The translations under genes were made by a program, and so were the position numbers. Below, piece after piece: positions 1 to 64,000 of a DNA stretch of 64,000 nt; positions within the stretch are counted from its first letter, which is position 1; every line of letters starts with the position of its first letter. Below the pieces are notes generated by a model that was given only the letters and a program-made list of their open reading frames with translations, was not told where the DNA came from and searched no databases. The DNA is taken from assembly GCA_021736785.1 (NCBI GenBank), contig JAIPFF010000006.1:1-64000 (forward strand). Reading direction: 5' to 3'. Source of the DNA: Thiohalocapsa sp. GTDB taxonomy: Bacteria; Pseudomonadota; Gammaproteobacteria; Chromatiales; Chromatiaceae.

Positions 1-211
1 AAATACTGTCGCGCTGCTTGTGGTTGCTCGCGTACAGGTCCGGATACAGATCCCCGTTCAACTCGCCCCACGACGCCCCCCACGACTCGCCCGTGTGAAA
101 CGGACCCGCCGTCGACGTCACATCCTCGAAACCGATCTGTGCCTGCGCCGCGCCCCAGCCGCAAAGCAGGCCAACCAACAAACCACCGAACAATCGAGCG
201 GGAATTACCAT
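1..211 (-). CDS. Secreted FG-GAP/VCBS repeat protein, N-terminus only (paralogue of the next gene)
   Basis: Only the first 70 codons lie in the window; the rest runs off the left edge. The start ATG is followed by a Sec-type signal peptide (MVIPARLFGGLLVGLLCGWG, then AAQA before the mature Q). The mature start, I-G-F-E-D-V-T-S-T-A-G-P-F, closely matches I-Q-F-E-N-V-S-A-T-A-G-P-F of the giant gene just upstream. The following ESWGASWGELNGDLYPDLY corresponds to its first FG-GAP calcium-binding blade. By homology it should be an exported beta-propeller protein, probably also with an ASPIC/UnbV domain, but that part is not visible. It lies downstream of the giant gene on the same strand, separated by a hairpin. 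Family assignment is good; length and domains beyond residue 70 are unknown. Confidence 0.8.
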   Translation of the reverse strand, partial: MVIPARLFGGLLVGLLCGWGAAQAQIGFEDVTSTAGPFHTGESWGASWGELNGDLYPDLYASNHKQRDSI

Positions 212-333
212 GGGAATCGCCTAATTCAATCCGTTATGTGTCTATAGGAGGTCAGCCGTCCGAGGAGTGCGACCGAGACGGTAGCGTCCGTCGCCCAGCA
301 AGCGCGTGCTGCCGATCAACGTGCCGAGCGAGC

Positions 334-370
334 AAACCGTTGACGGCCGGGGTGACCGGCGGTCAACGGT
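334..370 (-). terminator. Strong hairpin between the two FG-GAP genes, possible terminator
   Basis: A perfect 9-bp inverted repeat (ACCGTTGAC / GTCAACGGT) encloses a second 5-bp stem (GCCGG/CCGGC) with a GGTGA loop. It lies 36 bp past the stop of the giant minus-strand gene. Read on the minus strand the stem is followed by only three T residues, so it may terminate transcription inefficiently, stabilise the 3' end, or attenuate read-through into the downstream paralogue. Confidence 0.5.
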
Positions 371-405
371 ACGCTCGCCACTTCAGAAGATTAGGTGCAC
401 GCGGG

Positions 406-3400
406 TTATTGGCATGCGCCGAGGGTGGCAAGATCGAACGGAGCAGACACCGGCGTGCGGTCCGCACCCACGGCAACCACGGCACCAGCGGGCAGCATAT
501 CGACGCCGAAGCAGGCGGTCTCGCCGGCAGGCACGGTCAGCGGGTCGATACCGTCTTGGCCCCAGTTCTTGACGAAAAAGCTATAGGTCCAACCGTCGGC
601 GATGGGACTCAGCGTATCCGCCACCTCCAGATTAAAGCCGGTCGCGCCCAAAACGGCTGTCGACGTAATGGTGCCGCTATACTCGACCAACTGAGAGGAA
701 CCGCCTGATGCGGCCCTCACATACCACTGCTGATCGCCCGCGGCGGCGCAATCGCGCCAAATGAACAAGCCCGCGTCGTTGCCCGCCGAGTAACTCGGCT
801 CACCGCAGGCCAAGCTGTTGGAAGCGCCGTCGTTGTCGACGATCGTGACAGTCGCGGACGTTGCGCCGGCGGCAGCACCCGCGATATTGCTGAGTGTGAC
901 CGTGAACGACTCGTCGGACTCCTCGTCGTTGTCATCTGTAATCGGTACGACGATCGTTTCGGTGGTCGCGCTGTTCGTGAAGGTTACGGTCCCGCTGGTC
1001 GCGCTGTAGTCACTGCCCGCCGTCGCGCTGCCGTCAGCGGTCGCGAAGTCCGCCGATGCGTCGACGCCGGTGGGGGACGAGAGCACGACCTCGACCACTG
1101 CGGTTCCTGCACCCTCGTCGACGGTAACGTCGCTGATGCCCATACTTTGCTGGGATGCGGGCGCACAAGACCCAAGGGTCTCGAGATCGAACGGTGTCGT
1201 GACCGGCTCGCGGCCGGCACCGACTTCGATCACCGCACCGGCGGGCAGAGCGTCGACCGTGACGCAGGCCGTTTCACCCTCGGGCACCGTCAGGAAGGCG
1301 CCGTCGAGGCCGGTGTTGATGATCAGCATCTCGTAGTCGATCAGGCCGGTGCCGCTGCCGGCGAGCGTGTCGTTGGCCTCCAGCCGGTCCGGTGTCACCG
1401 TCAGCGTCGCCGACGAGGTGATGCTGCCGCCGAATGCGATTGTCGACGCACTGCCGCCCGCCAGCGCGCGGATGGTCCAATTCTGATCGCCCGGCACCGT
1501 GCAGTCGCGCCACATGAAGAAGCCCCGATCCGTGCTCTGATTCAGCGCCGGCTCGCCGCAGGACTGCGTGTTGCCGCCGTCGTCGTCGAGGATCGTCACG
1601 GTCGCGGACAGGTCGCCCGGCGCGGCCCCGACGAGGTTGCTCAACGTCACCGTGAAGTCCTCGGCGCCTTCGACATCGGCGTCGTTCGTGATCGAGATGA
1701 CGATCGTCTCCGATACCGAGCCGCCCGTGAACGTGACCGTCCCGCTCGATGCGGTGTAGTCGGAGCCGGCGAGTGCCGTGCCATCCGCGGTCGCGAAGCT
1801 CGCCGTCACGTCGCCGCTCGCCGACTCGCTCAGCGTCACCTGCACCGATGCGGTGCCCGCATTCTCGTCGACGGTGAGGTCGGCAATGCTCATGGTCGGC
1901 ATCGAGACCGGCGCGCAGGACTGCAGCGTATTCAGATCGAACGGTGCCGTCACCGGCGTGCGACTCGAGCCCACCTCGATGACCGCACCTGACGGCAGCA
2001 GGTCCGCGCCGAAGCAGGCGGTCTCGCCAGCGGGCACGACAAGGCTATCGATGCCGTCTTGACCTGCGTTCTTGACGAATAGCGAATAGGTCACGTTGCC
2101 GCCGACTACGCTCACCACATCCGCACCTTCGATGCTGAAGCCGGTCGCGGACAGGACGGCATCCGAAGTGATCATGCCGCCGTACTCTTGCACGACAGGA
2201 TTACCGCCGGCGGTCACACGGGCGTGCCAGACGGCATCCGGACCGACGGCATCGCAATCACGCCAGACAAACAGCCCGATCTCGCTTGCCGCGTTATAGG
2301 ACGGCTCGCCGCAGATCACGCCTTCGTCGTCCTCGATCGTTACCGTGGCAGTCATATCGCCAGCCAAGGCGCCGACCGGATTGGTCAGCGTCACCGTAAA
2401 GTCTTCGAGACCTTCGACATCAGAGTCGTTCGTGATCGGGATCGAGATCGTTTCCGACGTCGAGCCGCCCGTGAACGTGACCGTCCCGCTCGATGCGGTG
2501 TAGTCGAAGCCGGCGAGTGCCGTGCCATCCGCGGTCGCGAAGCTCGCCGTCACGTCGCCGCTCGCCGACTCGCTCAGCGTCACCTGCACCGACGCGGTGC
2601 CCGCATTCTCGTCGACGGTGAGGTCGCCGATATTCATCGTCGGCACCGCCGCCGGCGCACAAGATTCGAGCGTCGCCAGATCGAAGGGCACGGTCACCGG
2701 GGTACGCGCCACGCCCACTTCGACCACCGCCCCCGCTGGCAAGGTCTCCGCCCCGAAGCAAGCGCTCTCGCCGGCGGGCACCGTCAGATTCACGCCGTCC
2801 TGGCCGGTGCCTTTGACGAACAGCACGTAGCTCACGTCTCCGGCAACGACGTTGACCTCGTCGGCGCCTTCGATGCTGAAACCGGTCGCGCTCAGCGCGG
2901 CATCGGAGCTAATGACGCCGCCGTACTCGACAACCGTTCCGCTGCCGCCTGCAGTCACGCGGGCGGACCAGGTTTGATCGGGACCGGCCGCGTCGCAGTC
3001 GCGCCAGACGAAAAGCCCGGCCTCGGTGCCCGCGTCATAGGACGGCTCGCCGCAGGCAATCCCCTCGTCGTCGATGATGCTGACCTCGCCGCTGGCATCC
3101 CCCGGCAGGGCGCCGGTGATCGACGTGATCTCGACGAAGAAGGTTTCGCTGCCCTCGAGAATACTGTCGTCGAGTAGTGTCACGGTCGCCGTTTTGCTGA
3201 TTTCGCCCGCGGCAAAAGTGACCGTGCCGCTCGCGGCCGCGTAGTCTGCCCCCGCGAGCGCAGTTGCGTCGGCGGTTGCGAAGGAAACGTCGACGCTTTC
3301 CCCGGCTGCCGGCGGCGCCGACAGTGTGATTTCCACATCTACGGTGCCGTCGTTCTCGAACGCCTGCGCGTCGGCCACGTCGACACTGAGATTTCCCGTG

Positions 3401-5865
3401 CTGCTGCAGCCCTGCATGGTCTGCAGATCCAGCGGCGCATCCGCGGCCCAGCGCCCCGCGCCGATGAGGATCGGCTGATCGACCGGCGTATCGAGCTCGA
3501 GGCATTGCGAGCCGGTCGGCACCTCGAAATCGATTCCGTCCTCGTTCACGCCGATTACGTTCAAGTTGAAGGTGGCTTCGTTCTGGCTAACCACCTCGAA
3601 GGAGTCGAAAGCGTCGACATCGAATCCGGCGATGCTCGTAAACGGTACCGTGGAGCGCAGACGGCCCTGGTAGCTGACCGTCGTCTCGCTTTGGCCGCCT
3701 TTGGTGCGCAAATGCCAGGCATTGGTACTGCAGTCCTTCCAGACCAGAATCGCCGGACCGAAGTCTTGGGAATACCAGGGCTCCTGCAGGGGGTTGGGGT
3801 TATTCGGGTCCGTCTCCCCGCACTCGTCGCCCGGCTGCGGCGGCACGTCGCCGGCCGCCACGCCCAGCGTAACGGGTGTCAGCACGCCACTACCGATGCC
3901 GGTCGTCCCCTCGGTGACCCGGTAGATGCCGCCTTGTCCGATGTTGATGTTGTAGAACTCGTTCACGTTGACAACGCCGCCGACGCCGGGCCACTCCACG
4001 CGCAGCGTGCTGATGACGGAGTTGCTGCCCAGGCCGACGTGCAGGCGCTTGGCGTTCTGCGACCACCGGTGATAACCGCCATCCTGCTCGCGCAGCTGCG
4101 TTTTCGCGTCCGGCGTCGTTACGTAGACCTTCGCCCCCAACCCGTCACGGTTGGAGACCGTGCCCTCCAGGTCGATCTGAATCCAGCTGTTGCCGTTACC
4201 CAGATTGCGATGCAGCTCGGCCGGCCCGCCGACGCGAGACGGCTGCAGATTCAGGCCATTGACCGTAAACAGATCCAGAAACCCGTCGGCGTCGAAGTCG
4301 GCGACGACCACGGAGTCGCCGATACCGACACCGTCGGCCACGGCCGTACCCAGCGGGCCCTCGGCGCCACCCGCACCGGGCACCAGCGTGAAGTTGCCGG
4401 TGCCGTCGTTCTCGTAGAGACGGTTCGCAATGTTCTGCGCGCCGCCCCGGCAGACCATGTAGATGTCCACATCCATATCATTGTCGAAGTCGCCGACGCC
4501 GGCACTGGCGCAGTGAATGGGATCGCCCAGACCGCGCGGCCACGGCTCGTTGGTGAACGTGCCGCCGTTGTTCATGTAGAGATGCGGGGGCAGCAGGCCA
4601 TCGCCATTGGTGGTCCCGGCGAAGGTGAGATTGGCGAAGTCCGGACCGGTCAGACGGTCGATCATGAAGTAGGCGCGTACGTCATCCGGTCCGTAGTAGA
4701 CCCGCACCTGCCACTGGCTCAGCGTCGTGTCGTAGCCGATATGAATGGAGCGCCCGAAGACCGGGTCGAACGTAGATATGCCGTGCACAACAGGATCGGT
4801 GCTGCTCAGTGTGAACGGCCCTTCTTCGGCAGGACGCACGGCACCGGACCCAATGAAGGTTCGCCAGCGGCCGAACTGCTCACTCGAGATATCGACGTAG
4901 ATTTCTTCGCCGCCTTCAAAATCGAATGCGGAGTCAAAACCCGTCCCGGAGCCATCGCCGCCCTCGACGCGCACCTCGATGCGATCGGCGCTATGGAGCA
5001 CCGCCTCCTGCAGCCGCAAGCGGCCCCGGACGATCAGCAGATCGATCTCGCCGTTGTTGTCGAAGTCCGCCGACGCCGAGTCCGCGACCAGCGACGAGCC
5101 GGGCAGACTTGCAGTGATATCGACGAACGGCCCGCCCGTTTCCGCAAAGTCGCTGATGTCCCAGAGCGTGTCGACGCTTGCCTCGCGCATGCACAGCAGA
5201 TCGGCCTTGCCGTCCACATTGAAGTCGTTGAAGTGGACGTGGTTGTTGCGACTACCGCAGGCGAAGCCGGTGCCGACGTTATTCTTGTTGAATGCAACCA
5301 GGGGAGTCTGTTCGTAGACGTTCGCCGGGTTGAAGGTCGTCATGAGCAGGTCGGAATACCCGTCACCCGAGAAGTCGAGCCAGAATGCCGCGCGACCTGC
5401 TGCGGTGAAGGCGCCGGCCCCGTAGGCAATGGCTTCGTCGGTAAAGTAGCCTCCCTGATTGACGAAGAACTGCGCGTCGACGTTGATGCCGGTCGACACC
5501 ATCAGGTCTTGGTCACCGTCGTTGTCGTAGTCAGCCCAGGTACCGGCATGCTGGTCGCCCGGGAATTCCACCCACGTGCTGGACCGGTCAACCCGCAAGG
5601 TGACGTCGGTGAACCCGCCGTCGCCATCGTTACGGAAGATGTACGGGCGTTGCCGGTGGGCGTTGTAAAAAATATCGATCCAACCGTCCGCATTCATGTC
5701 GGCCGCCGTCGCCCCCCAAGACTCGGTGACCGGAAACGGACCCGCCGTGGCGCTGACATTCTCGAATTGAATGGCGCCGACGGCTGTCGTGCTCATCGCG
5801 AGACAAATCGCGAATGCAGCGGCAGGCCGAGCCCACAACGGTAAGAGGCGGACAGGAAGTTCCAT
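406..5865 (-). CDS. Giant secreted FG-GAP / ASPIC-UnbV / Calx-beta repeat protein
   Basis: An 1819-residue exported protein. The ATG chosen precedes a clear signal peptide (MELPVRLLPLWARPAAAFAI, cleaved after AVGA); further upstream the frame is arginine-rich and lacks secretory character. Residues ~30-555 carry many FG-GAP/VCBS calcium-binding loops (DYDNDGDQD, DFSGDGYSD, DFNVDGKAD, DFDNNGEID, DFDADGFLD), expected to fold as a beta-propeller. Residues ~555-650 look like an ASPIC/UnbV domain (RLHVGLGS, LRVEWPGV). From ~680 to the end, five copies of a ~135-residue four-cysteine module (CGEPSY..F.WRDC..ACFG..SCAP) alternate with four Calx-beta domains (FATADGTALAG.DY..SGTVTF, DD/ND). The protein ends on a module, with no anchor, PEP-CTERM or autotransporter domain. 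A role as calcium-stabilised adhesin or matrix protein is inference. Neighbouring sulfotransferases and glycan genes suggest it works with a surface polysaccharide. Confidence 0.88.
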   Translation of the reverse strand: MELPVRLLPLWARPAAAFAICLAMSTTAVGAIQFENVSATAGPFPVTESWGATAADMNADGWIDIFYNAHRQRPYIFRNDGDGGFTDVTLRVDRSSTWVEFPGDQHAGTWADYDNDGDQDLMVSTGINVDAQFFVNQGGYFTDEAIAYGAGAFTAAGRAAFWLDFSGDGYSDLLMTTFNPANVYEQTPLVAFNKNNVGTGFACGSRNNHVHFNDFNVDGKADLLCMREASVDTLWDISDFAETGGPFVDITASLPGSSLVADSASADFDNNGEIDLLIVRGRLRLQEAVLHSADRIEVRVEGGDGSGTGFDSAFDFEGGEEIYVDISSEQFGRWRTFIGSGAVRPAEEGPFTLSSTDPVVHGISTFDPVFGRSIHIGYDTTLSQWQVRVYYGPDDVRAYFMIDRLTGPDFANLTFAGTTNGDGLLPPHLYMNNGGTFTNEPWPRGLGDPIHCASAGVGDFDNDMDVDIYMVCRGGAQNIANRLYENDGTGNFTLVPGAGGAEGPLGTAVADGVGIGDSVVVADFDADGFLDLFTVNGLNLQPSRVGGPAELHRNLGNGNSWIQIDLEGTVSNRDGLGAKVYVTTPDAKTQLREQDGGYHRWSQNAKRLHVGLGSNSVISTLRVEWPGVGGVVNVNEFYNINIGQGGIYRVTEGTTGIGSGVLTPVTLGVAAGDVPPQPGDECGETDPNNPNPLQEPWYSQDFGPAILVWKDCSTNAWHLRTKGGQSETTVSYQGRLRSTVPFTSIAGFDVDAFDSFEVVSQNEATFNLNVIGVNEDGIDFEVPTGSQCLELDTPVDQPILIGAGRWAADAPLDLQTMQGCSSTGNLSVDVADAQAFENDGTVDVEITLSAPPAAGESVDVSFATADATALAGADYAAASGTVTFAAGEISKTATVTLLDDSILEGSETFFVEITSITGALPGDASGEVSIIDDEGIACGEPSYDAGTEAGLFVWRDCDAAGPDQTWSARVTAGGSGTVVEYGGVISSDAALSATGFSIEGADEVNVVAGDVSYVLFVKGTGQDGVNLTVPAGESACFGAETLPAGAVVEVGVARTPVTVPFDLATLESCAPAAVPTMNIGDLTVDENAGTASVQVTLSESASGDVTASFATADGTALAGFDYTASSGTVTFTGGSTSETISIPITNDSDVEGLEDFTVTLTNPVGALAGDMTATVTIEDDEGVICGEPSYNAASEIGLFVWRDCDAVGPDAVWHARVTAGGNPVVQEYGGMITSDAVLSATGFSIEGADVVSVVGGNVTYSLFVKNAGQDGIDSLVVPAGETACFGADLLPSGAVIEVGSSRTPVTAPFDLNTLQSCAPVSMPTMSIADLTVDENAGTASVQVTLSESASGDVTASFATADGTALAGSDYTASSGTVTFTGGSVSETIVISITNDADVEGAEDFTVTLSNLVGAAPGDLSATVTILDDDGGNTQSCGEPALNQSTDRGFFMWRDCTVPGDQNWTIRALAGGSASTIAFGGSITSSATLTVTPDRLEANDTLAGSGTGLIDYEMLIINTGLDGAFLTVPEGETACVTVDALPAGAVIEVGAGREPVTTPFDLETLGSCAPASQQSMGISDVTVDEGAGTAVVEVVLSSPTGVDASADFATADGSATAGSDYSATSGTVTFTNSATTETIVVPITDDNDEESDESFTVTLSNIAGAAAGATSATVTIVDNDGASNSLACGEPSYSAGNDAGLFIWRDCAAAGDQQWYVRAASGGSSQLVEYSGTITSTAVLGATGFNLEVADTLSPIADGWTYSFFVKNWGQDGIDPLTVPAGETACFGVDMLPAGAVVAVGADRTPVSAPFDLATLGACQ
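1721..1882 (-). repeat. Near-identical internal Calx-beta DNA repeat, copy 1
   Basis: This 162-bp stretch of the giant gene matches 2465-2626 at all but about two positions, while the flanking modules are far more diverged. It encodes the core of one Calx-beta domain. The sharp boundary of identity suggests recent duplication or gene conversion. Confidence 0.9.
2465..2626 (-). repeat. Near-identical internal Calx-beta DNA repeat, copy 2
   Basis: Partner of the repeat at 1721-1882, 744 bp away in the same frame, which equals one module-plus-Calx-beta period of about 248 codons. Recombination between the copies would delete or add exactly one period without breaking the reading frame. Confidence 0.9.
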
Positions 5866-6069
5866 GTTTAATGACCCGAAAATGACCCTGAAAACTTTGA
5901 CGACCGATCGACGACGCTGGGACCCACGCCAACAAGCCGCCGGGACGGATAACTGATGCGGGTAGCATGCACAAATCGCACCAACGAACGGACCGGCTAG
6001 GGCTCCGAGGCGCAACAGGCACTTGAACAAGACGCAGATGGGGGATCGCCCTAGCCTCCGACCACTCTC

Positions 6070-6089
6070 CTGTAACGTACACATTACAG
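6070..6089. promoter_or_regulatory. 20-bp dyad, candidate operator
   Basis: The arms CTGTAA and TTACAG are perfect inverted repeats separated by 8 bp with a GTAC centre. The dyad lies about 205 bp upstream of the giant gene. A TTGACA hexamer begins at the next base on the plus strand, but no good -10 box follows at the right distance. The arm spacing fits neither CRP, FNR nor LexA, so no regulator is named. Confidence 0.45.
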
Positions 6090-6166
6090 TTGACAATTCG
6101 GCTCGGCAGATGGGGAGATCGGCGGGGGCAATCGGTTGGGGCGCACCGGCTTAACCGAATTCCAAT

Positions 6167-6192
6167 CAACGCGCTCGATCGCGTTGTTTTTT
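6167..6192 (+). terminator. Intrinsic terminator on the plus strand with no gene in front of it
   Basis: A perfect 7-bp stem (CAACGCG / CGCGTTG) with a 6-nt loop is followed directly by six T residues. It works only on the plus strand; on the minus strand the stem is followed by ATTGGAATT. Every gene nearby is on the minus strand, so this may end an unannotated plus-strand transcript, such as a small or antisense RNA. Confidence 0.7.
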
Positions 6193-6443
6193 CTCTAAAT
6201 GCCTGAATGATCGGGCGTGACGATCACAAAGACCATGCGTGCACTAAGGATACGCGGCGATTGCAATTTGCGAATCGACCTTTGCATTCTAAGATTCGGC
6301 GGCCATCCGTCGCATTGCCGATCGGCTCCGCAAGAAAACGGATCGGCCTCGGTCGAGGGCATCCGGTCACTCGCTTTACCTTGCCGGGCGCCACGGCCGC
6401 GCGCCGGCGTCATACCGCCGTGCACGGCGTCGCGCGGCGTCTC

Positions 6444-7325
6444 TCAGTACCCGTAGCGCCGGCGGAATCTGCTGGTCCAGCGATCGACGACGGCGAGCTT
6501 GTCTTCGGGCAACGTCGTGCGCCACCGCTCGTCGAGTTTCAGATCCATCGCACTTTCCTTGAAGCGTACTCCGCTGCCGGCGATCGTGTGTGTCTTGCCG
6601 AGCGTTGCGGTGTTGCCGTCCAGGAATCCGAGCTCCGCGTCCGATGCGCCGACGAAATCAAGGATCTTGCGCAGAGTCTGCTCGGGGTGTGCGACCAAGT
6701 CCTCGTAGCGCACCCGCTCGTAGGGCGAACGGACCCACTTTGCCGCCCACTCCGTGACTAAGTTGACGAGCATCCAGCGAACGCTGTTCCACCAAGTGGA
6801 TCGGCGTGAAAATTTCTCCGAGCCCTCGTGCTTCAGGCGATACATCGATCCTTCGGAGGCGCGCACATCGCGCACCAGATGCAGGGTATAGACATCGATG
6901 TCGGGAAACAGATTGAGCACGGCACCGTAGAATGCGGACTTGGAGCTGTCCGCGACCACGCGCGCGCCACCGACATCGTGCACCGCACGATGAAGATCGT
7001 GTAGTTGGGCAAAGTAGCCGGTCAGAAAGCGCTTCGCCCCCGGGATAGCAAGTAACGGCAGGTAGCGCGTCTTGAGGCGGTGCCAACGCTTGCGGTCGAG
7101 CCGCTCGATTCCGCCCACGCCCTGCTCGACGACTTGCGTCCAAAAGGCGCAGGATTTCACCGGCGCGCTGCAACCGCATTTTTCGTCATGCGCATATTGC
7201 ACGTCGATGTTGATCAACTCGCCGACGTCGACGACCCCTTCGACCTGCCCCAGCAGCTTGCCCAGCAGCGTGCTGCCGGTCTTGCCGGTTCCGGCGATGT
7301 ATAAAACCTTGATTTTTTGGTCCAT
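6444..7325 (-). CDS. Sulfotransferase family protein
   Basis: A 293-residue PAPS-dependent sulfotransferase-type protein. The 5'-phosphosulfate loop is GTGKTGSTLLGKLL at residues ~12-25. The 3'-phosphate-binding motif is LVRDVRASEGSMYR near residue 150, preceded by DSSKS. A cysteine cluster (KCGCSAPVKSC) follows the first strand. GGGAG lies about 11 nt before the ATG. There is no signal peptide, so the enzyme should act in the cytoplasm, probably on a lipid-linked glycan or small molecule before export. It lies between the giant secreted protein and the beta-helix gene on the same strand. The acceptor cannot be read from sequence. Confidence 0.85.
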   Translation of the reverse strand: MDQKIKVLYIAGTGKTGSTLLGKLLGQVEGVVDVGELINIDVQYAHDEKCGCSAPVKSCAFWTQVVEQGVGGIERLDRKRWHRLKTRYLPLLAIPGAKRFLTGYFAQLHDLHRAVHDVGGARVVADSSKSAFYGAVLNLFPDIDVYTLHLVRDVRASEGSMYRLKHEGSEKFSRRSTWWNSVRWMLVNLVTEWAAKWVRSPYERVRYEDLVAHPEQTLRKILDFVGASDAELGFLDGNTATLGKTHTIAGSGVRFKESAMDLKLDERWRTTLPEDKLAVVDRWTSRFRRRYGY

Positions 7326-7434
7326 TTAGGCGCTCCCCGTTAAGGCGCTCCAAAGAAAATCGCGGGCCGGCACGATACCGTCGCCGGCTCTGAATGACTG
7401 ATTGGCGGATTGACTTGCCCGGCCGAGCGGTAGT

Positions 7435-9612
7435 TCACCGAAACAGCGTCACCGGGTGCTTGCCGTTGACATCGATGCGCTTGTCGCCGTCCAGCTCGAG
7501 AATGGTGCGGTAGCGATCGCTCGGCCTAAGCTGCATTGCATTGGCAACAACAATGTCGGCGCTGGATACGATCTCGATGAGGGCCTCGCCGACCGGTGTC
7601 GCAATGCCGGAGTAACCGAAAATCGCGACATCTTGCGAATCCGCAATACGAATCACCGAATGATGCTCGTTCTCGAGCGTCTCGGCCTTCAGGTAATACA
7701 GCTCCACACCCTTCGCATTGACGACTTCGCATTGCGGATTGGAGCGAGAGCGTTCCACATTGAGCCCATAGAAGGCGAGCCGTGCATGATTATCGCGAAT
7801 GCGCACATGGCGATAATCCGTGCCGTCGGAGACGTCGCTGAGCTTGTTCCACGGTGCCGCCATAGCATAGACGCGCCCCGCCCCGGTGACGCGATAGGTC
7901 TCGAGACGCCGGGACGGCGCCCGGCTTGCCGACGGCATCGACGTGAGGTCCATCATGATGTCGCGCACCACGGAACCTGCACCGGCGCGCCAGGCAAGCG
8001 CGGTCTGCACCTGCTCCGGGGCAATGTCGATGCGCAAAAAGGAGATGGTAGCGTCCGACGCGGCGTCGCTCGTGCTCGACACCACCGCCGTTCCCGGCTC
8101 CGGCCGCCATTTTCCGCTCGCCTGAATGATCGACAGATGCTTGGCAACACCGATCAAGTGCTTTCCCGCGGGAATCTCGATGGTGTCGCTCACCAGATAC
8201 CTGCCCTTCGGCAAGAAGACTTTCTTGGCGCTGGCCAACGCCTTCTCGAGCGCCGCGGTGTCGTCGCCGGCGTCGTCGGGCTTGGCACCGAAGTCCGTCA
8301 CCGAGACCACGTCCGCGTCGTCCATGGACGGGAAACCGCTCCCCCAAACATGGCGATCGATCAGCGCATCGCCATCGGGCTCGCTGCCGGCGGCGACAAC
8401 CGCATGCGTCGCGACCGGCGCGCCGTCGACGATGATTTTGCTGTCCGGTCCGGCATGGGCATACTCGCCGATATGGGTCCAATCGCCCACGGCGGCCTCC
8501 AGCCGCTCCGAGCCGCTGCGAATCGGCGCGCTCGCGCCTTTGATCCAGACATCTTTTAGGTAAAGGCTACGACCGGCCCGGTTGTCGATCGCGATCGGGC
8601 CGTCGACTCGAATCACGCCGTCGACCAGCGTCAGCGCGCCGGCTACCGATTTTCTGCCGCCGCGCAGCATGACGATCGGCCCACCGCCCGGCTGATCGAT
8701 GACAAAGCCGGCGATCGTCATATTCGACTGACCGTTCCAGAACAGCGCGGACTTCTTCTGACCGGAAAGGCGAATGCCGGCGAGCACCGGAAAACGCGTA
8801 CGATGCTCGGCCCAAATGCCGTAGTCCCCGCCATGTACGCCGATACGGTAGGCGCCACCGCCTTGTCCGGGCAGATTCATGATGCCCGCATAGGCACCTT
8901 GCGCGTAAATATCCACGTCTTCGAGGGTCGATCCCTGGGATCCGGCATGGCGAATGCCCACCGCACCGCGATTGCCGCTTGCACGCAGGTCGAGGTCGAT
9001 GCCCTTGAAGACCTGATTCATCGAAATATTCGACTGCTCGTCATCCGGGTCGGTGCTGCCGAGCTCCCTGGACACGCCCGAGGCCTTGTCGTTGCGCGGC
9101 TGGGCCCAGATCCAGACCAGCGGCTTCGGCTTATCGGGGTTGTCGAAGCCGACGGCGTTGTCGGCGAGGACGAGACGCGGGCGCGCATCGCCGGCGGTGG
9201 AGCCCACCAGGGCGTTGGCCCTATTGCGGTCGTGCCTGAATCTGTCCTTGCCCCGATCCAATTCAACAGGCTGCATGGCACGAATGGTATCGGAGACCAA
9301 ATAGCGGCCCGGCGGAAAAAAGGCCACGTAACCCTTGGATAACGCCGCATCGACGGCCTTCTGGATGGCCGCCGTATCGTCACCGTCGTCATCGGGCACC
9401 GCGCCGAAGAGGGTCACCGGCAGGCGCCCCTTGATCACATCGGGATGATCCGGCGGAATCTCGGGATCTGCCGCGAGCGCGACCGCATGCATCTGCAGCA
9501 GCATGGCCGCCGTCAGCATCATGCGGGCAAGCCCTGCTGCCCGGCGCGGGCGCAACGCCGACCACCGCCGTGCAGCGGACAAGTACGCTACGAACCCGGT
9601 GTCAGCGCTCAT
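7435..9612 (-). CDS. Secreted double right-handed beta-helix protein (pectate lyase 3-like)
   Basis: A 725-residue exported protein with two tandem beta-helix units. Each unit opens with the same motif set: FGAVPDDDGDDTAAIQKAV then PPGRYLVSDTI near residue 65, and FGAKPDDAGDDTAALEKAL then PKGRYLVSDTI near residue 437. This is the signature of Pectate_lyase_3 / GH28-like phage and bacterial polysaccharide-active proteins. The hydrophobic signal ([18 protein letters not shown]) comes after an arginine-rich stretch. The ATG chosen overlaps the stop of the preceding sulfotransferase by 11 nt (ATGAGCGCTGA), implying translational coupling. An internal start at the MM pair (residue ~31) is also possible. 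It may cleave, trim or bind the glycan made by this locus. Catalytic residues cannot be assigned by eye. Confidence 0.82.
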   Translation of the reverse strand: MSADTGFVAYLSAARRWSALRPRRAAGLARMMLTAAMLLQMHAVALAADPEIPPDHPDVIKGRLPVTLFGAVPDDDGDDTAAIQKAVDAALSKGYVAFFPPGRYLVSDTIRAMQPVELDRGKDRFRHDRNRANALVGSTAGDARPRLVLADNAVGFDNPDKPKPLVWIWAQPRNDKASGVSRELGSTDPDDEQSNISMNQVFKGIDLDLRASGNRGAVGIRHAGSQGSTLEDVDIYAQGAYAGIMNLPGQGGGAYRIGVHGGDYGIWAEHRTRFPVLAGIRLSGQKKSALFWNGQSNMTIAGFVIDQPGGGPIVMLRGGRKSVAGALTLVDGVIRVDGPIAIDNRAGRSLYLKDVWIKGASAPIRSGSERLEAAVGDWTHIGEYAHAGPDSKIIVDGAPVATHAVVAAGSEPDGDALIDRHVWGSGFPSMDDADVVSVTDFGAKPDDAGDDTAALEKALASAKKVFLPKGRYLVSDTIEIPAGKHLIGVAKHLSIIQASGKWRPEPGTAVVSSTSDAASDATISFLRIDIAPEQVQTALAWRAGAGSVVRDIMMDLTSMPSASRAPSRRLETYRVTGAGRVYAMAAPWNKLSDVSDGTDYRHVRIRDNHARLAFYGLNVERSRSNPQCEVVNAKGVELYYLKAETLENEHHSVIRIADSQDVAIFGYSGIATPVGEALIEIVSSADIVVANAMQLRPSDRYRTILELDGDKRIDVNGKHPVTLFR

Positions 9613-10426
9613 ACCACACCGAGAAGTCCATGCCGGACGCCGATTCCAACTGCCGAATATCGTCGCGGTAGTACTTGAGCAGCAGTTCCTGGCGCAGACC
9701 TCGATCCAACGTGGCATTGGTCTGTTTCTTCGGCAGCATGCCGAGCAGTTTCTTTCCGGCCTGCTTCACAGGGCGGGTCATATCGCGCGGCAGCGCCCGC
9801 AGTACGCGCCGCGTCGCGGCCGCCGCTCCGTGAAAGGCCGTGACATCTCTCTTGCTGTTGCTGCGCTTGGAGATGACCGTCGGCTGGAAGCTCGGATCGA
9901 CACCGAGGAAGTCGTAGCATTTGCGGATGCCTTGACCGGGATCGCCCTCGATATCCTGCTCGTAGAGCAGCACCAGCATTTGATCCTTCGGAAAAGTGTC
10001 CATGTAGCGCTGCAAATGCCGGCCGTAGTAACTCGCGCGAGGGCGGTCTTGCTCGAAGAACGCGCGGAACTCGGTATCGACGTCGATCAGCCCGCGGCTC
10101 AGCTGATGCCAATAGAAGGAGAAGGCCTGCTCCACCGGATGCCGCAGGCTGGCGATGAGCTTGACGTCGGGCAGATCGGCGCGAATACGCGCCGTCGCGT
10201 CGACGCTACCGAGATAGCTGGGAGAGGCCTCGCCGACCACCGGCTCGCCCGCGGCCCCTTCGAACTGCTGCGCGTACCAGGAACGGCCCTTATCGAAATT
10301 TTGCCCGCAGTAATAGCGCAACTCCTTCAGCTGCGGTACGAAGACGTCCGGATGCTCGCGCAGAGCGTCCGCAATCCAGGTCGTTGCCGCTTTCGGGGCG
10401 CCGATGATCAGAAAATTCGGTTCCAA
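9602..10426 (-). CDS. Sulfotransferase domain protein (Sulfotransfer_1-like)
   Basis: A 274-residue cytoplasmic-type sulfotransferase. The PAPS 5'-phosphosulfate loop, GAPKAATTWIADAL, is at residues 9-22 and resembles heparan/chondroitin-type enzymes. The 3'-phosphate motif ASLRHPVEQAFSFYWHQL lies near residue 95. Size and motif order fit the family. Its stop codon is inside the start region of the beta-helix gene, so sulfation and the secreted beta-helix protein are made from one coupled message. It is clearly different from the other three sulfotransferases in the window, which suggests a different acceptor or position. Confidence 0.9.
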   Translation of the reverse strand: MEPNFLIIGAPKAATTWIADALREHPDVFVPQLKELRYYCGQNFDKGRSWYAQQFEGAAGEPVVGEASPSYLGSVDATARIRADLPDVKLIASLRHPVEQAFSFYWHQLSRGLIDVDTEFRAFFEQDRPRASYYGRHLQRYMDTFPKDQMLVLLYEQDIEGDPGQGIRKCYDFLGVDPSFQPTVISKRSNSKRDVTAFHGAAAATRRVLRALPRDMTRPVKQAGKKLLGMLPKKQTNATLDRGLRQELLLKYYRDDIRQLESASGMDFSVWYER

Positions 10427-10533
10427 AGTTACAACCTCGGATAATGTTTCGGCGGCGTGGATTGCGCCCGAGCCGACGATTTGTGTTGGTAATCGCGCGG
10501 GCGGGAATTTCCCGTTTTCCGCGTCCGATAATG

Positions 10534-11127
10534 CTACTCGTCGGACGCCGCGGGCGGCGTCCTACCGATGGCCTGCTGCAATCTCGGGCCGGCGAATCCG
10601 AACGCCTTTGCGCCCGCGGCGGCGCTTCGATCGAGATGGTCCACCTCCACCGGCACGGCGAGCGCGAAGACACGCCGGTGCTCGATGCCGTCCTGCCGCA
10701 CGATGGTCTCGATTTTGAGATGGTGGTGCCCGGGACGGATGGCGCGCACCGAGATCTCGCTGGTGCCCTTAAACGGCACCTCCAGCATCGCGGGCGTGTC
10801 CACCAGCCTCAGGCCCGGACTCGGCGTCACGGTGAACGTCGCCTCGTCGTAAGACTCGTTCGGCCAGAACCACAGCCGAACCGCCGACGGCATGGTGACG
10901 CCGATGTTGTTGTCGACCTTGTATTTGATTTCCAAGGCACCGCGCGGCTGTTCCCGCAAGGATTCTTGAAGTGCATGAAATGCAGCCAATTCCGGATGCA
11001 GGTCCGGATCGTCGCAGGCCTGCGGCACGGCCGGCGCGCACAGCGCCAATGCCGCCAGCAAGCAACGCAAGAAACGGCCTTGGCGGTGTAAGCGGGTGGA
11101 GCCCTGTTCAATCATCGACGGATCCAT
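10534..11127 (-). CDS. Secreted protein of unknown function (paralogue of 19388-20044)
   Basis: I do not recognise this family. The 197 residues begin with an arginine-rich stretch and a hydrophobic signal (FLRCLLAALALCAPAVPQA) before a cysteine. The body is beta-rich (RLWFWPNESYDEATFTV, SEISVRAIRPGHHHLKIET). The C-terminus has GFAGPRLQQAIG. A paralogue 8.3 kb away shares the C-DP-LHP start, RLWFW, TP/MPS-GL, RPGxHxxxIET and GFAGPR blocks. A start at the fifth residue (Met) is also possible. A good sigma-54-type promoter lies about 60 nt upstream, divergent from that of the glycosyltransferase gene. A periplasmic role alongside the exopolysaccharide machinery is inference. Confidence 0.72.
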   Translation of the reverse strand: MDPSMIEQGSTRLHRQGRFLRCLLAALALCAPAVPQACDDPDLHPELAAFHALQESLREQPRGALEIKYKVDNNIGVTMPSAVRLWFWPNESYDEATFTVTPSPGLRLVDTPAMLEVPFKGTSEISVRAIRPGHHHLKIETIVRQDGIEHRRVFALAVPVEVDHLDRSAAAGAKAFGFAGPRLQQAIGRTPPAASDE

Positions 11128-11199
11128 TCAGTCGGTCTTTATGCGTCCGGTCGGGGCGGGAGCCGACGTCGGCAGCAGCGCATTTCGATGCACATGGCA

Positions 11200-11216
11200 A
11201 GCAACAATGATGCCGG
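11200..11216 (-). promoter_or_regulatory. Candidate sigma-54 promoter for the secreted protein
   Basis: On the minus strand the site reads CCGGCATCATTGTTGCT, against the consensus YTGGCACGNNNNTTGCW. It has the GG of -24 and the GC of -12 at exact spacing, with full GGCA and TTGCT cores. The predicted start of transcription is about 62 nt before the start codon. Confidence 0.6.
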
Positions 11217-11365
11217 ACTCTGCGTCTCGGCGACAGCCGCAACAACGCGTCATCGGACGACTGCTCGACGGGCACGGCAAAGGCCAGCCAGCAAAGGCTG
11301 ATCTGAGCCGAGCCGAGCCGATTGTCAAGCTATACCACCTCGCTGACAGTTCTCGCCCCGCCCGC

Positions 11366-11390
11366 TTCGATCCGCCCGGTTCGATCCGCC
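11366..11390. repeat. Direct repeat between two divergent sigma-54 promoters
   Basis: TTCGATCCGCC occurs twice, 14 bp apart start to start, in the region between the two divergent promoters. It could be part of an activator binding site, but the spacing is not a full helical turn and the evidence is only positional. Confidence 0.3.
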
Positions 11391-11429
11391 AGCTGCCGCG
11401 GGTCGTCTGCGAACGCGCGACAACGATAA

Positions 11430-11446
11430 CAGGCTCGGTTCTTGCT
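11430..11446 (+). promoter_or_regulatory. Candidate sigma-54 promoter for the glycosyltransferase operon
   Basis: The site reads CAGGCTCGGTTCTTGCT, matching YTGGCACGNNNNTTGCW at all but two positions, with GG and GC correctly spaced. The predicted transcript starts near 11457, about 63 nt before the chosen start codon. This excludes the longer open frame that begins with a TTG inside the promoter. Confidence 0.65.
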
Positions 11447-11519
11447 GTTCGCGAAGGAGCTATTGCAAAGCGTCGACGACGACGGTCCGCGGTGCGGGCC
11501 GAGTCGGCGGAATCAAATC

Positions 11520-12650
11520 ATGAGAGCAGAAGCCCACATGGAACCATACAGAGACTCTTCTCGGCGCTCGGGCGCACCGGTCGCCGATCTCCGAGCGCCC
11601 GCCCCCTCGAAGGGCGACGTGCTGGACGTCAGCATCATCATCAAAACGCTCAACGAAGAAGCGAATATCGCCCGCGCGGTGGAATCGGCGCTGGACGCAC
11701 TGCACGCCGTGCGTGGCGAAGTGATCGTCGCAGACAGCGTGTCATCCGACCGAACAGTCGAAATTGCCTCGCAATATCCCATTACGGTTGTGCAACTTGC
11801 ACATGCGCATGAACGCTGCTGCGGCGCCGGGCCGCAGCTCGGCTTTCAGCATGCGCGCGGAGAATTTCTGTATATCCTCGACGGCGACATGGAAATGGAC
11901 ACCGATTTCCTCGCCCGCGCGGTCGCGTACATGCGTGAGCATGCCGATGTCGCCGGCGTCGCCGGCATCGTGGAAGAGCTCGGCGGCGGCAATTACGAGT
12001 TCGAGGCGCGCAAGTCTCAGGGCGCAACCTGGAGCAGGCCGGGCGAGCAGCGCTGGCTGGATATGGGCGGGCTCTACCGACGGGCAGCGGTGGAAGCGGT
12101 CGGTTATTTCTCCAACCGCAACCTGCACGCGTGCGAGGAACAAGACCTGGGGATGAGGCTCGGACAGCACGGCGCGCGCCTGGTTCGGCTGCCGATCCGC
12201 TCGGTAAAGCATTATGGCCGCTGCGAGGACTCCTGGACACTGATGCGAAAGCGTCTGAAAAGCGGCTATTCCGATGGCCCGGGCGAATTGGTGCGTGCGG
12301 CAATCGGGCAGCCGATGCTGCTGCCGGCATTGCGCAGCCATCGAGAATTAGTGGCGATGGCGGGCCTTTGGGCAGCATTCCTGGTATCCCTGTTGCTGCT
12401 GCCGCTGAGCGCATTGCCGGCGGCAGCGGCAGCGGCTCTGCTCGCCGCACTGTTCGCCGTCATGCTGATCAAGAAGCGCAGTCTCGCGCAGGCGGCCACG
12501 GGCATGATCAACTGGCAGTTCAGGACCGCTGGCTTCGTGCGCGGCCTGCTCCGGCCGCAAATGAAGCCGACGATTGCACTGGACAGCAAGGTCGTGGCTC
12601 GGCCGCGCCCCGTTCCGGCGCCGGCGCCGGCGCAAGCGCGTGAAGCCTGA
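11520..12650 (+). CDS. Family 2 glycosyltransferase with C-terminal membrane segments
   Basis: A 376-residue GT-A fold glycosyltransferase. The N-terminal part has the nucleotide-sugar strand DVSIIIKTLNEEANIARAV, the conserved Asp in VIVADSVSSDRTVEIA, and the metal-binding DxD-type LDGDMEMDTDF. A hydrophobic pair (LWAAFLVSLLLLPLSALP, AAALLAALFAVMLI) lies at residues ~275-320, then an Ala/Pro-rich tail. It should add a sugar to a lipid-linked repeat unit at the inner membrane face. The ATG chosen has GGCGG 9 nt upstream and lies downstream of the candidate sigma-54 promoter. The sulfotransferase gene follows after 4 bp, so the two form an operon and may build and sulfate the same unit. Confidence 0.88.
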   Translation: MRAEAHMEPYRDSSRRSGAPVADLRAPAPSKGDVLDVSIIIKTLNEEANIARAVESALDALHAVRGEVIVADSVSSDRTVEIASQYPITVVQLAHAHERCCGAGPQLGFQHARGEFLYILDGDMEMDTDFLARAVAYMREHADVAGVAGIVEELGGGNYEFEARKSQGATWSRPGEQRWLDMGGLYRRAAVEAVGYFSNRNLHACEEQDLGMRLGQHGARLVRLPIRSVKHYGRCEDSWTLMRKRLKSGYSDGPGELVRAAIGQPMLLPALRSHRELVAMAGLWAAFLVSLLLLPLSALPAAAAAALLAALFAVMLIKKRSLAQAATGMINWQFRTAGFVRGLLRPQMKPTIALDSKVVARPRPVPAPAPAQAREA

Positions 12651-12654
12651 AGCG

Positions 12655-13737
12655 ATGAACGATATGCAAGTCAGCAACAGCGCCGCAACAGCCATCCCGA
12701 CGAATACCGCTTCGGCACATTCGATGCCCCTTATCTTCGTCACGGGCGCGTCGCGCTCCGGGACCACCATGCTCGCCCGCATGCTGGGCGAGCACAGCAG
12801 CGTGCGCAGCTTCAACGAGCTGCACTACTTCGGAGAGTTGTGGGATCCGTTCGCGAAGGACGTATCCGAGGCGCGAAGCCGGTTGATCGAGCTTGCGACG
12901 ACCCTGCTGGTGCGCGAAACACGCGGCCTGTGGGGCGGCCGACCGACGTCCGATGATATTGCTTGGGCCGAGTCCGTGGTCGAGCAATTGCCGCTGCAGG
13001 GCGCGACACCGTCTGCACTGTTTGCGGCAGTCGCCCGGCGCTTGGCCGCCGACGCCGGCAAGACGTGGGCATGCGAGCAAACGCCGCGGAACATCTTCTA
13101 TGCCGAGCGTCTGCTGGAACTCTACGAGAACGCCTACATCGTTCACATCGTCCGCGATCCGCGCGCGGTGCTTGCTTCGCAGAAGAACCGTTGGAAGCTG
13201 CGCAAGCTCGGCGCGGACCACCTACCGGTGTCGGAGATGCTGCGAAACCGGGTCAACTACCACCCCTATACGATGAGCAGGCTCTGGGCGAAAGCCAACG
13301 AAGAGGCTTTGCGGCTGCGCGATCGGCCGCGGGTACGGGTGGTGCGCTTCGAAGACCTGGCGGCCGAGCCCGAGGCGGAATCGCGCAAGCTCTGCGACTT
13401 CCTGGGTCTGCCTTACGAGGAAGCCGTGCTCGACGTGCCCAAATGGGGATCGTCGAACGTGGCCCACAGCAGCGCCGAAAAAGGCGTCTCCAAGGATGTG
13501 GTCGGCAAATGGCGCGATACGATATCCGACGGGGAAGCCCTGATCTGCGAGAAAGCCACCGCGGGCGTGATGCAACGCCTCGGCTACGAGCCCGAGTTCG
13601 CCGGTCGCACCGGTGCGCTCCGGATGCTGCCGAGTCTGGCGATGTACCCGCTGCACATGGCCGGGGTCGTCGCGCTGAACCCCGGGCGCGCTTGGATCCA
13701 ATTGCGCGCGCTGGCGCGTACCAAATCCCCCCTTTAG
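12655..13737 (+). CDS. Sulfotransferase family protein (paralogue of 17846-18952)
   Basis: A 360-residue sulfotransferase. The 5'-phosphosulfate loop is FVTGASRSGTTMLARML and the 3'-phosphate motif is IVRDPRAVLASQKNRWKL. Conserved blocks ACEQTPRNIFYAERLLELYE, VRFEDLAAEP and KWRDTIS are all present. The start chosen is the ATG 4 bp after the glycosyltransferase stop; Met-4 of the product is an alternative. No signal peptide is seen. It is about half identical by eye to the minus-strand gene at 17.8-19.0 kb, so the two arose by duplication within the locus and may modify different positions of the same glycan. Confidence 0.9.
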   Translation: MNDMQVSNSAATAIPTNTASAHSMPLIFVTGASRSGTTMLARMLGEHSSVRSFNELHYFGELWDPFAKDVSEARSRLIELATTLLVRETRGLWGGRPTSDDIAWAESVVEQLPLQGATPSALFAAVARRLAADAGKTWACEQTPRNIFYAERLLELYENAYIVHIVRDPRAVLASQKNRWKLRKLGADHLPVSEMLRNRVNYHPYTMSRLWAKANEEALRLRDRPRVRVVRFEDLAAEPEAESRKLCDFLGLPYEEAVLDVPKWGSSNVAHSSAEKGVSKDVVGKWRDTISDGEALICEKATAGVMQRLGYEPEFAGRTGALRMLPSLAMYPLHMAGVVALNPGRAWIQLRALARTKSPL

Positions 13738-13835
13738 TAGCCCGCGGCGCGGCCATCGCGCCGCCGCACTTCCACTCCCGCGACGCCGAGCCCGGTTCAC
13801 CGCCGCCGGGCCTCCAGTAGCAACGCCCCGCGCAG

Positions 13836-13927
13836 CATCCATCCGCAGGCCACCTCATAGCAAGGCTTTGCCCGACATCCCCCCGCGGGCCACCTCGTAG
13901 CAGGGCTTCGCCCGGCATCCGCCCGCC
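13836..13927. repeat. 40-bp tandem repeat, two full copies and part of a third
   Basis: The unit starts CATCC and contains GGCCACCTC(A/G)TAGCA(A/G)GGCTT(T/C)GCCC. Copies lie at 13836-13875 and 13876-13915, with 12 bp of a third. The array lies in the space between the convergent sulfotransferase and wcaJ genes. Copies are imperfect and without spacers, so this is not CRISPR. Confidence 0.8.
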
Positions 13928-14063
13928 GCGCGGACCGCGGCGAGCCCATACCAGTCCGAATCTATGCCCCTGCCCGGGAGCTCCGCCCCCGATCGCGGCG
14001 GTGCGCCCGCATCGGCAAATAACCCGGGTCTCTACCCCGCATGCACTCCCAGGGCGCGGGCGC

Positions 14064-14094
14064 AAAAAAAAGCCCGGACCATTCAGGTCCGGGC
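14064..14094 (-). terminator. Rho-independent terminator of the wcaJ-like gene
   Basis: A perfect 9-bp stem (GCCCGGACC / GGTCCGGGC) with a 5-nt loop is followed on the minus strand by eight T residues. It lies 66 bp past the stop of the sugar transferase gene. Confidence 0.92.
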
Positions 14095-14159
14095 ATTTGT
14101 CATTTGCGGTGCAGGAGGGGCGGGACGAACCGCGCCCGAGCAGAGCAGCGGCGGAGTAC

Positions 14160-15659
14160 TCAGTAAGCGTTCTTGTGAATGAAGCCGCGGAAGAACGTCA
14201 TCAAGATGATGCGAAAATCCAGCCACAGCGACCAATTGCGGATGTAGTCCAGATCGAAATCGACGCGCCGCCCCATTTTGTCGAGGGACTCGGTTTCGCC
14301 GCGCCAGCCATTCACTTGCGCCCAGCCCGTAATACCCGGTTTCACTTTGTGCCGGAGCATGTATCCGCCGATTAGGGAACGATACTGCTCGTTATGGGCC
14401 ACCGCATGCGGTCGAGGCCCGACAATCGACATCGAGCCCTGAAACACATTGATGAACTGCGGCAGCTCGTCGAGCGAAGTGCGGCGCAGAAAGCCGCCGA
14501 AGCGTGTTATGCGGGTATCGCCTTTGCGCGCCTGCTGCACCTTGTCGCTGTCCTCGCAGACGGTCATGCTGCGGAACTTCCACACCATGATCTCGCGGCC
14601 ATCAAGTCCGTAGCGGCGCTGCTTGAAGAACACCGGCCCCGGACTCGACAGCTTGACGCCGAGCGCGATCGCTGCCATCGGCAGCGCCAACAGGACCAGC
14701 GCGATACTGCTGACCACCACGTCCTCGATACGCTTGATCCATTGGTCGGGGCCGAGAAACGGGCTCTCGTAAACGCTCACTGCCCTGATGCCGCCCAAAT
14801 CCACACAAGTGCGCTGCAGCACGTCGACCCGCCACAGGTCCGGCACCACCTGCCGCGATGCGGACTCGCCCTGAGGGTCGCGTGCACGGCGATCCTGCAC
14901 GAGGTAGACGGAGGCGGTGCTGTCGCTGAGCTTGCGCATCAGCGAGTCGGCTTGCCGCTCGGAGTCTCCCGGCGGGAGGGCGACATAAATGACGTCCAGT
15001 TCGCCCCGGCGCGCCTTTTCGACTAGATTTTCAAGAGACCCCTTCAGCCGCAGTCGGCCGACCGAGCCGTGCTCGGCACCGGGCTCGACATCGTCGAAAA
15101 GCCCTTCGATACGAAAGCCCATCCAAGGATTCTCGGAGACACTGCGACCCACATGGCGCGCTAACTCGCCGCTGCCGGCGATCGCCATCCGCCGCGAGTT
15201 GAGCCCCTGGGCGCGCGCGACCCGCAAGGCGCGGCGGAAGGCGGAGCGCCATGAGCCGAGTAAGATCGGAGTCGCCAGCAACCAGAGCACGATGGTGTCG
15301 GGCGGATAGCCGGTCGGATCCTGTTGAATGTAGATCGCAACCAGCGACAATCCCGCGACGGCCAGCCAAATTTCAAAGGTAGACCAAAGCTCCCGCGAGA
15401 TCGGCTCCGTGCGCCAGGAACGGTAGAGCGCCTTAGCCTCGGCGAATAGATAGAACAAAATCGCGCCGGCGGCGGCGGCCCCCGTCAGAGCGACGGACCA
15501 CGGTGTGCCGGTCAGCATCGCCGCGGTCGCCAGAGCTCCGACGATGACGACCGCGTCCGCCAAGCGGTGTACCAGCGTCAGATTGCTGCGGTGTTGGCGC
15601 AATCGACCGCCGCGCGGCTCGCGCTCGACGATCGCATCCATCACGTATTCAGCCCACAT
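14160..15659 (-). CDS. wcaJ: Undecaprenyl-phosphate sugar-1-phosphate transferase (WcaJ/GumD type)
   Basis: A 499-residue polyprenyl glycosylphosphotransferase that starts a polysaccharide repeat unit by moving a sugar-1-phosphate (usually glucose) from UDP-sugar to undecaprenyl phosphate at the inner membrane. The N-terminal half has about four membrane segments and a CoA-binding-like domain (RMAIAGSGELARHVGRSV). One more segment (VVVSSIALVLLALPMAAIAL) precedes the catalytic domain: GPVFFKQRRYGLDGR, VWKFRSM, RRTSLDELPQFINVFQG, MSIVGPRPHA, VKPGITGWAQVNGWRGET. The C-terminus has the usual FHKNAY-like end (FIHKNAY). AAGGAT stands 7 nt before the ATG. A strong terminator follows, and a near-consensus sigma-54 promoter lies about 390 nt upstream. 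The gene marks this locus as making an exopolysaccharide or capsule. The symbol is by family; sugar specificity is not known. Confidence 0.92.
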   Translation of the reverse strand: MWAEYVMDAIVEREPRGGRLRQHRSNLTLVHRLADAVVIVGALATAAMLTGTPWSVALTGAAAAGAILFYLFAEAKALYRSWRTEPISRELWSTFEIWLAVAGLSLVAIYIQQDPTGYPPDTIVLWLLATPILLGSWRSAFRRALRVARAQGLNSRRMAIAGSGELARHVGRSVSENPWMGFRIEGLFDDVEPGAEHGSVGRLRLKGSLENLVEKARRGELDVIYVALPPGDSERQADSLMRKLSDSTASVYLVQDRRARDPQGESASRQVVPDLWRVDVLQRTCVDLGGIRAVSVYESPFLGPDQWIKRIEDVVVSSIALVLLALPMAAIALGVKLSSPGPVFFKQRRYGLDGREIMVWKFRSMTVCEDSDKVQQARKGDTRITRFGGFLRRTSLDELPQFINVFQGSMSIVGPRPHAVAHNEQYRSLIGGYMLRHKVKPGITGWAQVNGWRGETESLDKMGRRVDFDLDYIRNWSLWLDFRIILMTFFRGFIHKNAY

Positions 15660-16475
15660 GTCGTTATCCTTCAATGCTGTGTTAATCCGCGGGCGGATTG
15701 CTCGATGCCGCCGGGCGGGCCTATCGCGAGTCGACCTATCGGTTGCTCCGTCATGGCAACCCATCGAAGCGCGAGCGTCTGGGAGCGGCTCGTGTGCCGG
15801 TCAGCACCCTTCAGCGCGCCTTTCGGTTACGCGGGACGGCGCGTCATGCGGCGTCCGGGTTGTGCAAAAAGCACGTCTTGGCAAAAATCAATGCGAAACG
15901 CATTCCGTCGATCAAAAACGGCGCCGGGCAAAGACCGGCTTTGGCACCGTTCACGATCGTCGCCGGCCGTTACAGCCGCTGCTCGGAACCGCCATCGGCC
16001 ATTCGGTCGCCGGTGTTGCCCATCGCATCCGAGCCGGCCACATCCTTAGGGCTATAAGGAAAGCAAAATACGCGCCAACAAATGGGGCAATTGCCGGCCT
16101 GGCACCGTACCTGGCCAAGTCTGCCCCGAACTCTCGCCGGTCGCGCCACCCGCGCCGCATTGAGCCGCACTCTGCCGTGATCGGCCGGCCCGTGATCGCG
16201 AAGCACAGTTGCCGCGCCCCCCGAAGGGACATGACACACCCGGAGCGCGTCTCGACGCCCTCCCGCAGCCGTGCGACCCTCACAGAATAAACACGCGTTT
16301 GAATAGCGCAATAGGTCAGTTGCCGTGATGCGAGCATGCAGGGACCGCGGTCAGTGCGTGCTCGCGCGAACGGCGTTGCGGAGAGCCCGAGGCATCCGGC
16401 GGCACGTTTAGGTTTGGTCGGGCATGAGGAAAGACGCGCCGCGATTGCCGCGACGCCTCGGCAGCGCAGTCAGCA
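15660..16475. other. Long intergenic region upstream of wcaJ
   Basis: It holds a candidate sigma-54 promoter (listed separately) and a leader of about 390 nt between it and the gene. Open frames here overlap in several phases, are Arg/Ser-rich and lack ribosome sites, so I call none. The half farther from wcaJ, towards 16475, shows nothing else I can name. Confidence 0.6.
16062..16078 (-). promoter_or_regulatory. Near-consensus sigma-54 promoter upstream of wcaJ
   Basis: On the minus strand the site reads TTGGCGCGTATTTTGCT. Against YTGGCACGNNNNTTGCW this has one mismatch (A to G), with GG and GC at the exact spacing. Predicted transcription starts near 16051, heading into wcaJ. A sigma-54 activator gene lies 5 kb away in the same locus. 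Confidence 0.75.
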
Positions 16476-17351
16476 TCAGGCGGGCGAGTCGTGCCTGTCG
16501 TCGCCGGCAGGCTTGAGACCGTAGAAGAAGCTGGCGGTGCAAAGCGCGCCATTGCCCGGAGCATAGATCGAGCACAGTATTTCGTCGAAACCGGCGAGCA
16601 GGGCTCGCAGGCCATCCGGGGTCATACGCCAGTATTCGGTGCGTGCATCGCCTGAAATGGGCGAACAAGGCGCATTCAAGGGAACTTGAATCCAGAGCTG
16701 ACCCGAATCCTTAAGCACGCGCCGCAGCTCGGCGAGCAGGCTATTCGGGCTCGAAACCCGGTCGAGCCCGTCGCAAAATACTGCGTCGAAGTATTGATCT
16801 TCGAGGTCGATGGCGACTCGACCCTCCGCTTGCGCCCGCTGCTCCACTTGATCGAGGCTCAGCCCGGCCCAGTTGTCTCCGAAGCCCGCCACCTCGTCGC
16901 CGTCGAAAGCGAGGCGCAGACAGCGCCCGTCTCGACTCGCCGCAATGAAACGGTTGAAAAGGCTATGAAATTCATGGGTCGCCTCGAGATATCGGATCCT
17001 CGCGCGGCGATACGCCATCAAATCTCGGATGTCGCGAGCAAGCCCCGAAAGCCAAGCCAGCGGTGAGCGGGTCGCGGGGAGCATGCCGTCAATCGGATGC
17101 ACAGGCGGGTGGCCGGCGATGGCCGGCACGTCGGGCTCAGCTGTTTGCTTGCGTATCAGGTCGGCGTCGATAAAAAGCCCAAGCATGGTGTTCTCTATTG
17201 CTTTCCGGTCCGGGCGCACCGAGGGTCGCTCCGGCGACGCCGTCGCGGCTAACGAAGGCATCGAATGAACTTGTCTTGCTCGATCGTGCGGTTCGTCCGG
17301 ATCCACTACGTCATCCTTGATCGCCGATCGGCGATTCGGCGCCTGCGTCAT
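16476..17351 (-). CDS. Class I SAM methyltransferase-like protein
   Basis: A protein of about 291 residues whose C-terminal half matches methyltransferases seen in glycan loci: GFGDNWAGLSLDQVEQRA, then DQYFDAVFCDGLDRVSSP (motif II/post-II), LLAELRRVLKDSGQLWIQVP, and FDEILCSIYAPGNGA. The classic glycine-rich motif I is absent or degenerate, so SAM binding is uncertain. The N-terminal ~60 residues are polar and unlike any family I know. No start has a good ribosome site; Met codons at 17351, 17261 and 17186 are all possible, the last giving MLGLFIDADLIRK as N-terminus. A weak sigma-54-like site is just upstream. A role in methylating a sugar of the polysaccharide is inference. Confidence 0.62.
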   Translation of the reverse strand: MTQAPNRRSAIKDDVVDPDEPHDRARQVHSMPSLAATASPERPSVRPDRKAIENTMLGLFIDADLIRKQTAEPDVPAIAGHPPVHPIDGMLPATRSPLAWLSGLARDIRDLMAYRRARIRYLEATHEFHSLFNRFIAASRDGRCLRLAFDGDEVAGFGDNWAGLSLDQVEQRAQAEGRVAIDLEDQYFDAVFCDGLDRVSSPNSLLAELRRVLKDSGQLWIQVPLNAPCSPISGDARTEYWRMTPDGLRALLAGFDEILCSIYAPGNGALCTASFFYGLKPAGDDRHDSPA

Positions 17352-17377
17352 GACGACGTTTGCACATTGCAAGCTTA

Positions 17378-17394
17378 TACAAACCCTATGCCAT
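17378..17394 (-). promoter_or_regulatory. Weak sigma-54-like site before the methyltransferase-like gene
   Basis: On the minus strand it reads ATGGCATAGGGTTTGTA. The -24 half (TGGCA) is good, but the -12 half has TTGT in place of TTGC, losing one of the two most conserved bases. Confidence 0.35.
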
Positions 17395-17845
17395 CTTGCT
17401 CAAGAGCGCACAGTGGTGTCCCCCGGGGACTCTGCGATCCCTAAGGGGAACGGAAGAGCATGCTCGTAACCAACTGATCAAAATAGCATTATAAAAACCG
17501 GACGACCACGAGAGGAGAGACGTGGCGTCGCCTGCGGCGTTCCCGGCACATGCTTGCGCAGGAAACGTCGCTAGTGCGGCCCGGCCTAGGGCCACGGCGA
17601 GCTGTATAAGTGGATCGAATGCTTTACAGGGCGCGAAGCGTCGGCGGGACGGCTCCCGTAAACGTTGCGGCACCGCAGCGAGCTCCGGCAACGCCGATCG
17701 CGGGCGACAAACGTCATGCTGGCCAACCGACCCGAACCCCGCCGACGCGAAGGGGTCACGTACAACGGAGGGGCTCGGGACGCACCCGCTACGGGACCAG
17801 GCTAAATCCAGCCCCGCAGCAGGCGCTAAGGAGGCGCGGCGCGGG
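17395..17845. other. Intergenic region, no gene seen
   Basis: About 450 bp between two minus-strand genes. It contains a short near-palindrome, GTCCCCCGGGGAC, and overlapping open frames without ribosome sites. I see no further feature. Confidence 0.5.
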
Positions 17846-18952
17846 TCAGCGCTTGCGTGCGATTCCGGCGCCGAGCTCCGAGAGAGCTCGCACCGGATCC
17901 ATGGCGATGACCCCCGCGACGTGCATCGGGTAGGAGATGAGGCTCGGAAGTGATGCAGGCTTGCCGGCGCGGCCCATGTATTCCAGCGGATAACCGAAAC
18001 GCTGCATCATCCGATGCGTCACCTGCTCGCAGATCAATGCCTCGCTGCGCGACAAATGCCCGCGCCACCGATTGGCAGTGGTGTACGCGGCGTCTTCGCG
18101 CTCGCTCGCGTACTCGGCGTCGGTGGACGCCCATCGCGGCATCTGGATCATGCCGGGCTCGAAATTCACGCCCAGTGTCGCGCATAGCCTGCGCGCGGTT
18201 GCATCGGGATTGGCGATCAAGTCTTCGAAGCGCACCGCCAGGAATCGCGGATGGCCCATCAGATGCATCGCGCTCTCGGTTGCCTTCGCCCAGAGCTTGC
18301 TCATCGTGAGCGGATGGTAATGAACGCGCTGTCGCAAAACCTCACGGAAAGTCAACCCGTCCGAGCCGATGCGATTGAACCTGCCGCGGCTCTTCTGTGA
18401 AGCGAGCACGGCCCGCGGGTCGCGGACGACATGAAAAATATGGGCGTTCTCGTAGAGCTCGAGCAGGCGTTCGGCATGGAAAATGTTGCGAGGCGTCTGA
18501 TCGCAGGCAAAGGTCTTTCCGCCGTCTTCGCCGAGACGCCGCATTACTGCCGCGTAGAGCCCCGCCCCGTTGCAGTCCGCCTCATCGAGATAATGCGCGA
18601 CCTGCCGCCCCCAAGCGCGCTCGACCGCGGTGGGCGTCTGCCCCCAAAGGCCATGGTTTTGCCGTGCCAGAATGAGCGCGGCCAGCTCTGCCAGCTCGTG
18701 CTCCTCAAGCGGCATCTCCGCCGTGCGCGGATCACAAAGCGCGCCGAAGTAATGCAGGGGATTGAATGACATGACCGCGCTGTGTGCGCCAAGCATACGG
18801 GCCAGCGTCGCGGTGCCCGAGCGCATCGCACCGGTAACGAATACCAGCGGCGTTGCCCGTGCGGATTCCGCGACCGAATCCTGCGTTCGCTGATTCCCGT
18901 GATCCAGGCGATATATCGCCGCGGAACCGCGAGCGCTATCGGTGATCTTCAT
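17846..18952 (-). CDS. Sulfotransferase family protein (paralogue of 12655-13737)
   Basis: A 368-residue sulfotransferase. Its PAPS motifs are FVTGAMRSGTATLARML at residues ~37-53 and VVRDPRAVLASQKSRGRF near 195. It shares with the plus-strand paralogue the blocks NPLHYFGALCDP, ACDQTPRNIFHAERLLELYE, YHPLTMSKLWAKA, VRFEDLIANP and the C-terminal SYPMHVAGVIA. The loop has A in place of the usual second T (SGTATL), a mild change in a phosphate-binding residue that may lower activity. No signal peptide is seen. It is the fourth sulfotransferase of the island and is transcribed separately from its closest relative. Confidence 0.9.
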   Translation of the reverse strand: MKITDSARGSAAIYRLDHGNQRTQDSVAESARATPLVFVTGAMRSGTATLARMLGAHSAVMSFNPLHYFGALCDPRTAEMPLEEHELAELAALILARQNHGLWGQTPTAVERAWGRQVAHYLDEADCNGAGLYAAVMRRLGEDGGKTFACDQTPRNIFHAERLLELYENAHIFHVVRDPRAVLASQKSRGRFNRIGSDGLTFREVLRQRVHYHPLTMSKLWAKATESAMHLMGHPRFLAVRFEDLIANPDATARRLCATLGVNFEPGMIQMPRWASTDAEYASEREDAAYTTANRWRGHLSRSEALICEQVTHRMMQRFGYPLEYMGRAGKPASLPSLISYPMHVAGVIAMDPVRALSELGAGIARKR

Positions 18953-19387
18953 TCAGTGCTACCTCAGATTACTTTCGATCAGTCATTTGCAAGCTGCATA
19001 GCCTTCCGGCAGCACGCAATTGGCTTCGTGCACGCCGAAGGCAGTCGGTATCGGGCAGCAAATCCGCATTACGAGCAAGGGGCTGAAACCACGATAACCA
19101 CTGCGCAGAATGAAACCCTGTACCGGCCTAGCGCCCCGCCTCCGGAGACGCCGTCCTGCACCCCATCGACCGAGGGGACAGCGTCGGCCGCCAAGCGTCT
19201 TCGCAACTCATTAAGCAGTTATCGTGCCGTCCCGTCGGACACCGATAAAACCGAGGTCCGTATAGCCATTACTACCAATGCGCGGGAACATTCTCCGAAG
19301 CGCCCTCGAGCAAATACCCGCGCGCAGGAACTTTCAGGCATCTTGTCGGCGCTGCCGGGTGCACCGAAGACGGGCGACACCGCCCGG
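18953..19387. other. Intergenic region, no gene seen
   Basis: About 435 bp separating two minus-strand genes. It must hold the promoter of the sulfotransferase gene, but I find neither a good sigma-70 nor a correctly spaced sigma-54 site. Open frames crossing it lack ribosome sites and run into coding sequence on the other strand. Confidence 0.5.
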
Positions 19388-20044
19388 TCATTCGAGCGGC
19401 GCCGATCCCACGTCGGGAGACTCCGACGCCGTGCCTCCGACCGCCTGCATCAGCAGCGCGCCGCGCGGCCCCGCAAAACCCGGCGCGCGCGCCAAGTTCG
19501 GCGACAACCCGCCCGCTTCCGCGGAAGCCTTCGTCGCACGATGCTCCGCATCCAATTCGACCGCAATCGGAATCACGGTCCGGTGCGGGGCGGCAGCGAC
19601 TTGCGATGGCGTCCGCGTCTCGATTTGAACGAAGTGAAAGCCCGGCCGTCGAGGCCGCAGCGATACGTCGAGCTTGCCCGAATCGGGAATACTTCCCTGC
19701 GACGCATCATGCAGCGATACCAACCCTGAGCTCGGCATCACCTTGTAATGCCCCGTAGGCGCTCCGTCGGGGGACCAGAACCAGAGTCTCAACCGATGCG
19801 CTTTACCGACGCGGCGATCACCTTCCAAGCGATAGCGCAGTTGCACGCGCGACGGGGGTTGATCGCGCAGCGCCGCGACGGCGGCGTCGTACTCCGCTCG
19901 CCCGGGATGCAAGGCGGGGTCACCGCAACCAAGCACCGCTGCCGGCACTACCTGCAGCATCGCCCCTGCCAAGGCCGTCGCGAAAAAGCGCGTCAGGCCG
20001 CGTGTCGCTGCGGTGGCCGGTGCGTGTCGATGCGAAGTCATCAT
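19388..20044 (-). CDS. Secreted protein of unknown function (paralogue of 10534-11127)
   Basis: I do not recognise the family. The 218-residue product has a signal peptide (FFATALAGAMLQVVPAAVLG) followed by C-GDPALHPG. The middle is beta-rich (RVQLRYRLEGD, RLRLWFWSPDG, KVMPSSGLVSLHDAS, LDVSLRPRRPGFHFVQIET) and the C-terminus has GFAGPRGALLMQAVGGT. All these blocks are in the paralogue at 10.5 kb, in the same order. AAGGG lies just before the start. The cysteine after the signal could be lipidated, but the -3 to -1 residues (VLG) fit a lipobox only loosely. Two copies in the glycan locus suggest a structural or binding role in export. Confidence 0.72.
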   Translation of the reverse strand: MMTSHRHAPATAATRGLTRFFATALAGAMLQVVPAAVLGCGDPALHPGRAEYDAAVAALRDQPPSRVQLRYRLEGDRRVGKAHRLRLWFWSPDGAPTGHYKVMPSSGLVSLHDASQGSIPDSGKLDVSLRPRRPGFHFVQIETRTPSQVAAAPHRTVIPIAVELDAEHRATKASAEAGGLSPNLARAPGFAGPRGALLMQAVGGTASESPDVGSAPLE

Positions 20045-20791
20045 ATGCCCTTCAGCCTAATCTTCGCCCCGAGGGATCATTAATTTAACGATCGTCAAAG
20101 AACGGGGTGGTTGAGTTGCCGGCCCGGAGGCCCGCGACCGGGGTTCCGCTCAAACGATCGTTTGGCTCGGATGAAAGCAGTATTAAGCACGAAGCGAGCC
20201 ATTGTACAGAAAAACCACGACTTGTTTATGGCATTGCCGACGATCCATGTCGGGAATCCGCTTAGGAAAGCCGTCACTTCACGTCGAATCCCCTGCCTCA
20301 CATCCCAACAAAGCGGGCGGGCGCCGAAGACTGCAGGCCCAGACGCTGCGCGCGTGACGACCTGCGCCCGGGGAAAGCGCTTCACGCGGCGCATATTGCA
20401 GCAAACTCCGACGCCGACGCGCCGACGCGCCGGCCGCCTCCGATATCTTTGTCCGAGCAAGAAGCGGACGGCAGGAGGACGGCCCACGACCGGCGCTACC
20501 CCGAGCAACAAGCGAGAACCGATTCGGCGCGGTTAGGCGAGGTCGCCGGCGCGTGCGCCGGCGGAACAGCGATTCGCGCCTGCGTGCAGCAAAAAAGACC
20601 CTCGGGCGCGCCACGCGTCGCAAAATGCAAGCCATGTCGGGCGGCGCGCCGGTCTCGATCAGTGGCCCCGTGCCGCCGCCGCTGTGGAGCACCCCACTGG
20701 GATGGCCGATGAGAGGCTGGTTGTTTTGCCCGGGATCGGCCGAGATAAAGCGATGGTCGCCTCGCTACACGGTAGTCTTCGCAGACGTGCC
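20045..20791. other. Intergenic region with a 20-bp GC palindrome
   Basis: About 750 bp without a credible gene. It contains a GC-rich palindrome at 20544-20563 (arms CGCCGGCGC / GCGCCGGCG, 2-bp centre) and short iterations of CGCCGACG just before it. The palindrome has no T-tract and is not an obvious terminator for the activator gene. Confidence 0.5.
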
Positions 20792-22171
20792 TCAGGACTC
20801 CTTGCCGCGCTGCCAGTCGATCGCGTGCTGCTCCATGAGCCGGTACAATGTCACCCGCGAAATATCCAACCGCCGTGCTGCCTTCGACACATTATTCCGA
20901 ACCGCCGTCAGCGTCGCCTCGATGGCCTCCTTCTCCGCTTTTGCGCGCGCTTCCGCCAGAGTCATTAGCGTAATGTTCGGTGCGTCCTGATCGAGGCCCA
21001 AGTCACGCGGCTTCAGCAGGCGTCCCTCGCACATCACGACTGCACGCTGCATGCGGTTGACCAGTTCGCGCACGTTGCCCGGCCACGGATAGGATTTAAC
21101 GGCCTCGATGGCGTCCTGACTGAAGCCCCGTAAATTCGGCTTGATGGCCTGCGAGAACTGGTTGAAGAAATGCATCGCGAGCAGCTCCACGTCCTGGCCG
21201 CGGTCGCGAAGCGACGGCATATCCAAATGGAGGACATTGAGCCGATAGTAGAGATCCTCGCGGAAGCGTCCTTCTTCCACCGCGCGCTCGAGATTGACAT
21301 TGGTGGCCGCGATCACCCGGACGTCGACGTCGATCTGGGCAGAGCCGCCGACACGATCGATCGTCTTCTCTTGCAGGAAGCGCAGTAGATTCACCTGCAA
21401 ATCCAGCGGCAGGTCGCCGATCTCGTCGAGGAAGATCGTGCCGTTCTGTGCCGCCTCGATTCGGCCGATGCGACGCCGGTCGGCGCCGGTGAAAGAACCC
21501 TTTTCGTGACCAAAGAGCTCGGTCTGGATCAGATCCTTGGGCAACGCGCCGCAATTCACGGCCACGAACGGAGCGTCGGCGCGGCTCGACAGCTGATGTA
21601 TCGCACGCGCGGTGAGCTCCTTACCGGTGCCGCTTTCCCCGCGAATCATGACATTGAAATCAATCGCCGCCACTTTGCTGATCTTCTGAAACAGCGAGCG
21701 CATGGGCGCGCTTTCGCCGACCATTTCGAAAAGCTTGGTCGGCTCGCCCGCGGGCAGCGTGTGCGAGCGTGCGATCTCGGCCATGCCGTAGGCATGGCCG
21801 AGTGTCACCAACAAGCGCTCCGGATCGAGCGGTAGCGTGTGGTAGTCGTAGAAGTGTGTCGAGATAATTCGCGAGTCGCTCGTCGGCGATGGCGTCAGGT
21901 CGGGGAGTAGCGCGACCCAATTAATATGGCTGTGGGCCCCCAGCAGCCCCCGCAATTGACCGGGCGAGGCAGCACTGAATTCGGAATCCGCTTCCGCTCC
22001 GTCCCATTGCACCAAACCGACGAGAAATTCGCGCTCGCTCAATAACTCCAGCGCCGCTGTCGGATGCGTCGCCACACTAATGTCCCAGCCATCATTGCGA
22101 ACATCGCTCGGAATCAGATCGTCCGCCGAAGGTGACTTTAGGTAAAGTAATGAACGCGCATCCTTTGTCAT
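20792..22171 (-). CDS. Sigma-54-dependent transcriptional activator (VpsR-like architecture)
   Basis: A 459-residue enhancer-binding protein. Residues ~1-125 form a receiver-like domain that lacks the acidic pair of the first strand and has LPLD where the conserved Lys normally lies, so phosphorylation control is doubtful. The AAA+ domain (~145-380) has GESGTGKE (Walker A), a GSFTGA loop contacting sigma-54 (usual GAFTGA), TIFLDEIGDLP (Walker B), ATNVNLE and FREDLYYRLNVL. The C-terminal Fis-type helix-turn-helix is NNVSKAARRLDISRVTLYRLM. This layout resembles VpsR, which controls exopolysaccharide genes. GGAG precedes the chosen ATG; an upstream ATG adding 12 residues is less likely. It is the probable activator of the sigma-54 sites found nearby. 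Confidence 0.92.
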   Translation of the reverse strand: MTKDARSLLYLKSPSADDLIPSDVRNDGWDISVATHPTAALELLSEREFLVGLVQWDGAEADSEFSAASPGQLRGLLGAHSHINWVALLPDLTPSPTSDSRIISTHFYDYHTLPLDPERLLVTLGHAYGMAEIARSHTLPAGEPTKLFEMVGESAPMRSLFQKISKVAAIDFNVMIRGESGTGKELTARAIHQLSSRADAPFVAVNCGALPKDLIQTELFGHEKGSFTGADRRRIGRIEAAQNGTIFLDEIGDLPLDLQVNLLRFLQEKTIDRVGGSAQIDVDVRVIAATNVNLERAVEEGRFREDLYYRLNVLHLDMPSLRDRGQDVELLAMHFFNQFSQAIKPNLRGFSQDAIEAVKSYPWPGNVRELVNRMQRAVVMCEGRLLKPRDLGLDQDAPNITLMTLAEARAKAEKEAIEATLTAVRNNVSKAARRLDISRVTLYRLMEQHAIDWQRGKES

Positions 22172-23099
22172 TATCCAAAGATCTCCGAAAAATGGCGAAA
22201 CCTGCACTCCGGTCGCACCTTGGGCGGCGCCTTAGGCGACGAAATTAGGCACACCGCACCCGATGCGCGACAGCTGTTGCGAGGATGTCAGCCGGCGCCC
22301 GACGCACCCGTTTCGACCGTCGACTGTGCGGCAATGCCCCCCAAACCAAAGGGCGGTCGCTATCGGCTATCGGGGCCCGAATCCGTGAGCATCTAGCCCG
22401 TCACGGTGCGGCAAGCGCTGGGCGAAAGACCGATACGAAGCTGCCGCAAGGCGCAGATACATTTGCCGAGAACTGCTTGCGGCCTCTACAACCGCCGCAT
22501 AGCAAAATGATTTGTGATAAAAAGGAGACAGGGCACGTCCTTACCAAAAGTCTCGCCCATGGCCTTAGCGACGTCAAGGCAGGACGGCGCAAACAGTCGG
22601 AACGAAAGCCGGGATGGCATGCACGCCACCGAATTATCAGCCTGTTATGTGATAGTGATGTTTGGTCACGCACGTTTTGCTGCAGGATCAGTGAAAGCGG
22701 CTCCGCCGGTTTCATCGCGCATCCAATAAGTAAAATCACTTATCGCCGTACAGGATTTCCCCATTCATCAACCGCGGCGGAATGGGCAATTCACCGTGCC
22801 CTCCTGCAAGCCTTCAAGTACTTGTTGCCATTAATGATGGACTTGAAGCCCCCGAGAATCCGCGATGCGCATCCCATTTCCGCTGTGCGCTGTACCCCGT
22901 GGGGCGAAGCGCCGAAAGCTTCGTCGCTTCGCGTGCCGCGCGACGCTCGGAGCGGAAATGGAATACACGCAGATTCGGCTCGGGCCGGTGGTTGCGAAGC
23001 ACCAAGTCGGTGCCGGAATGACCAAAATGTCGAAGGGCGGGTTCTCGCCGGAGCCGAGCGTCTTTTCGTGCGATATCTCGCCGCGGCACGCAACGCCAT
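22172..23099. other. Non-coding region with hairpins
   Basis: About 930 bp between the activator and a methyltransferase remnant. Apart from the long hairpin at 22874-22961 it has a small dyad, ATAAGT-N6-ACTTAT, near 22727-22745. A+T content is locally higher than elsewhere. No open frame here has both a ribosome site and a recognisable product; it looks like decayed sequence. Confidence 0.5.
22874..22961. repeat. 88-nt imperfect hairpin
   Basis: Nested perfect arms: CCATTTCCGCT / AGCGGAAATGG (11 bp, outer), GCGAAGCG / CGCTTCGC (8 bp, middle), CGAA / TTCG around AGC (inner). The sequence between outer and middle arms pairs only partly. It could be a REP/MITE-like element or a structured RNA. 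No terminal target duplication is visible. Confidence 0.65.
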
Positions 23100-23323
23100 G
23101 TGCTGTTCCGCGTCGCAGCGATCAAGCCGATCGTCGAGCTGATACGGGTAGCCCGCGAGGTGCGCATCTATCCGCTGCCGACGCTGGACAGCGAGCCGTC
23201 TCCAGTGTCGAGCCGGTCATCGACCGGACCGAGGCCGCCGGCTGGAGCGCGGAGCGCGTGCCCGTCGAGCACGTCGTCCATCGCGGCGCGGACCGGATGC
23301 TGCGCCTTGGCGTTGCGCACTGA
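23100..23323 (+). pseudogene. 3' remnant of a SAM-dependent methyltransferase-like gene, frameshifted
   Basis: The fragment reads VAAIKPIVELIRVAREVRI and YPLPTLDSEPSPV in one frame, then VEPVIDRTEAAGWSAERVPV and EHVVHRGADRMLRLGVAH to a stop in the next. Together this matches the C-terminal pattern of a family of small SAM-dependent methyltransferases as I remember it (RVAREVRIFPLL, then a segment ending in EFQRG..MLRI). A one-base shift near 23210 separates the halves, and no 5' part with a start or SAM motif is found upstream. It is therefore called a decayed gene end. The family call rests on memory of conserved C-termini and should be tested by search. Confidence 0.55.
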
Positions 23324-23395
23324 ATCTGAAGCATTACCCAATACGTTCCGGCGAGACCGGACAGATGTTCGGGCCCGGAGCAAGCCGAACCGCCA

Positions 23396-23956
23396 TCATG
23401 TGATCAGATCGCTTGGCCGGTCGATGTCGCGGATCACACCGGGATCGCGGGTCGGTATCAAATGCAGCACGCCCGGCGCGATCAGGTCGCGTGCCCCGAC
23501 GTCGCTGTCGAGGGCCAAGAGCGCGTCCCGCCATCGCGCCGAGAAGCCGACCGGATGGCCGCGGATACCGTTGAGACAGGGCGCCGCGATCGAGGCACCC
23601 GCTTCGAGGGCTTCGGCGACGGCGCCGATGGTTTCGGGCCTGATCCAGGGCATGTCGCCGAGCGCGATCACCCAGCCATCGGCATCCGGCGCCGCCGCGA
23701 CACCGGCGGCGATGCTGGTGCCCAAGCCGTGAGCGGCCCGGTCATTTTCGACGACCTCGAGCCCCACCGAGGCCAGCAGGCCGGAAAGCACCGCATCGGC
23801 GGGCCGCACGACGCCGATGCCGCGCGGCAGGGCCGCGATCAAATGGGCACCGGACGCGGCAGCCACCGGGGTTCCGTCGGCGATGTCCGCCAGCAGCTTC
23901 CGAGCGCCGAACCGCCGGGCGCTGCCGGCGGCGAGCAGCAGTCCGACAATGGACAC
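23396..23956 (-). CDS. mocA: Molybdenum cofactor cytidylyltransferase (MocA-like)
   Basis: A 186-residue NTP-transferase (MobA-like fold) expected to join CMP to molybdopterin, giving the MCD form used by bacterial aldehyde/xanthine-oxidase-type enzymes. The nucleotide loop VGLLLAAGSARRFGARKLLA starts at residue 4. GDMPWIRPETI carries the metal-binding Asp, and NGIRGHPVGFS is the substrate loop. GTG is chosen as start because it falls directly at the N-terminus of the fold and 5 bp from the xdhC stop; the open frame further upstream is Arg-rich and overlaps xdhC. It is the second gene of a two-gene unit with xdhC, divergent from the enzyme subunits it should serve. Which nucleotide is used (CTP or GTP) is inferred from context. 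Confidence 0.85.
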   Translation of the reverse strand: MSIVGLLLAAGSARRFGARKLLADIADGTPVAAASGAHLIAALPRGIGVVRPADAVLSGLLASVGLEVVENDRAAHGLGTSIAAGVAAAPDADGWVIALGDMPWIRPETIGAVAEALEAGASIAAPCLNGIRGHPVGFSARWRDALLALDSDVGARDLIAPGVLHLIPTRDPGVIRDIDRPSDLIT

Positions 23957-23960
23957 GATG

Positions 23961-24935
23961 TCAGCGCCCGGCCTCGCCGATGCGGTTGCGCGCCGCGGTA
24001 ATGCCGGCGACGATCGACAACGCGATCTCCGCCGGCCGCTTGCTGCCGATCGGCAAGCCCGCCGGGGCATCGAGCCGGTCGATCTGTGCCGAGGTCAGGC
24101 CGATCCGGGCCAGCCTGTCGCGGCGCGCCCGGGACGTGCGCATCGAGCCCAACGCGCCGACATAGAAGGCGTGCGACGCCAGGGCCTCGATCAACGCCAT
24201 GTCGTCCTGTTTCGGATCATGCGCCAGCGTGACGACGGCGCTGCGCGGATGATCCGCCAGATCGCGGACCGCCTCATCCGGCATCATCGAGGTGTAGCGG
24301 ACGTCGTCCAGGGGGTGTGGGTCGGCAAACAGCGCACGGGGATCGCAGATGCTCACCCGGTAGCCGAGCATCCGGCCAAGCTGCGCGACATAACGTGCCA
24401 GTTGTCCATCGCCGATCAGCAACAGGTGCCAGGCCGGGCCGAGCACCTTGGTCACCGAATCCGCCCTGATGGCCAGTTCCGGTTCGTCCCGCGACGGGTG
24501 CAGGCTGACCTCGCCCGTGCGCAGGCAGACGCGCCGGGCCACGAGACGACCGGCGGCCATCTCATCGAGCAGGACGTCCAGGGGCTGCGGCGCGTCGAGC
24601 TCCTCGACCAGCAGTTCCATACGTCCGCCGCAGGGCAGGCCCAGGCGGGCGGCCTCCTCGCGGTCGACGCCGAAGTCCACCCGCGTCGGAAAGGGGCGCG
24701 CGAGCCGATCACCTCGGTAGCGGTCGATCAACGCCTCCTCGACGCAGCCGCCGGACACCGATCCCGCAAGACCGTCGTCCGAGCCGATGGCCGCCAGCGA
24801 GCCAGGCGGGCGCGGCGAGGAGCCCCAGGTGTGCAGGACCGTCACCAGCGCCACCCGTTGCCCGTTTGCGAGCCAGGTGCGCGCCGCGGCCAGGACTTCG
24901 GCGTCTGCGCCCTGGAGGTTCGCCGAGTCGACCAT
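23961..24935 (-). CDS. xdhC: XdhC/CoxI family molybdenum hydroxylase maturation factor
   Basis: A 324-residue protein of the XdhC family, which binds molybdenum cofactor, helps sulfurate it and inserts it into the apoenzyme. The N-terminal XdhC_CoxI domain is seen as VTVLHTWGSSPRPPG, GSVSGGCVEEALI and LPCGGRMELLVE, with the conserved Cys residues. The C-terminal Rossmann-like XdhC_C domain has LLLIGDGQLARYVAQL, TLAHDPKQDDMALIEAL and YVGALGSMRTSRARRDRL. No good ribosome site precedes the ATG. Placed with mocA and divergent from the 2Fe-2S and molybdopterin subunits, it is the dedicated chaperone of that enzyme, as PaoD is for E. coli PaoABC. Confidence 0.93.
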   Translation of the reverse strand: MVDSANLQGADAEVLAAARTWLANGQRVALVTVLHTWGSSPRPPGSLAAIGSDDGLAGSVSGGCVEEALIDRYRGDRLARPFPTRVDFGVDREEAARLGLPCGGRMELLVEELDAPQPLDVLLDEMAAGRLVARRVCLRTGEVSLHPSRDEPELAIRADSVTKVLGPAWHLLLIGDGQLARYVAQLGRMLGYRVSICDPRALFADPHPLDDVRYTSMMPDEAVRDLADHPRSAVVTLAHDPKQDDMALIEALASHAFYVGALGSMRTSRARRDRLARIGLTSAQIDRLDAPAGLPIGSKRPAEIALSIVAGITAARNRIGEAGR

Positions 24936-25386
24936 CAGGCGAGCGGGAGCGGCAGACCGCGGGTACGACTACTCATTGCCGCGGCCGGCGCGTTCGCTAC
25001 AGTTCGACTGAGCCGCGCGGTTGCGCCCGGGCCGACATCCGGCGCGCCCGAGCGCATGCCGCGTGGGCGGTCCGCCAAGCCCTTCGGCGCATTGCGTTGG
25101 CGCACCGATGCCTCCACCGTTCGACGATCCATATGCAAAACGATAATCGGAGCAGCAGAGATCGGGGGCATGGCAGGAAACCTCTGATCGGCGAAACATC
25201 TGGTCGCGGCAATTTCTAATCGGCAAAACCTCTGCACCGTTAAGCGGGTGCTTATCGGCGAGCATAACGGAGCGCCCCCGAAACGGTCTCGAGACTTTAA
25301 GGCACGGCGTCTATCCTTCGGCGTTGGTGCGCACGGGCAACGGCGCCTTCCGCAACTCGATCTATCCCTCTCAAGGAGGTCCGTCT
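24936..25386. other. Divergent control region between xdhC and the oxidoreductase genes
   Basis: About 450 bp that must hold the promoters for both directions. It contains spaced repeats (25178-25234, separate entry). I see no convincing -35/-10 pair and no small gene. Confidence 0.6.
25178..25234. promoter_or_regulatory. Spaced direct repeats, candidate operator
   Basis: AAAC(C/A)TCTG occurs three times (25178, 25194, 25226). The last two are each preceded by ATCGGC(G/A), giving 17-bp units, GATCGGCGAAACATCTG and AATCGGCAAAACCTCTG, placed 32 bp apart, about three helical turns. Position between divergent cofactor and enzyme genes suggests a binding site for their regulator. Confidence 0.45.
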
Positions 25387-25857
25387 ATGGCGAAACTAAA
25401 GATCAACGGCACCCTCGTCGAGGTGGATGCCGACGGTTCAACGCCGCTGCTGTGGGTGCTGCGGGAGCAGTTGGGGCTGACCGGCACCAAATACAGCTGC
25501 GGCATCGGGCGCTGCGGCTCATGCACGGTCCACATCGACGGGAAGGCCGTGCGCTCCTGCGTGGTCGAGCTCTCGGGACTCGAAGAGAGCCAGGACATCG
25601 TCACCATCGAAGGGCTGTCGGAGAACAACGATCACCCGGTGCAGCAAGCCTGGGCGGAGCTGGACGTGCCCCAATGCGGCTACTGTCAGCCGGGCATGAT
25701 CATGACGGCGGCCGCACTGCTGGACAACAATCCCGCCCCCTCGGACGCCGATATCGACGCCGCGGTGACCAACATCTGCCGCTGCGGCACCTACAATCGC
25801 GTTCGCCGCGGCATCCACTTGGCCGCGGGTATCAAGCAGAACCGGAGGTCGTCATGA
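25387..25857 (+). CDS. 2Fe-2S subunit of a molybdenum hydroxylase (IorA-like)
   Basis: A 156-residue electron-transfer subunit with two [2Fe-2S] clusters. The plant-type cluster is CGIGRCGSC with a further Cys in VRSC; the C-terminal cluster is QCGYCQPGMIMTAAALL with ICRCGTY. The length and arrangement match IorA and related small subunits of the xanthine oxidase family. The start MAKLKING follows a perfect AAGGAGG with 7-nt spacing, so the longer frame is rejected. Its stop overlaps the next start (ATGA), so the two subunits are translated together. No separate FAD subunit is present, so electrons probably pass to a cytochrome or other external acceptor. Confidence 0.95.
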   Translation: MAKLKINGTLVEVDADGSTPLLWVLREQLGLTGTKYSCGIGRCGSCTVHIDGKAVRSCVVELSGLEESQDIVTIEGLSENNDHPVQQAWAELDVPQCGYCQPGMIMTAAALLDNNPAPSDADIDAAVTNICRCGTYNRVRRGIHLAAGIKQNRRSS

Positions 25858-28058
25858 GCGCAGTGTGCGTCAAGGTCTCGCGCCGTGAATTTCTCATACG
25901 CAGCACGGCCGCGGGCGCCGGCTTCGCGTTGGGACTCCATGTGCCGATGCTCGCCGGCTCGGCCGTCGCCGCCGAAGGCGCCGAAGGCGCCGCCGCCGAG
26001 GCCGACACCCCGGAGATCAACGCCTGGGTCGTCATCGAGCCCGACGACACCGTGATCATCCGTATCGCCCGCTCGGAGATGGGCCAAGGCACCCTCACCG
26101 GCCTGGCGCAGCTGGTGGCCGAGGAACTGGAGTGCGACTGGTCCAAGGTCACGACCGAATATCCGACGCCCGGCGAGAACCTCGAGCGCGACCGGGTCTG
26201 GGGCAGCTTTGCGACCGGCGGCAGCCGCGGCATCCGCGGGAGCCATCTCTACGTGCGAAAGGGCGGCGCCGTCGCGCGGGAGATGCTGATCCAAGCCGCG
26301 GCCGAGTCCTGGGACGTGCCGACGGACGAGTGCCGCGCCGGGGGCAGCCTGATTACGCATCTGCCGACGGGGCGGACCACCACCTACGGTCAAGTGGCCA
26401 GCGCTGCCGCGGAGCTCTGGCCTCCGGAGCACGTGGAGCTCAAGGATCCGACGGAGTGGAAGCTCATCGGCCAGCCCGTGAAGCGCCTCGACACCGTCGA
26501 CAAGCTCGACGGCAAGCAGATCTACGGGACGGACCTGAAGCTCCCCGGCATGCTCAATGCCGCCATCAAGGCGTGCCCGGTGTTCACCGGCAAGCTTGAA
26601 TCCTTCGACGCGGCCGCGGTGCGCGAGATGCCCGGGGTGCGCGCGGTCGTGGCCGTCGAGGACAACGCAGTGGCCGTGGTCGCCGAGACCTGGTGGCAGG
26701 CCAAGACCGCCCTCGACGCGCTGCCGGTTACCTGGGACGAGGGCCGGCACGCAAGCTTGAGCAGCGCGGACATCGAGAAGATGCTCGACGACGGCCTGCG
26801 CTCCGACGAACAGGTGTTCGTCGGCAACGCCAACGGCAACGCGAAGGAGGTGCTCGCGGGCGCGGCGAAGACCATCGAGGCGGTCTACGCCTATCCCTAC
26901 CAGAATCACGCCACCATGGAGCCCATGAACGCCACCGCGCGGTGGACACCGGAGCGCTGCGAGGTCTGGTGCCCGACCCAGAACGGCGAGGCGGCGCTGG
27001 AGGCCACGGCCGAGGCGGCCGGCCTGCCCATTACGCAGTGCGATGTGCACAAGATCCACCTGGGCGGCGGCTTCGGGCGGCGCGGCGCCTTCCACGATTT
27101 TGTCACCCAGGCCGTCTCCATCGCCAAGCAGTTGCCGGGCACGCCCGTGAAGCTGCTGTGGACCCGCGAGGAGGACATGGCCCACGGCCATTACCACCCC
27201 ATTACCAAGTGCAGGCTGGTAGGCGCGCTGGATGCGGACGGCCAACTGACCGCGCTGCACGCGCGCATCTCGGGCCAGTCCATCCTGGCCTCGGTTCGCC
27301 CCCGGGGAATGAACGAAGAAGGCGCTGACCCCGTCACCTTCCAGGGCTTGCAGGCGGACGGCGATCACGCCATCAGCTACACGGTGCCGAATTTGCTGGT
27401 CGAGCACGCCATGCGCAATCCGCCGGTGCCGCCCGGCTTCTGGCGCGGCGTGAACATCAACCAAAACGCGATCTACCTCGAGTGCTTCATCGACGAGTTG
27501 GCGCACGCCGCCGGCAAGGACCCGCTCGCGTTCCGCCGCTCGCTGATGGCCGAGCACCCGAAGAGCCTGGCGGTGCTCGACGCCGTTGCGGACAAGATCG
27601 GCTGGAGCAAGCCCGCCGAAGAAGGGGTCCATCGCGGCCTGGCGGTGGTCAAGACCTTCGGCAGCCATGTGGCCGCCTGCGCCGAGGTGTCGGTGGACGA
27701 AGGCAATCTCAGGATCCACCGCATCGTCGCCGCCACGGACCCGGGCTATGCGGTCAACCCGCAGCAAATCGAGGCCCAGGTCGAAGGCTCCTTCGTCTAT
27801 GGCCTGTCGGCGCTGCTTTACGGCGAGTGCACCCTGGAAAACGGCGCCGTCGTGCAGAGCAACTTCCACGACTACCCTTCCATGCTCCTGAAGGAGATGC
27901 CGAAGGTGGAGACCATCGTCATGCCCTCCGGCGGCTTCTGGGGCGGCATCGGCGAGCCCACCATCGCGGTGGCCGCGCCGGCGGTGCTGAACGCCGTCTT
28001 CGCCGCAACGGGCAAGCGCATCCGCAGCGTTCCGTTGAAAAACGTCGATCTCGGTTAG
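25854..28058 (+). CDS. Tat-exported molybdopterin-binding aldehyde oxidase-type subunit (IorB-like)
   Basis: A 734-residue catalytic subunit of the isoquinoline 1-oxidoreductase (IorB) type. It begins with a Tat signal (SRREFLIRSTAAGAGFALG), so the heterodimer should be exported folded to the periplasm. Typical molybdopterin-binding blocks follow: ARSEMGQGTLTGLAQLVAEE, FGRRGAFHDFVTQA, PPVPPGFWRGVNINQNA, and a C-terminal GGFWGGIGEPTIAVAAPAV with the probable catalytic Glu. Start ATG has GGAGG 6 nt upstream and overlaps the small subunit's stop. Sequence cannot decide between aldehyde, N-heterocycle or other hydroxylation. The divergent mocA-xdhC pair supports an MCD cofactor. No cytochrome c subunit follows. 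Confidence 0.93.
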   Translation: MSAVCVKVSRREFLIRSTAAGAGFALGLHVPMLAGSAVAAEGAEGAAAEADTPEINAWVVIEPDDTVIIRIARSEMGQGTLTGLAQLVAEELECDWSKVTTEYPTPGENLERDRVWGSFATGGSRGIRGSHLYVRKGGAVAREMLIQAAAESWDVPTDECRAGGSLITHLPTGRTTTYGQVASAAAELWPPEHVELKDPTEWKLIGQPVKRLDTVDKLDGKQIYGTDLKLPGMLNAAIKACPVFTGKLESFDAAAVREMPGVRAVVAVEDNAVAVVAETWWQAKTALDALPVTWDEGRHASLSSADIEKMLDDGLRSDEQVFVGNANGNAKEVLAGAAKTIEAVYAYPYQNHATMEPMNATARWTPERCEVWCPTQNGEAALEATAEAAGLPITQCDVHKIHLGGGFGRRGAFHDFVTQAVSIAKQLPGTPVKLLWTREEDMAHGHYHPITKCRLVGALDADGQLTALHARISGQSILASVRPRGMNEEGADPVTFQGLQADGDHAISYTVPNLLVEHAMRNPPVPPGFWRGVNINQNAIYLECFIDELAHAAGKDPLAFRRSLMAEHPKSLAVLDAVADKIGWSKPAEEGVHRGLAVVKTFGSHVAACAEVSVDEGNLRIHRIVAATDPGYAVNPQQIEAQVEGSFVYGLSALLYGECTLENGAVVQSNFHDYPSMLLKEMPKVETIVMPSGGFWGGIGEPTIAVAAPAVLNAVFAATGKRIRSVPLKNVDLG

Positions 28059-28130
28059 TGGAAAAGGGAGAAGGTGGAAGGCTCCCCGGATCGAGGTGTG
28101 AGCCGGCGCTGCATTGCAGCGCATGCTCGG

Positions 28131-29219
28131 TCAGCGCTGTCGGCGCGATTTGGCGTCCTTCATCACCGTTCGGACCATCTTGCCGAATGCGCGGTCCCGC
28201 GTCCGACGCTCGGCGAGACTCGCGGAGTTGAAGCTGTCCTCCGCCAGAAGCTTGCGCCAGCGATGTAGGCGTGCGGGGTCGAGGCGGCCGTCGTCGATTG
28301 CATCCCGCACGGCGCAGCCGGGCTCGCTTTCGTGCCGACAATCGCCGAACCGGCACTGCGCGACGAGGGCTTCAATGTCCTCGAAGGTATCGGCGATGCC
28401 GGACGCGGCGTCCGTCAACTGCAGCTCCCGCATGCCCGGCGTGTCCAGCACGAGGCAGCCCCCGGGGATCAGGTGAAGCTCGCGACGCGTGGTCGTATGG
28501 CGGCCCTTCGCGTCGTCTTCGCGGATGGCCTGCGTCGCGATCGCGTCGGTGCCGGACAGGGCGTTGGTCAGCGTGGATTTGCCGACACCCGACGACCCGA
28601 GGAACGCGACAGTTCGACCCGGGTCGCACCAGGACGACAGCACCTCCCGAGGTCCGTCCCCGCGGGCGTCGAGCGCAACGACCGGAACCCGGTCCGAGAC
28701 GGCGCGGGCCGCGTCGATCCAGGATTGCGGATCCGTCACCAGGTCGGCCTTCGTCAATACGATGACCGGCGCGATCTCCGCCTCGAAGGCAAGCGCGACG
28801 TAGCGCTCCAGCCGGGCAAGGTTGAAGTCTTGATTGCAGGACGTGACGACGAAGACGATGTCGATATTCGCCGCGATCAGTTGCAGCTGCCGGTTCGTGC
28901 CCGGCGCACGCCGTTTGACCAGGCTCTTGCGAGACAGCACGCGGCTCGCCCGAAGCCGGGCGCGATCCAGCAGCAGCCAGTCGCCCACCGTCGCGTCGGC
29001 GCGCGGCGGGATGGTCTCGTCGATGTCGGCGCCAACTACCTGCAGGCCGCTACGATGCACGGCAACCACGCGCACCGGCGGCGTTTCGGAGAGGGCCTCG
29101 GCATCGGTCTGTCGCGCGAAGAAGGGCCCCCAGCCGAGTGCTTCGAGCGGCGCCGAATTGCCGCTGGATGATCCGGCGTTTGCGCTGCTGTGAAGCTCCG
29201 CGGCGTCGTCAAGTTCCAT
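28131..29219 (-). CDS. rsgA: Ribosome small subunit-dependent GTPase A
   Basis: A 362-residue circularly permuted GTPase that assists late 30S maturation. An N-terminal OB-fold (~residues 50-110) includes GDWLLLDRARLRASRVL. The G motifs come in permuted order: TKAD (G4) first, then FLGSSGVGKSTLTNALSG (G1), and LDTPGMREL (G3). The C-terminal zinc knuckle is CRFGDCRHESEPGC. All diagnostic residues are intact and the length is normal. The gene follows the acetyltransferase on neither strand as an operon; it converges with the oxidoreductase gene and is 11 bp from the acetyltransferase stop-side neighbour, which lies upstream on the same strand. Confidence 0.95.
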   Translation of the reverse strand: MELDDAAELHSSANAGSSSGNSAPLEALGWGPFFARQTDAEALSETPPVRVVAVHRSGLQVVGADIDETIPPRADATVGDWLLLDRARLRASRVLSRKSLVKRRAPGTNRQLQLIAANIDIVFVVTSCNQDFNLARLERYVALAFEAEIAPVIVLTKADLVTDPQSWIDAARAVSDRVPVVALDARGDGPREVLSSWCDPGRTVAFLGSSGVGKSTLTNALSGTDAIATQAIREDDAKGRHTTTRRELHLIPGGCLVLDTPGMRELQLTDAASGIADTFEDIEALVAQCRFGDCRHESEPGCAVRDAIDDGRLDPARLHRWRKLLAEDSFNSASLAERRTRDRAFGKMVRTVMKDAKSRRQR

Positions 29220-29230
29220 GTGGATGGTCC

Positions 29231-29770
29231 CTACCAGAACACGGGGTTGTTCAGTGCCTCGACACAGCGGGACGGGCCTTTCAGGGTTGTCATCGCCCGG
29301 TCCGTCAACGACTGTGCCAGCCAGCCTTCGGGTTGCTTCAGCGGGAACGGCGCTTGCGCATCCGCCTCGCTGATCGGCATGAATCCGACCTTGGCATAAT
29401 AGTTCGGATCGCCGTAGGTGATGGCGATGTCGACGCCGGCGCCGCGCAGCGCGGCCAGGCCATGGGCGAGCAGCTGCTGCCCGATACCCTGGCCTTGCCG
29501 ATCCGTCGCCACCGCGACGGGGGCCAGCACGAAGACGGTGCGATCATCCTGCGGGTAGGTCAGCCGCGAGAAGACGATGCCGCCGATGATCGCGCCGTCT
29601 TCCTCGGCGGTGAACACGAAGAGATCCTGCTCCGCCGTGCCGCCCATCAGGTTGCGGGCCAGTTCCCCGATTAGCGTGCCTTCTTCCTCGCCCTCGGACG
29701 CCGTGAAGGTCCTGGTGAAGAGATCGATGATCTGCGACTCCCGCCCCTTGTGTCCCGTCAAGAATTTCAT
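29231..29770 (-). CDS. GNAT family N-acetyltransferase
   Basis: A 179-residue acetyltransferase. The acetyl-CoA loop is VAVATDRQGQGIGQQLLAHG (motif Q/RxxGxG/A) after the strand TVFVLAPV. The C-terminal GDPNYYAKVGFMP is typical of YhbS-like members that act on small molecules or proteins. Start MKFLTGHKG has GGGAAA at proper distance; the upstream frame is Ser/Pro/Arg-rich and non-conserved in style. It lies 11 bp before rsgA on the same strand, so they may be cotranscribed. Substrate unknown. Confidence 0.9.
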   Translation of the reverse strand: MKFLTGHKGRESQIIDLFTRTFTASEGEEEGTLIGELARNLMGGTAEQDLFVFTAEEDGAIIGGIVFSRLTYPQDDRTVFVLAPVAVATDRQGQGIGQQLLAHGLAALRGAGVDIAITYGDPNYYAKVGFMPISEADAQAPFPLKQPEGWLAQSLTDRAMTTLKGPSRCVEALNNPVFW

Positions 29771-30159
29771 GATTGTTTTCCCGATGAATGCAATGACACC
29801 TGCGCCGCAAGCAAGCGGACCCCGAGGAGACGGCGAAGCCGATCGAGCAGACGGACTCCCGGCGGAATGCGGCATCGCGACGATGTGCGACGGACTGCGC
29901 CGAAGAGCGGCTATTGCAGAAGATGCACCGGCGGTCGAGGGCTTTGCGGTAATCGACGGCGAGGGAAAACCGGCGCTCGATGGGATGACGGGCGAAGTTT
30001 TCGGCGATGGAGAGCCGGCGATGGGAGACCGGCGTTGCCGTCTATCCGGCAGGCACCAGCGGGGACAGCGTCACTCGACACCAAGCCATCAATTTTGTAG
30101 GTGAGATTCGATCGGAATGCTCCAACCGACTGATCGTAAGGTGAAGATTTCCAGTTAAG

Positions 30160-30250
30160 TGGCGGAGAGGGAGGGATTCGAACCCTCGATAGGCTGTTAA
30201 CCTATACACACTTTCCAGGCGTGCTCCTTAAGCCACTCGGACACCTCTCC
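30160..30250 (-). tRNA. tRNA-Ser (anticodon GGA)
   Basis: Read on the minus strand, GGAGAGG pairs with CCTCTCC at the acceptor, followed by discriminator G and an encoded CCA. The anticodon loop is CTGGAAA with anticodon GGA. A long variable arm (TATAGGTTAACAGCCTAT) and the T-loop GGTTCGAATCC confirm the serine class. No integrase or attachment duplication is seen beside it. Confidence 0.97.
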
Positions 30251-30356
30251 GGAATCGCAGGGCGCTGGCCGCGGTAAGATAGGCACACAGGCCGGCAGCA
30301 GCGATGCGAGCCGGCAAGGATAAGCCAAGCAAAGCCGGGTTGCAATTCAAGCGCCG

Positions 30357-31184
30357 ATGAAAACGTCCGGATCGCCGTCTTCCAACGCCGCGCAGCGCGC
30401 CTGCCCGCAACGACTTTACGAGCGCTCGGTGCAGTGTCCCGAGGCGGAGGTGGACTTCATCACACACCGCTTCGAGTGGCTGCGCGGGCGTCCCGCCCGA
30501 ACCCTGCGCGAAGACTTCTGCGGCACGGCCGCGGTCTGCTGCGAGTGGGTCGGCCGCGATCCCGGCAACCGGGCGCTCGGCATCGACATCGACGCCGGCA
30601 TCCTGCGCTGGGCCGCTCGGCATAACGTGGCGGCCCTGCCGCCGCACGCGGCCGGGCGCGTCGAGTTGCGGGAGGGCGACGTCGCCGAAGCCGGCCGCGC
30701 GCCCGCCGACGTCGTCACGGCCATGAACTTCAGCTACTGGCTGTTCAAGGACCGCGCCGCGCTGCGGCGCTACTTCGAGGGCGTGCGCCGGGATCTCGCC
30801 GACGACGGCGTGTTCTTTCTCGATGCCTACGGCGGGCACGATGCCTTTCGAGAGATCGTCGAGGAGCGGACGATCGACGACGACGAGGGCAGCTTTACCT
30901 ATATCTGGGAGCAGGCCCGCTATAACCCCATCGACGGCAGCATGACCTGCCATATCCATTTCGCATTTCCCGACGGCTCTCGGCTGGAGCGCGCGTTCAG
31001 CTACGAGTGGCGTCTCTGGACCCTGCCGGAGATCCAAGAACTGCTGGCGGAGGCCGGATTCAAACGCACACTCGTCTACTGGCAGGGCTGGGACGAGAAC
31101 GGCGAGGCGGACGGCGTCTTCGAGCCGGCGAGCAACGCCGATGCGGACGCCGGCTGGATCTGCTACATCACGGCCGAGAAGTGA
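30357..31184 (+). CDS. Class I SAM-dependent methyltransferase
   Basis: A 275-residue methyltransferase. Motif I is LREDFCGTAAVCCEWV, followed by the acidic strand end ALGIDIDAGILRWA. DVVTAMNFSYWLFKDR is motif II/post-II and VRRDLADDGVFFLDAYGG motif III. The F-CGTA loop is a variant of the usual GxGxG. The C-terminal half (FTYIWEQARYNPIDGSMTC, EWRLWTLPEIQELLAEAGF) is typical of small-molecule methyltransferases. No strong ribosome site precedes the ATG. It stands alone between the serine tRNA and the convergent mobB fusion, so context gives no substrate. Confidence 0.88.
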   Translation: MKTSGSPSSNAAQRACPQRLYERSVQCPEAEVDFITHRFEWLRGRPARTLREDFCGTAAVCCEWVGRDPGNRALGIDIDAGILRWAARHNVAALPPHAAGRVELREGDVAEAGRAPADVVTAMNFSYWLFKDRAALRRYFEGVRRDLADDGVFFLDAYGGHDAFREIVEERTIDDDEGSFTYIWEQARYNPIDGSMTCHIHFAFPDGSRLERAFSYEWRLWTLPEIQELLAEAGFKRTLVYWQGWDENGEADGVFEPASNADADAGWICYITAEK

Positions 31185-31331
31185 GTGCACGCCGGCTGCG
31201 GCGCGCGGCGCCAAGGTAAGCCGCGCATGCAGCGCGCACGGCTCGCGATCCGGCGGTGACGCCCTGCCGGCAAAGCATCGCCGGATCGCCCGGCCGGGAC
31301 CGCAGGCCGAGCATGACGCCCGTCACCCGCG

Positions 31332-32450
31332 TTACAACGCCGACGCTTGGCGCGCGATGACGTAGATCTTGGCCGAGAGCTCCAGCGCGTCGGTCAGCGC
31401 GAGCGCCTCGTCGAGGGTCGCGGCTCGCGCATAGGCGCCGCGCCCCGACACCAGGCACAGCGGGAAGTCCGCGAGGCTCTCGGCGATCTGCGCCGCCGCT
31501 TTCTCGGACGACTCGTCGGTATCGACGGTGAGCACCGGAACGCTGCCCAGAGCCCGCATCCCGTCGTGGTCGATGGGCTCGAAATCACGCCCGGCGAAGC
31601 CGACCGCCTGCGCGAACGGACTCGACAGATGCACCACGGCGCGGGCATCCGTCTGCGCCAGATAGATGGCTCGGTGCGTGGCCGTCTCGGCCGGAGCATC
31701 CGCCGTGGTATCCGGCGGCGTCTGCAGCGGCGTGGCTTCTTGCAGCAAGCAGCTCAAGAGGTGCTCGTGGCCGAGCTCGGCCGAATCCGTCGCGGGCATG
31801 AGCCAGAATCGCTCGCCGACGCGCACCGAGGCCCGCAGCACCTGTGCGCGCAGCCAGCCCTTGCGCCGCAGATTGCGAAAGTGATTCAACAGACCATCGC
31901 GCGGGTCATCCCCTCGCCTATCCCCTTCCCGGCGCTCGCCGGCCAACCGCTCGCACAGGAAATCCGCAATCTGCTCGACGTCGTCGATCGGCAGAATCGG
32001 CGGATGCGCGTCGCCCGGCAGCCCGGTGTCGGTAACGACGGCGATGATCGCGGGGTCCGTCGGGTAAAGCGGTGCTTCGCCGACGCCGGCGCGATGCACT
32101 TCGATCTTGGGGTACTGCGAGTCGCGAAACCCCTCTACCAAGACAAGGTCGAGGCCGTCGCTGTCGAAGCGGCGAACCAGCGCATCGAGATTTGCCTGCG
32201 CCGGGGCGCGGCGGTCCATCAGCGCCCACCCGCCCGGCGAGGCGATCATCACCTGCTCGGCGCCCGCCTCGCCGATCGCATGGCTGTCTTTACCGGGCGT
32301 GTCGACGTCGACGTCATGATGGGTGTGCTTAAGATAGCCGACGCGCAGCCCGCGGCCGCGCAGCACCGGTACCAGCTTGCGCAGGAGTGTTGTCTTGCCG
32401 GTGCCGCTCGGGGCAACGAAGCCCACCATAGGAATCGCTTTGTCGGTCAT
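31332..32450 (-). CDS. mobB: MobB fused to a degenerate class II aldolase/adducin domain
   Basis: A 372-residue two-domain protein. Residues ~1-165 are MobB, the GTP-binding partner of molybdenum cofactor nucleotide addition: Walker A PSGTGKTTLLRKLVPVL, then GYLKHTHHDVDVDTPGKDS, WALMDRR and LVLVEGFRDSQYPKIEVHR. Residues ~195-372 fit class II aldolases: ETATHRAIYLAQTDARAVVH, LGSVPVLTVD, LDEALALTDALELSAKIYVIA. In that domain the usual HTHS zinc motif reads HLSS and the later NHG reads SGRG, so two of three metal ligands appear lost. The start ATG has GAGA upstream. It is divergent from ettA, and linked by theme to the mocA-xdhC locus 7 kb away. Confidence 0.85.
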   Translation of the reverse strand: MTDKAIPMVGFVAPSGTGKTTLLRKLVPVLRGRGLRVGYLKHTHHDVDVDTPGKDSHAIGEAGAEQVMIASPGGWALMDRRAPAQANLDALVRRFDSDGLDLVLVEGFRDSQYPKIEVHRAGVGEAPLYPTDPAIIAVVTDTGLPGDAHPPILPIDDVEQIADFLCERLAGERREGDRRGDDPRDGLLNHFRNLRRKGWLRAQVLRASVRVGERFWLMPATDSAELGHEHLLSCLLQEATPLQTPPDTTADAPAETATHRAIYLAQTDARAVVHLSSPFAQAVGFAGRDFEPIDHDGMRALGSVPVLTVDTDESSEKAAAQIAESLADFPLCLVSGRGAYARAATLDEALALTDALELSAKIYVIARQASAL

Positions 32451-32619
32451 CGCCGGATCTCGTCTTGCTGTGCGGCTCCGCCGCGTCTTGGACATTTTCG
32501 CCCCGAGCGCGCAAAATCTCGGGTTGACTCAGTCATGATAGCGCGCCGTCGCGTCCGGCACGGACCGCGCCCGCCCTCCGCGGACTTTTTCCCAACCCTT
32601 CAAGTGTCTCGAAATACCC

Positions 32620-34287
<1,668 letters not shown>

Positions 34288-34334
34288 AGCTCGCGCAATG
34301 GCCGGCGGCGGGGCAAAATCGCGGGCGGCGAAAC

Positions 34335-35243
34335 ATGGCTGATTCCACTCTGGCCGGCATGCAGGCGTTGCTCACGCGCGGCGAGGCGTTGCTCGAGCGT
34401 GTGGAGCAATGGCTGCCGCGCGCGCAGCCGCCGGACTGGAGTGCGGAGGCCTGGCGCTGGCGTAAGACCGGCGCCCGCGGTCATTTGGAGGCCGTGCACC
34501 GCCCGCACCGCCTGCTGCTCGCCGATCTCGTCTGTATCGACGCCCAGCGCGACGAGATCGACCGCAACACCCGCCAGTTTCTGGCCGGCGCCGGCGCCAA
34601 CAACGTTCTGCTCTGGGGCGCGCGCGGGACGGGCAAGTCTTCGTTGATCAAGGCCCTGTTCAATACCTATCGAGATGCGGGCCTGCGGCTGATCGAGATC
34701 GACAAGGACGACCTGATCGACCTGCCCGACGTGCTCGACGTGGTGCGCGATCGCCCGGAGCGCTTCATTCTCTACTGCGACGATCTCTCCTTCGAGGCCG
34801 GCGAATCGGCCTACAAGGCGCTCAAGGCGGTGCTCGACGGCTCCATCAGCGCGCCACCCGACAATTTGCTGATTTATGCGACCTCCAACCGCCGCCATTT
34901 GCTGCCCGAATTCCAGCAGGAAAACCGGGAATCGCGGATGGTCGACGGCGAGATCCATTTCGGCGAGGGCGTCGAGGAGAAGATCTCGCTGTCCGATCGC
35001 TTCGGACTTTGGCTGTCGTTTTACCCCTTCAATCAAGCACAATACCTCGAAGTTTGCCGACATTGGCTCGAGCGGCTCGGCGCGCCGGTCTCGGACGCAG
35101 ACGCCGTCGAGCGCGCAGCGCTGCAATGGGCGCTGCGGCGAGGCTCGCGCAGTGGCCGCACGGCGTGGCAGTTCGCGCGCGACTGGGCCGGCAGACAGAG
35201 CGCCGCGGCAGAGCCGAACGCCCTCCGGCACGCGCCGCGCTGA
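34335..35243 (+). CDS. DUF815 family AAA+ ATPase
   Basis: A 302-residue ATPase of the DUF815 family. Walker A is LLWGARGTGKSSLIKAL at ~residue 95 and Walker B is ERFILYCDDLSFEAGE. It continues with YATSNRRHLLPEF (sensor-like Asn), ISLSDRFGLWLSFYPFNQ and the C-terminal SGRTAWQFARDW. These blocks are diagnostic of the family, whose function is poorly known. It starts 47 bp after ettA on the same strand, with GGCGG before the ATG, so it is probably cotranscribed. No partner protein is obvious. Confidence 0.9.
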   Translation: MADSTLAGMQALLTRGEALLERVEQWLPRAQPPDWSAEAWRWRKTGARGHLEAVHRPHRLLLADLVCIDAQRDEIDRNTRQFLAGAGANNVLLWGARGTGKSSLIKALFNTYRDAGLRLIEIDKDDLIDLPDVLDVVRDRPERFILYCDDLSFEAGESAYKALKAVLDGSISAPPDNLLIYATSNRRHLLPEFQQENRESRMVDGEIHFGEGVEEKISLSDRFGLWLSFYPFNQAQYLEVCRHWLERLGAPVSDADAVERAALQWALRRGSRSGRTAWQFARDWAGRQSAAAEPNALRHAPR

Positions 35244-35318
35244 GCGCGGTGAGCGGCGCGCGGTCACGCGCTGCCGCACGGAATCGATTTCCAGGCTGCC
35301 GATTCGGAGGATCGAATC

Positions 35319-35663
35319 ATGTCCCTACCCCGCATCCATTACCGTGTCGTCGGACAGGACGACTACATGCTGGTCATCGATGTCGACGCCGACGGCGGCT
35401 TCGTGATCGATTACGGCGATTACACCAGTCGCAAGCCGATCTCGGGCAAGGTCGACGACGAACAGCGCACGCGCCTGCTGCAGTTGTTGAAGCAACTCGG
35501 CGCCTCGCGCGAGCACCCGGCGCCAGAGGGCGCCAGCGGCTTCATCGCCGAGCTGACCGTGGGTGACGGTCCGACCGTGCGCCATTACCGGTTCTGGGAA
35601 GGTGCCCTCGACGACGAGCCCGACATCAAAGACCTGGTGCGCGAGCTGGAAGTGCTGGGCTGA
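35319..35663 (+). CDS. Small conserved-looking protein of unknown function
   Basis: A 114-residue acidic, soluble protein that I do not recognise. It shows alternating beta strands ([27 protein letters not shown]) and a C-terminal helix ([13 protein letters not shown]). There is no signal, membrane segment or cysteine. GGAGG lies 9 nt before the ATG, and its stop overlaps the bioA start (TGATG), so it is translationally coupled to bioA. That strong ribosome site and coupling are the main evidence that it is a real gene. Confidence 0.75.
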
Positions 35664-36985
35664 TGCCGGCGGACGGCCCAAGCCCCCCGACACCGAGCGA
35701 GCGGCTGCTGGCGCTGGACGCAGCGCACGCGTGGCACCCGTATACGTCGACCATCGACCGCGACCCAGTGTATCCGGTCCGCTGCGCACGTGGCTGCGAG
35801 ATCGAGTTGCTCGACGGCCGCAGGCTCGTCGACGGGATGTCGTCGTGGTGGTGCGCCATCCACGGGTATGGGCACCCGGTGCTCGATGCCGCGGCAAGGG
35901 ACCAACTCTCGCGCATGTCCCACGTGATGTTCGGCGGCCTCACCCACGCCCCGGCGGTGGATCTGATCGAGCGTCTCGTCAGCCTGACGCCGGAGCCGCT
36001 ACAGCACGTGTTCCTCTGCGATTCCGGGTCGGTCTCGGTCGAAGTCGCGATGAAAATGGCGTTGCAGTACCAGCAGGCCGCGGGACAACCGTCGCGGGCT
36101 CGGTTCCTGACACCGCGCCGCGGCTATCACGGCGACACCTTCCACGCGATGTCGGTATGCGATCCGCAGACCGGCATGCATCACCTGTTCAACCGAGTCC
36201 TGCCGCAACAGTTATTCGCACCCGCTCCGGCGCCGGCATTCGGCGAGCCGTGCACGGATGCGGACATGGCGGCTTTCTCGGAGCTGATCGAGCGCAATGC
36301 CGACCAACTCGCCGCGGTGATCCTCGAGCCCATCGTGCAGGGCGCGGGCGGCATGCGCTTTTACTCCGCCGAGTATCTGGCCCGGGCGCGTGCGCTGTGC
36401 GACCGCCACGGGGTGCTGCTGATCGCCGACGAGATCGCGACCGGCTTCGGGCGCACCGGAGCGCTGTTCGCCTGCGAGCACGCCGACATCTGCCCGGACA
36501 TCATGACCCTCGGCAAGGCGCTGACCGGCGGTTACCTGACACTGGCGGCGACGCTCGCGACGAACCGAGTCGCGGCGACCATCTCCGGCGGCGAGCCGGG
36601 CGTGTTCATGCACGGCCCGACTTTCATGGGCAACCCACTCGCCTGCGCCGTGGCCAATGCGAGCATCGACCTGCTGCTGTCGGAGGACTGGCGGGCCAAG
36701 ATTCAGCGTATCGAAGCCGGGCTGCGGCAGGGACTCAACCGGTGCCGCACGCTGCCGGGCGTGGTGGACGTGCGCGTGCTCGGCGCCATTGGCGTGGTCG
36801 AAATGCAAACCCGCGTCGCAATGCGCGACGTGCAGCGGCGGTTCGTCGAGCTCGGTGTCTGGGTGCGGCCGTTCGGGAGGCTGATCTATTTGATGCCCCC
36901 GTTCATTATCGACGACGAACAACTGCGCCGGCTATGCGACGCGACCTATCGGGTGGTGGAAGAAACAAGCGGCGACGGCCACTGA
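35663..36985 (+). CDS. bioA: Adenosylmethionine-8-amino-7-oxononanoate aminotransferase
   Basis: A 440-residue PLP enzyme that converts KAPA to DAPA in biotin synthesis, using SAM as amino donor. Diagnostic blocks are HAWHPYTS near the N-terminus, [64 protein letters not shown] (PLP-binding Asp), and [16 protein letters not shown] with the Schiff-base Lys, then [14 protein letters not shown]. The length is normal. It is coupled to the small gene before it. No other bio genes are near, so the pathway is dispersed in this genome. Confidence 0.95.
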
Positions 36986-37135
36986 TGCGAGGAACCAGCC
37001 AACCAACGGCGGGCGCCCTGCAAGCCTAGGCAATAAGCGCGCGTTGGCGGCCGCAGCCGTGGCGGAACGACGCAACGCGAGCGATCCGGAATCCGCGGTC
37101 GGCGCGGCCCGCTCCGAATCCGTGTGAGCTCTACG

Positions 37136-37184
37136 AAAAACGGCGGCCGAGCAGACGGGCCCAAGGCCCGACCGTCCGGCCGCC
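37136..37184 (-). terminator. Rho-independent terminator of cysC
   Basis: On the minus strand an 8-bp stem (GGCGGCCG / CGGCCGCC) surrounds a second stem (CGGGCC / GGCCCG, loop TTG), and is followed by G-TTTTT. It lies about 60 bp after the cysC stop and also faces the end of the bioA transcript. Confidence 0.85.
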
Positions 37185-37246
37185 AGCGCGGAGACTCGCT
37201 TGATCGCGGCGCGGCGCGCGGCGACCCAGTCGATCGCGGTGCTGCC

Positions 37247-37924
37247 TCAGGCAGCCACGGCGGTCTGAGGAATGATGCTCTGCGTGACCAAATAGTCGAC
37301 CACTTCCAGCGCCAGCTCGCGCGGGGTTTTCTTGTCGCCGAGCAGCACCAGTTCCGGTGACTCCGGTGCCTCGTAGGGGTCGTCGATGCCGGTGAAATGT
37401 TTGATCTCGCCGGCTCTGGCCTTTTTGTACAGTCCCTTGGGGTCGCGCTGCTCGCAGACCGCGAGCGGCGTGTCGATGAAAACCTCGATGAACTCGCCCG
37501 GCTGCATCGTCGCACGAACACGGTCGCGGTCGATGCGGTAGGGGCTGATGAAGGCCGTCAGCGACACGATGCCGGCCTGCGCGAACAGTTGCGCGACGGC
37601 ACCGATGCGGCGGATGTTCTCTTCGCGATCGATGGCGGTGAAGCCGAGACCGAAGCGCTCCGCATAATCGTCGCCGTGGGACTCACGCAGCATGCCGGGG
37701 CCGGCATTGAGCGCGTGGCGCACATTGTCGCCGTCCAGCACTGCACTGTGAACGCCGTACCCGGCCAGCAAGTGATCCAGGGTATTCGCGACGGTGCTCT
37801 TGCCGGAGCCGCTGAGACCGGTAAACCAGATCACGCAGCCCTTGTGTCCCTTCATGCGCTCGCGCGCCTCACGTGTGACCTGATGTTCGTGCCAGACCAC
37901 ATTCGTATCGTTTGCCATATTCAT
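37247..37924 (-). CDS. cysC: Adenylylsulfate (APS) kinase
   Basis: A 225-residue APS kinase making PAPS from APS and ATP. Walker A is [30 protein letters not shown] is the substrate-binding strand, followed by [57 protein letters not shown] and [17 protein letters not shown]. All active-site motifs are intact. There is no fused sulfurylase and no cysDN beside it, so it is a stand-alone kinase. PAPS is the donor of sulfotransferases, of which this window has four in the 6-19 kb island; cysC may therefore serve sulfation rather than assimilation only. A terminator follows. Confidence 0.96.
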
Positions 37925-38393
37925 GTCTCACTGTAAAAGTCTGCGACAGCCAAGCAGTCTAGGAGCGCCGACCCGATCGGGTGAAGGCGTCGACGCACCC
38001 GGCAGCGAATTCGCCGCGTACCGCCCCTATTCTAGTCTGCCGACGTCTCGAAACCACCATGCCCGGCGGGACCGAGCAACCATCGAACAGCGCCTGTCCT
38101 CGTCCGCCCCGGCCGCTCCCCGCATACGCTCGACCGAGACGATCGATGCATATCGCGAGTGTCGGGACCGGACATGGCAGCGCGCCGCTGTTCGACCGCC
38201 CTCGGTGGTGCACCTTTCGGGTACGGACGACGACCGGTGCAGCTCCGTTGCCGCGCCTTGAAGACGTAAAAGCAAATGGCAGGCCAGAATCGCCGCCATG
38301 CACTCTGCACAATCGTGGACATGCGCGGCGAGCACATGAGTCGGCCCCCCGGAGAGTCTCGAGGCGCAATTGTGTAATGGGCAAGAAACAGTC
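37925..38393. other. Divergent intergenic region between cysC and the FKBP-methyltransferase fusion
   Basis: About 470 bp that must hold both promoters. I find no clear promoter boxes, repeats or small gene. The frames that cross it are Arg/Ser-rich in all phases. Confidence 0.5.
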
Positions 38394-39698
38394 ATGACGG
38401 ATTCGCACCACAACAACGGACAAGGCGCCTGTGCCGGCGGCAGCGATGATGCAGTCCTTCGACTGACAAGCGACAACGCCTTGGCCCGGATTCGTTTCGA
38501 TCTGCAGTGGCAGTGCGGATATGCGTCGCATTGCGACACTTATGTTGCCCCCCGCCTCGATCTCCGGCGCGATCTGCTGCCGCCCGCCATCGCGGCGCAG
38601 ATCATGGAGCGCCCCATGGGATGCCGTACGTCGCACCGCTTCGGGGCAGGCGAGTTGTTCTCGCCGACACAGGCGGGCGCCTGTCGTGAAATACCGGCGC
38701 AGTGCTTCGGCCGCGGATTCGCCGGTCACGCCGCACCGCGGCCGCGTGTCGGTCGCTTCTATCCGCGCGGCATCCTGAGCGGCGTCGACGGCATCTTCGA
38801 GGCAGACCGCAGACCGTTGCGTATTGTCGACGTGGGCACCGAGCAGCTGCAGCTGGACTTGAGCCACCCGCTCGCGGATAAGCCGCTGGTGCTCTCGGCA
38901 ACGGTCGAAGCGCTAAGGCCGGCAGACGAGGGGCGTGGCGGACCCTGCATCGAGGTACAGCCGCTGCTGAGCGAGAACGGACCGGGCATGCAGGCGCGCC
39001 GCAACCGAACGCCGACGGATTTTTGGTCGGATCTGCCGTTCAGCCGTGCCGATCCTCGTCCCGATGGCCTTTTCTACGATCAACCGCGCTTCGTCGATCA
39101 TCTCGACCGGATTGCCATCGAGCAGATCCGGAACCTTTACGGACGGCTCCTGCCGGCCCGGGCACGGGTGCTCGACCTGATGACCGCTTGGCACTCCCAT
39201 CTACCGCTGACATCCTCGGTGCAGAGCGTTACCGGGCTCGGCATGAACCGGGAGGAACTGGACGCGAACCCGGTGCTGAGCGATCGTGTCGTCCACGATC
39301 TCAATTGCGACAGCCGTCTGCCCTGCGCCGATGCCGCTTTCGACGCGGTCATCTGTACCGTCTCGGTCGAGTACCTGACCGAACCCTTCGGCGTATTTCG
39401 AGAGCTGGCCCGCGTCCTCGCGCCGGGCGGCGTGCTGATCGTCACCTTCTCCAATCGCTGGTTCCCGCCAAAGGTCATTCGCATCTGGCGGGAACTGCAC
39501 GAATTCGAGCGCATTGGACTGGTCTTGGAATACTTCATGGAGTCCGGTCTGTTCGACGCGCTGAATACATGGACGCTGCGCGGGCTGCCGCGACCGGTGG
39601 ACGATGCGTACGCAGCCCGCCTCGCGCTGTCCGATCCGATCTTCGCGGTCTGGGGCAACCGCATCGACGACGCCGGGACGACTCGGGCATCGGGCTGA
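38394..39698 (+). CDS. FKBP/SlyD-like domain fused to a class I methyltransferase
   Basis: A 434-residue fusion. Residues ~75-165 resemble the end of SlyD-type FKBP proteins: GRFYPRGILSGVDGIFEA, then LRIVDVGTEQLQLDLSHPLA (compare VDFNHPLAGK) and LSATVEALRP. Residues ~225-400 are a methyltransferase-like domain: RVLDLMTAWHSHLP (motif I lacking glycines), TGLGMNREELDANP, LPCADAAFDAVICTVSVEYL and FRELARVLAPGGVLIVTFSN. The missing glycine motif makes SAM binding uncertain, but the same divergent motif (DLM-SHLP) is seen in a known subset of this fold. The start ATG is preceded by an alternative TTG eight codons upstream. A protein substrate presented by the FKBP part is a speculation. Confidence 0.72.
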   Translation: MTDSHHNNGQGACAGGSDDAVLRLTSDNALARIRFDLQWQCGYASHCDTYVAPRLDLRRDLLPPAIAAQIMERPMGCRTSHRFGAGELFSPTQAGACREIPAQCFGRGFAGHAAPRPRVGRFYPRGILSGVDGIFEADRRPLRIVDVGTEQLQLDLSHPLADKPLVLSATVEALRPADEGRGGPCIEVQPLLSENGPGMQARRNRTPTDFWSDLPFSRADPRPDGLFYDQPRFVDHLDRIAIEQIRNLYGRLLPARARVLDLMTAWHSHLPLTSSVQSVTGLGMNREELDANPVLSDRVVHDLNCDSRLPCADAAFDAVICTVSVEYLTEPFGVFRELARVLAPGGVLIVTFSNRWFPPKVIRIWRELHEFERIGLVLEYFMESGLFDALNTWTLRGLPRPVDDAYAARLALSDPIFAVWGNRIDDAGTTRASG

Positions 39699-39760
39699 TG
39701 GCCGGCGTCGACTCGCACCGATGAATCGCGCCCCGAGAGACATCGGGCCGCAGCTTCGTT

Positions 39761-40318
39761 TTAGGGTCGGATCTCGATCGGCGTGCCGTTCGGGGTCGCT
39801 CGCCAAATCTCCATGATCGCCGGGTTCGACACCGCAATACAGCCTTCGGTCCAGTCCGTATCGCGAACTGCATCCTGCAATGCCGCGTTGGCGCCGGCGC
39901 GGGGCTGACCGTGGATCATGATCATTCCGCCCGGATCCCAGCCGTTGCGCTGCGCATTGGCGCGGTCGGCCGCGTTCGGATAAGAGATATGCAGCGAGCG
40001 CGTGAAGCGGCTCCGGGGGTTACGCCAGTCGAGTACGTAGTGCCCCTCCGGCGTGCGGTTGTCGCCACGGCGCTCCTTGTGGCCCACCGGCGCCGTGCCG
40101 AGGCTGATGCGATAAGTACGCACCGGCCGGCCGCCGTGCATCAGATAGAGCCTCCGCTGAGACTTCTTGACGAGCACGGCATCGACGACCCCGGCGTCGA
40201 GGGCCGCTGGCGTGGGCCCCGTTTCGGGCCACGGGACCGCCAGCCCCGGGAGGAAGGACATGGCGTTTGCCGGGGCCCACGCGAGCCACAGGGCCCAAGC
40301 ACAGGCCAGTCGGCGCAT
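39761..40318 (-). CDS. Exported L,D-transpeptidase (YkuD family)
   Basis: A 185-residue periplasmic enzyme with a Sec signal (MRRLACAWALWLAWAPANA). The YkuD domain shows VLVKKSQRRLYLMHGGRPVR, TPEGHYVLDWRNP, MIMIHGQP (catalytic His) and DWTEGCIAVSN with the catalytic Cys. Such enzymes form 3-3 crosslinks in peptidoglycan or attach proteins to it. The length matches short single-domain members (ErfK/YafK-like). An upstream TTG would extend the product by 13 residues, but the ATG places the signal correctly. It is divergent from sqr. Confidence 0.92.
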   Translation of the reverse strand: MRRLACAWALWLAWAPANAMSFLPGLAVPWPETGPTPAALDAGVVDAVLVKKSQRRLYLMHGGRPVRTYRISLGTAPVGHKERRGDNRTPEGHYVLDWRNPRSRFTRSLHISYPNAADRANAQRNGWDPGGMIMIHGQPRAGANAALQDAVRDTDWTEGCIAVSNPAIMEIWRATPNGTPIEIRP

Positions 40319-40632
40319 CGGCGGACGATGGAAAAGAGACAGCAGCACGGCCCGCAAGCACCCGAATCGAAAGGGATTCGCCAGTTTATACCGCGCCGGG
40401 CGACGCGTCTGCCCGCCGAGCGCGGTTGGCCCGGCCTCGCCGGACTAAGCGTCCGTCGCCGCAATACCCGCCGAAGAGCATCTACACTTTGAGGCCTGAC
40501 AGAACGCCTGGCGCCGGCCGCAACAGGTTCGCGGCACCGTCGGGCAAAGACGCGGCATCATTGATATGCGTCTTTGCCCGGGATCGGATATCGGCGCTAG
40601 CGTAGGCGGATACCAACTAAAGGAGAAATAAA
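40319..40632. other. Divergent region between the transpeptidase gene and sqr
   Basis: It holds the large inverted repeat listed next and the AAAGGAGA ribosome site of sqr. No obvious -35/-10 pair is seen. Confidence 0.55.
40541..40580. promoter_or_regulatory. 13-bp perfect inverted repeat upstream of sqr
   Basis: Arms CGGGCAAAGACGC and GCGTCTTTGCCCG are exact inverted repeats with a 14-nt spacer, ending 52 bp before the sqr start. No T-tract follows on either strand, so it is not a standard terminator. It could be an operator or a leader RNA hairpin. Confidence 0.7.
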
Positions 40633-42090
40633 ATGGCACGCATCGTCATACTGGGTGCAGGCATATCCGGGCACACCGCCGCCCGCTACCTCGGAAAGTG
40701 GGTCGGCAAACAGCACGAGGTCGTCGTCGTCTCGCCGAAAGCACTCTGGAACTGGATTCCTTCCAATGTTTGGGTCGGCGTCGGCGAGATGACCGAGAAG
40801 CAGGTCACCTTCAAGCTCGCGCCGATCTACAAGAAGATCAACGTTGCCTTCCACCAGGCGCTGGCGGTCTCGATCCATCCCGAGGGCGGCGTCGAAGCCG
40901 AGCAGCCCTATGTGATGGTGGAGTACACCGACCCGTCCCGGCAAGGCGAAACCGCCGCGATCACCTACGACTATCTGATCAACGCCACCGGCCCGAAGCT
41001 GAACTTCGGCGCGACGCCCGGCCTCGGGCCGGACGGCGGCTACACGACATCGGTCTGCACCCCCGCGCATGCCATCCACGCCAACGAGGAGCTGCAGGCG
41101 GCCATCGCGGCCATGAAGCAGGGCGAGCAAAAGACCTTCGTCGTCGGCACCGGCCATGGCATGTGCACCTGCCAGGGTGCCGCCTTCGAGTACATCTACA
41201 ACGTCGACCACACGCTGCGCCAGGCGGGCGTGCGCGACAAGGCCCGCTTGGTCTGGATCAGCAACGAATACGAGCTCGGCGACTTCGGCATGGGCGGCGT
41301 GCATATCAAGCGCGGCGGCTACATCACCAACGGGAAGGTGTTCGCCGAGTCGCTGATGGTCGAGCGCGGCATGGAGTGGATCGTACGGGCCGCGGTGAAG
41401 AAGATCGAGCCGGGCAAGCTCACCTACGAGGTGCTCGACGGCAGCGAGCACGAGCTGGCATTCGACTTCGCGATGCTGATTCCGCCCTTTGCCGGCGTGC
41501 CGATGAAGGCCTTCGATAAGGACGGCGGCGACATGACCGAGAAGCTGTTTGCGCCGAACGGCTTCATGAAGGTCGACGCCGACTACAACCCCAAGCCCTA
41601 CGAAGAATGGAGCAAGGCCGACTGGCCCCGGACTTACCAAAACCCGCTGTACAAGAACATGTTCGCCATCGGCATCGCCTTCGCGCCGCCGCATCTGATC
41701 AGCAAGCCGATGCAGAGCGCCAACGGCACGCCCATCAACCCGACCCCGCCGCGCACCGGCATGCCGTCGGCGGCCATCGGCAAGGCCGTCGCCGAGAGCA
41801 TCCGCGACATGCTCGACGGCGCGCCGGAGCCGACCCATACCGCTTCGATGGGCGAGATGGGCGCTGCCTGCGTCGCCTCCACGGGCTCGGATATCTTCAA
41901 GGGGACGGCGGCGACCATGACGGTGTTCCCCGTGGTACCGGACTACGAGACCTACCCGGAATACGGGCGGGACATGGACCTGACCTTCGGCGAAATCGGC
42001 CTGGCCGGACATTGGATGAAGTACATCCTGCACCATGTCTTCATGTATCAGGCCAAGCTGCGGCCGGGCTGGTCGATCCTACCGGATTGA
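40633..42090 (+). CDS. sqr: Sulfide:quinone oxidoreductase-type flavoprotein
   Basis: A 485-residue two-dinucleotide-domain flavoprotein that should oxidise sulfide to sulfur/polysulfide and pass electrons to quinone at the membrane. The FAD loop is RIVILGAGISGHTAARYL; the next strand has VVVSPKALWNWIPSNVWVG. DYLINATGPKLNFGATPGLG closes the first domain. Cysteines that could form the redox-active set occur in SVCTPAHAIHA, GHGMCTCQGAAFEY and GAACVASTG. The C-terminal LTFGEIGLAGHWMKYILHHV resembles the membrane-docking helices of SQR. AAAGGAGA lies just before the ATG. I do not assign an SQR subtype; a related flavocytochrome-like or NDH-2-like role cannot be excluded by reading alone. A 54-codon gene follows. 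Confidence 0.85.
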   Translation: MARIVILGAGISGHTAARYLGKWVGKQHEVVVVSPKALWNWIPSNVWVGVGEMTEKQVTFKLAPIYKKINVAFHQALAVSIHPEGGVEAEQPYVMVEYTDPSRQGETAAITYDYLINATGPKLNFGATPGLGPDGGYTTSVCTPAHAIHANEELQAAIAAMKQGEQKTFVVGTGHGMCTCQGAAFEYIYNVDHTLRQAGVRDKARLVWISNEYELGDFGMGGVHIKRGGYITNGKVFAESLMVERGMEWIVRAAVKKIEPGKLTYEVLDGSEHELAFDFAMLIPPFAGVPMKAFDKDGGDMTEKLFAPNGFMKVDADYNPKPYEEWSKADWPRTYQNPLYKNMFAIGIAFAPPHLISKPMQSANGTPINPTPPRTGMPSAAIGKAVAESIRDMLDGAPEPTHTASMGEMGAACVASTGSDIFKGTAATMTVFPVVPDYETYPEYGRDMDLTFGEIGLAGHWMKYILHHVFMYQAKLRPGWSILPD

Positions 42091-42256
42091 TTCCCCGGCT
42101 CGGGCGGCGACGCGGCACCGCCCGAGGTCGAGCGATTGCCGCCCGCGCTGCCGCGCTCGGGCGCGGCGCGGCCGGGCAGCAACGAAAACAGTCTTGGACC
42201 GGCAAGCACCGCGGAAGCGGTGAGGCGGCCGGCGACATCATCAGCGAGGCAGAGCA

Positions 42257-42421
42257 ATGGCAACGCAAGTCAAAAACAAAGAGCCCTATCAGCAGGCTTA
42301 CTACCCGCCGGTTCCGACGGGCCTGACCCGTTACATGAGAACGAGCATCATCTGGCAGTTCGCGCGCTTTTGGATCATCAACTTCAAAATATTCAAGCTG
42401 CTCGTCAAATCGCACCACTGA
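42257..42421 (+). CDS. 54-residue protein following sqr, candidate membrane-associated partner
   Basis: A short frame from ATG to TGA with GAGG 7 nt upstream. The product is basic and aromatic: an N-terminal polar part with PYQQAYYPPVPTGLTRYMR, then an amphipathic to hydrophobic helix TSIIWQFARFWIINFKIFKL and a basic end (LLVKSHH). It lacks cysteines. It lies 166 bp after sqr on the same strand, with no gene between. I do not recognise a family. Composition and ribosome site are protein-like, unlike the Arg/Ser-rich frames around it. An anchoring or regulatory role for the quinone reductase is inference. Confidence 0.7.
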   Translation: MATQVKNKEPYQQAYYPPVPTGLTRYMRTSIIWQFARFWIINFKIFKLLVKSHH

Positions 42422-42623
42422 TGCTCGATCCGGTGCGGAAGTCGGGCCCGGACCCGATCGCTCGGCGCTGCTGCGCGAGCGAAAGCCGAGCGCTATCGCG
42501 TGAAACAGGGCCCCGCGCCCTGTTCCGCCGCGGCGCGGCGCAGGCGCCCGCGCAATCGGCAGCATCCGGCAAGCGCGGCACAAGGACGCAGTCGGCGTCT
42601 GCATCCCGGCCGGAAACGCGACG

Positions 42624-43199
42624 ATGAAGCGCTCGCAACGCCGCTGGCTCGCGCTCCGGCTCGCGCTCTGTCTGGCGGCTGCGGCCTTGGCGGGCTGCAC
42701 GACGCTGATCAAGACCGAAGCCGAAGGACGCTGGATCCCGATCGCGCCGGGCAGCACGTTGACACTGGCGGAGCCGGTGCGCATTCCGCCCGGCCGGGCA
42801 CGGGTGTTCTTCGTCAACGGACAGCCGAGCACGAGCGCCGCCAACTACCGGCCTGTCTGCGCGCTCGAAGTGCGGCATATCGACGAGCGGCAAGCGCAGA
42901 CGATCGCACCCGCGCGTTATCGCATCGCGCGCATTCAAAACTATTGGACCGAAGTCGTCGCGGTGGACAAACCGAACGCCGTGCTTTTCGCCCTGGCGGA
43001 TCATGACGGCGACGGCGGCTACTCCATGATCCGCACCGGCTTCCACTTCTGGCTCGACGGCGATCAGGCCGACCCCATGCGCTTGACGTGTCTTGGTGTG
43101 ATGGCGGACCCCGCCGAGGCCTATCCGCCGACGCTGGAAGAGATCCGTCAAGCGCTGGGCGCCTTCGCCGCCATCGAGGTCGCCGCACAGCCGCGCTGA
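42624..43199 (+). CDS. Predicted lipoprotein of unknown function
   Basis: A 191-residue exported protein. The N-terminus is positively charged, hydrophobic, and ends in the lipobox LAGC, so Cys-24 should be lipidated. The mature part is a beta-rich globular domain (GSTLTLAEPVRIPPGRARVF, VCALEVRHID, PARYRIARIQNYWTEV, HFWLDGDQADPMRLTCLGV) with two more cysteines. I do not recognise the family. It ends 63 bp before the convergent pbpC end. A periplasmic role on the inner leaflet of the outer membrane is the default expectation. Confidence 0.82.
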   Translation: MKRSQRRWLALRLALCLAAAALAGCTTLIKTEAEGRWIPIAPGSTLTLAEPVRIPPGRARVFFVNGQPSTSAANYRPVCALEVRHIDERQAQTIAPARYRIARIQNYWTEVVAVDKPNAVLFALADHDGDGGYSMIRTGFHFWLDGDQADPMRLTCLGVMADPAEAYPPTLEEIRQALGAFAAIEVAAQPR

Positions 43200-43262
43200 T
43201 CGTCATCGGCCTTGCGATACCGGCCAGCGGCACCGGCGTCGCGCCGCGGCTGCCCGCCGCGG

Positions 43263-45356
43263 TTATTGCAGTCGCACGGTGACGCGGCTCGACGTGCCGC
43301 CGGCATCGATCACCGAGATTGTCGTGTAGCCGTGCCCGTCGGGACGCCAAAGGACGCTGCGCGCGTAGCGCTCGCGTGCAATGGGCCGGCCGTCGGCGAG
43401 CCAAATGAACGGCGGGCTGCCGTTTCGGGCCTTCAGCAGCAGCGCGCCGTCGCCGCCGGCGTCGAGACTCACCTCCACGATGGCGCCGGGCGGCGGGAAT
43501 GCGATCTCGACGGCGCTGTCATCGTGCCCTGCCCCGTCGCGAGCAGCCACGCGGCGCAGCGGCGGCGGCAGCTCGGAAGTCGCCGCGCTCAGCACGCCCG
43601 CCGGAGCTCCGGGCAATGGCGTGGCCGGCCCGATGCGAGAAAAGGCATCGCGCAGCAGCGGCACCGCGGCGGCACTGCCCGTGAGTCCCGGCACCGCAGC
43701 GCCATCGGGTCGCCCGAGCCAGACACCCATCACATGCCGGCCGTCGAAACCGAGCGCCCAGGCATCGCGATAGCCATAGGAGGTGCCCGTCTTCACGGCG
43801 ATGTCCCCGCCCGCGGCAATGCCGTCCGACCCGGACAGGATCGATGCCAAGTACCAGGCCGCCCGCTCATCGAGCAGGCGTCGGCAGGCAGGCCGCGGCA
43901 TCCCGGGCTGCTCGTGCAGCGCCACGCAGCGGCCGCCGCTCGCGATCGCCGCGTACACGCCGGCCAGGTCGCGCAGCGTCAGTCCGATCCCCCCGAGGCC
44001 GACCGCGAGCCCCGGCGGGCCTGAATCCGGAAGCTTCGGCTCGGCACCGGCGCGCCGCAGCCGGGCGACCAGGCGTATCGGGCCCACGCCCTCGAGCAGC
44101 GTCACGGCCGGAACATTCAACGACAATTGCAGCGCTCTGCGCACCGTGACCGTGCCGCGAAATGTCCGGTCGAAGCTCTCCGGCGCATAGCTGCCGAAGC
44201 CGGTCGGGCGATCCTCGATCAAACTCTCCGGATGCGCCAGGCCGGCCTCGAACGCCAATCCGTAAATCAACGGCTTCAGTGTCGAGCCCGGTGAGCGCGT
44301 TGCCAGCGTCATATCGACGAATCCCGAGCGCGCCTCGTCGAGCAGCCCGGATGATCCGACCGCCGCCAGTATTTCGCCGCTGGCGTGATCCGCGGCGATC
44401 AGCGCCGCCGAGACGGCGTCTGTCCGGGCGCCGGCGTGTTCTGCCGCCAGCTGTTCAAGCCGGGCCTGCAGCGCGCCGTCGATGGTCAACCGATGCACCG
44501 TGCGGGTCGGGTCGGCCTGCACCGCGCGCCGCGCGGCGTGCGCTGCAAGCATGGGAAACGACCGGCGCAGACGGGGAACAGGCTCCCGCAGCGCCACCGA
44601 GAAGTCGTCCGCGTCGATGACGCCTGCCGCGAGAGCCCGCCGCAGCACGCGCTCGCGGCCCGAGCGCGCCGCGTCCGGATGGAGATCGGGGCGGCGCGCC
44701 CGCGGCGACTGCGGCAGCGCCACCAGCAGCGCCGCTTCGCCGGGCGTAAGCCGCGCGGGCTCCTTGCCGAGCCAGGCCAGCGATGCGGCGCGCACGCCTT
44801 CCAAGTTGCCGCCGTAGGGCGCCACGTGAAGATAGGCGGCCAGGATGCGCTGCTTGTCGGCTCGGCGCTCCAGCGCCAGCGCCGCAACGACTTGCCGCCA
44901 TTTGCCGGCGGCGCTGCGGGTGGCGTCGCCGTGCAGCAGCCGCACCACCTGCATCGTCAGCGTCGAGCCGCCCGAGACGATCCGCCCGTGGCGCAGCGCC
45001 TGCGCCGCGGCCCGCAACAGCGCCCGCGAATCGACGCCCGCGTGGGCGAAAAAGCGCTGATCCTCGAAGGCGAGCAGCATCCGGATCAGGAGGGGATCGA
45101 CCTCGGCGGCCGCAACGGGCAGGCGCCAGCGGCCATCGTCGACCGTGAACGCACGCAGCAGTTGTCCGTTGCGGTCCACCACGACCGGCGACACCGCGAC
45201 GTCCGGCGACGCCGGCCGCGCGGCGCGCACGGACACCTCCAGAAACAATGCCGCACAGGCGCCCGCCAGCACCGCGAGCGCGGTCAGCGCCAGCGCCGCG
45301 CCGGACAGGCGGCGCCGTGGAATGCAGAAGCGGCAGGGGCCGATTCGCCGACTCAT
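43263..45356 (-). CDS. pbpC: Penicillin-binding protein 1C
   Basis: A 697-residue bifunctional peptidoglycan synthase. A single N-terminal membrane anchor (ALALTALAVLAGACAALFLE) precedes the GT51 glycosyltransferase: LAFEDQRFFAHAGVD (catalytic Glu), GGSTLTMQVVRLL, AYLHVAPYGGNLEGVRAAS. The transpeptidase has SPGSTLKPLIYGLAFEAG (SxxK Ser), SLNVPAV (SxN) and VKTGTSYGYRDAW (KTG). The C-terminal ~90 residues fit the BiPBP_C domain (IWLADGRPIARE). The start was chosen 50 bp after the rimO stop; longer frames overlap rimO. The usual alpha-2-macroglobulin partner is not adjacent. The order rimO-pbpC on one strand suggests read-through. Confidence 0.95.
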   Translation of the reverse strand: MSRRIGPCRFCIPRRRLSGAALALTALAVLAGACAALFLEVSVRAARPASPDVAVSPVVVDRNGQLLRAFTVDDGRWRLPVAAAEVDPLLIRMLLAFEDQRFFAHAGVDSRALLRAAAQALRHGRIVSGGSTLTMQVVRLLHGDATRSAAGKWRQVVAALALERRADKQRILAAYLHVAPYGGNLEGVRAASLAWLGKEPARLTPGEAALLVALPQSPRARRPDLHPDAARSGRERVLRRALAAGVIDADDFSVALREPVPRLRRSFPMLAAHAARRAVQADPTRTVHRLTIDGALQARLEQLAAEHAGARTDAVSAALIAADHASGEILAAVGSSGLLDEARSGFVDMTLATRSPGSTLKPLIYGLAFEAGLAHPESLIEDRPTGFGSYAPESFDRTFRGTVTVRRALQLSLNVPAVTLLEGVGPIRLVARLRRAGAEPKLPDSGPPGLAVGLGGIGLTLRDLAGVYAAIASGGRCVALHEQPGMPRPACRRLLDERAAWYLASILSGSDGIAAGGDIAVKTGTSYGYRDAWALGFDGRHVMGVWLGRPDGAAVPGLTGSAAAVPLLRDAFSRIGPATPLPGAPAGVLSAATSELPPPLRRVAARDGAGHDDSAVEIAFPPPGAIVEVSLDAGGDGALLLKARNGSPPFIWLADGRPIARERYARSVLWRPDGHGYTTISVIDAGGTSSRVTVRLQ

Positions 45357-45405
45357 CGCGATGGCCGGCTCGGACAGACTGCCCGGGCGATCGACGGGCG
45401 AGTCG

Positions 45406-46734
45406 TCAGGCGCTCGCGGGCTGTGCGAACAAGTCGTGGTCGTCGCTGCCCGTGACGGTGACCTCGATGAAGTCGCCGGGGGACAGATCCCAGGCGCCGT
45501 CGATGATGACGTTGCCGTCGATCTCCGGCGCATCGGCCTCGCTGCGGGCAATCACGCATTCGTCGTCGACCTCGTCCACCAGCACAGTCTCGCGCCCGCC
45601 GATACGCGCCGCGAGCTTCTCCCGGCTGATGTCGGCCTGCAGCGCCATGAACGCCTCCAAGCGCTCCTGCTTCAGCGACTCCGGCACCGGGCTCGCAAGC
45701 GCATTGGCGGCAGCGCCATCCACCGGCGAGTACGCGAAACAGCCGACGCGGTCCAGCCGGGCCTCGCGCAGGAAGTCGAGCAGCAGTTCGAAGTCGGCCT
45801 CGGTCTCGCCCGGAAAGCCGACGATAAAGGTGCTGCGCAGCGCCAGTTGCGGACAAATCGATCGCCATTCGGCCAGGCGTTCGAGCATCTTCTCCGCCGC
45901 CGCGGGTCGGCGCATGGCCTTCAGCACCGACGGACTGCCGTGCTGCAAAGGCATATCCAGGTACGGAAGAATTAACCCGTCGGCCATCAGCGGAATCAAC
46001 CGGTCGACCTGCGGATAGGGATAAACGTAGTGCATGCGCACCCAGGCAGGTAGCTCACCGAGCGCGCGGGCCAGCGTCTCGATGTCGGTGCGCAGCGGAC
46101 GGCCCTGCCAGAAATCCGTTCGGTAGCGGGTGTCGACGCCGTAGGCGCTGGTGTCCTGGGAGATGATCAACAACTCCCGCACGCCCGCCTCCACCAAACG
46201 CTGCGCCTCCGTCATGACCTCGCCCACAGGCCGGCTGACCAAGTCACCGCGCATGCCGGGGATGATGCAGAAGCTGCAGCGGTGATTGCAGCCCTCGGAG
46301 ATCTTCACATAAGCGAAGTGCCCCGGCGTCAGTTTGATGCCCTGCGGCGGCAGTAAGCTGGTAAACGGATGCGCCGGGGGCGGCAGGTGCGCATGCACCG
46401 CGTCCATGACCTCGGCGTAAGCATGGGCTCCGGTCACGGCGAGCACCTGCGGGTGCTTGTCGCGGATCAAGTCGGCGCGCGTACCGAGGCAGCCGGTCAC
46501 GACCACACGGCCGTTCTCGCTCAACGCCTCGCCGATGGCGTCGAGCGACTCCTCGACCGCGGCATCGATGAAACCGCAGGTATTGACGACGACCAGATCC
46601 GCGCCGTCATAGTCCGGGGAAATGCCATATCCTTCGGCCCGCAGACGGGTCAAGATACGCTCGGAGTCCACGGTCGCCTTGGGGCAGCCGAGGCTGACGA
46701 AGCCGATACGCGGCACGGAATCGATCTGGGGCAT
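45406..46734 (-). CDS. rimO: Ribosomal protein uS12 methylthiotransferase
   Basis: A 442-residue radical-SAM methylthiotransferase acting on the conserved Asp of ribosomal protein S12. The N-terminal MTTase domain has [28 protein letters not shown] and VTGCLG, giving the three auxiliary-cluster cysteines. The radical SAM motif is [15 protein letters not shown] (CxxxCxxC). [41 protein letters not shown] and [14 protein letters not shown] are as in RimO rather than MiaB. The C-terminal TRAM domain ends with [20 protein letters not shown]. Length and all key residues are normal. Confidence 0.97.
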
Positions 46735-47299
46735 CGCGGCTCCGGTGTTGATGATCTAACAAAAGGCGACGCAAGCGCCGCAGGCGCGCGTGGTCGGCGC
46801 CGAGCAACTGGGCCAGGGCCGGGGTCCGTTCCCGACCCCGGTAACGGGCCCATGATGCCTTGCAGCATGCCCCTGAGGCCTGGAAGGCGCGGGGCCCCGG
46901 TCGTCTTTAGAAAAGCGCGACGAAATCCCTCGGTGCTGGCCGGCCAGCGCGGGACGCCCGCCATGCATGAGCGCGCCGGCAACCGAGAGCGCTCGGGGGC
47001 GGGCAATGCCTTCTCGCCGCCCATGCTGTTTTCGGCCGGGCTCATTAATCCGTCAGTATCTCACCCCACGGCAGGTGATGGCAGGCATGCCTTGCATCAA
47101 TCCCGGGGCGAGGGCAATCATCCGCGACGAAATAACAGCGGTGTCGTCGCGCCGTTTGGCTCCGCGCACTTGATATCACCCTGTATTCCTGTAGGATACC
47201 GGGAAGCGCCTGGGTAGAAACCACTAGCCGGTCGCCGCTCGAGCGCCCGGCACTCCGAGCCAGCTCCGCCAGCGAATCGTCCGACAAGGGGACCGTCCG
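46735..47299. other. Divergent intergenic region between rimO and a small membrane-protein gene
   Basis: About 565 bp. It holds a hairpin (CCGGGGTC / GACCCCGG, 7-nt loop, 46819-46841), a 14-bp perfect palindrome GCTGGCCGGCCAGC (46935-46948), and a plausible sigma-70 promoter (47170-47197). No credible gene otherwise. Confidence 0.55.
47170..47197 (+). promoter_or_regulatory. Candidate sigma-70 promoter for the small gene and FKBP gene
   Basis: TTGATA and TAGGAT are separated by 16 bp. Transcription would start near 47204, about 95 nt before the GTG start. The -10 overlaps a near-perfect dyad, GTATTCC-TGT-AGGATAC, which could be an operator. Confidence 0.45.
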
Positions 47300-47440
47300 G
47301 TGAAAAACTGCAAGCTCTGCAATCTCAGTCGGGTATGCAATGATTTACCCGGAGTCTGCATCCTGATCCCGTATGCCGCCGTGGCCGTCGTAGCCGTCAC
47401 CATTGGCTATCTGTTCGTCACGCAGGAGCTGCTGGCCTGA
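47300..47440 (+). CDS. 46-residue cysteine-rich single-pass membrane protein
   Basis: A short gene with GTG start preceded by AAGGGGA at 7 nt. The product starts KNCKLCNLSRVCNDLPGVC, with CxxC, a third and a fourth cysteine, then a hydrophobic segment (ILIPYAAVAVVAVTIGYLFV) and the short tail TQELLA. Four cysteines before one membrane helix suggest a small metal- or redox-binding membrane protein. Orientation is not certain. Its last codons contain the AGGAG ribosome site and overlap the start of the FKBP gene. I do not know a name for it; the spacing, ribosome site and hydrophobic helix make it a convincing gene. Confidence 0.75.
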   Translation: MKNCKLCNLSRVCNDLPGVCILIPYAAVAVVAVTIGYLFVTQELLA

Positions 47441-47913
47441 TCGATCAAGCCTCCGGAAACAGTGCCGGTGACGATCGAGCCGAACAGCGGCGGGTCGGCC
47501 CGGCGAGCCGTGTCTCGATCCATTTATCTATTTTTCTCGAAGACGGCACCGAAGCGCTGTCGAGCGTCGGCGACAAGCCGCTGACGTTTGGCATCGGCGA
47601 CGGTACCCTCGCACCTGGACTCGAGTCCCTGCTTCTCGATCTTCCCGTCGGAGCCGATGAGCAAATACTCGCCGACGGCGCCTTGATCTACGGCATGCCC
47701 GACCCGGAACTGATTCGCGACGTGCCCCGCGCCGATCTTCCCGACGGCTTCACCGCGGCCCGCGGCGAGGTGGTATTGTTCGATGCACCGGGCGGACAAC
47801 AGACCGCGGGCACCGTGGTCGGCGAAACGGCCGATGCGCTGCGCGTCGACTTCAACCATCCCCTCTCGAGCCGCGGCCTCAGGCTGCGCGTGCAGGTGCT
47901 CGCGGTCGACTGA
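47437..47913 (+). CDS. fkpB: SlyD/FkpB-type FKBP peptidyl-prolyl isomerase, apparent CTG start
   Basis: A 158-residue FKBP of the SlyD/FkpB type. It shows VSIHLSIFLEDGTEALSSVG, LTFGIGDGTLAPGLESLLLD, the flap-insert helix with MPDPELIRDVPRADLP, and the hallmark DFNHPLSSRGLRLRVQVLAV at the end. The reading frame is open through the whole domain, but there is no ATG, GTG or TTG before its conserved start. The only good initiation context is CTG preceded at 8 nt by AGGAG and overlapping the stop of the previous gene. An internal TTG would cut off half the domain. Either CTG is used by coupling, or the start is a sequence change. Function: proline isomerase and chaperone, cytoplasmic. Confidence 0.82.
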   Translation: MIDQASGNSAGDDRAEQRRVGPASRVSIHLSIFLEDGTEALSSVGDKPLTFGIGDGTLAPGLESLLLDLPVGADEQILADGALIYGMPDPELIRDVPRADLPDGFTAARGEVVLFDAPGGQQTAGTVVGETADALRVDFNHPLSSRGLRLRVQVLAVD

Positions 47914-48145
47914 CACGCGACCGGGCGCGACTGGGCGCGACTGGGCGCATCCGGCTCCGGGCCGCCGATCCGCCCCGGCCGGTAGCGGGCTCGGCCCCTA
48001 CGGATCGACGCATGGACCGAATTCCCGGCGCAGCGCCGATCCGGTGCAAAAAATCATTTTCCGCGGCGCACCGCTTGCGGTAGGTTGGCAATTTAGCGCC
48101 TCCCCGCGGCAGCAACGCCGCATTCTCCACCGTCCATTCGTGAGC

Positions 48146-48898
48146 ATGCATTCCGATTTTCAGAACTACCAACCGCGCCCGGACCTGCTGGCCGATCGCG
48201 TCATCCTCGTCACCGGCGCCGCCGAAGGGATCGGCCGCGCGGTCGCTCGCGCCAGCGCACGCCTCGGCGCCACGGTCATCCTGAGCGGATTCGACGAAGA
48301 GCGGCTCGAGACCGTCTACGACGAAATCGAGGCCGACGGCAGCCCGGAGCCGGCAAGCCTGCCGCTGGACCTGGAAAAGGCCGACGAGCAGCTTTACCTG
48401 GGTGTGGCCAGTACCCTCGGCGATGAGTTCGGCCGCTTGGACGCGCTGGTGCACTGCGCCGTGTTTGCCCCGTTCCTGAGCCGGATCGACGACTACGACG
48501 CGTCGCAATGGGAGCGGGTGCTGCGCATTAATCTGACCGCACCGTTTCTGCTGACGCAGACCTGCCTGCCGCTGTTGCGCGCGGCCGAAGATGCCTCCGT
48601 GATCTTCACATCCGATCGCGTCGGACGCACCGGCCTCGCCTACTGGGGCGCTTTCGCGGCCGCCAAGTTCGGCATCGAGGGCCTGATGCAAACCCTCGCC
48701 GAGGAGACCCGCGACAGCAGCAACATCCGCGTCAATAGCCTCGACCCGGGCGCCGTTCGAACCGGCCTGCGCCGCGAGCTCTATCCCGGCGAGGATCCGA
48801 ACACCCTGCCGACACCCGACGCCGTGGTGCCCGCCTATCTCTATCTGCTGGGCCCAGACGCCATCGGCACTACCGGCCAGGCCCTGAGCGCCCGCTAG
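48146..48898 (+). CDS. YciK-like short-chain dehydrogenase/reductase with Tyr-to-Phe change
   Basis: A 250-residue SDR of the YciK family. The cofactor loop is VILVTGAAEGIGRAVARAS; the family start DFQNYQPRPDLLADRVILVT and the blocks LDALVHCAVFAP, RVLRINLTAPFLLTQTCLPL and NSLDPGAVRTGLRRELYPGE are clear. At the catalytic site the usual YxxxK reads FAAAK (WGAFAAAKFGIEG), while Ser is retained upstream (FTSDRVGR). Loss of the Tyr hydroxyl should abolish normal SDR hydride-transfer chemistry unless the Tyr four residues earlier (LAYWG) substitutes. Start chosen at the ATG; a GTG two codons earlier is possible. The family's physiological substrate is unknown. Confidence 0.85.
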   Translation: MHSDFQNYQPRPDLLADRVILVTGAAEGIGRAVARASARLGATVILSGFDEERLETVYDEIEADGSPEPASLPLDLEKADEQLYLGVASTLGDEFGRLDALVHCAVFAPFLSRIDDYDASQWERVLRINLTAPFLLTQTCLPLLRAAEDASVIFTSDRVGRTGLAYWGAFAAAKFGIEGLMQTLAEETRDSSNIRVNSLDPGAVRTGLRRELYPGEDPNTLPTPDAVVPAYLYLLGPDAIGTTGQALSAR

Positions 48899-48968
48899 TA
48901 CCGGCGCCCAATGCCGGCGCGCCTTCCTGCCGAGCCGGCCGCACCGAATCCAACCGCGAGAGGCAGCC

Positions 48969-49910
48969 ATGCTGCAAAGACAACAGCCATCGGCCGCCGG
49001 CACCGCCGAAGCGGTCGCCGATGTCGCCGCCGCAGTGCGCCGGCGCGTGCTCGAGCACACCCTGCGCAACAATGGCGGCTACCTGAGCCAGGCCTGCTCG
49101 TCGGCGGACATGTTGGCCGCATTGTACTTGCGCGTGATGCGCCTCGGTCCGAGCCAAGCGCCGCTGCAGCCGCGCCCGTTCGCGGGCGTACCCGGCAGCC
49201 GCAATCCGCACGCGTTCACCGGCGCCGATTACAATGGCCCCAAGGCGCCCGATCTCGACCGCTTCATTTTCTCGCCGGTGCACTATGCGCTGGTCTTGTA
49301 CTCGCTGCTGATCGAGCTCGGCAGGCTCGGCCCCGACGCCCTCGATGCCTTCAACCGCGACGGCAGCACGGTCGAGCTGATCGGCGCCGAGCACTCGCCC
49401 GGCCACGAGGTCACGGCCGGCTCCCTGGCGCAGGCATTGAGTCAAGCCGGGGGTATCGCGCTCGCGCGCAGGCTGCGCGGCGAGACCGGACGGGTCTGGG
49501 TGTTCATGTCCGACGGCGAGTTCCAGGAAGGTCAGACCTGGGAAGCGTTCGCCGCGCTCGCGCATCACCGCATCGGCAACCTCGGCGTCTACATCGATGC
49601 CAATGCCCAGCAATGCGACGGCGCCATGTCCGATGTAATGACGGTCGAGCCGCTGGCCGAGCGTCTTCGCGCCTTCGGCGCCGATGTGCGCGAGGTCGAC
49701 GGTCACGACATCGAAGCACTGGCGGACGCCGGCGACGGCGTCGGCCACGGCAGATGCCCGCGCGTCGTCATTGCCCGCACCGACCCCTGCCGCGGTATCG
49801 ACCTGATGCGCGAGCGTGCCCCGAAGCTCCATTACGTGCGCTTCAAGACTGCCGCTGAAGTCGAGGCCTACGAGGCCCTGCTGGCCGCGTTGTCGGAGGC
49901 TCGGCAATGA
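48969..49910 (+). CDS. Transketolase, N-terminal (TPP-binding) subunit
   Basis: A 313-residue protein equal to the N-terminal third of transketolase, binding thiamine diphosphate. It has RNNGGYLSQACSSADMLAAL, EHSPGHEVTAGSLAQALSQA and the TPP/metal motif VFMSDGEFQEGQTWEAFAAL with YIDANAQQCDG. GAGAGG precedes the ATG. Its stop overlaps the ATG of the C-terminal subunit (ATGA), the usual arrangement of split transketolases. It may act in the pentose phosphate pathway or in a specialised sugar or isoprenoid-like branch; split forms are often associated with secondary routes. Confidence 0.93.
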   Translation: MLQRQQPSAAGTAEAVADVAAAVRRRVLEHTLRNNGGYLSQACSSADMLAALYLRVMRLGPSQAPLQPRPFAGVPGSRNPHAFTGADYNGPKAPDLDRFIFSPVHYALVLYSLLIELGRLGPDALDAFNRDGSTVELIGAEHSPGHEVTAGSLAQALSQAGGIALARRLRGETGRVWVFMSDGEFQEGQTWEAFAALAHHRIGNLGVYIDANAQQCDGAMSDVMTVEPLAERLRAFGADVREVDGHDIEALADAGDGVGHGRCPRVVIARTDPCRGIDLMRERAPKLHYVRFKTAAEVEAYEALLAALSEARQ

Positions 49911-50917
49911 TCGAGACCGTCACCCGCCCCCATTACGGCAACCTCATCCGCTGGGCCGCGCAACGCCCCGAAGTTCTCGTGTTGTCCGCCGACCTGACCG
50001 CCTCCTGCGAGGCGGACGGCTTCCGCGACGCCTACCCCGAGCGCTTCTTCTCCATGGGGATGGCCGAGCAGAACATGATGGGCTTCGCCGCCGGTCTCGC
50101 CCGCGAGGGCTATTTCCCGTACGTTCATACCTTTGCGGTGTTTATCTGCCGGCGGCCTTTCGACCAGGTGGCGATGTCCATCGGCTACCCCAGCCTGCCG
50201 GTGCGCCTGGTCGGCTTCCTGCCGGGCATCACCACCGCCGGCGGCGTGACCCATCAGGCCGTCGACGATATCGCGCTGATGCGCATCATCCCGAATATGA
50301 CCGTGCTCGAGTGCGGCGATGCCACCGATGTGCAATCCGTGCTGGACGTGGCGCAAGCCGTCGATGGACCGGTCTATATCCGCCAGCTGCGCGGCGAGGT
50401 GCCGCGGCTGTTTCCGGCATCGGAGCCGCTGCGGCTGGGATGTGCCCGCACGCTGTCCGAGGGCGGTGATGTCTGCGTGCTGTCCAGCGGCATTTGCACC
50501 GAAGAGGCCATGCGTGCCACCGCGGCGCTGCGATCGCGCGGCATCGGCATTCATCACCTGCATGTATCGACGCTGAAGCCTTTCGATGATCCCGTGGTGC
50601 TTGAGGCGATCCGGCGCACCGGCGTCGGTGTCGTCGCCATGGAAAATCACGGCATCACCGGCGGACTCGGCTCCGCCGTCGCCGAACTGATGGCCGAGCA
50701 CGGCGTCGGCCGCCCGCTGGTGCGCATCGGCCTGCGCGACACTTACGCCCACGGCGCAAGTCGCGATTACTTGATGCGCGAGTACGGGCTCGACGCGATG
50801 GCGCTGGTCGGCGCGGTATCGCGCCTGCTCGGCAAGACACTGGATATCGGAGCCGACGACCTCGCCGCCGTGCGCTTGGAGACCCTGCAGGCGGTGGAGA
50901 AAACAGAGGATCTATAA
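49907..50917 (+). CDS. Transketolase, C-terminal subunit
   Basis: A 336-residue partner carrying the pyrimidine-binding and C-terminal domains. It has VLSADLTASCEADGFRDAYP, FFSMGMAEQNMMGFAAGLAR (the catalytic Glu of TPP activation), AVFICRRPFDQVAMSIGYP and TTAGGVTHQAVDDIALMR. The C-terminal domain has GDVCVLSSGICTEEAMRATA and GVVAMENHGITGGLGSAV. It is coupled to the N-terminal subunit by a 4-bp overlap. A GGGAGG sits just after the stop, without a good start codon beyond it. Confidence 0.93.
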   Translation: MIETVTRPHYGNLIRWAAQRPEVLVLSADLTASCEADGFRDAYPERFFSMGMAEQNMMGFAAGLAREGYFPYVHTFAVFICRRPFDQVAMSIGYPSLPVRLVGFLPGITTAGGVTHQAVDDIALMRIIPNMTVLECGDATDVQSVLDVAQAVDGPVYIRQLRGEVPRLFPASEPLRLGCARTLSEGGDVCVLSSGICTEEAMRATAALRSRGIGIHHLHVSTLKPFDDPVVLEAIRRTGVGVVAMENHGITGGLGSAVAELMAEHGVGRPLVRIGLRDTYAHGASRDYLMREYGLDAMALVGAVSRLLGKTLDIGADDLAAVRLETLQAVEKTEDL

Positions 50918-51173
50918 GGGAGGCGCGGAACCATTCATCGCTGCCCTCTGCGGGCCAAGACGCCCCCCGGGTGCCCGCAGCGCTTCTGCGCGCGCACAGC
51001 CCGCGGCGCCGAGCAGACGCGTGCGAAGAACAACGCATCGGCGCGCGCGCCACCTTGCGAGACGACCCGAGCGCCGCGATCTGCCATGGCCGGGGCGCGC
51101 TCGCCGCGCCTGAAGAACCGATCATGAATACTCGATCATGAAGACCCGATCATCGAACAACGGAGTCAGCCTC

Positions 51174-51455
51174 ATGTCCGACCTGGAGATCTATTGCGAG
51201 CACAAACCATCGCCGGCCAAGTTGGAGGTTCTCGGCGTCGAGGACTGGCCGGTGTGGAAAAAGGAGCCGTCGACTTTCCCCTGGACCTACGCAAAGAACG
51301 AGACCTGCTACGTCGTTCGCGGTCGCTTCACGGTAACCCCCGACGGCGGCGAGCCGCAAAGCTTCGCGCGCGGCGATCTGATCACCTTTCCCGCCGGACT
51401 CTCTTGCACTTGGGAGATCACCGAGCCGGTCGAGAAGCACTACATCTTCGACTGA
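51174..51455 (+). CDS. Small cupin protein (ureidoglycine hydrolase-type cupin fold)
   Basis: A 93-residue single cupin. The pattern VEDWPVWKKEPSTFPWTYAK, NETCYVVRGRFTVTPDGGEP, FARGDLITFPAGLSCTWEIT and EKHYIFD is that of the small cupin family often labelled DUF861. Only one or two metal-ligand residues of the canonical cupin are evident, so metal binding is doubtful. GGAG precedes the chosen ATG; an ATG 12 codons earlier is also possible. The leader contains three near copies of CGATCATGAA. Function unknown. Confidence 0.85.
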   Translation: MSDLEIYCEHKPSPAKLEVLGVEDWPVWKKEPSTFPWTYAKNETCYVVRGRFTVTPDGGEPQSFARGDLITFPAGLSCTWEITEPVEKHYIFD

Positions 51456-51606
51456 ACCGGGCGATGCCGGCGGCATCAGTGCAACCGGTCTCCCGGGGAG
51501 AATATGCCCGCGGCCGCGGCGGCCTGATCTGCGGACCAGGAATCCGCGAGCAGGGATTCGGGCGCCGGCCCCTAAGGGCCCGCGCGCTCGGCCGTTTTCG
51601 AGCGGG

Positions 51607-52431
51607 TCATGCCCGCGGCTCATTCATGCTGCCGTGCTGATAACCGGCCAGATCCATCGTCACGTGCCTGAACCCGAGCTCGCGCACCTCCTCGAGGATG
51701 CGTTGCGCCTCCTCCAGTAGTTTACCGAACTGCGCCGGCTCCACTTCGATGCGTGCCAGATCGTCGTGACAGCGCACGCGCACGCTGGAGAACCCTTCGG
51801 CGGCCAGCAGCCGCTCCGCCTCTTCGATCTGCTGCAGGCGTTCCATCGACACGCGCTCGTCGAAGCGCAGCCGGGTCAGCAAACAGGCATTGGTGGGCTT
51901 GCGCCAGGTCGGCAGCGCGAGCATGCGTGCCAGATCGCGCACGGCGGATTTGTCGATTCCGTGCGCGATAAACGGCGTCGGCACCGACAACTCGCGCAGC
52001 GCCTTGAGCCCGGGGCGAAAGTCGTCGACATCGTCGAGGTTGCTGCCGTCGACGACGCAATCGAGCCCGAGCCCCGCGGCATGCGCCAGCAGTAGCCGAT
52101 ACATGGCGTGCTTGCAGCGATAGCACCGGTCTTGAGGATTGCTTTGCAGGCCGTCCGGCATCGGCATCTCCACCAGTTCATGGCGGACGCCGAGTTGGCT
52201 TGCCATCTCGATTGCCTCGCCGATCTCCTGGCGCACCATGTAGGGTGTCACAGCGGTCAGCGCGAGCACCCGCTCCGAGCCGAGGCTATCGCGTGCCGCG
52301 GCCAGCAGCAGCGTACTGTCGGCGCCGCCGGAGAAGGCCACTCCCAAGGCGCCGTGCTCTCGCAGCGTCGCACAGAGCGCCTCGTAGCGTAGCGCATGCC
52401 GGCTCGCGGCATCGTCACGTTGTAGGTCCAT
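51607..52431 (-). CDS. larE: LarE-type ATP-dependent sacrificial sulfur transferase
   Basis: A 274-residue PP-loop protein. LarE adenylates and sulfurates the pyridinium precursor of the nickel-pincer nucleotide cofactor. The PP-loop is VAFSGGADSTLLLAAA; NPQDRCYRCKHAMYRLLLAH, VVDGSNLDDVDDFRPGLKAL and KPTNACLLTRLRF are family blocks. The sulfur-donating Cys is probably that in NACL, and the CxxC of CYRCK offers further cysteines, as in iron-sulfur forms. AAGGAGGA precedes the ATG. No larB, larC or larA is near, so the partner genes are elsewhere or this protein acts alone in another sulfur transfer. Confidence 0.93.
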   Translation of the reverse strand: MDLQRDDAASRHALRYEALCATLREHGALGVAFSGGADSTLLLAAARDSLGSERVLALTAVTPYMVRQEIGEAIEMASQLGVRHELVEMPMPDGLQSNPQDRCYRCKHAMYRLLLAHAAGLGLDCVVDGSNLDDVDDFRPGLKALRELSVPTPFIAHGIDKSAVRDLARMLALPTWRKPTNACLLTRLRFDERVSMERLQQIEEAERLLAAEGFSSVRVRCHDDLARIEVEPAQFGKLLEEAQRILEEVRELGFRHVTMDLAGYQHGSMNEPRA

Positions 52432-52795
52432 CCGATCCTCCTTCGCCCCGGCTCGAGAGGGCCGGAGTCGTATCGTTGCGCGGCCCGCGCCGAGCGCGCG
52501 TATCGGCGCCAGGGCCTAACTCAGTATAGGTACGCAATAGTGGAGAAGGGCAACCCGTAACAGACGTCCGGCTGCGCCAGCGCAACGTCCGAAAACCACT
52601 AGGATACTGGGTTTGACCGCACCGGCACGGTCGGTGCGATTGGCACCGCGCGTGCAAAGCGTCACAATGTCGCTGCGCACGTCGGCCGGTCCGCCGCGTG
52701 CAAGCCATCGAAGTTTGTGGGCCGCAACGGCCCGGCCCGCCAGAAACGATGCCCGTTCCGGATACCGGACGGGCGCAAGAGGAGAGACGATCACA

Positions 52796-53287
52796 ATGCG
52801 TTGCAAGACCCTGCCGATTTTCCTGCTGCTGTCGGTGCTGCTGGCCCCGATCAACGTGCTTGCCCAGGAGATTTCGATCTCCGACACCGTGCTGAAAATG
52901 CCTCTGGCCGAAGACGTGTCAATGGACGACGCCGTCGACTCGATGAAGCTCCGCGCCAACTCGCTGAACTTCAAGCTGGTCGCCCATCTTCCGCTCTACC
53001 AAGAGCTGGAAGCGATGGGGGTCGAGACCAACCGAATCGAGATCTTTCAGTTCTGCGACGCCCGCATCGCCAACGAGATGCTGCAGTTCAACCCCGACTT
53101 TTCCGCCTACCTGCCGTGCCGCATCGCGCTGCTGGAAGACAGCGAGGGGAAAGCCTGGCTGGTAACGCTCGATCTCGCCAAGATCATCCCGAGCGCCAAT
53201 CTGCCGCCGGAGCTGTTGGAAAAGGCGCAATTGGTGAGCGACAACATCGAATCCATCATGACCGCCGGCGCCAACGGCGACCTCTGA
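52796..53287 (+). CDS. Exported DUF302 domain protein
   Basis: A 163-residue periplasmic protein with a signal peptide (LPIFLLLSVLLAPINVLA). The mature part fits the DUF302 fold: DAVDSMKLRANSLNFKLVAH, LPLYQELEAMG, IEIFQFCDARIANEMLQFNP, YLPCRIALLEDSEGKAWLVT. Two cysteines (FQFC, LPC) are conserved-looking. GGAGAG lies upstream of the ATG. DUF302 proteins are common in sulfur-oxidising bacteria, but no function is established. Convergent with the NAD(P)-binding gene. Confidence 0.88.
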   Translation: MRCKTLPIFLLLSVLLAPINVLAQEISISDTVLKMPLAEDVSMDDAVDSMKLRANSLNFKLVAHLPLYQELEAMGVETNRIEIFQFCDARIANEMLQFNPDFSAYLPCRIALLEDSEGKAWLVTLDLAKIIPSANLPPELLEKAQLVSDNIESIMTAGANGDL

Positions 53288-53305
53288 CCCACCTGAATCG
53301 CGTCG

Positions 53306-53326
53306 GGCCGGTCCGGCGGACCGGCC
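53306..53326. terminator. Hairpin between convergent genes, no T-tract
   Basis: A perfect 9-bp stem (GGCCGGTCC / GGACCGGCC) with loop GGC lies 19 bp after the DUF302 stop. The stem is very stable, but no run of T follows on either strand, so its role in termination is uncertain. Confidence 0.4.
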
Positions 53327-53440
53327 GCGCCGCCGACCGGCAGGGACCGGTTGGCGAAACTGCCCCGTAACGCCCCCCAACGTATCGACATCAGGACGCG
53401 AGACGGGCTTCGCCGCCAATGGGCCCGCAAAGCGCTGGGC

Positions 53441-54052
53441 TCAGCTGACCGCGGGCGTGCGCTGCAAAAAGCTGAGATCATCGAGCTGCGCCAGTACGAA
53501 TTCGGCAACGTCGGCGCGGGAGATGCGGGTCGCTTTGATGTCTTTGCCGGTACCCGATCGGTAGCTGCCGCTGCGCGGGCCATCGGTCAGGCCGCCGGGC
53601 CGCACAATCGTCCATTCGAGTCCGCTGTCGCGAATCAGCCGTTCCTGGGCCTCCTTGGCCTGGAAGATGCGCTTCATCGTCAGATTCATCACGATTCTGA
53701 ACAACAACGGGATCTGCTCGGCGCTGTCGCCGACGCCCAGGGAGGTCACGGCCACCAGCCGGCGCGGGCCCAGGCGTTGCATCGCATCGATGATATGCGC
53801 GGTACCGCGATCTTCGACGGGCTCCGTGCCGGGGCGCGTTCCGAGGATACAGATCACCGCATCCGCCCCCTCGACGCAACGATCGACGGCTGACTGGTCG
53901 AGCACGTCCCCGGCCACCACCGTCAGGCCTGCCGCATCCGACAGCTTATCGGGATCGCGGGCGAGCGCCTGAATTTGGTGACCGAGGGCGAGTCCCTGCT
54001 CGACGACGTGTCGCCCCGTACCGCCGGTGGCACCGAACAACGCGACCCTCAC
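53441..54052 (-). CDS. NAD(P)-binding atypical SDR (NmrA/BVR-like)
   Basis: A 203-residue Rossmann protein. The dinucleotide loop is RVALFGATGGTGRHVVEQGL. DPDKLSDAAGLTVVAGDVLD, ADAVICILGTRPGTEP, RRLVAVTSLGVGDS, EWTIVRPGGLTDGP and SRADVAEFVLAQL follow the pattern of atypical SDRs such as biliverdin reductase-like and NmrA-like proteins. No YxxxK catalytic motif is present, as expected for the subfamily. Its start overlaps the ubiG stop by 4 bp, so it is translated with ubiG. Substrate unknown. Confidence 0.9.
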   Translation of the reverse strand: MRVALFGATGGTGRHVVEQGLALGHQIQALARDPDKLSDAAGLTVVAGDVLDQSAVDRCVEGADAVICILGTRPGTEPVEDRGTAHIIDAMQRLGPRRLVAVTSLGVGDSAEQIPLLFRIVMNLTMKRIFQAKEAQERLIRDSGLEWTIVRPGGLTDGPRSGSYRSGTGKDIKATRISRADVAEFVLAQLDDLSFLQRTPAVS

Positions 54053-54804
54053 GATGCGTCTCCGCGGCGAAATACCATCATGTAATTGACACCCATATAG
54101 CCGGTCAAAGAAAAGGCACGGTTAAAGGGATTGACGCGCACGCCGGTGCGCTGGATGACTCGGTAATCCGGCCCGAGCCCATCGACCAGTTCGGTTGGTT
54201 TCACCAGCTTGCGGTAGTGGTGCGTTCCCTTCGGCAGCCAGCGAAGGATGCGCTCGGCGCCGATGATGGCCATCAGCCAGGCGACAGGCGTGCGATTGAT
54301 GGTCGCGACGACCATGACGCCGCCGGGGCGCACCACCTTCGCACAGTCGGCAAGGAAATCCGGCAGATGCTCCACGTGCTCGACAACCTCCATGTTCAGC
54401 ACGGCGTCGAAGCGCTCGCCGGCCGCGGCGAGGTCATCGACGGTGGCTAGCCGATAGTCGATGTCGAGACCGCCCCATTGGGCATGGATGTCGGCGACGC
54501 GCACGTTCTTCTCGGTGATCTCGGTGCCGGTCACGTCCGCCCCCAGTCGGGCGACGGATTCGCTGAGAATGCCGCCGCCGCAACCGATATCGAGGATGCG
54601 CAGTCCCTCGAAGGGCCGCTCGGCCGTCGGATCACGCTCGAATGCCGCGCACAACTGCTCGCGGATATAGCCGACGCGAAAGGCGTTCAATCGATGCAGC
54701 GGCCAAAAAGGCCCCTGCTCGTCCCACCAGCGGTGGGCCAGGTTTTCGAAGTACTCGACTTCTGCCGGATCGATATCGGGGGCGTTGAGATGGACGGCTG
54801 TCAT
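54049..54804 (-). CDS. ubiG: Ubiquinone biosynthesis O-methyltransferase
   Basis: A 251-residue SAM-dependent methyltransferase for the two O-methylations of ubiquinone synthesis. N-terminal IDPAEVEYFENLAHRWWDEQ and FWPLHRLNAFRVGYI are specific to UbiG. Motif I is LRILDIGCGGGILSESVARL; TEITEKNVRVADIHA, DAVLNMEVVEHVEHLPDFL and VATINRTPVAWLMAIIGAE complete the fold, with VNYMMVFRR at the end. The start chosen gives the normal length. An upstream in-frame ATG would add 35 residues of non-family sequence. Confidence 0.96.
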   Translation of the reverse strand: MTAVHLNAPDIDPAEVEYFENLAHRWWDEQGPFWPLHRLNAFRVGYIREQLCAAFERDPTAERPFEGLRILDIGCGGGILSESVARLGADVTGTEITEKNVRVADIHAQWGGLDIDYRLATVDDLAAAGERFDAVLNMEVVEHVEHLPDFLADCAKVVRPGGVMVVATINRTPVAWLMAIIGAERILRWLPKGTHHYRKLVKPTELVDGLGPDYRVIQRTGVRVNPFNRAFSLTGYMGVNYMMVFRRGDAS

Positions 54805-55043
54805 GGAGGTCACCGGCGGTCGCTGGCGCTCCGCCGCGCGGAGTGCCGTGAACAAAAGATCGATAATCTCCGGGATATCGTGCCCGCCCGCCCCCTTTGC
54901 AACCGCCACGTGCGGCGACGTTGTCGTGCATACCCGCGTCGGGTAGGCTAGCGGCGGCGCCGCGCCGGCAAGCCCGTGGCGACCCCCGATTGCCCCTTAT
55001 CCAACCCGACTCCCGACGGGATCCGCCAGTTCGAGCACACCGG

Positions 55044-56555
55044 ATGAGCACACCGGACCCCGCCCAAGCAGACGTCCTCGGCCAAATGCTGGCCGGCCCG
55101 CTGGCCGTTGCCGGCTATTGGCTCGCCGAGGTGACGGCCTATTTCAGCTTCGATCCGACGCTGCTGGCCACGCCCGACATGGCGGCGCGCATCGCGCTGC
55201 AGGTGCTGCTGCTGGTGGGGTCGGCATTTTTCTCGGGCTCGGAGACGGCGCTGTTCTCCCTCTCCAGACTCGACCTGCAGCAACTGCGGCGTAAGCAGCA
55301 TCCACGCATCGACACGCTGCAGGCCCTGCTCGACCAGCCGCGGCGGCTGATCATCTCGGTGCTGTGCGGCAACCAGCTCATCAACATCGCCGCCGTGGCC
55401 AACATGACCGGCATCCTGCTGACCCTTTACGGGGAGGAGCGCGCGGGCATCATCAACGTGCTGGTCATGGTGCCCCTGCTGCTGCTGTTCGGCGAGGTCA
55501 CGCCGAAGACCATCGCCATGTCCAACCCGGTCGGGGTCAGCGCCGGGCTGGTGGCGGCGCCGATGGCCCACTGGGTGCGCATCGTCACACCGCTGCGCCT
55601 CGCGCTGCGGGCAGTCTCGGATCGGGTGACGACCTGGTTCGTCGGCCACGAGAAGGCCCCCGAGAACATCCTGCAGATCGACGAGTTCCGCATTCTGGTG
55701 GACGAGGTGGCCAACGAGGGCGAGATCCAGGCGACCGAGCGCACGCTGATCTATCACCTGCTCGACGCCGGCGCCACCGAGATCGTCGAGATCATGACAC
55801 CGCGCACCCGCATGGCCTTCATCGACGCCGACAGTGATCTGAGCGACGCGCTCGCCCGCTTCCGCGCCCTGCGTCACTCCCGCGTGCCGGTGTACCGCGG
55901 CCAGCTCGACAATCTGATCGGCTTCCTGCACTTGGAAGACGTACTGCCGCTGGTGCTCGATAAGCCCGACCTGACCGATCAGCGCCTGGACGATCTGGTG
56001 CGGCCCCTGGTGGTGGCGCCGCCGACCAAGCGCGTGGACGAGATGTTCGATTTTTTTCAGGCCAATCAGACCCGTGCGGCGCTGGTGCTGGACGAATTCG
56101 GCGGCGTCGAGGGCATCGTCACGATTCGCGACGTGCTGACCTTTATTTTCGGCCACCTATCCGGAGAGACGAAGGGACAGGACCTCTACCACGAGCGCGA
56201 CGAGAACATCTACGAGGTCCCCGGCGATATGAAACTGACCGACTTCAACGATCTGACGAATTTCGGCATTTGGGATCCGCGCATGACCACCGTCGCCGGC
56301 GTTGCGTTCCGCCACCTCGACCGACTGCCGAAGGTCGGCGACCGGGTTCAAGTCGAGGACTGCTTGATCGAAGTCCTGGACATGGACGGCCAGCGCATTG
56401 CCCGGGTGCGTGTCGCCCGCGGGCCGACAGGCCTGTCCGGCGACACACCGGTGCCGGAAGCCGAGGAAGGCGCCGACTTCGCCGCCGACGGCAATGCCCA
56501 AGACTCGCCGGCAACGGCGCCTCGCCAAGCAGACGACGACAACGGGGCAAGCTGA
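55044..56555 (+). CDS. CNNM (DUF21) and CBS-pair transporter protein, first of two
   Basis: A 503-residue membrane protein of the CNNM/CorC/YtfL type. The DUF21 domain (residues ~40-235) has LLVGSAFFSGSETALFSLSR and LLLFGEVTPKTIAMSNPV. A CBS pair follows: MTPRTRMAFIDADSDLSD and RAALVLDEFGGVEGIVTIRD. The CorC_HlyC domain has NIYEVPGDMKLTDFNDLTNF and TVAGVAFRHLDRLPKVGDRV. The C-terminus adds an acidic, low-complexity tail. It probably takes part in magnesium or cobalt efflux. The next gene starts 2 bp after its stop and is a paralogue, so the two likely form a heteromer. Confidence 0.93.
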   Translation: MSTPDPAQADVLGQMLAGPLAVAGYWLAEVTAYFSFDPTLLATPDMAARIALQVLLLVGSAFFSGSETALFSLSRLDLQQLRRKQHPRIDTLQALLDQPRRLIISVLCGNQLINIAAVANMTGILLTLYGEERAGIINVLVMVPLLLLFGEVTPKTIAMSNPVGVSAGLVAAPMAHWVRIVTPLRLALRAVSDRVTTWFVGHEKAPENILQIDEFRILVDEVANEGEIQATERTLIYHLLDAGATEIVEIMTPRTRMAFIDADSDLSDALARFRALRHSRVPVYRGQLDNLIGFLHLEDVLPLVLDKPDLTDQRLDDLVRPLVVAPPTKRVDEMFDFFQANQTRAALVLDEFGGVEGIVTIRDVLTFIFGHLSGETKGQDLYHERDENIYEVPGDMKLTDFNDLTNFGIWDPRMTTVAGVAFRHLDRLPKVGDRVQVEDCLIEVLDMDGQRIARVRVARGPTGLSGDTPVPEAEEGADFAADGNAQDSPATAPRQADDDNGAS

Positions 56556-56557
56556 CC

Positions 56558-57817
56558 ATGGATCCCGTTCTCACGGTTATCGCCATGCTGGTTCTACTGC
56601 TGCTCGAGGGCTTCTTCTCGGGCAGCGAGATCGCCTTGGTGCATGCGGACAAGCTCAGGCTGCGGGCCCGCTCGGGCAAGGGCAACCGGGGCGCCGGTCT
56701 CGCGCTGCGGTTGCTCCGGCGCCCGGAGGTGCTGCTGACGACCACGCTGGTCGGCACGAATATCGCGGTGGTCACGTTGACGACACTCGGCACGCTGTTG
56801 ATGATTCAGGCCTTCGGCGAGCTCGGCGAGCTGTATGCCTTTCTGCTGTTCACGCCGCTGCTTCTGGTGTTCGGCGAAATCGTGCCGAAAAGCGTTTACC
56901 AGCAGAAGGCCGACGAGATCGCGCCGGTGGTCGTCTATCCGTTGCGGCTGTTCACGCTGCTGCTGTACCCGTTGGTGTGGGTGTTCTCGCTGGTCGCGCG
57001 CACGGCGGCCCGTATGGTGCGCGGGCCGCGCTCGGAGTCGAATCTCTTCATCACCCGCCAACAGGTCGGCACGCTGGTGGACATGGCGGACCGCGGCGCC
57101 GACGTCGACCTCTTCGACCGCAAACGCATCGAGCGCGCGATCCGCTTCGGCGGGACCACCGTCGGCGAGGCCATGGTGCCGCTCGCGGAAATTACGGCCT
57201 TGAACCACCTGCGCAGCACCCGCGACGCGCTCGATCTTGTGCGCCAGTCCGGCTTCAACCGGCTGCCGATCTATCAGGGCAACCTCGGCAATGTCGTCGG
57301 CATCGTCACCCTGACGGTCTGGGACCTGATGGACGAGACCGTGACCTCGAAGCCGCTCGGCGAACTGGTTCGCCCGGCACTGTACGTGTCTCCGCTGCAG
57401 CCCATCGACGAGCTGCTGCCGCTGCTGCGTGAGCGTGACGACCATATGGCCGTGGTCGTCGACGAGTTCGGCTCCGCCATCGGCATGATCACCATGGAAG
57501 ACATCATCGAAGAAGTGGTCGGCGAGATCGAGGTGGGCTACGACTTCGACGTCTATCACCCCAAGCGCAAGCGCCACTTTCGGCGCATCGACGACGGCCT
57601 CTACGAGCTCGACTCGCGGGTGCCGATCTCCGATCTCAATGCGTTGCTCGGTATCGACCTGCCGGCGACGGAGTTCCATACCGCCGGCGGCTTCGTCGAG
57701 GCCCGCCTGCGCCATATCCCGCGCGAGGGCGAGCAAGTGTCGGAGTCGGGCTGGCGCTTTACGGTCAGCGAGGCCAACGAGCGCGCCGTGGTGAAGCTCC
57801 GTGTCGAGCGTGCCTGA
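56558..57817 (+). CDS. CNNM (DUF21) and CBS-pair transporter protein, second of two
   Basis: A 419-residue paralogue of the preceding protein. DUF21: LLLEGFFSGSEIALVHADKL, VLLTTTLVGTNIAVVTLTTL and LLVFGEIVPKSVYQQKADEI. CBS pair: AMVPLAEITALNHLRSTRDA, and MAVVVDEFGSAIGMITMEDI. CorC_HlyC domain: YELDSRVPISDLNALLGIDL and TAGGFVEARLRHIPREGEQV. Compared with its partner the linker is shorter and the acidic tail is missing. Immediate coupling to the first gene implies equimolar production. Confidence 0.93.
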   Translation: MDPVLTVIAMLVLLLLEGFFSGSEIALVHADKLRLRARSGKGNRGAGLALRLLRRPEVLLTTTLVGTNIAVVTLTTLGTLLMIQAFGELGELYAFLLFTPLLLVFGEIVPKSVYQQKADEIAPVVVYPLRLFTLLLYPLVWVFSLVARTAARMVRGPRSESNLFITRQQVGTLVDMADRGADVDLFDRKRIERAIRFGGTTVGEAMVPLAEITALNHLRSTRDALDLVRQSGFNRLPIYQGNLGNVVGIVTLTVWDLMDETVTSKPLGELVRPALYVSPLQPIDELLPLLRERDDHMAVVVDEFGSAIGMITMEDIIEEVVGEIEVGYDFDVYHPKRKRHFRRIDDGLYELDSRVPISDLNALLGIDLPATEFHTAGGFVEARLRHIPREGEQVSESGWRFTVSEANERAVVKLRVERA

Positions 57818-57935
57818 TGGACGCACCGGAACCGAGGACGTCGCGCTCGCGGCGTCCGCGTGCCTTGCCTACCCGATGCAGGGTACCCAGTATCCGCAAC
57901 ATCGCATTACCGCCTCCGGTCCTTGAGTTATCCTG

Positions 57936-58295
57936 ATGCTCGAAACGCTGCAACGCCTCGCGACTTGGATGCGGCCCGCGGCGCCGTTCTTTGCCGGCGT
58001 GGCCATACTCCTGTTTGCACTCTGTGCGGTGCTCGTGCTGACGACCCGATCGGCGTCCGCGGATCGCGTACTGATGCCGGCCATCGCCGGCCTCCTCTGG
58101 ACGCTGTGCGGTTATGTTTTCGTGCGGACCTTCGAGTCGGTACCGGCACCGGCATCGCCCGACATGTCCGCCTGGAGGCGTCTGAAGCGGGGCGTGTCCC
58201 GCGCTTGGCACTGGCTGTTGGCGGCGGCCTTCGCCGCAGCCACGATCGCCGCGCTCCTGGTAACCAATCACCTCATCCGCGAAGCATTGGGCTGA
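57936..58295 (+). CDS. Small membrane protein of unknown function
   Basis: A 119-residue protein with three predicted membrane segments: APFFAGVAILLFALCAVLVL, LMPAIAGLLWTLCGYVFV and HWLLAAAFAAATIAALLVTN. A basic loop with two Trp (MSAWRRLKRGVSRAWHW) lies between the second and third. No ribosome site stands out. I do not recognise the family. It is 118 bp after the CNNM pair on the same strand. Confidence 0.72.
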   Translation: MLETLQRLATWMRPAAPFFAGVAILLFALCAVLVLTTRSASADRVLMPAIAGLLWTLCGYVFVRTFESVPAPASPDMSAWRRLKRGVSRAWHWLLAAAFAAATIAALLVTNHLIREALG

Positions 58296-58447
58296 GCGCA
58301 CCCGGCAGCGCCGCCATCGCGCCCGCGGGGCGCGGCGAAGGCCGCGACTGTCGGCCCGCCCCTCGGTGCGAAACGGCAACGAAAACGCGCGATGCAAGAT
58401 CTTCGCGATCGAGCTTTCGCCATAAGACCGCAACCCGGAGCGCCTCT

Positions 58448-59884
58448 ATGAACAGCGAAGCCATCGAGTCTGCCTACGCCCTGCTCGAGGAGTCGATCAT
58501 GACCTTCCGCGGTGAGCCGGTCGGCACTGTTGCCGCCATCGCCTCCGGCGACGTCGCCGCCGAAAATTATCACGACTGTTTCGTGCGCGATTTCGTCCCC
58601 TCGGCGCTCGTCTTTCTGGCCGACGGGCGATACGACATCGTGCGCAACTTCCTTCACACGGTTCTGCAATTGCGAAGCCAGCATCAACGGATTCACGGCC
58701 ATGGACTCGAACCGGCAGTGCTGCCGGCCAGTTTCCGGGTCACCCGCGGCAAAGACGGCCGCGAGCACATCCGCGCGGACTTCGGCGACCACGCGATCGG
58801 CCGCGTGGCGCCGGTGGACGCCATGCTGTGGTGGGTCGTGCTGCTCGGCATCTATTGCAGGCACAGCGGCGATCGGGAGATCGCCGCCGAACCGGAGATT
58901 CAGCGTGCGCTGCGCGGGGTACTGGAGTTGATGCTGCGCGAAGGCTTCGAGGTGTTCCCCACCATGCTGGTGCCGGACGGCTCGTTCATGATCGACCGGC
59001 GCATGGGCGTCTACGGGCATCCGCTGGAGATACAGGCCCTGTTCTACGGCATGCTCGTCAGCGCCGTCGACCTGCTGCGGGACACGCCGGAGGTGCACGA
59101 ACTGATCGCCTTGGCCGAAAAGCGCGCCAACATGCTGCGCAACTATCTGCAGCTCTTCTACTGGCTCGACATGGAGCGCCTGAACGAGATTCACCGCTAC
59201 CGCACGGAGGAGTTCGGCAGCAGCAGCGTGAATATGCTCAATATCTATCCGGAATCGATCCCCGAATGGGTCATCGACTGGCTGCCGCATCGCGGCGGTT
59301 ATCTGGTCGGCAATCTCGGGCCGGGGCGCATGGACTTTCGCTTCTTCGCGCTCGGCAACCTGCTGGCGATTCTGTTCGGCATCACCAGTCACCACGAGTC
59401 CCAGCGCATCATGCACCTGTACCAGGACCGCTGGGACGATCTGATCGGCAACATGCCGGCGAAGCTGGTGTTCCCGGCCGTCTCCGGCAAAGAGTGGATC
59501 TTCATGACCGGCAGCGACCCGAAAAATGTCCCGTGGTCGTACCACAACGGGGGCAACTGGCCGACGCTGCTATGGGCCTTCGTCGCGGCCGCCATGAAAA
59601 GCGGCCGCGGCGACCTGGCCCAGCTCGCCACCGACGTCGCCGATCACGCGCTGCCCGAGGCAAAGTGGCCGGAGTACTACGACGGGCGCCGCGGCAATCT
59701 CATCGGGCGGCGCGCGCACCTGAACCAGGTCTGGTCCGCAACCGGCTACCTGTTCGCCCACAAGCTGCTCGAAAACGAGGGGCTGCTGGATCTGTTCGCG
59801 GCGGTGGACTCGCCGCCGCGCGGCGGCGCCCGGCAGGGCGACGCGCGGAATCCTTCGTCCGCACGTCCCGACGGGCGCGGCTGA
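58448..59884 (+). CDS. Alkaline/neutral invertase-type glycoside hydrolase (GH100)
   Basis: A 478-residue soluble protein with the marks of GH100 neutral invertases, which split sucrose into glucose and fructose: TVAAIASGDVAAENYHDCFV, RDFVPSALVFLADGRYDIVR, RVAPVDAMLWWVVLLGIY, VFPTMLVPDGSFMIDRRMGV, YGHPLEIQALFYGML, and the C-terminal GKEWIFMTGSDPKNVPWSYH-NGGNWPTLLWAF. The Asp of RDFVPS is the expected catalytic acid region. GGAG precedes the ATG. Sucrose is a compatible solute in some halotolerant bacteria and cyanobacteria, so turnover of it is plausible; no sucrose synthesis gene is in the window. Confidence 0.92.
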   Translation: MNSEAIESAYALLEESIMTFRGEPVGTVAAIASGDVAAENYHDCFVRDFVPSALVFLADGRYDIVRNFLHTVLQLRSQHQRIHGHGLEPAVLPASFRVTRGKDGREHIRADFGDHAIGRVAPVDAMLWWVVLLGIYCRHSGDREIAAEPEIQRALRGVLELMLREGFEVFPTMLVPDGSFMIDRRMGVYGHPLEIQALFYGMLVSAVDLLRDTPEVHELIALAEKRANMLRNYLQLFYWLDMERLNEIHRYRTEEFGSSSVNMLNIYPESIPEWVIDWLPHRGGYLVGNLGPGRMDFRFFALGNLLAILFGITSHHESQRIMHLYQDRWDDLIGNMPAKLVFPAVSGKEWIFMTGSDPKNVPWSYHNGGNWPTLLWAFVAAAMKSGRGDLAQLATDVADHALPEAKWPEYYDGRRGNLIGRRAHLNQVWSATGYLFAHKLLENEGLLDLFAAVDSPPRGGARQGDARNPSSARPDGRG

Positions 59885-59895
59885 TCCCCGGCGTC

Positions 59896-60528
59896 TCAGC
59901 CGCCGCCACCCGATGCGTCGACCGAAGCGTCGCTCCTCAGCGCGCGCACGAGGTCGAGCAGCGCGGGGTCATCCCATTCGCGCTCGCCCTGCGCGCGGTA
60001 GACGATATGCCCGTCCGGATCCACCACGAAGGTCGTCGGCAGACCGCGCATCGGCCAGCGCGGCGCCGCCTCGGAGCTCACGTCCATGGGCAGGGGAAAA
60101 TCCACCGGCACCTGCGTCAGAAAATCGTTGATGGTCTGCGCGTCCTCGCCGACGTTGACCGCAACAAGCAGGATGCCCTCGTCGGCGACCTGCTCCCAGG
60201 CGCGCTGCATGGAGGGCATTTCGGCACGGCACGGCGGACACCAGGTGGCCCAAAAGTTGACGATGACAGGTTTACCGCGCATGTCGGCGAGGCTGTAGCG
60301 GATGCCGTCGGGACCCTCGAGATCGAAATCCGGCGCCCGCGGCCTATCCGGCACCGGGTCGAGCAGCAGCGGTCGGCCCGAATCATCGGATCCCGTCCGC
60401 GGGGCTTGGTCGCTCCGATCTGCCGGGCCGTCGGAATGCGCCGGTTCCGAGCCGGCCGTCGCGGCCGCGATGCCGCCCAGCGCCAGCAGCAACACCAAGA
60501 GATGCGGAAAATAGCCTTGATGGGTCAC
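59896..60528 (-). CDS. Exported TlpA/ResA-like thioredoxin
   Basis: A 210-residue periplasmic thioredoxin-fold protein with an N-terminal signal or anchor (FPHLLVLLLALGGIAAATAG), a Ser/Asp-rich linker, and the redox domain APDFDLEGPDGIRYSLADM, IVNFWATWCPPCRAEMPSMQ, and PTTFVVDPDGHIVYRAQGE with cis-Pro. The WCPPC active site is typical of TlpA-type reductants for cytochrome c or other periplasmic targets. It converges with the invertase gene, 11 bp apart. Confidence 0.92.
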   Translation of the reverse strand: MTHQGYFPHLLVLLLALGGIAAATAGSEPAHSDGPADRSDQAPRTGSDDSGRPLLLDPVPDRPRAPDFDLEGPDGIRYSLADMRGKPVIVNFWATWCPPCRAEMPSMQRAWEQVADEGILLVAVNVGEDAQTINDFLTQVPVDFPLPMDVSSEAAPRWPMRGLPTTFVVDPDGHIVYRAQGEREWDDPALLDLVRALRSDASVDASGGGG

Positions 60529-60718
60529 GGGCTTCGTCGTCTCCTTTGCATGGGATGGTGACGCCGGCGAGCCGGGGCGTCATAGTGGTTTTATTGTCGA
60601 TATCCGGATGCGGCTAGACCCCGCATCGCCGACGCATTGGCGCCGTGCGCGGTCGCGCGCAGGTGCCTCGATGGACCGGCAACATATCACGCTCCGTATT
60701 AGGGAGGGGAAGACAGGC

Positions 60719-62122
60719 ATGGGTTCCGCGACAAGTACCGCCGAGCGGCTCGAGCGCATTCTTTGGCACACGGACGCCGATGCGCTGCACCCCGCCCCGC
60801 GCGCCCTGTTGTTCGCCGCACGGACGCTCTACTGCATCGTCGGCAATTTGCTGCACGGCTCCTTGACCCTGCATGCCATGAGCCTGGTCTATACCACGCT
60901 ACTGTCTCTGGTACCGCTGCTGGCGGTCAGTTTCTCGGTGCTCAAGGGCTTCGGCGTGCATAACCAACTGGAGCCCATGCTGCTGCAGGCGCTCGCTCCG
61001 CTCGGCTCTCAAGCCCAAGACGTGACTTCGAATCTCATTCACTTCGTCGACCGCACCGAGGTCCGCGTCCTCGGCTCCGTTGGCCTCGGCCTGCTGCTGT
61101 ACTCGGTCATCTCGCTGATCTCGAAGATAGAGCTGGTCTTCAACGACACATGGCGAGTCGACGAGCAGCGGCCGCTGGCGCAGCGCTTCAGCCAATACCT
61201 GAGTGTCCTGCTGGTGGGCCCCGTCCTGTTCTTCTCCGCCGTCGGCGCGGCCGCCTCGCTGCGCAGCAGCGTCGTCGTGCAGCAGATCGTCGAAATCGCT
61301 CCCCTCGGCCTGCTCGCCGAAGCCGCGGGCCGCCTGATTCCCTATCTGCTCATCGTCGCCGCTTTTACCTTCATCTACAGCTTCGTACCGAATACCAGGG
61401 TTCGGTTGCGCTCGGCGCTGGTCGGCGCGTTGGTGGCGGGGCTGCTATGGCAGACGATCGGCTACGTATTCGCTACCTTCATGGCCGGCTCGACCCGCTA
61501 TGCGGCCATCTATTCCGGCTTGGCAATCCCGATTCTGTTCATGATCTGGATCTATATCGCCTGGTTGATCGTGCTGATCGGAGCGAACATCGCGTTCTAC
61601 CACCAATACCCGGAATACCTCGGGCGCTCGGCACGGGACGCACGCCTCAGCAACCGGCTTCGCGAGCGCCTGGCATTGCTGCTGGCCACGCGTATCGCGG
61701 CGGCTTACCTCGACGCACGGCCTCCGCCGACCGCCGAGCAACTATCGCATGCGCTCGGCATGCCGCTGATCGATGTGCGGCGCTGTCTCGCCTTCTTGGA
61801 GGGGGACGGGTTCCTGATCCGCTCCGCGCAAGATCCGCCGGGCTACCTGCCGGCAAGGCCACCCGGCAAAATCCCTGTGCGCGAATTGCTCGCGGCGGTG
61901 CGGCGCTTCGGAGAGCCCGTCGGCGAGCGAGCCGTACCGCAATCCTCCGCCCCCATCGCGGCACTGGAGCAGCAGCTCGAGGAGACGGCAGCCGCGGCGT
62001 TGGACCAAATCACGCTGGCGCAATTGGCTGCCGGCGAGCAGCGGACGGATGCGGCGAGCCCGGAACCCACCGAAACGCTCTCCGACTCGGATGCGCAGGC
62101 CGGGACCGCGGGCGCCCGATAG
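60719..62122 (+). CDS. YihY/UPF0761 membrane protein with C-terminal winged-helix-like domain
   Basis: A 467-residue protein. Residues ~30-290 form the YihY (BrkB-like) domain with six membrane segments: LTLHAMSLVYTTLLSLVPLL, SVGLGLLLYSVISLISKIEL, FNDTWRV, FTFIYSFVPNTRVRLRSALV and SGLAIPILFMIWIYIAWLIV. Residues ~305-400 (ATRIAAAYLDARPPPTAEQL, DVRRCLAFLEGDGFLIRSA) look like a winged helix, as in the UPF0761 subgroup, followed by an acidic tail. GGAGGGGA stands before the chosen ATG. An ATG 16 codons earlier lacks such a site. The family's function is unresolved, and earlier ribonuclease annotation is considered wrong. Confidence 0.92.
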   Translation: MGSATSTAERLERILWHTDADALHPAPRALLFAARTLYCIVGNLLHGSLTLHAMSLVYTTLLSLVPLLAVSFSVLKGFGVHNQLEPMLLQALAPLGSQAQDVTSNLIHFVDRTEVRVLGSVGLGLLLYSVISLISKIELVFNDTWRVDEQRPLAQRFSQYLSVLLVGPVLFFSAVGAAASLRSSVVVQQIVEIAPLGLLAEAAGRLIPYLLIVAAFTFIYSFVPNTRVRLRSALVGALVAGLLWQTIGYVFATFMAGSTRYAAIYSGLAIPILFMIWIYIAWLIVLIGANIAFYHQYPEYLGRSARDARLSNRLRERLALLLATRIAAAYLDARPPPTAEQLSHALGMPLIDVRRCLAFLEGDGFLIRSAQDPPGYLPARPPGKIPVRELLAAVRRFGEPVGERAVPQSSAPIAALEQQLEETAAAALDQITLAQLAAGEQRTDAASPEPTETLSDSDAQAGTAGAR

Positions 62123-62180
62123 CCGACTCGACGCTCGCCGAGCCGCGGACCGCGCCGGGGCGAGCGATTGCCGACGGCGC

Positions 62181-62771
62181 CTACCCGCGCATCTCCAACA
62201 CCAGCCGCACCGGTTTGAAGCTTCGCCGGTGCGCCGGGCAGGGTCCGTGCAGTTGCAGCGCCTCGAGATGGGCCTTGGTGGGATAGCCCTTGTGCCGCGC
62301 GAAGCCATAGCCGGGGTGGAGACGATCGAGACGCAACATCTCACGGTCACGCGCCACCTTGGCAAGAATCGACGCTGCCCCGATGACCGGCACCGAGCCG
62401 TCGCCGCCGACCACGGCACACGCCGGGCACGGCAGCCCCGCCGGCAGACGGTTGCCGTCCACCAGCGCGGATGTCGGACAGCGCCGCAGCCCATCCACCG
62501 CGCGCCGCATCGCAAGCAGCGAGGCGTGCAGGATATTGAGCCGATCGATTTCCTCGGCGCTGGCCCAGCCGAGGGCCCAGCAGTCCGCGGCGGCCTCGAT
62601 CAGCGGTGCGAGACGCTCCCGCTGCACTTCCGAGAGTTTTTTCGAGTCGGCGATACCGTGCGGAATTTGGTGTGGAACGAGAATCACCGCGGCGGCGCAG
62701 ACCGGCCCGGCAAGGGGGCCTCGCCCCGCCTCGTCGACGCCGGCAATCCATTCAACACTCATGCCCGTCAC
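62181..62771 (-). CDS. rnhB: Ribonuclease HII
   Basis: A 196-residue RNase H type 2 that removes ribonucleotides from DNA. The catalytic set is complete: [20 protein letters not shown] (Asp, Glu), [10 protein letters not shown] (Asp) and [19 protein letters not shown] (Asp). The GTG used as start overlaps the lpxB stop (GTGA); the ATG three codons later is an equal alternative. The order lpxA-lpxB-rnhB is conserved in gammaproteobacteria. Confidence 0.96.
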
Positions 62772-63922
62772 CGCGCGTCCCGCTGCAGCAAAGCCATGAT
62801 GGCCTGCGCCGCCTGTACCGCTGCGTCACGGCGCAACAGCGTGTGAATGCGGGCGTACTCGTCCACCACTGCCTGCCGACGCGCGGTGTCGTCGAGCAGG
62901 GTGAGCAATGCCGGGCCCATCAGATCGGCCCTCGCCCGGTCCTGCAAGAACTCCGGGGCCAGTTCGCGACCGGCCAGCAGATTCGACATGGCCGCATACT
63001 TGACCTTGATCAGCCGCAGCGATGTCACGAGCCTGTAAGTGAGGGTATTGAGCCGATAGGCGACGACCATCGGGCGCTTCAACAGCAGGGTCTCGAGGGT
63101 GGCGGTGCCGGAGGCAGTCAGCACGCAGTCCGCCGCCGAGATCGCGACCCGGCTCTGGCCGTGCAGCATTGTCAGGTCGAGATCGGGCGCAATCTCCCGC
63201 CGCAGGGCATCGAACGTCGCGTGGATGCGCTCGGACACCAGCGGGACGACGAAGCGCAATCCGTCCCGCCGCCGATCGCACCAGAGCGCTGTCTCGAGCA
63301 TGGGCCGCGCCAGCCGCGTCACCTCACCCATGCGGCTACCCGGTAGGAGCGCGACGACGGTCCCTCCCGCCGGCAGCGACAACGTACGCCGGGCCTCATC
63401 ACCGTCCACGTGCATCGGGATGTCGTCCGCCAAGGGATGGCCGATGTATCGCGCCGGCACGCCATGAGCGCGCAAGAAGTCCTCTTCGAACGGGAAAATG
63501 CTGAGCAGCAGATCGACGGCCCGCCGCACCCCCTTCACCCGGCCGGCACGCCAGGCCCAAACCGTCGGGCTGACCAGGTGAACGGTCTTGATGCCGGCGC
63601 CGCGAAGGCGCGTTTCGAGACCGAGATTGAAGTCGGGCGCATCGACGCCGATGAAGACATCAGGGCGGTTGCGCTCGAAATAGCGTGCCAGGTCGCGGCG
63701 TGCCCGCAGCAGCTCGGGCAGTACTTTCAGTACCTCCACCAGGCCCATGACCGACAGACGCTCCATCGGCAACAGCGTCTCGCAGCCTTCGGCCAGCATG
63801 CGCGGACCGGCAACGCCGACGAAGCGGGCATCGGGAAGCACGGCCTTCAGCGCGCGGACCAGCGAGGCGCCGAGCACATCGCCCGAGGGCTCGTTGGCGA
63901 CGATCCCGATGACGCGGGTCAC
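62768..63922 (-). CDS. lpxB: Lipid-A-disaccharide synthase
   Basis: A 384-residue GT19 enzyme joining UDP-2,3-diacylglucosamine and lipid X in lipid A synthesis. Family blocks are [126 protein letters not shown] and [23 protein letters not shown] is taken as start because it overlaps the lpxA stop (GTGA) and gives the normal length; the 15 upstream codons are Arg-rich and belong to the lpxA frame region. Confidence 0.97.
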
Positions 63923-64000
63923 CGCACGATGCTGCGGCTGCTGTCGGCGACGAAGTCGGCGAGACACCCGAGCTCCGGATGAGTCTTGGCGAGCACACGG
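63919..64000 (-). CDS. lpxA: Acyl-ACP--UDP-GlcNAc O-acyltransferase LpxA, C-terminal end only
   Basis: The last 26 codons read VLAKTHPELGCLADFVADSS and RSIVR, then stop. This matches the C-terminal helix of LpxA, which typically ends DF-..S.RGI-R. The stop overlaps the lpxB GTG. Position directly before lpxB is the standard order. The rest of the gene lies beyond the right edge of the window. Confidence 0.85.
   Translation of the reverse strand, partial: RVLAKTHPELGCLADFVADSSRSIVR

Follow-up and report, generated by a model that had tools for sequence, protein, structure and literature searches.

We found that a module of ~135 residues, which carries four cysteines in each of its five copies in one protein of Thiohalocapsa sp., is a mobile accessory domain and, according to its structure model, a beta-sandwich without assignable family. 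Judged by gene content, the module family is often tied to sulfated-exopolysaccharide loci. We propose with moderate confidence that the module keeps secreted proteins within the sulfated slime that the cell itself produces, which would involve their export, their retention and the binding of polysaccharide. The protein was found in a stretch of 64,000 nucleotides from contig JAIPFF010000006.1 (assembly GCA_021736785.1), here referred to as the window.

The protein is encoded by one continuous open frame on the reverse strand, with the codons counted from TTG. The ATG at residue 78 is its likely start and is followed by a stretch which by eye resembles a signal peptide (Table 1). The protein does not start with the array at 406-3840; the half preceding it was overlooked in the preliminary description. 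This half contains FG-GAP repeats (PF13517, E 2.3e-22, 79.8 bits) followed by an UnbV_ASPIC domain (PF07593, E 2.3e-13, 50.2 bits), both above the Pfam cut-offs, and in the PDB it matched cartilage acidic protein 1 (9etn, E 1.2e-9). A PEP-CTERM tag was not matched in the window protein by Pfam or NCBIfam. The array itself was confirmed as five modules with four cysteines each, which alternate with the four Calx-beta domains. This is based on the open frame, the positions of the cysteines (residues 759/789/865/897, 1015/1034/1113/1146, 1262/1281/1361/1394, 1513/1532/1611/1644 and 1764/1783/1862/1895), an alignment of the five copies with 27 invariant columns and the match of the four Calx-beta stretches to PF03160 (E 7.7e-81, 268.3 bits versus a cut-off of 27). 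Calx-beta 2 matched PDB entry 3us9 (E 6.8e-15). The acidic positions of Calx-beta 2, the one domain compared, mostly align with those of NCX domains and may serve as calcium ligands.

Table 1. Features of the window discussed in the text, with positions counted from the first nucleotide of the window.
Feature	Position	Strand	Remarks
Whole-protein open frame	409..6096	-	1896 codons; likely start ATG 5865
Signal-peptide-like stretch, residues 78-108	5773..5865	-	by eye
FG-GAP/VCBS repeats and UnbV_ASPIC	3841..5769	-	ASPIC best stretch 3988-4143; Pfam, PDB
Module M1	3400..3834	-	11-residue insert just after first cysteine
Calx-beta 1	3064..3399	-	Pfam
Module M2	2653..3063	-	structure predicted
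Calx-beta 2	2320..2652	-	Pfam; structure predicted paired with M2
Module M3	1909..2319	-	71% identical to M2
Calx-beta 3	1570..1908	-	Pfam
Module M4	1159..1569	-	alignment of copies
Calx-beta 4	817..1158	-	Pfam
Module M5	409..816	-	last cysteine, then one residue, then protein end
Sulfotransferase	6444..7325	-	PF13469, E 2.7e-13; 64% identity with a sulfotransferase of module contig G426:C134 (another genus)
Pectate-lyase/epimerase-like protein	7435..9717	-	PF12708
Sulfotransferase	9602..10426	-	PF13469
Glycosyltransferase family 2	11442..12650	+	GT2
Sulfotransferase	12574..13737	+	PF13469, E 7.4e-33; G425, G429 and G449 have 58-62% identical relatives on module contigs
WcaJ-type undecaprenyl-phosphate glucose phosphotransferase	14160..15764	-	TIGR03023 above cut-off
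Sulfotransferase	17846..18952	-	PF13469
VpsR-domain sigma-54 activator	20792..22207	-	best NCBIfam match PEP_resp_reg, below cut-off
Adenylyl-sulfate kinase	37247..37924	-	apsK above cut-off; more loosely linked to the locus, on the same contig

The two units M2-Calx-beta 2 and M3-Calx-beta 3 shared 79% DNA identity over 754 columns, which indicates that duplication of a unit of one module and one Calx-beta domain contributed to the growth of the array. Together with the homologues in other genomes this identity rules out chance as the origin of the module pattern. A regular rod, as initially deduced from the alternation, is not supported. In the model of M2 paired with Calx-beta 2 each domain was confident (pLDDT 94.6), but the pTM of only 0.66 leaves their mutual orientation unfixed, and the model thus shows two well-formed beads joined at no defined angle. 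The alternation recurs in relatives, for example in locus L131, with five modules and four Calx-beta domains, and in a sulfatase of locus L090. However, it is not general, since other relatives carry modules in direct tandem, single modules or no Calx-beta. At the first positions of the window (1-211, reverse strand) the start of another gene for an FG-GAP-type protein, recognised by eye, is cut by the contig end.

Known domain families were searched with the window copies and with alignment A5, which comprises 51 module copies, five of them from the window. Pfam matched 0/5 window copies at E<=10. At E<=1 the 51 members of A5 gave matches to eight families, one member each, with a best E of 0.015, and none of these was credible. 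NCBIfam matches of the whole window protein that overlapped the modules were far below the cut-offs, and PDB sequence searches gave no match for the module (best profile hit E 0.052). We therefore rejected a known domain family for the module on the basis of these three collections, in line with the initial statement that no known domain has this pattern. No description of the module was recognised in the literature either, as judged mostly on titles and abstract openings, which does not prove its absence. The module thus adds a domain family that is absent from the searched copies of Pfam and NCBIfam.

The AlphaFold2 model of the module, obtained with 51 sequences, consisted of strands throughout (mean pLDDT 96.1, pTM 0.89). 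A Foldseek search of the PDB with this model gave no match at E<=0.001. The top rows were CBM2 domains (E 3.5e-3), a CLIPPER adhesin domain and cohesins. With VIA-align the best row was 9ifr with Z 7.3, closely followed by Als adhesins and cohesins; according to the tool, models without a match commonly reach a Z of this level. Likewise, a library of viral structures gave weak and tied fold rows for the module model. As the Foldseek and VIA-align rows are weak and tied, we do not claim membership of the module in the cohesins or the CBMs.

The cysteines were compared in 153 unique modules, of which 15 were dropped as cut off and 138 scored. All four cysteines were present in 107/138. C1 alone was missing in three modules, two of them M1-type copies with C1 displaced by the insert, and C3 and C4 were each missing in one. 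Two cysteines were left as C1+C2 in five modules (three being copies in one protein of L051 and one, L147_4764, probably a frame break), as C3+C4 in three and as C2+C3 in one poor short ORF, while the pairs C1+C3, C1+C4 and C2+C4 were found in none of the two-cysteine modules among the 138. Only C3 was left in one short match inside an FG-GAP part, and 16 modules had no cysteine, some of them again short matches inside FG-GAP parts. This pattern of co-loss favours disulfides C1-C2 and C3-C4 and supports the two disulfides per module that had been supposed from the window copies.

The scored PEP-CTERM and Planctomycetota relatives had modules without any of the four cysteines, so the fold seemingly does not depend on them. 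The single-module PEP-CTERM proteins without the four cysteines (L156 and L158-L161) are 218-254 residues long and may reflect an earlier state of the domain. The module profile also gave short, weak matches inside the FG-GAP part of three frames (L127 6169-10224, L155 5450-8188 and L140 1842-5033), which are due either to chance or to an ancient relative of the module within these proteins. Conserved residues of the profile besides the cysteines are the polar E63, D66, D88 (in D88-G89) and R32, and also W21 and W29. Almost all modules (124/129) were net negative with a mean charge of -8.0.

In the fetched loci, 151 modules were found in 85 distinct ORFs with one to five copies each, at the N- or C-terminal side of nine types of host protein. 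FG-GAP/ASPIC proteins accounted for 40 of these ORFs, GHL15-like proteins for 12, PEP-CTERM proteins for five, sulfatases for four and GH16 proteins for two; a pectate-lyase-like protein, a DUF4832 protein, an NHL protein and a subtilase were found once each. The remaining 18/85 ORFs showed modules and Calx-beta only. Many of these were cut by contig or locus ends, and the one of L093 belongs to a longer frame that includes an ASPIC domain. Host types were assigned by similarity to one example per type, and Pfam run on representatives agreed, with the limits that GHL15 was below the cut-off in L052 and not reported in L152 and that the truncated L092 gave no GH16 match. Glycan-active or similar domains were present in 19/85 ORFs, namely the GHL15-like, sulfatase, GH16 and pectate-lyase-like hosts; most of these were assigned from their resemblance to a single annotated example.

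Further domains and irregular arrays were observed in some relatives. One module relative of the window's own genome carries a C-terminal ricin-type lectin. Within L049 one FG-GAP/module protein (3760-7206, reverse strand) ends in a ricin-type beta-trefoil lectin (PF00652), and another (6711-9869, reverse strand) ends in a VHL beta domain (PF01847, 31.1 bits, cut-off 21), which is odd for a secreted-looking bacterial protein. Pieces of module arrays are held by adjacent overlapping ORFs in different frames in L147 and L149, which suggests frameshifts or assembly errors.

The position of the module within its hosts bears on the idea that it serves as a signal for secretion or surface sorting. 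The module ends the window protein and follows the FG-GAP/ASPIC part in 40/40 ORFs of this type, as would be expected for such a signal. However, it is N-terminal in 10/12 GHL15-like, 3/4 sulfatase and 2/2 GH16 hosts as well as in the DUF4832 host and the pectate-lyase-like one, and this speaks against a sorting signal at the terminus. Moreover, it occurs in tandem copies, and it precedes a separate PEP-CTERM tag in five single-module proteins (L156, L158, L160 and L161 by model, L159 by similarity). We consider a sorting signal highly improbable.

The module might also be a mere structural spacer or stalk, that is a disulfide-stapled bead which lengthens secreted proteins, with calcium-binding Calx-beta beads in between. 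The in-cis duplication of a unit at 79% DNA identity, the variable copy number of one to five and the Calx-beta partners would fit such a role. It is nevertheless improbable, because 42/85 ORFs show a single module (some of these ORFs are truncated), and because the conservation of the polar residues E63, D66, D88 and R32 and the linkage to one type of locus would be left unexplained.

The distribution of the module was patchy, as for genes subject to lateral transfer or frequent loss. The surveys of order, class and phylum scored the 10-19 best candidates of each genome, which capped the copy numbers; in the 19 module-bearing genomes every candidate was scored. On this basis the module was found in 17/210 genomes and 10/61 genera of the order (profile A5), in 3/274 genomes of the class (profile A3) and in 1/398 genomes of the phylum (profile A5); the window's own genome is counted in the former two and is the only one in the latter. 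In a collection of genome contigs 2/52 pattern matches were confirmed, and the named matches were one MAG each of Pseudomonadales and Planctomycetota. No module match was obtained in nine further species of the window's genus. A viral or plasmid origin was considered and rejected, since no relative was confirmed in viral contigs (profile A4) or plasmids (query M2).

Seven contigs of the window's own genome (G000) carry modules, namely C8, C25, C32, C37, C41, C82 and C95. In 7/7 there are modules at most 3.8 kb from a contig end, which shows that the assembly is broken there, probably by the module repeats themselves. Copy number and clustering in this genome are consequently likely to be underestimated.

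The genes next to the module protein, which were overlooked in the preliminary description, characterize the window locus by their content as a predicted sulfated-exopolysaccharide locus (Table 1). Relatives of the core genes were found on module contigs of G425, G429 and G449, with identities of 58-62% for a sulfotransferase, 61-65% for WcaJ and 68-70% for the VpsR-domain activator; the latter value holds for four module-bearing genomes in total. Relatives of the pectate-lyase-like protein with 37-47% identity are located on module contigs of G426, G425 and G429. In G426 the relatives of WcaJ and of the activator sit on a different contig from the modules. G065, which belongs to another family, has weaker relatives of the core on module contigs (sulfotransferase 49%, WcaJ 41% over 162 residues, activator 43%), and the stretches taken from G296, G334, G402 and the own-genome contig C8 contained none of WcaJ or the activator. 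Two small proteins of the window (10534-11127 and 19388-20044, both reverse strand) had no Pfam or NCBIfam match; relatives of these with 30-39% identity are found near the same core in G425 and G429.

The linkage of modules to sulfotransferase genes was noticed after viewing the loci and was not predicted beforehand. In the 19 module-bearing genomes 44/85 module frames, a set distinct from the 85 fetched host ORFs, were located within 10 kb of a PF13469 match, versus 1.55 expected given the share of the genomes that was covered. Counted by contig, which is safer since neighbouring genes are not independent, it was 17/49 versus 0.88 expected. A first count in ten of the genomes, selected because their modules were numerous or multi-domain, and with the best candidates scored, had given 34/62 ORFs (1.2 expected) and 14/35 contigs. 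Sulfotransferases are common in the order (176/210 genomes), so that their mere co-occurrence with modules says little; they were present in 9/9 of the module-free species of the window's genus as well. No sulfotransferase was found within 10 kb of 41/85 module frames in the 19 genomes, including 10/11 frames of the window's own genome (1/11 near), and 0/5 PEP-CTERM relatives were near one.

From the 19 genomes, ten were used to compare proteins of the same type with and without a module. Sulfatases with a module were near a sulfotransferase in 4/4 cases, those without in 1/54 (Fisher 1.2e-5); the four come from three loci, the 58 matches include three below the cut-off and some split genes, and the full module list did not change the result. 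For ASPIC proteins the respective numbers were 17/34 with a module and 1/10 without (p 0.03). One frame of contig C4 of G065 was extended by hand past the fetched stretch because it is listed as one frame of 1713 aa.

These data bear on the reading that the module binds foreign sulfated polysaccharide of algal or detrital origin, in the manner of a CBM, and that the enzymes digest external glycans. The sulfatase, GH16 and pectate-lyase-like hosts and CBM2 as the top Foldseek hit (E 3.5e-3) agree with it. However, the modules are linked to genes of biosynthesis (WcaJ, sulfotransferases, VpsR-domain activator), 53/54 module-free sulfatase matches in the ten genomes were away from sulfotransferases, and 40/85 fetched hosts are FG-GAP/ASPIC proteins, which are not known enzymes. 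We regard digestion of foreign glycans as quite unlikely.

We rather favour retention in the slime of the producing cell. The module, as a small acidic beta-sandwich with the putative disulfides C1-C2 and C3-C4, would serve as an accessory retention domain for proteins that are secreted into the neighbourhood of the cell's own sulfated exopolysaccharide. The window protein would accordingly be a secreted CRTAC1-like FG-GAP/ASPIC protein in which Calx-beta domains are calcium-binding spacers. With five modules between such spacers it could contact the matrix at several sites, and a repeated binding site in the array is plausible. On hydrolases, sulfatases and the lyase-like enzyme, several of them from similar loci, modules may hold the enzymes in the slime which they remodel. 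Several findings count against retention: the net negative charge of the modules, the 41/85 module frames away from sulfotransferases (including the five PEP-CTERM relatives), the stretches in which WcaJ and the activator were not found, the nine species of the genus with sulfotransferases and no module match, the 40/85 fetched hosts that are functionally uncharacterised FG-GAP/ASPIC proteins, and the likeness of the module fold to cohesins and adhesin domains, which is as great as that to CBMs.

The ligand would be a polysaccharide, perhaps bridged by calcium, rather than another protein of the matrix. Since 124/129 modules are net negative, they are unlikely to bind a sulfated polyanion by simple ionic contacts, and calcium bridging or contacts to neutral sugars would be needed. 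Given the conserved E63, D66, D88-G89 and R32 and the acidic positions of Calx-beta 2, calcium is a reasonable guess, no more. The main alternative is docking between proteins as in cohesins, whereby the module binds a common partner in the matrix or at the surface and a scaffold-type complex is formed. It is consistent with the presence of type I and type II cohesins among the best structural neighbours (VIA-align Z up to 6.6), with the acidic surface and with the occurrence of the module in several unrelated enzymes. On the other hand, the TM-scores of Foldseek were <0.5 and the Z values at the level usual for unmatched models. Moreover, enzymes and non-enzymes alike carry modules, with no clear division into scaffold and clients. 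Docking is therefore unlikely in our view.

If retention in the own slime is correct, it would show how bacteria station modifying enzymes there. We further suggest, as a doubtful possibility, that the module is a self-recognition address for the sulfated exopolysaccharide of the neighbouring genes, which acts via a calcium-bridged acidic surface and without a protein scaffold. Unrelated enzymes and propeller proteins would then be stationed in the own matrix, and the module would be the founding family of slime-retention domains. The module provides a sequence handle on secreted-looking proteins of putative sulfated-exopolysaccharide loci in uncultured bacteria, and it might offer a tag for binding sulfated polysaccharides.

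Gene clusters comparable to the window locus have been described. The synechan paper reports a sulfotransferase-bearing exopolysaccharide cluster (xss), and its authors stated in 2021 that such genes were unknown to them in other bacterial clusters (PMC8205485). Later papers reportedly describe clusters for sulfated capsules in Vibrio KMM 8419 and Cobetia KMM 1449, and a putative cluster of this kind was reported for Pontiella (PMC7356697). The synechan, Vibrio and Cobetia loci reportedly combine sulfotransferases and glycosyltransferases as the window does. Unlike in the window, a shared accessory domain did not come up in the passages and abstract openings consulted for them. An association of PEP-CTERM sorting with exopolysaccharide has been reported (PMC1569441); the tag is present on five single-module relatives, whereas the window protein is without it.

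Regarding known folds, the module model has a beta-sandwich arranged similarly to that of type I and type II cohesins (up to Z 6.6 over 104 residues in VIA-align), but it had no sequence-profile match to them, and they are tied with adhesin and clathrin-adaptor folds. The CLIPPER domain of the fibrillar adhesin 9ifr gave the highest VIA-align row (Z 7.3, 106 residues, rmsd 3.5), with an identity of 7% and a Z usual for unmatched models. The likeness to CBM2 (6qfs, 1exg), the best Foldseek hit (E 3.5e-3), consists in the small beta-sandwich, with TM-scores of 0.36-0.43 by query and 0.45-0.51 by target, and no CBM2 model was among the Pfam matches of the five copies and the 51 members. CBM2 domains are appended to glycan-active enzymes and bind polysaccharide by aromatic residues on their surface; the aromatic residues conserved in the module profile are W21 and W29. 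The four spacers of the window protein are ordinary members of Calx-beta (PF03160), the family of CBD1 and CBD2 of the Na/Ca exchanger, to which the module itself was linked by no profile or PDB search. Finally, CRTAC1-like FG-GAP/UnbV-ASPIC proteins match the N-terminal half of the window protein, and the module array is an added C-terminal part.
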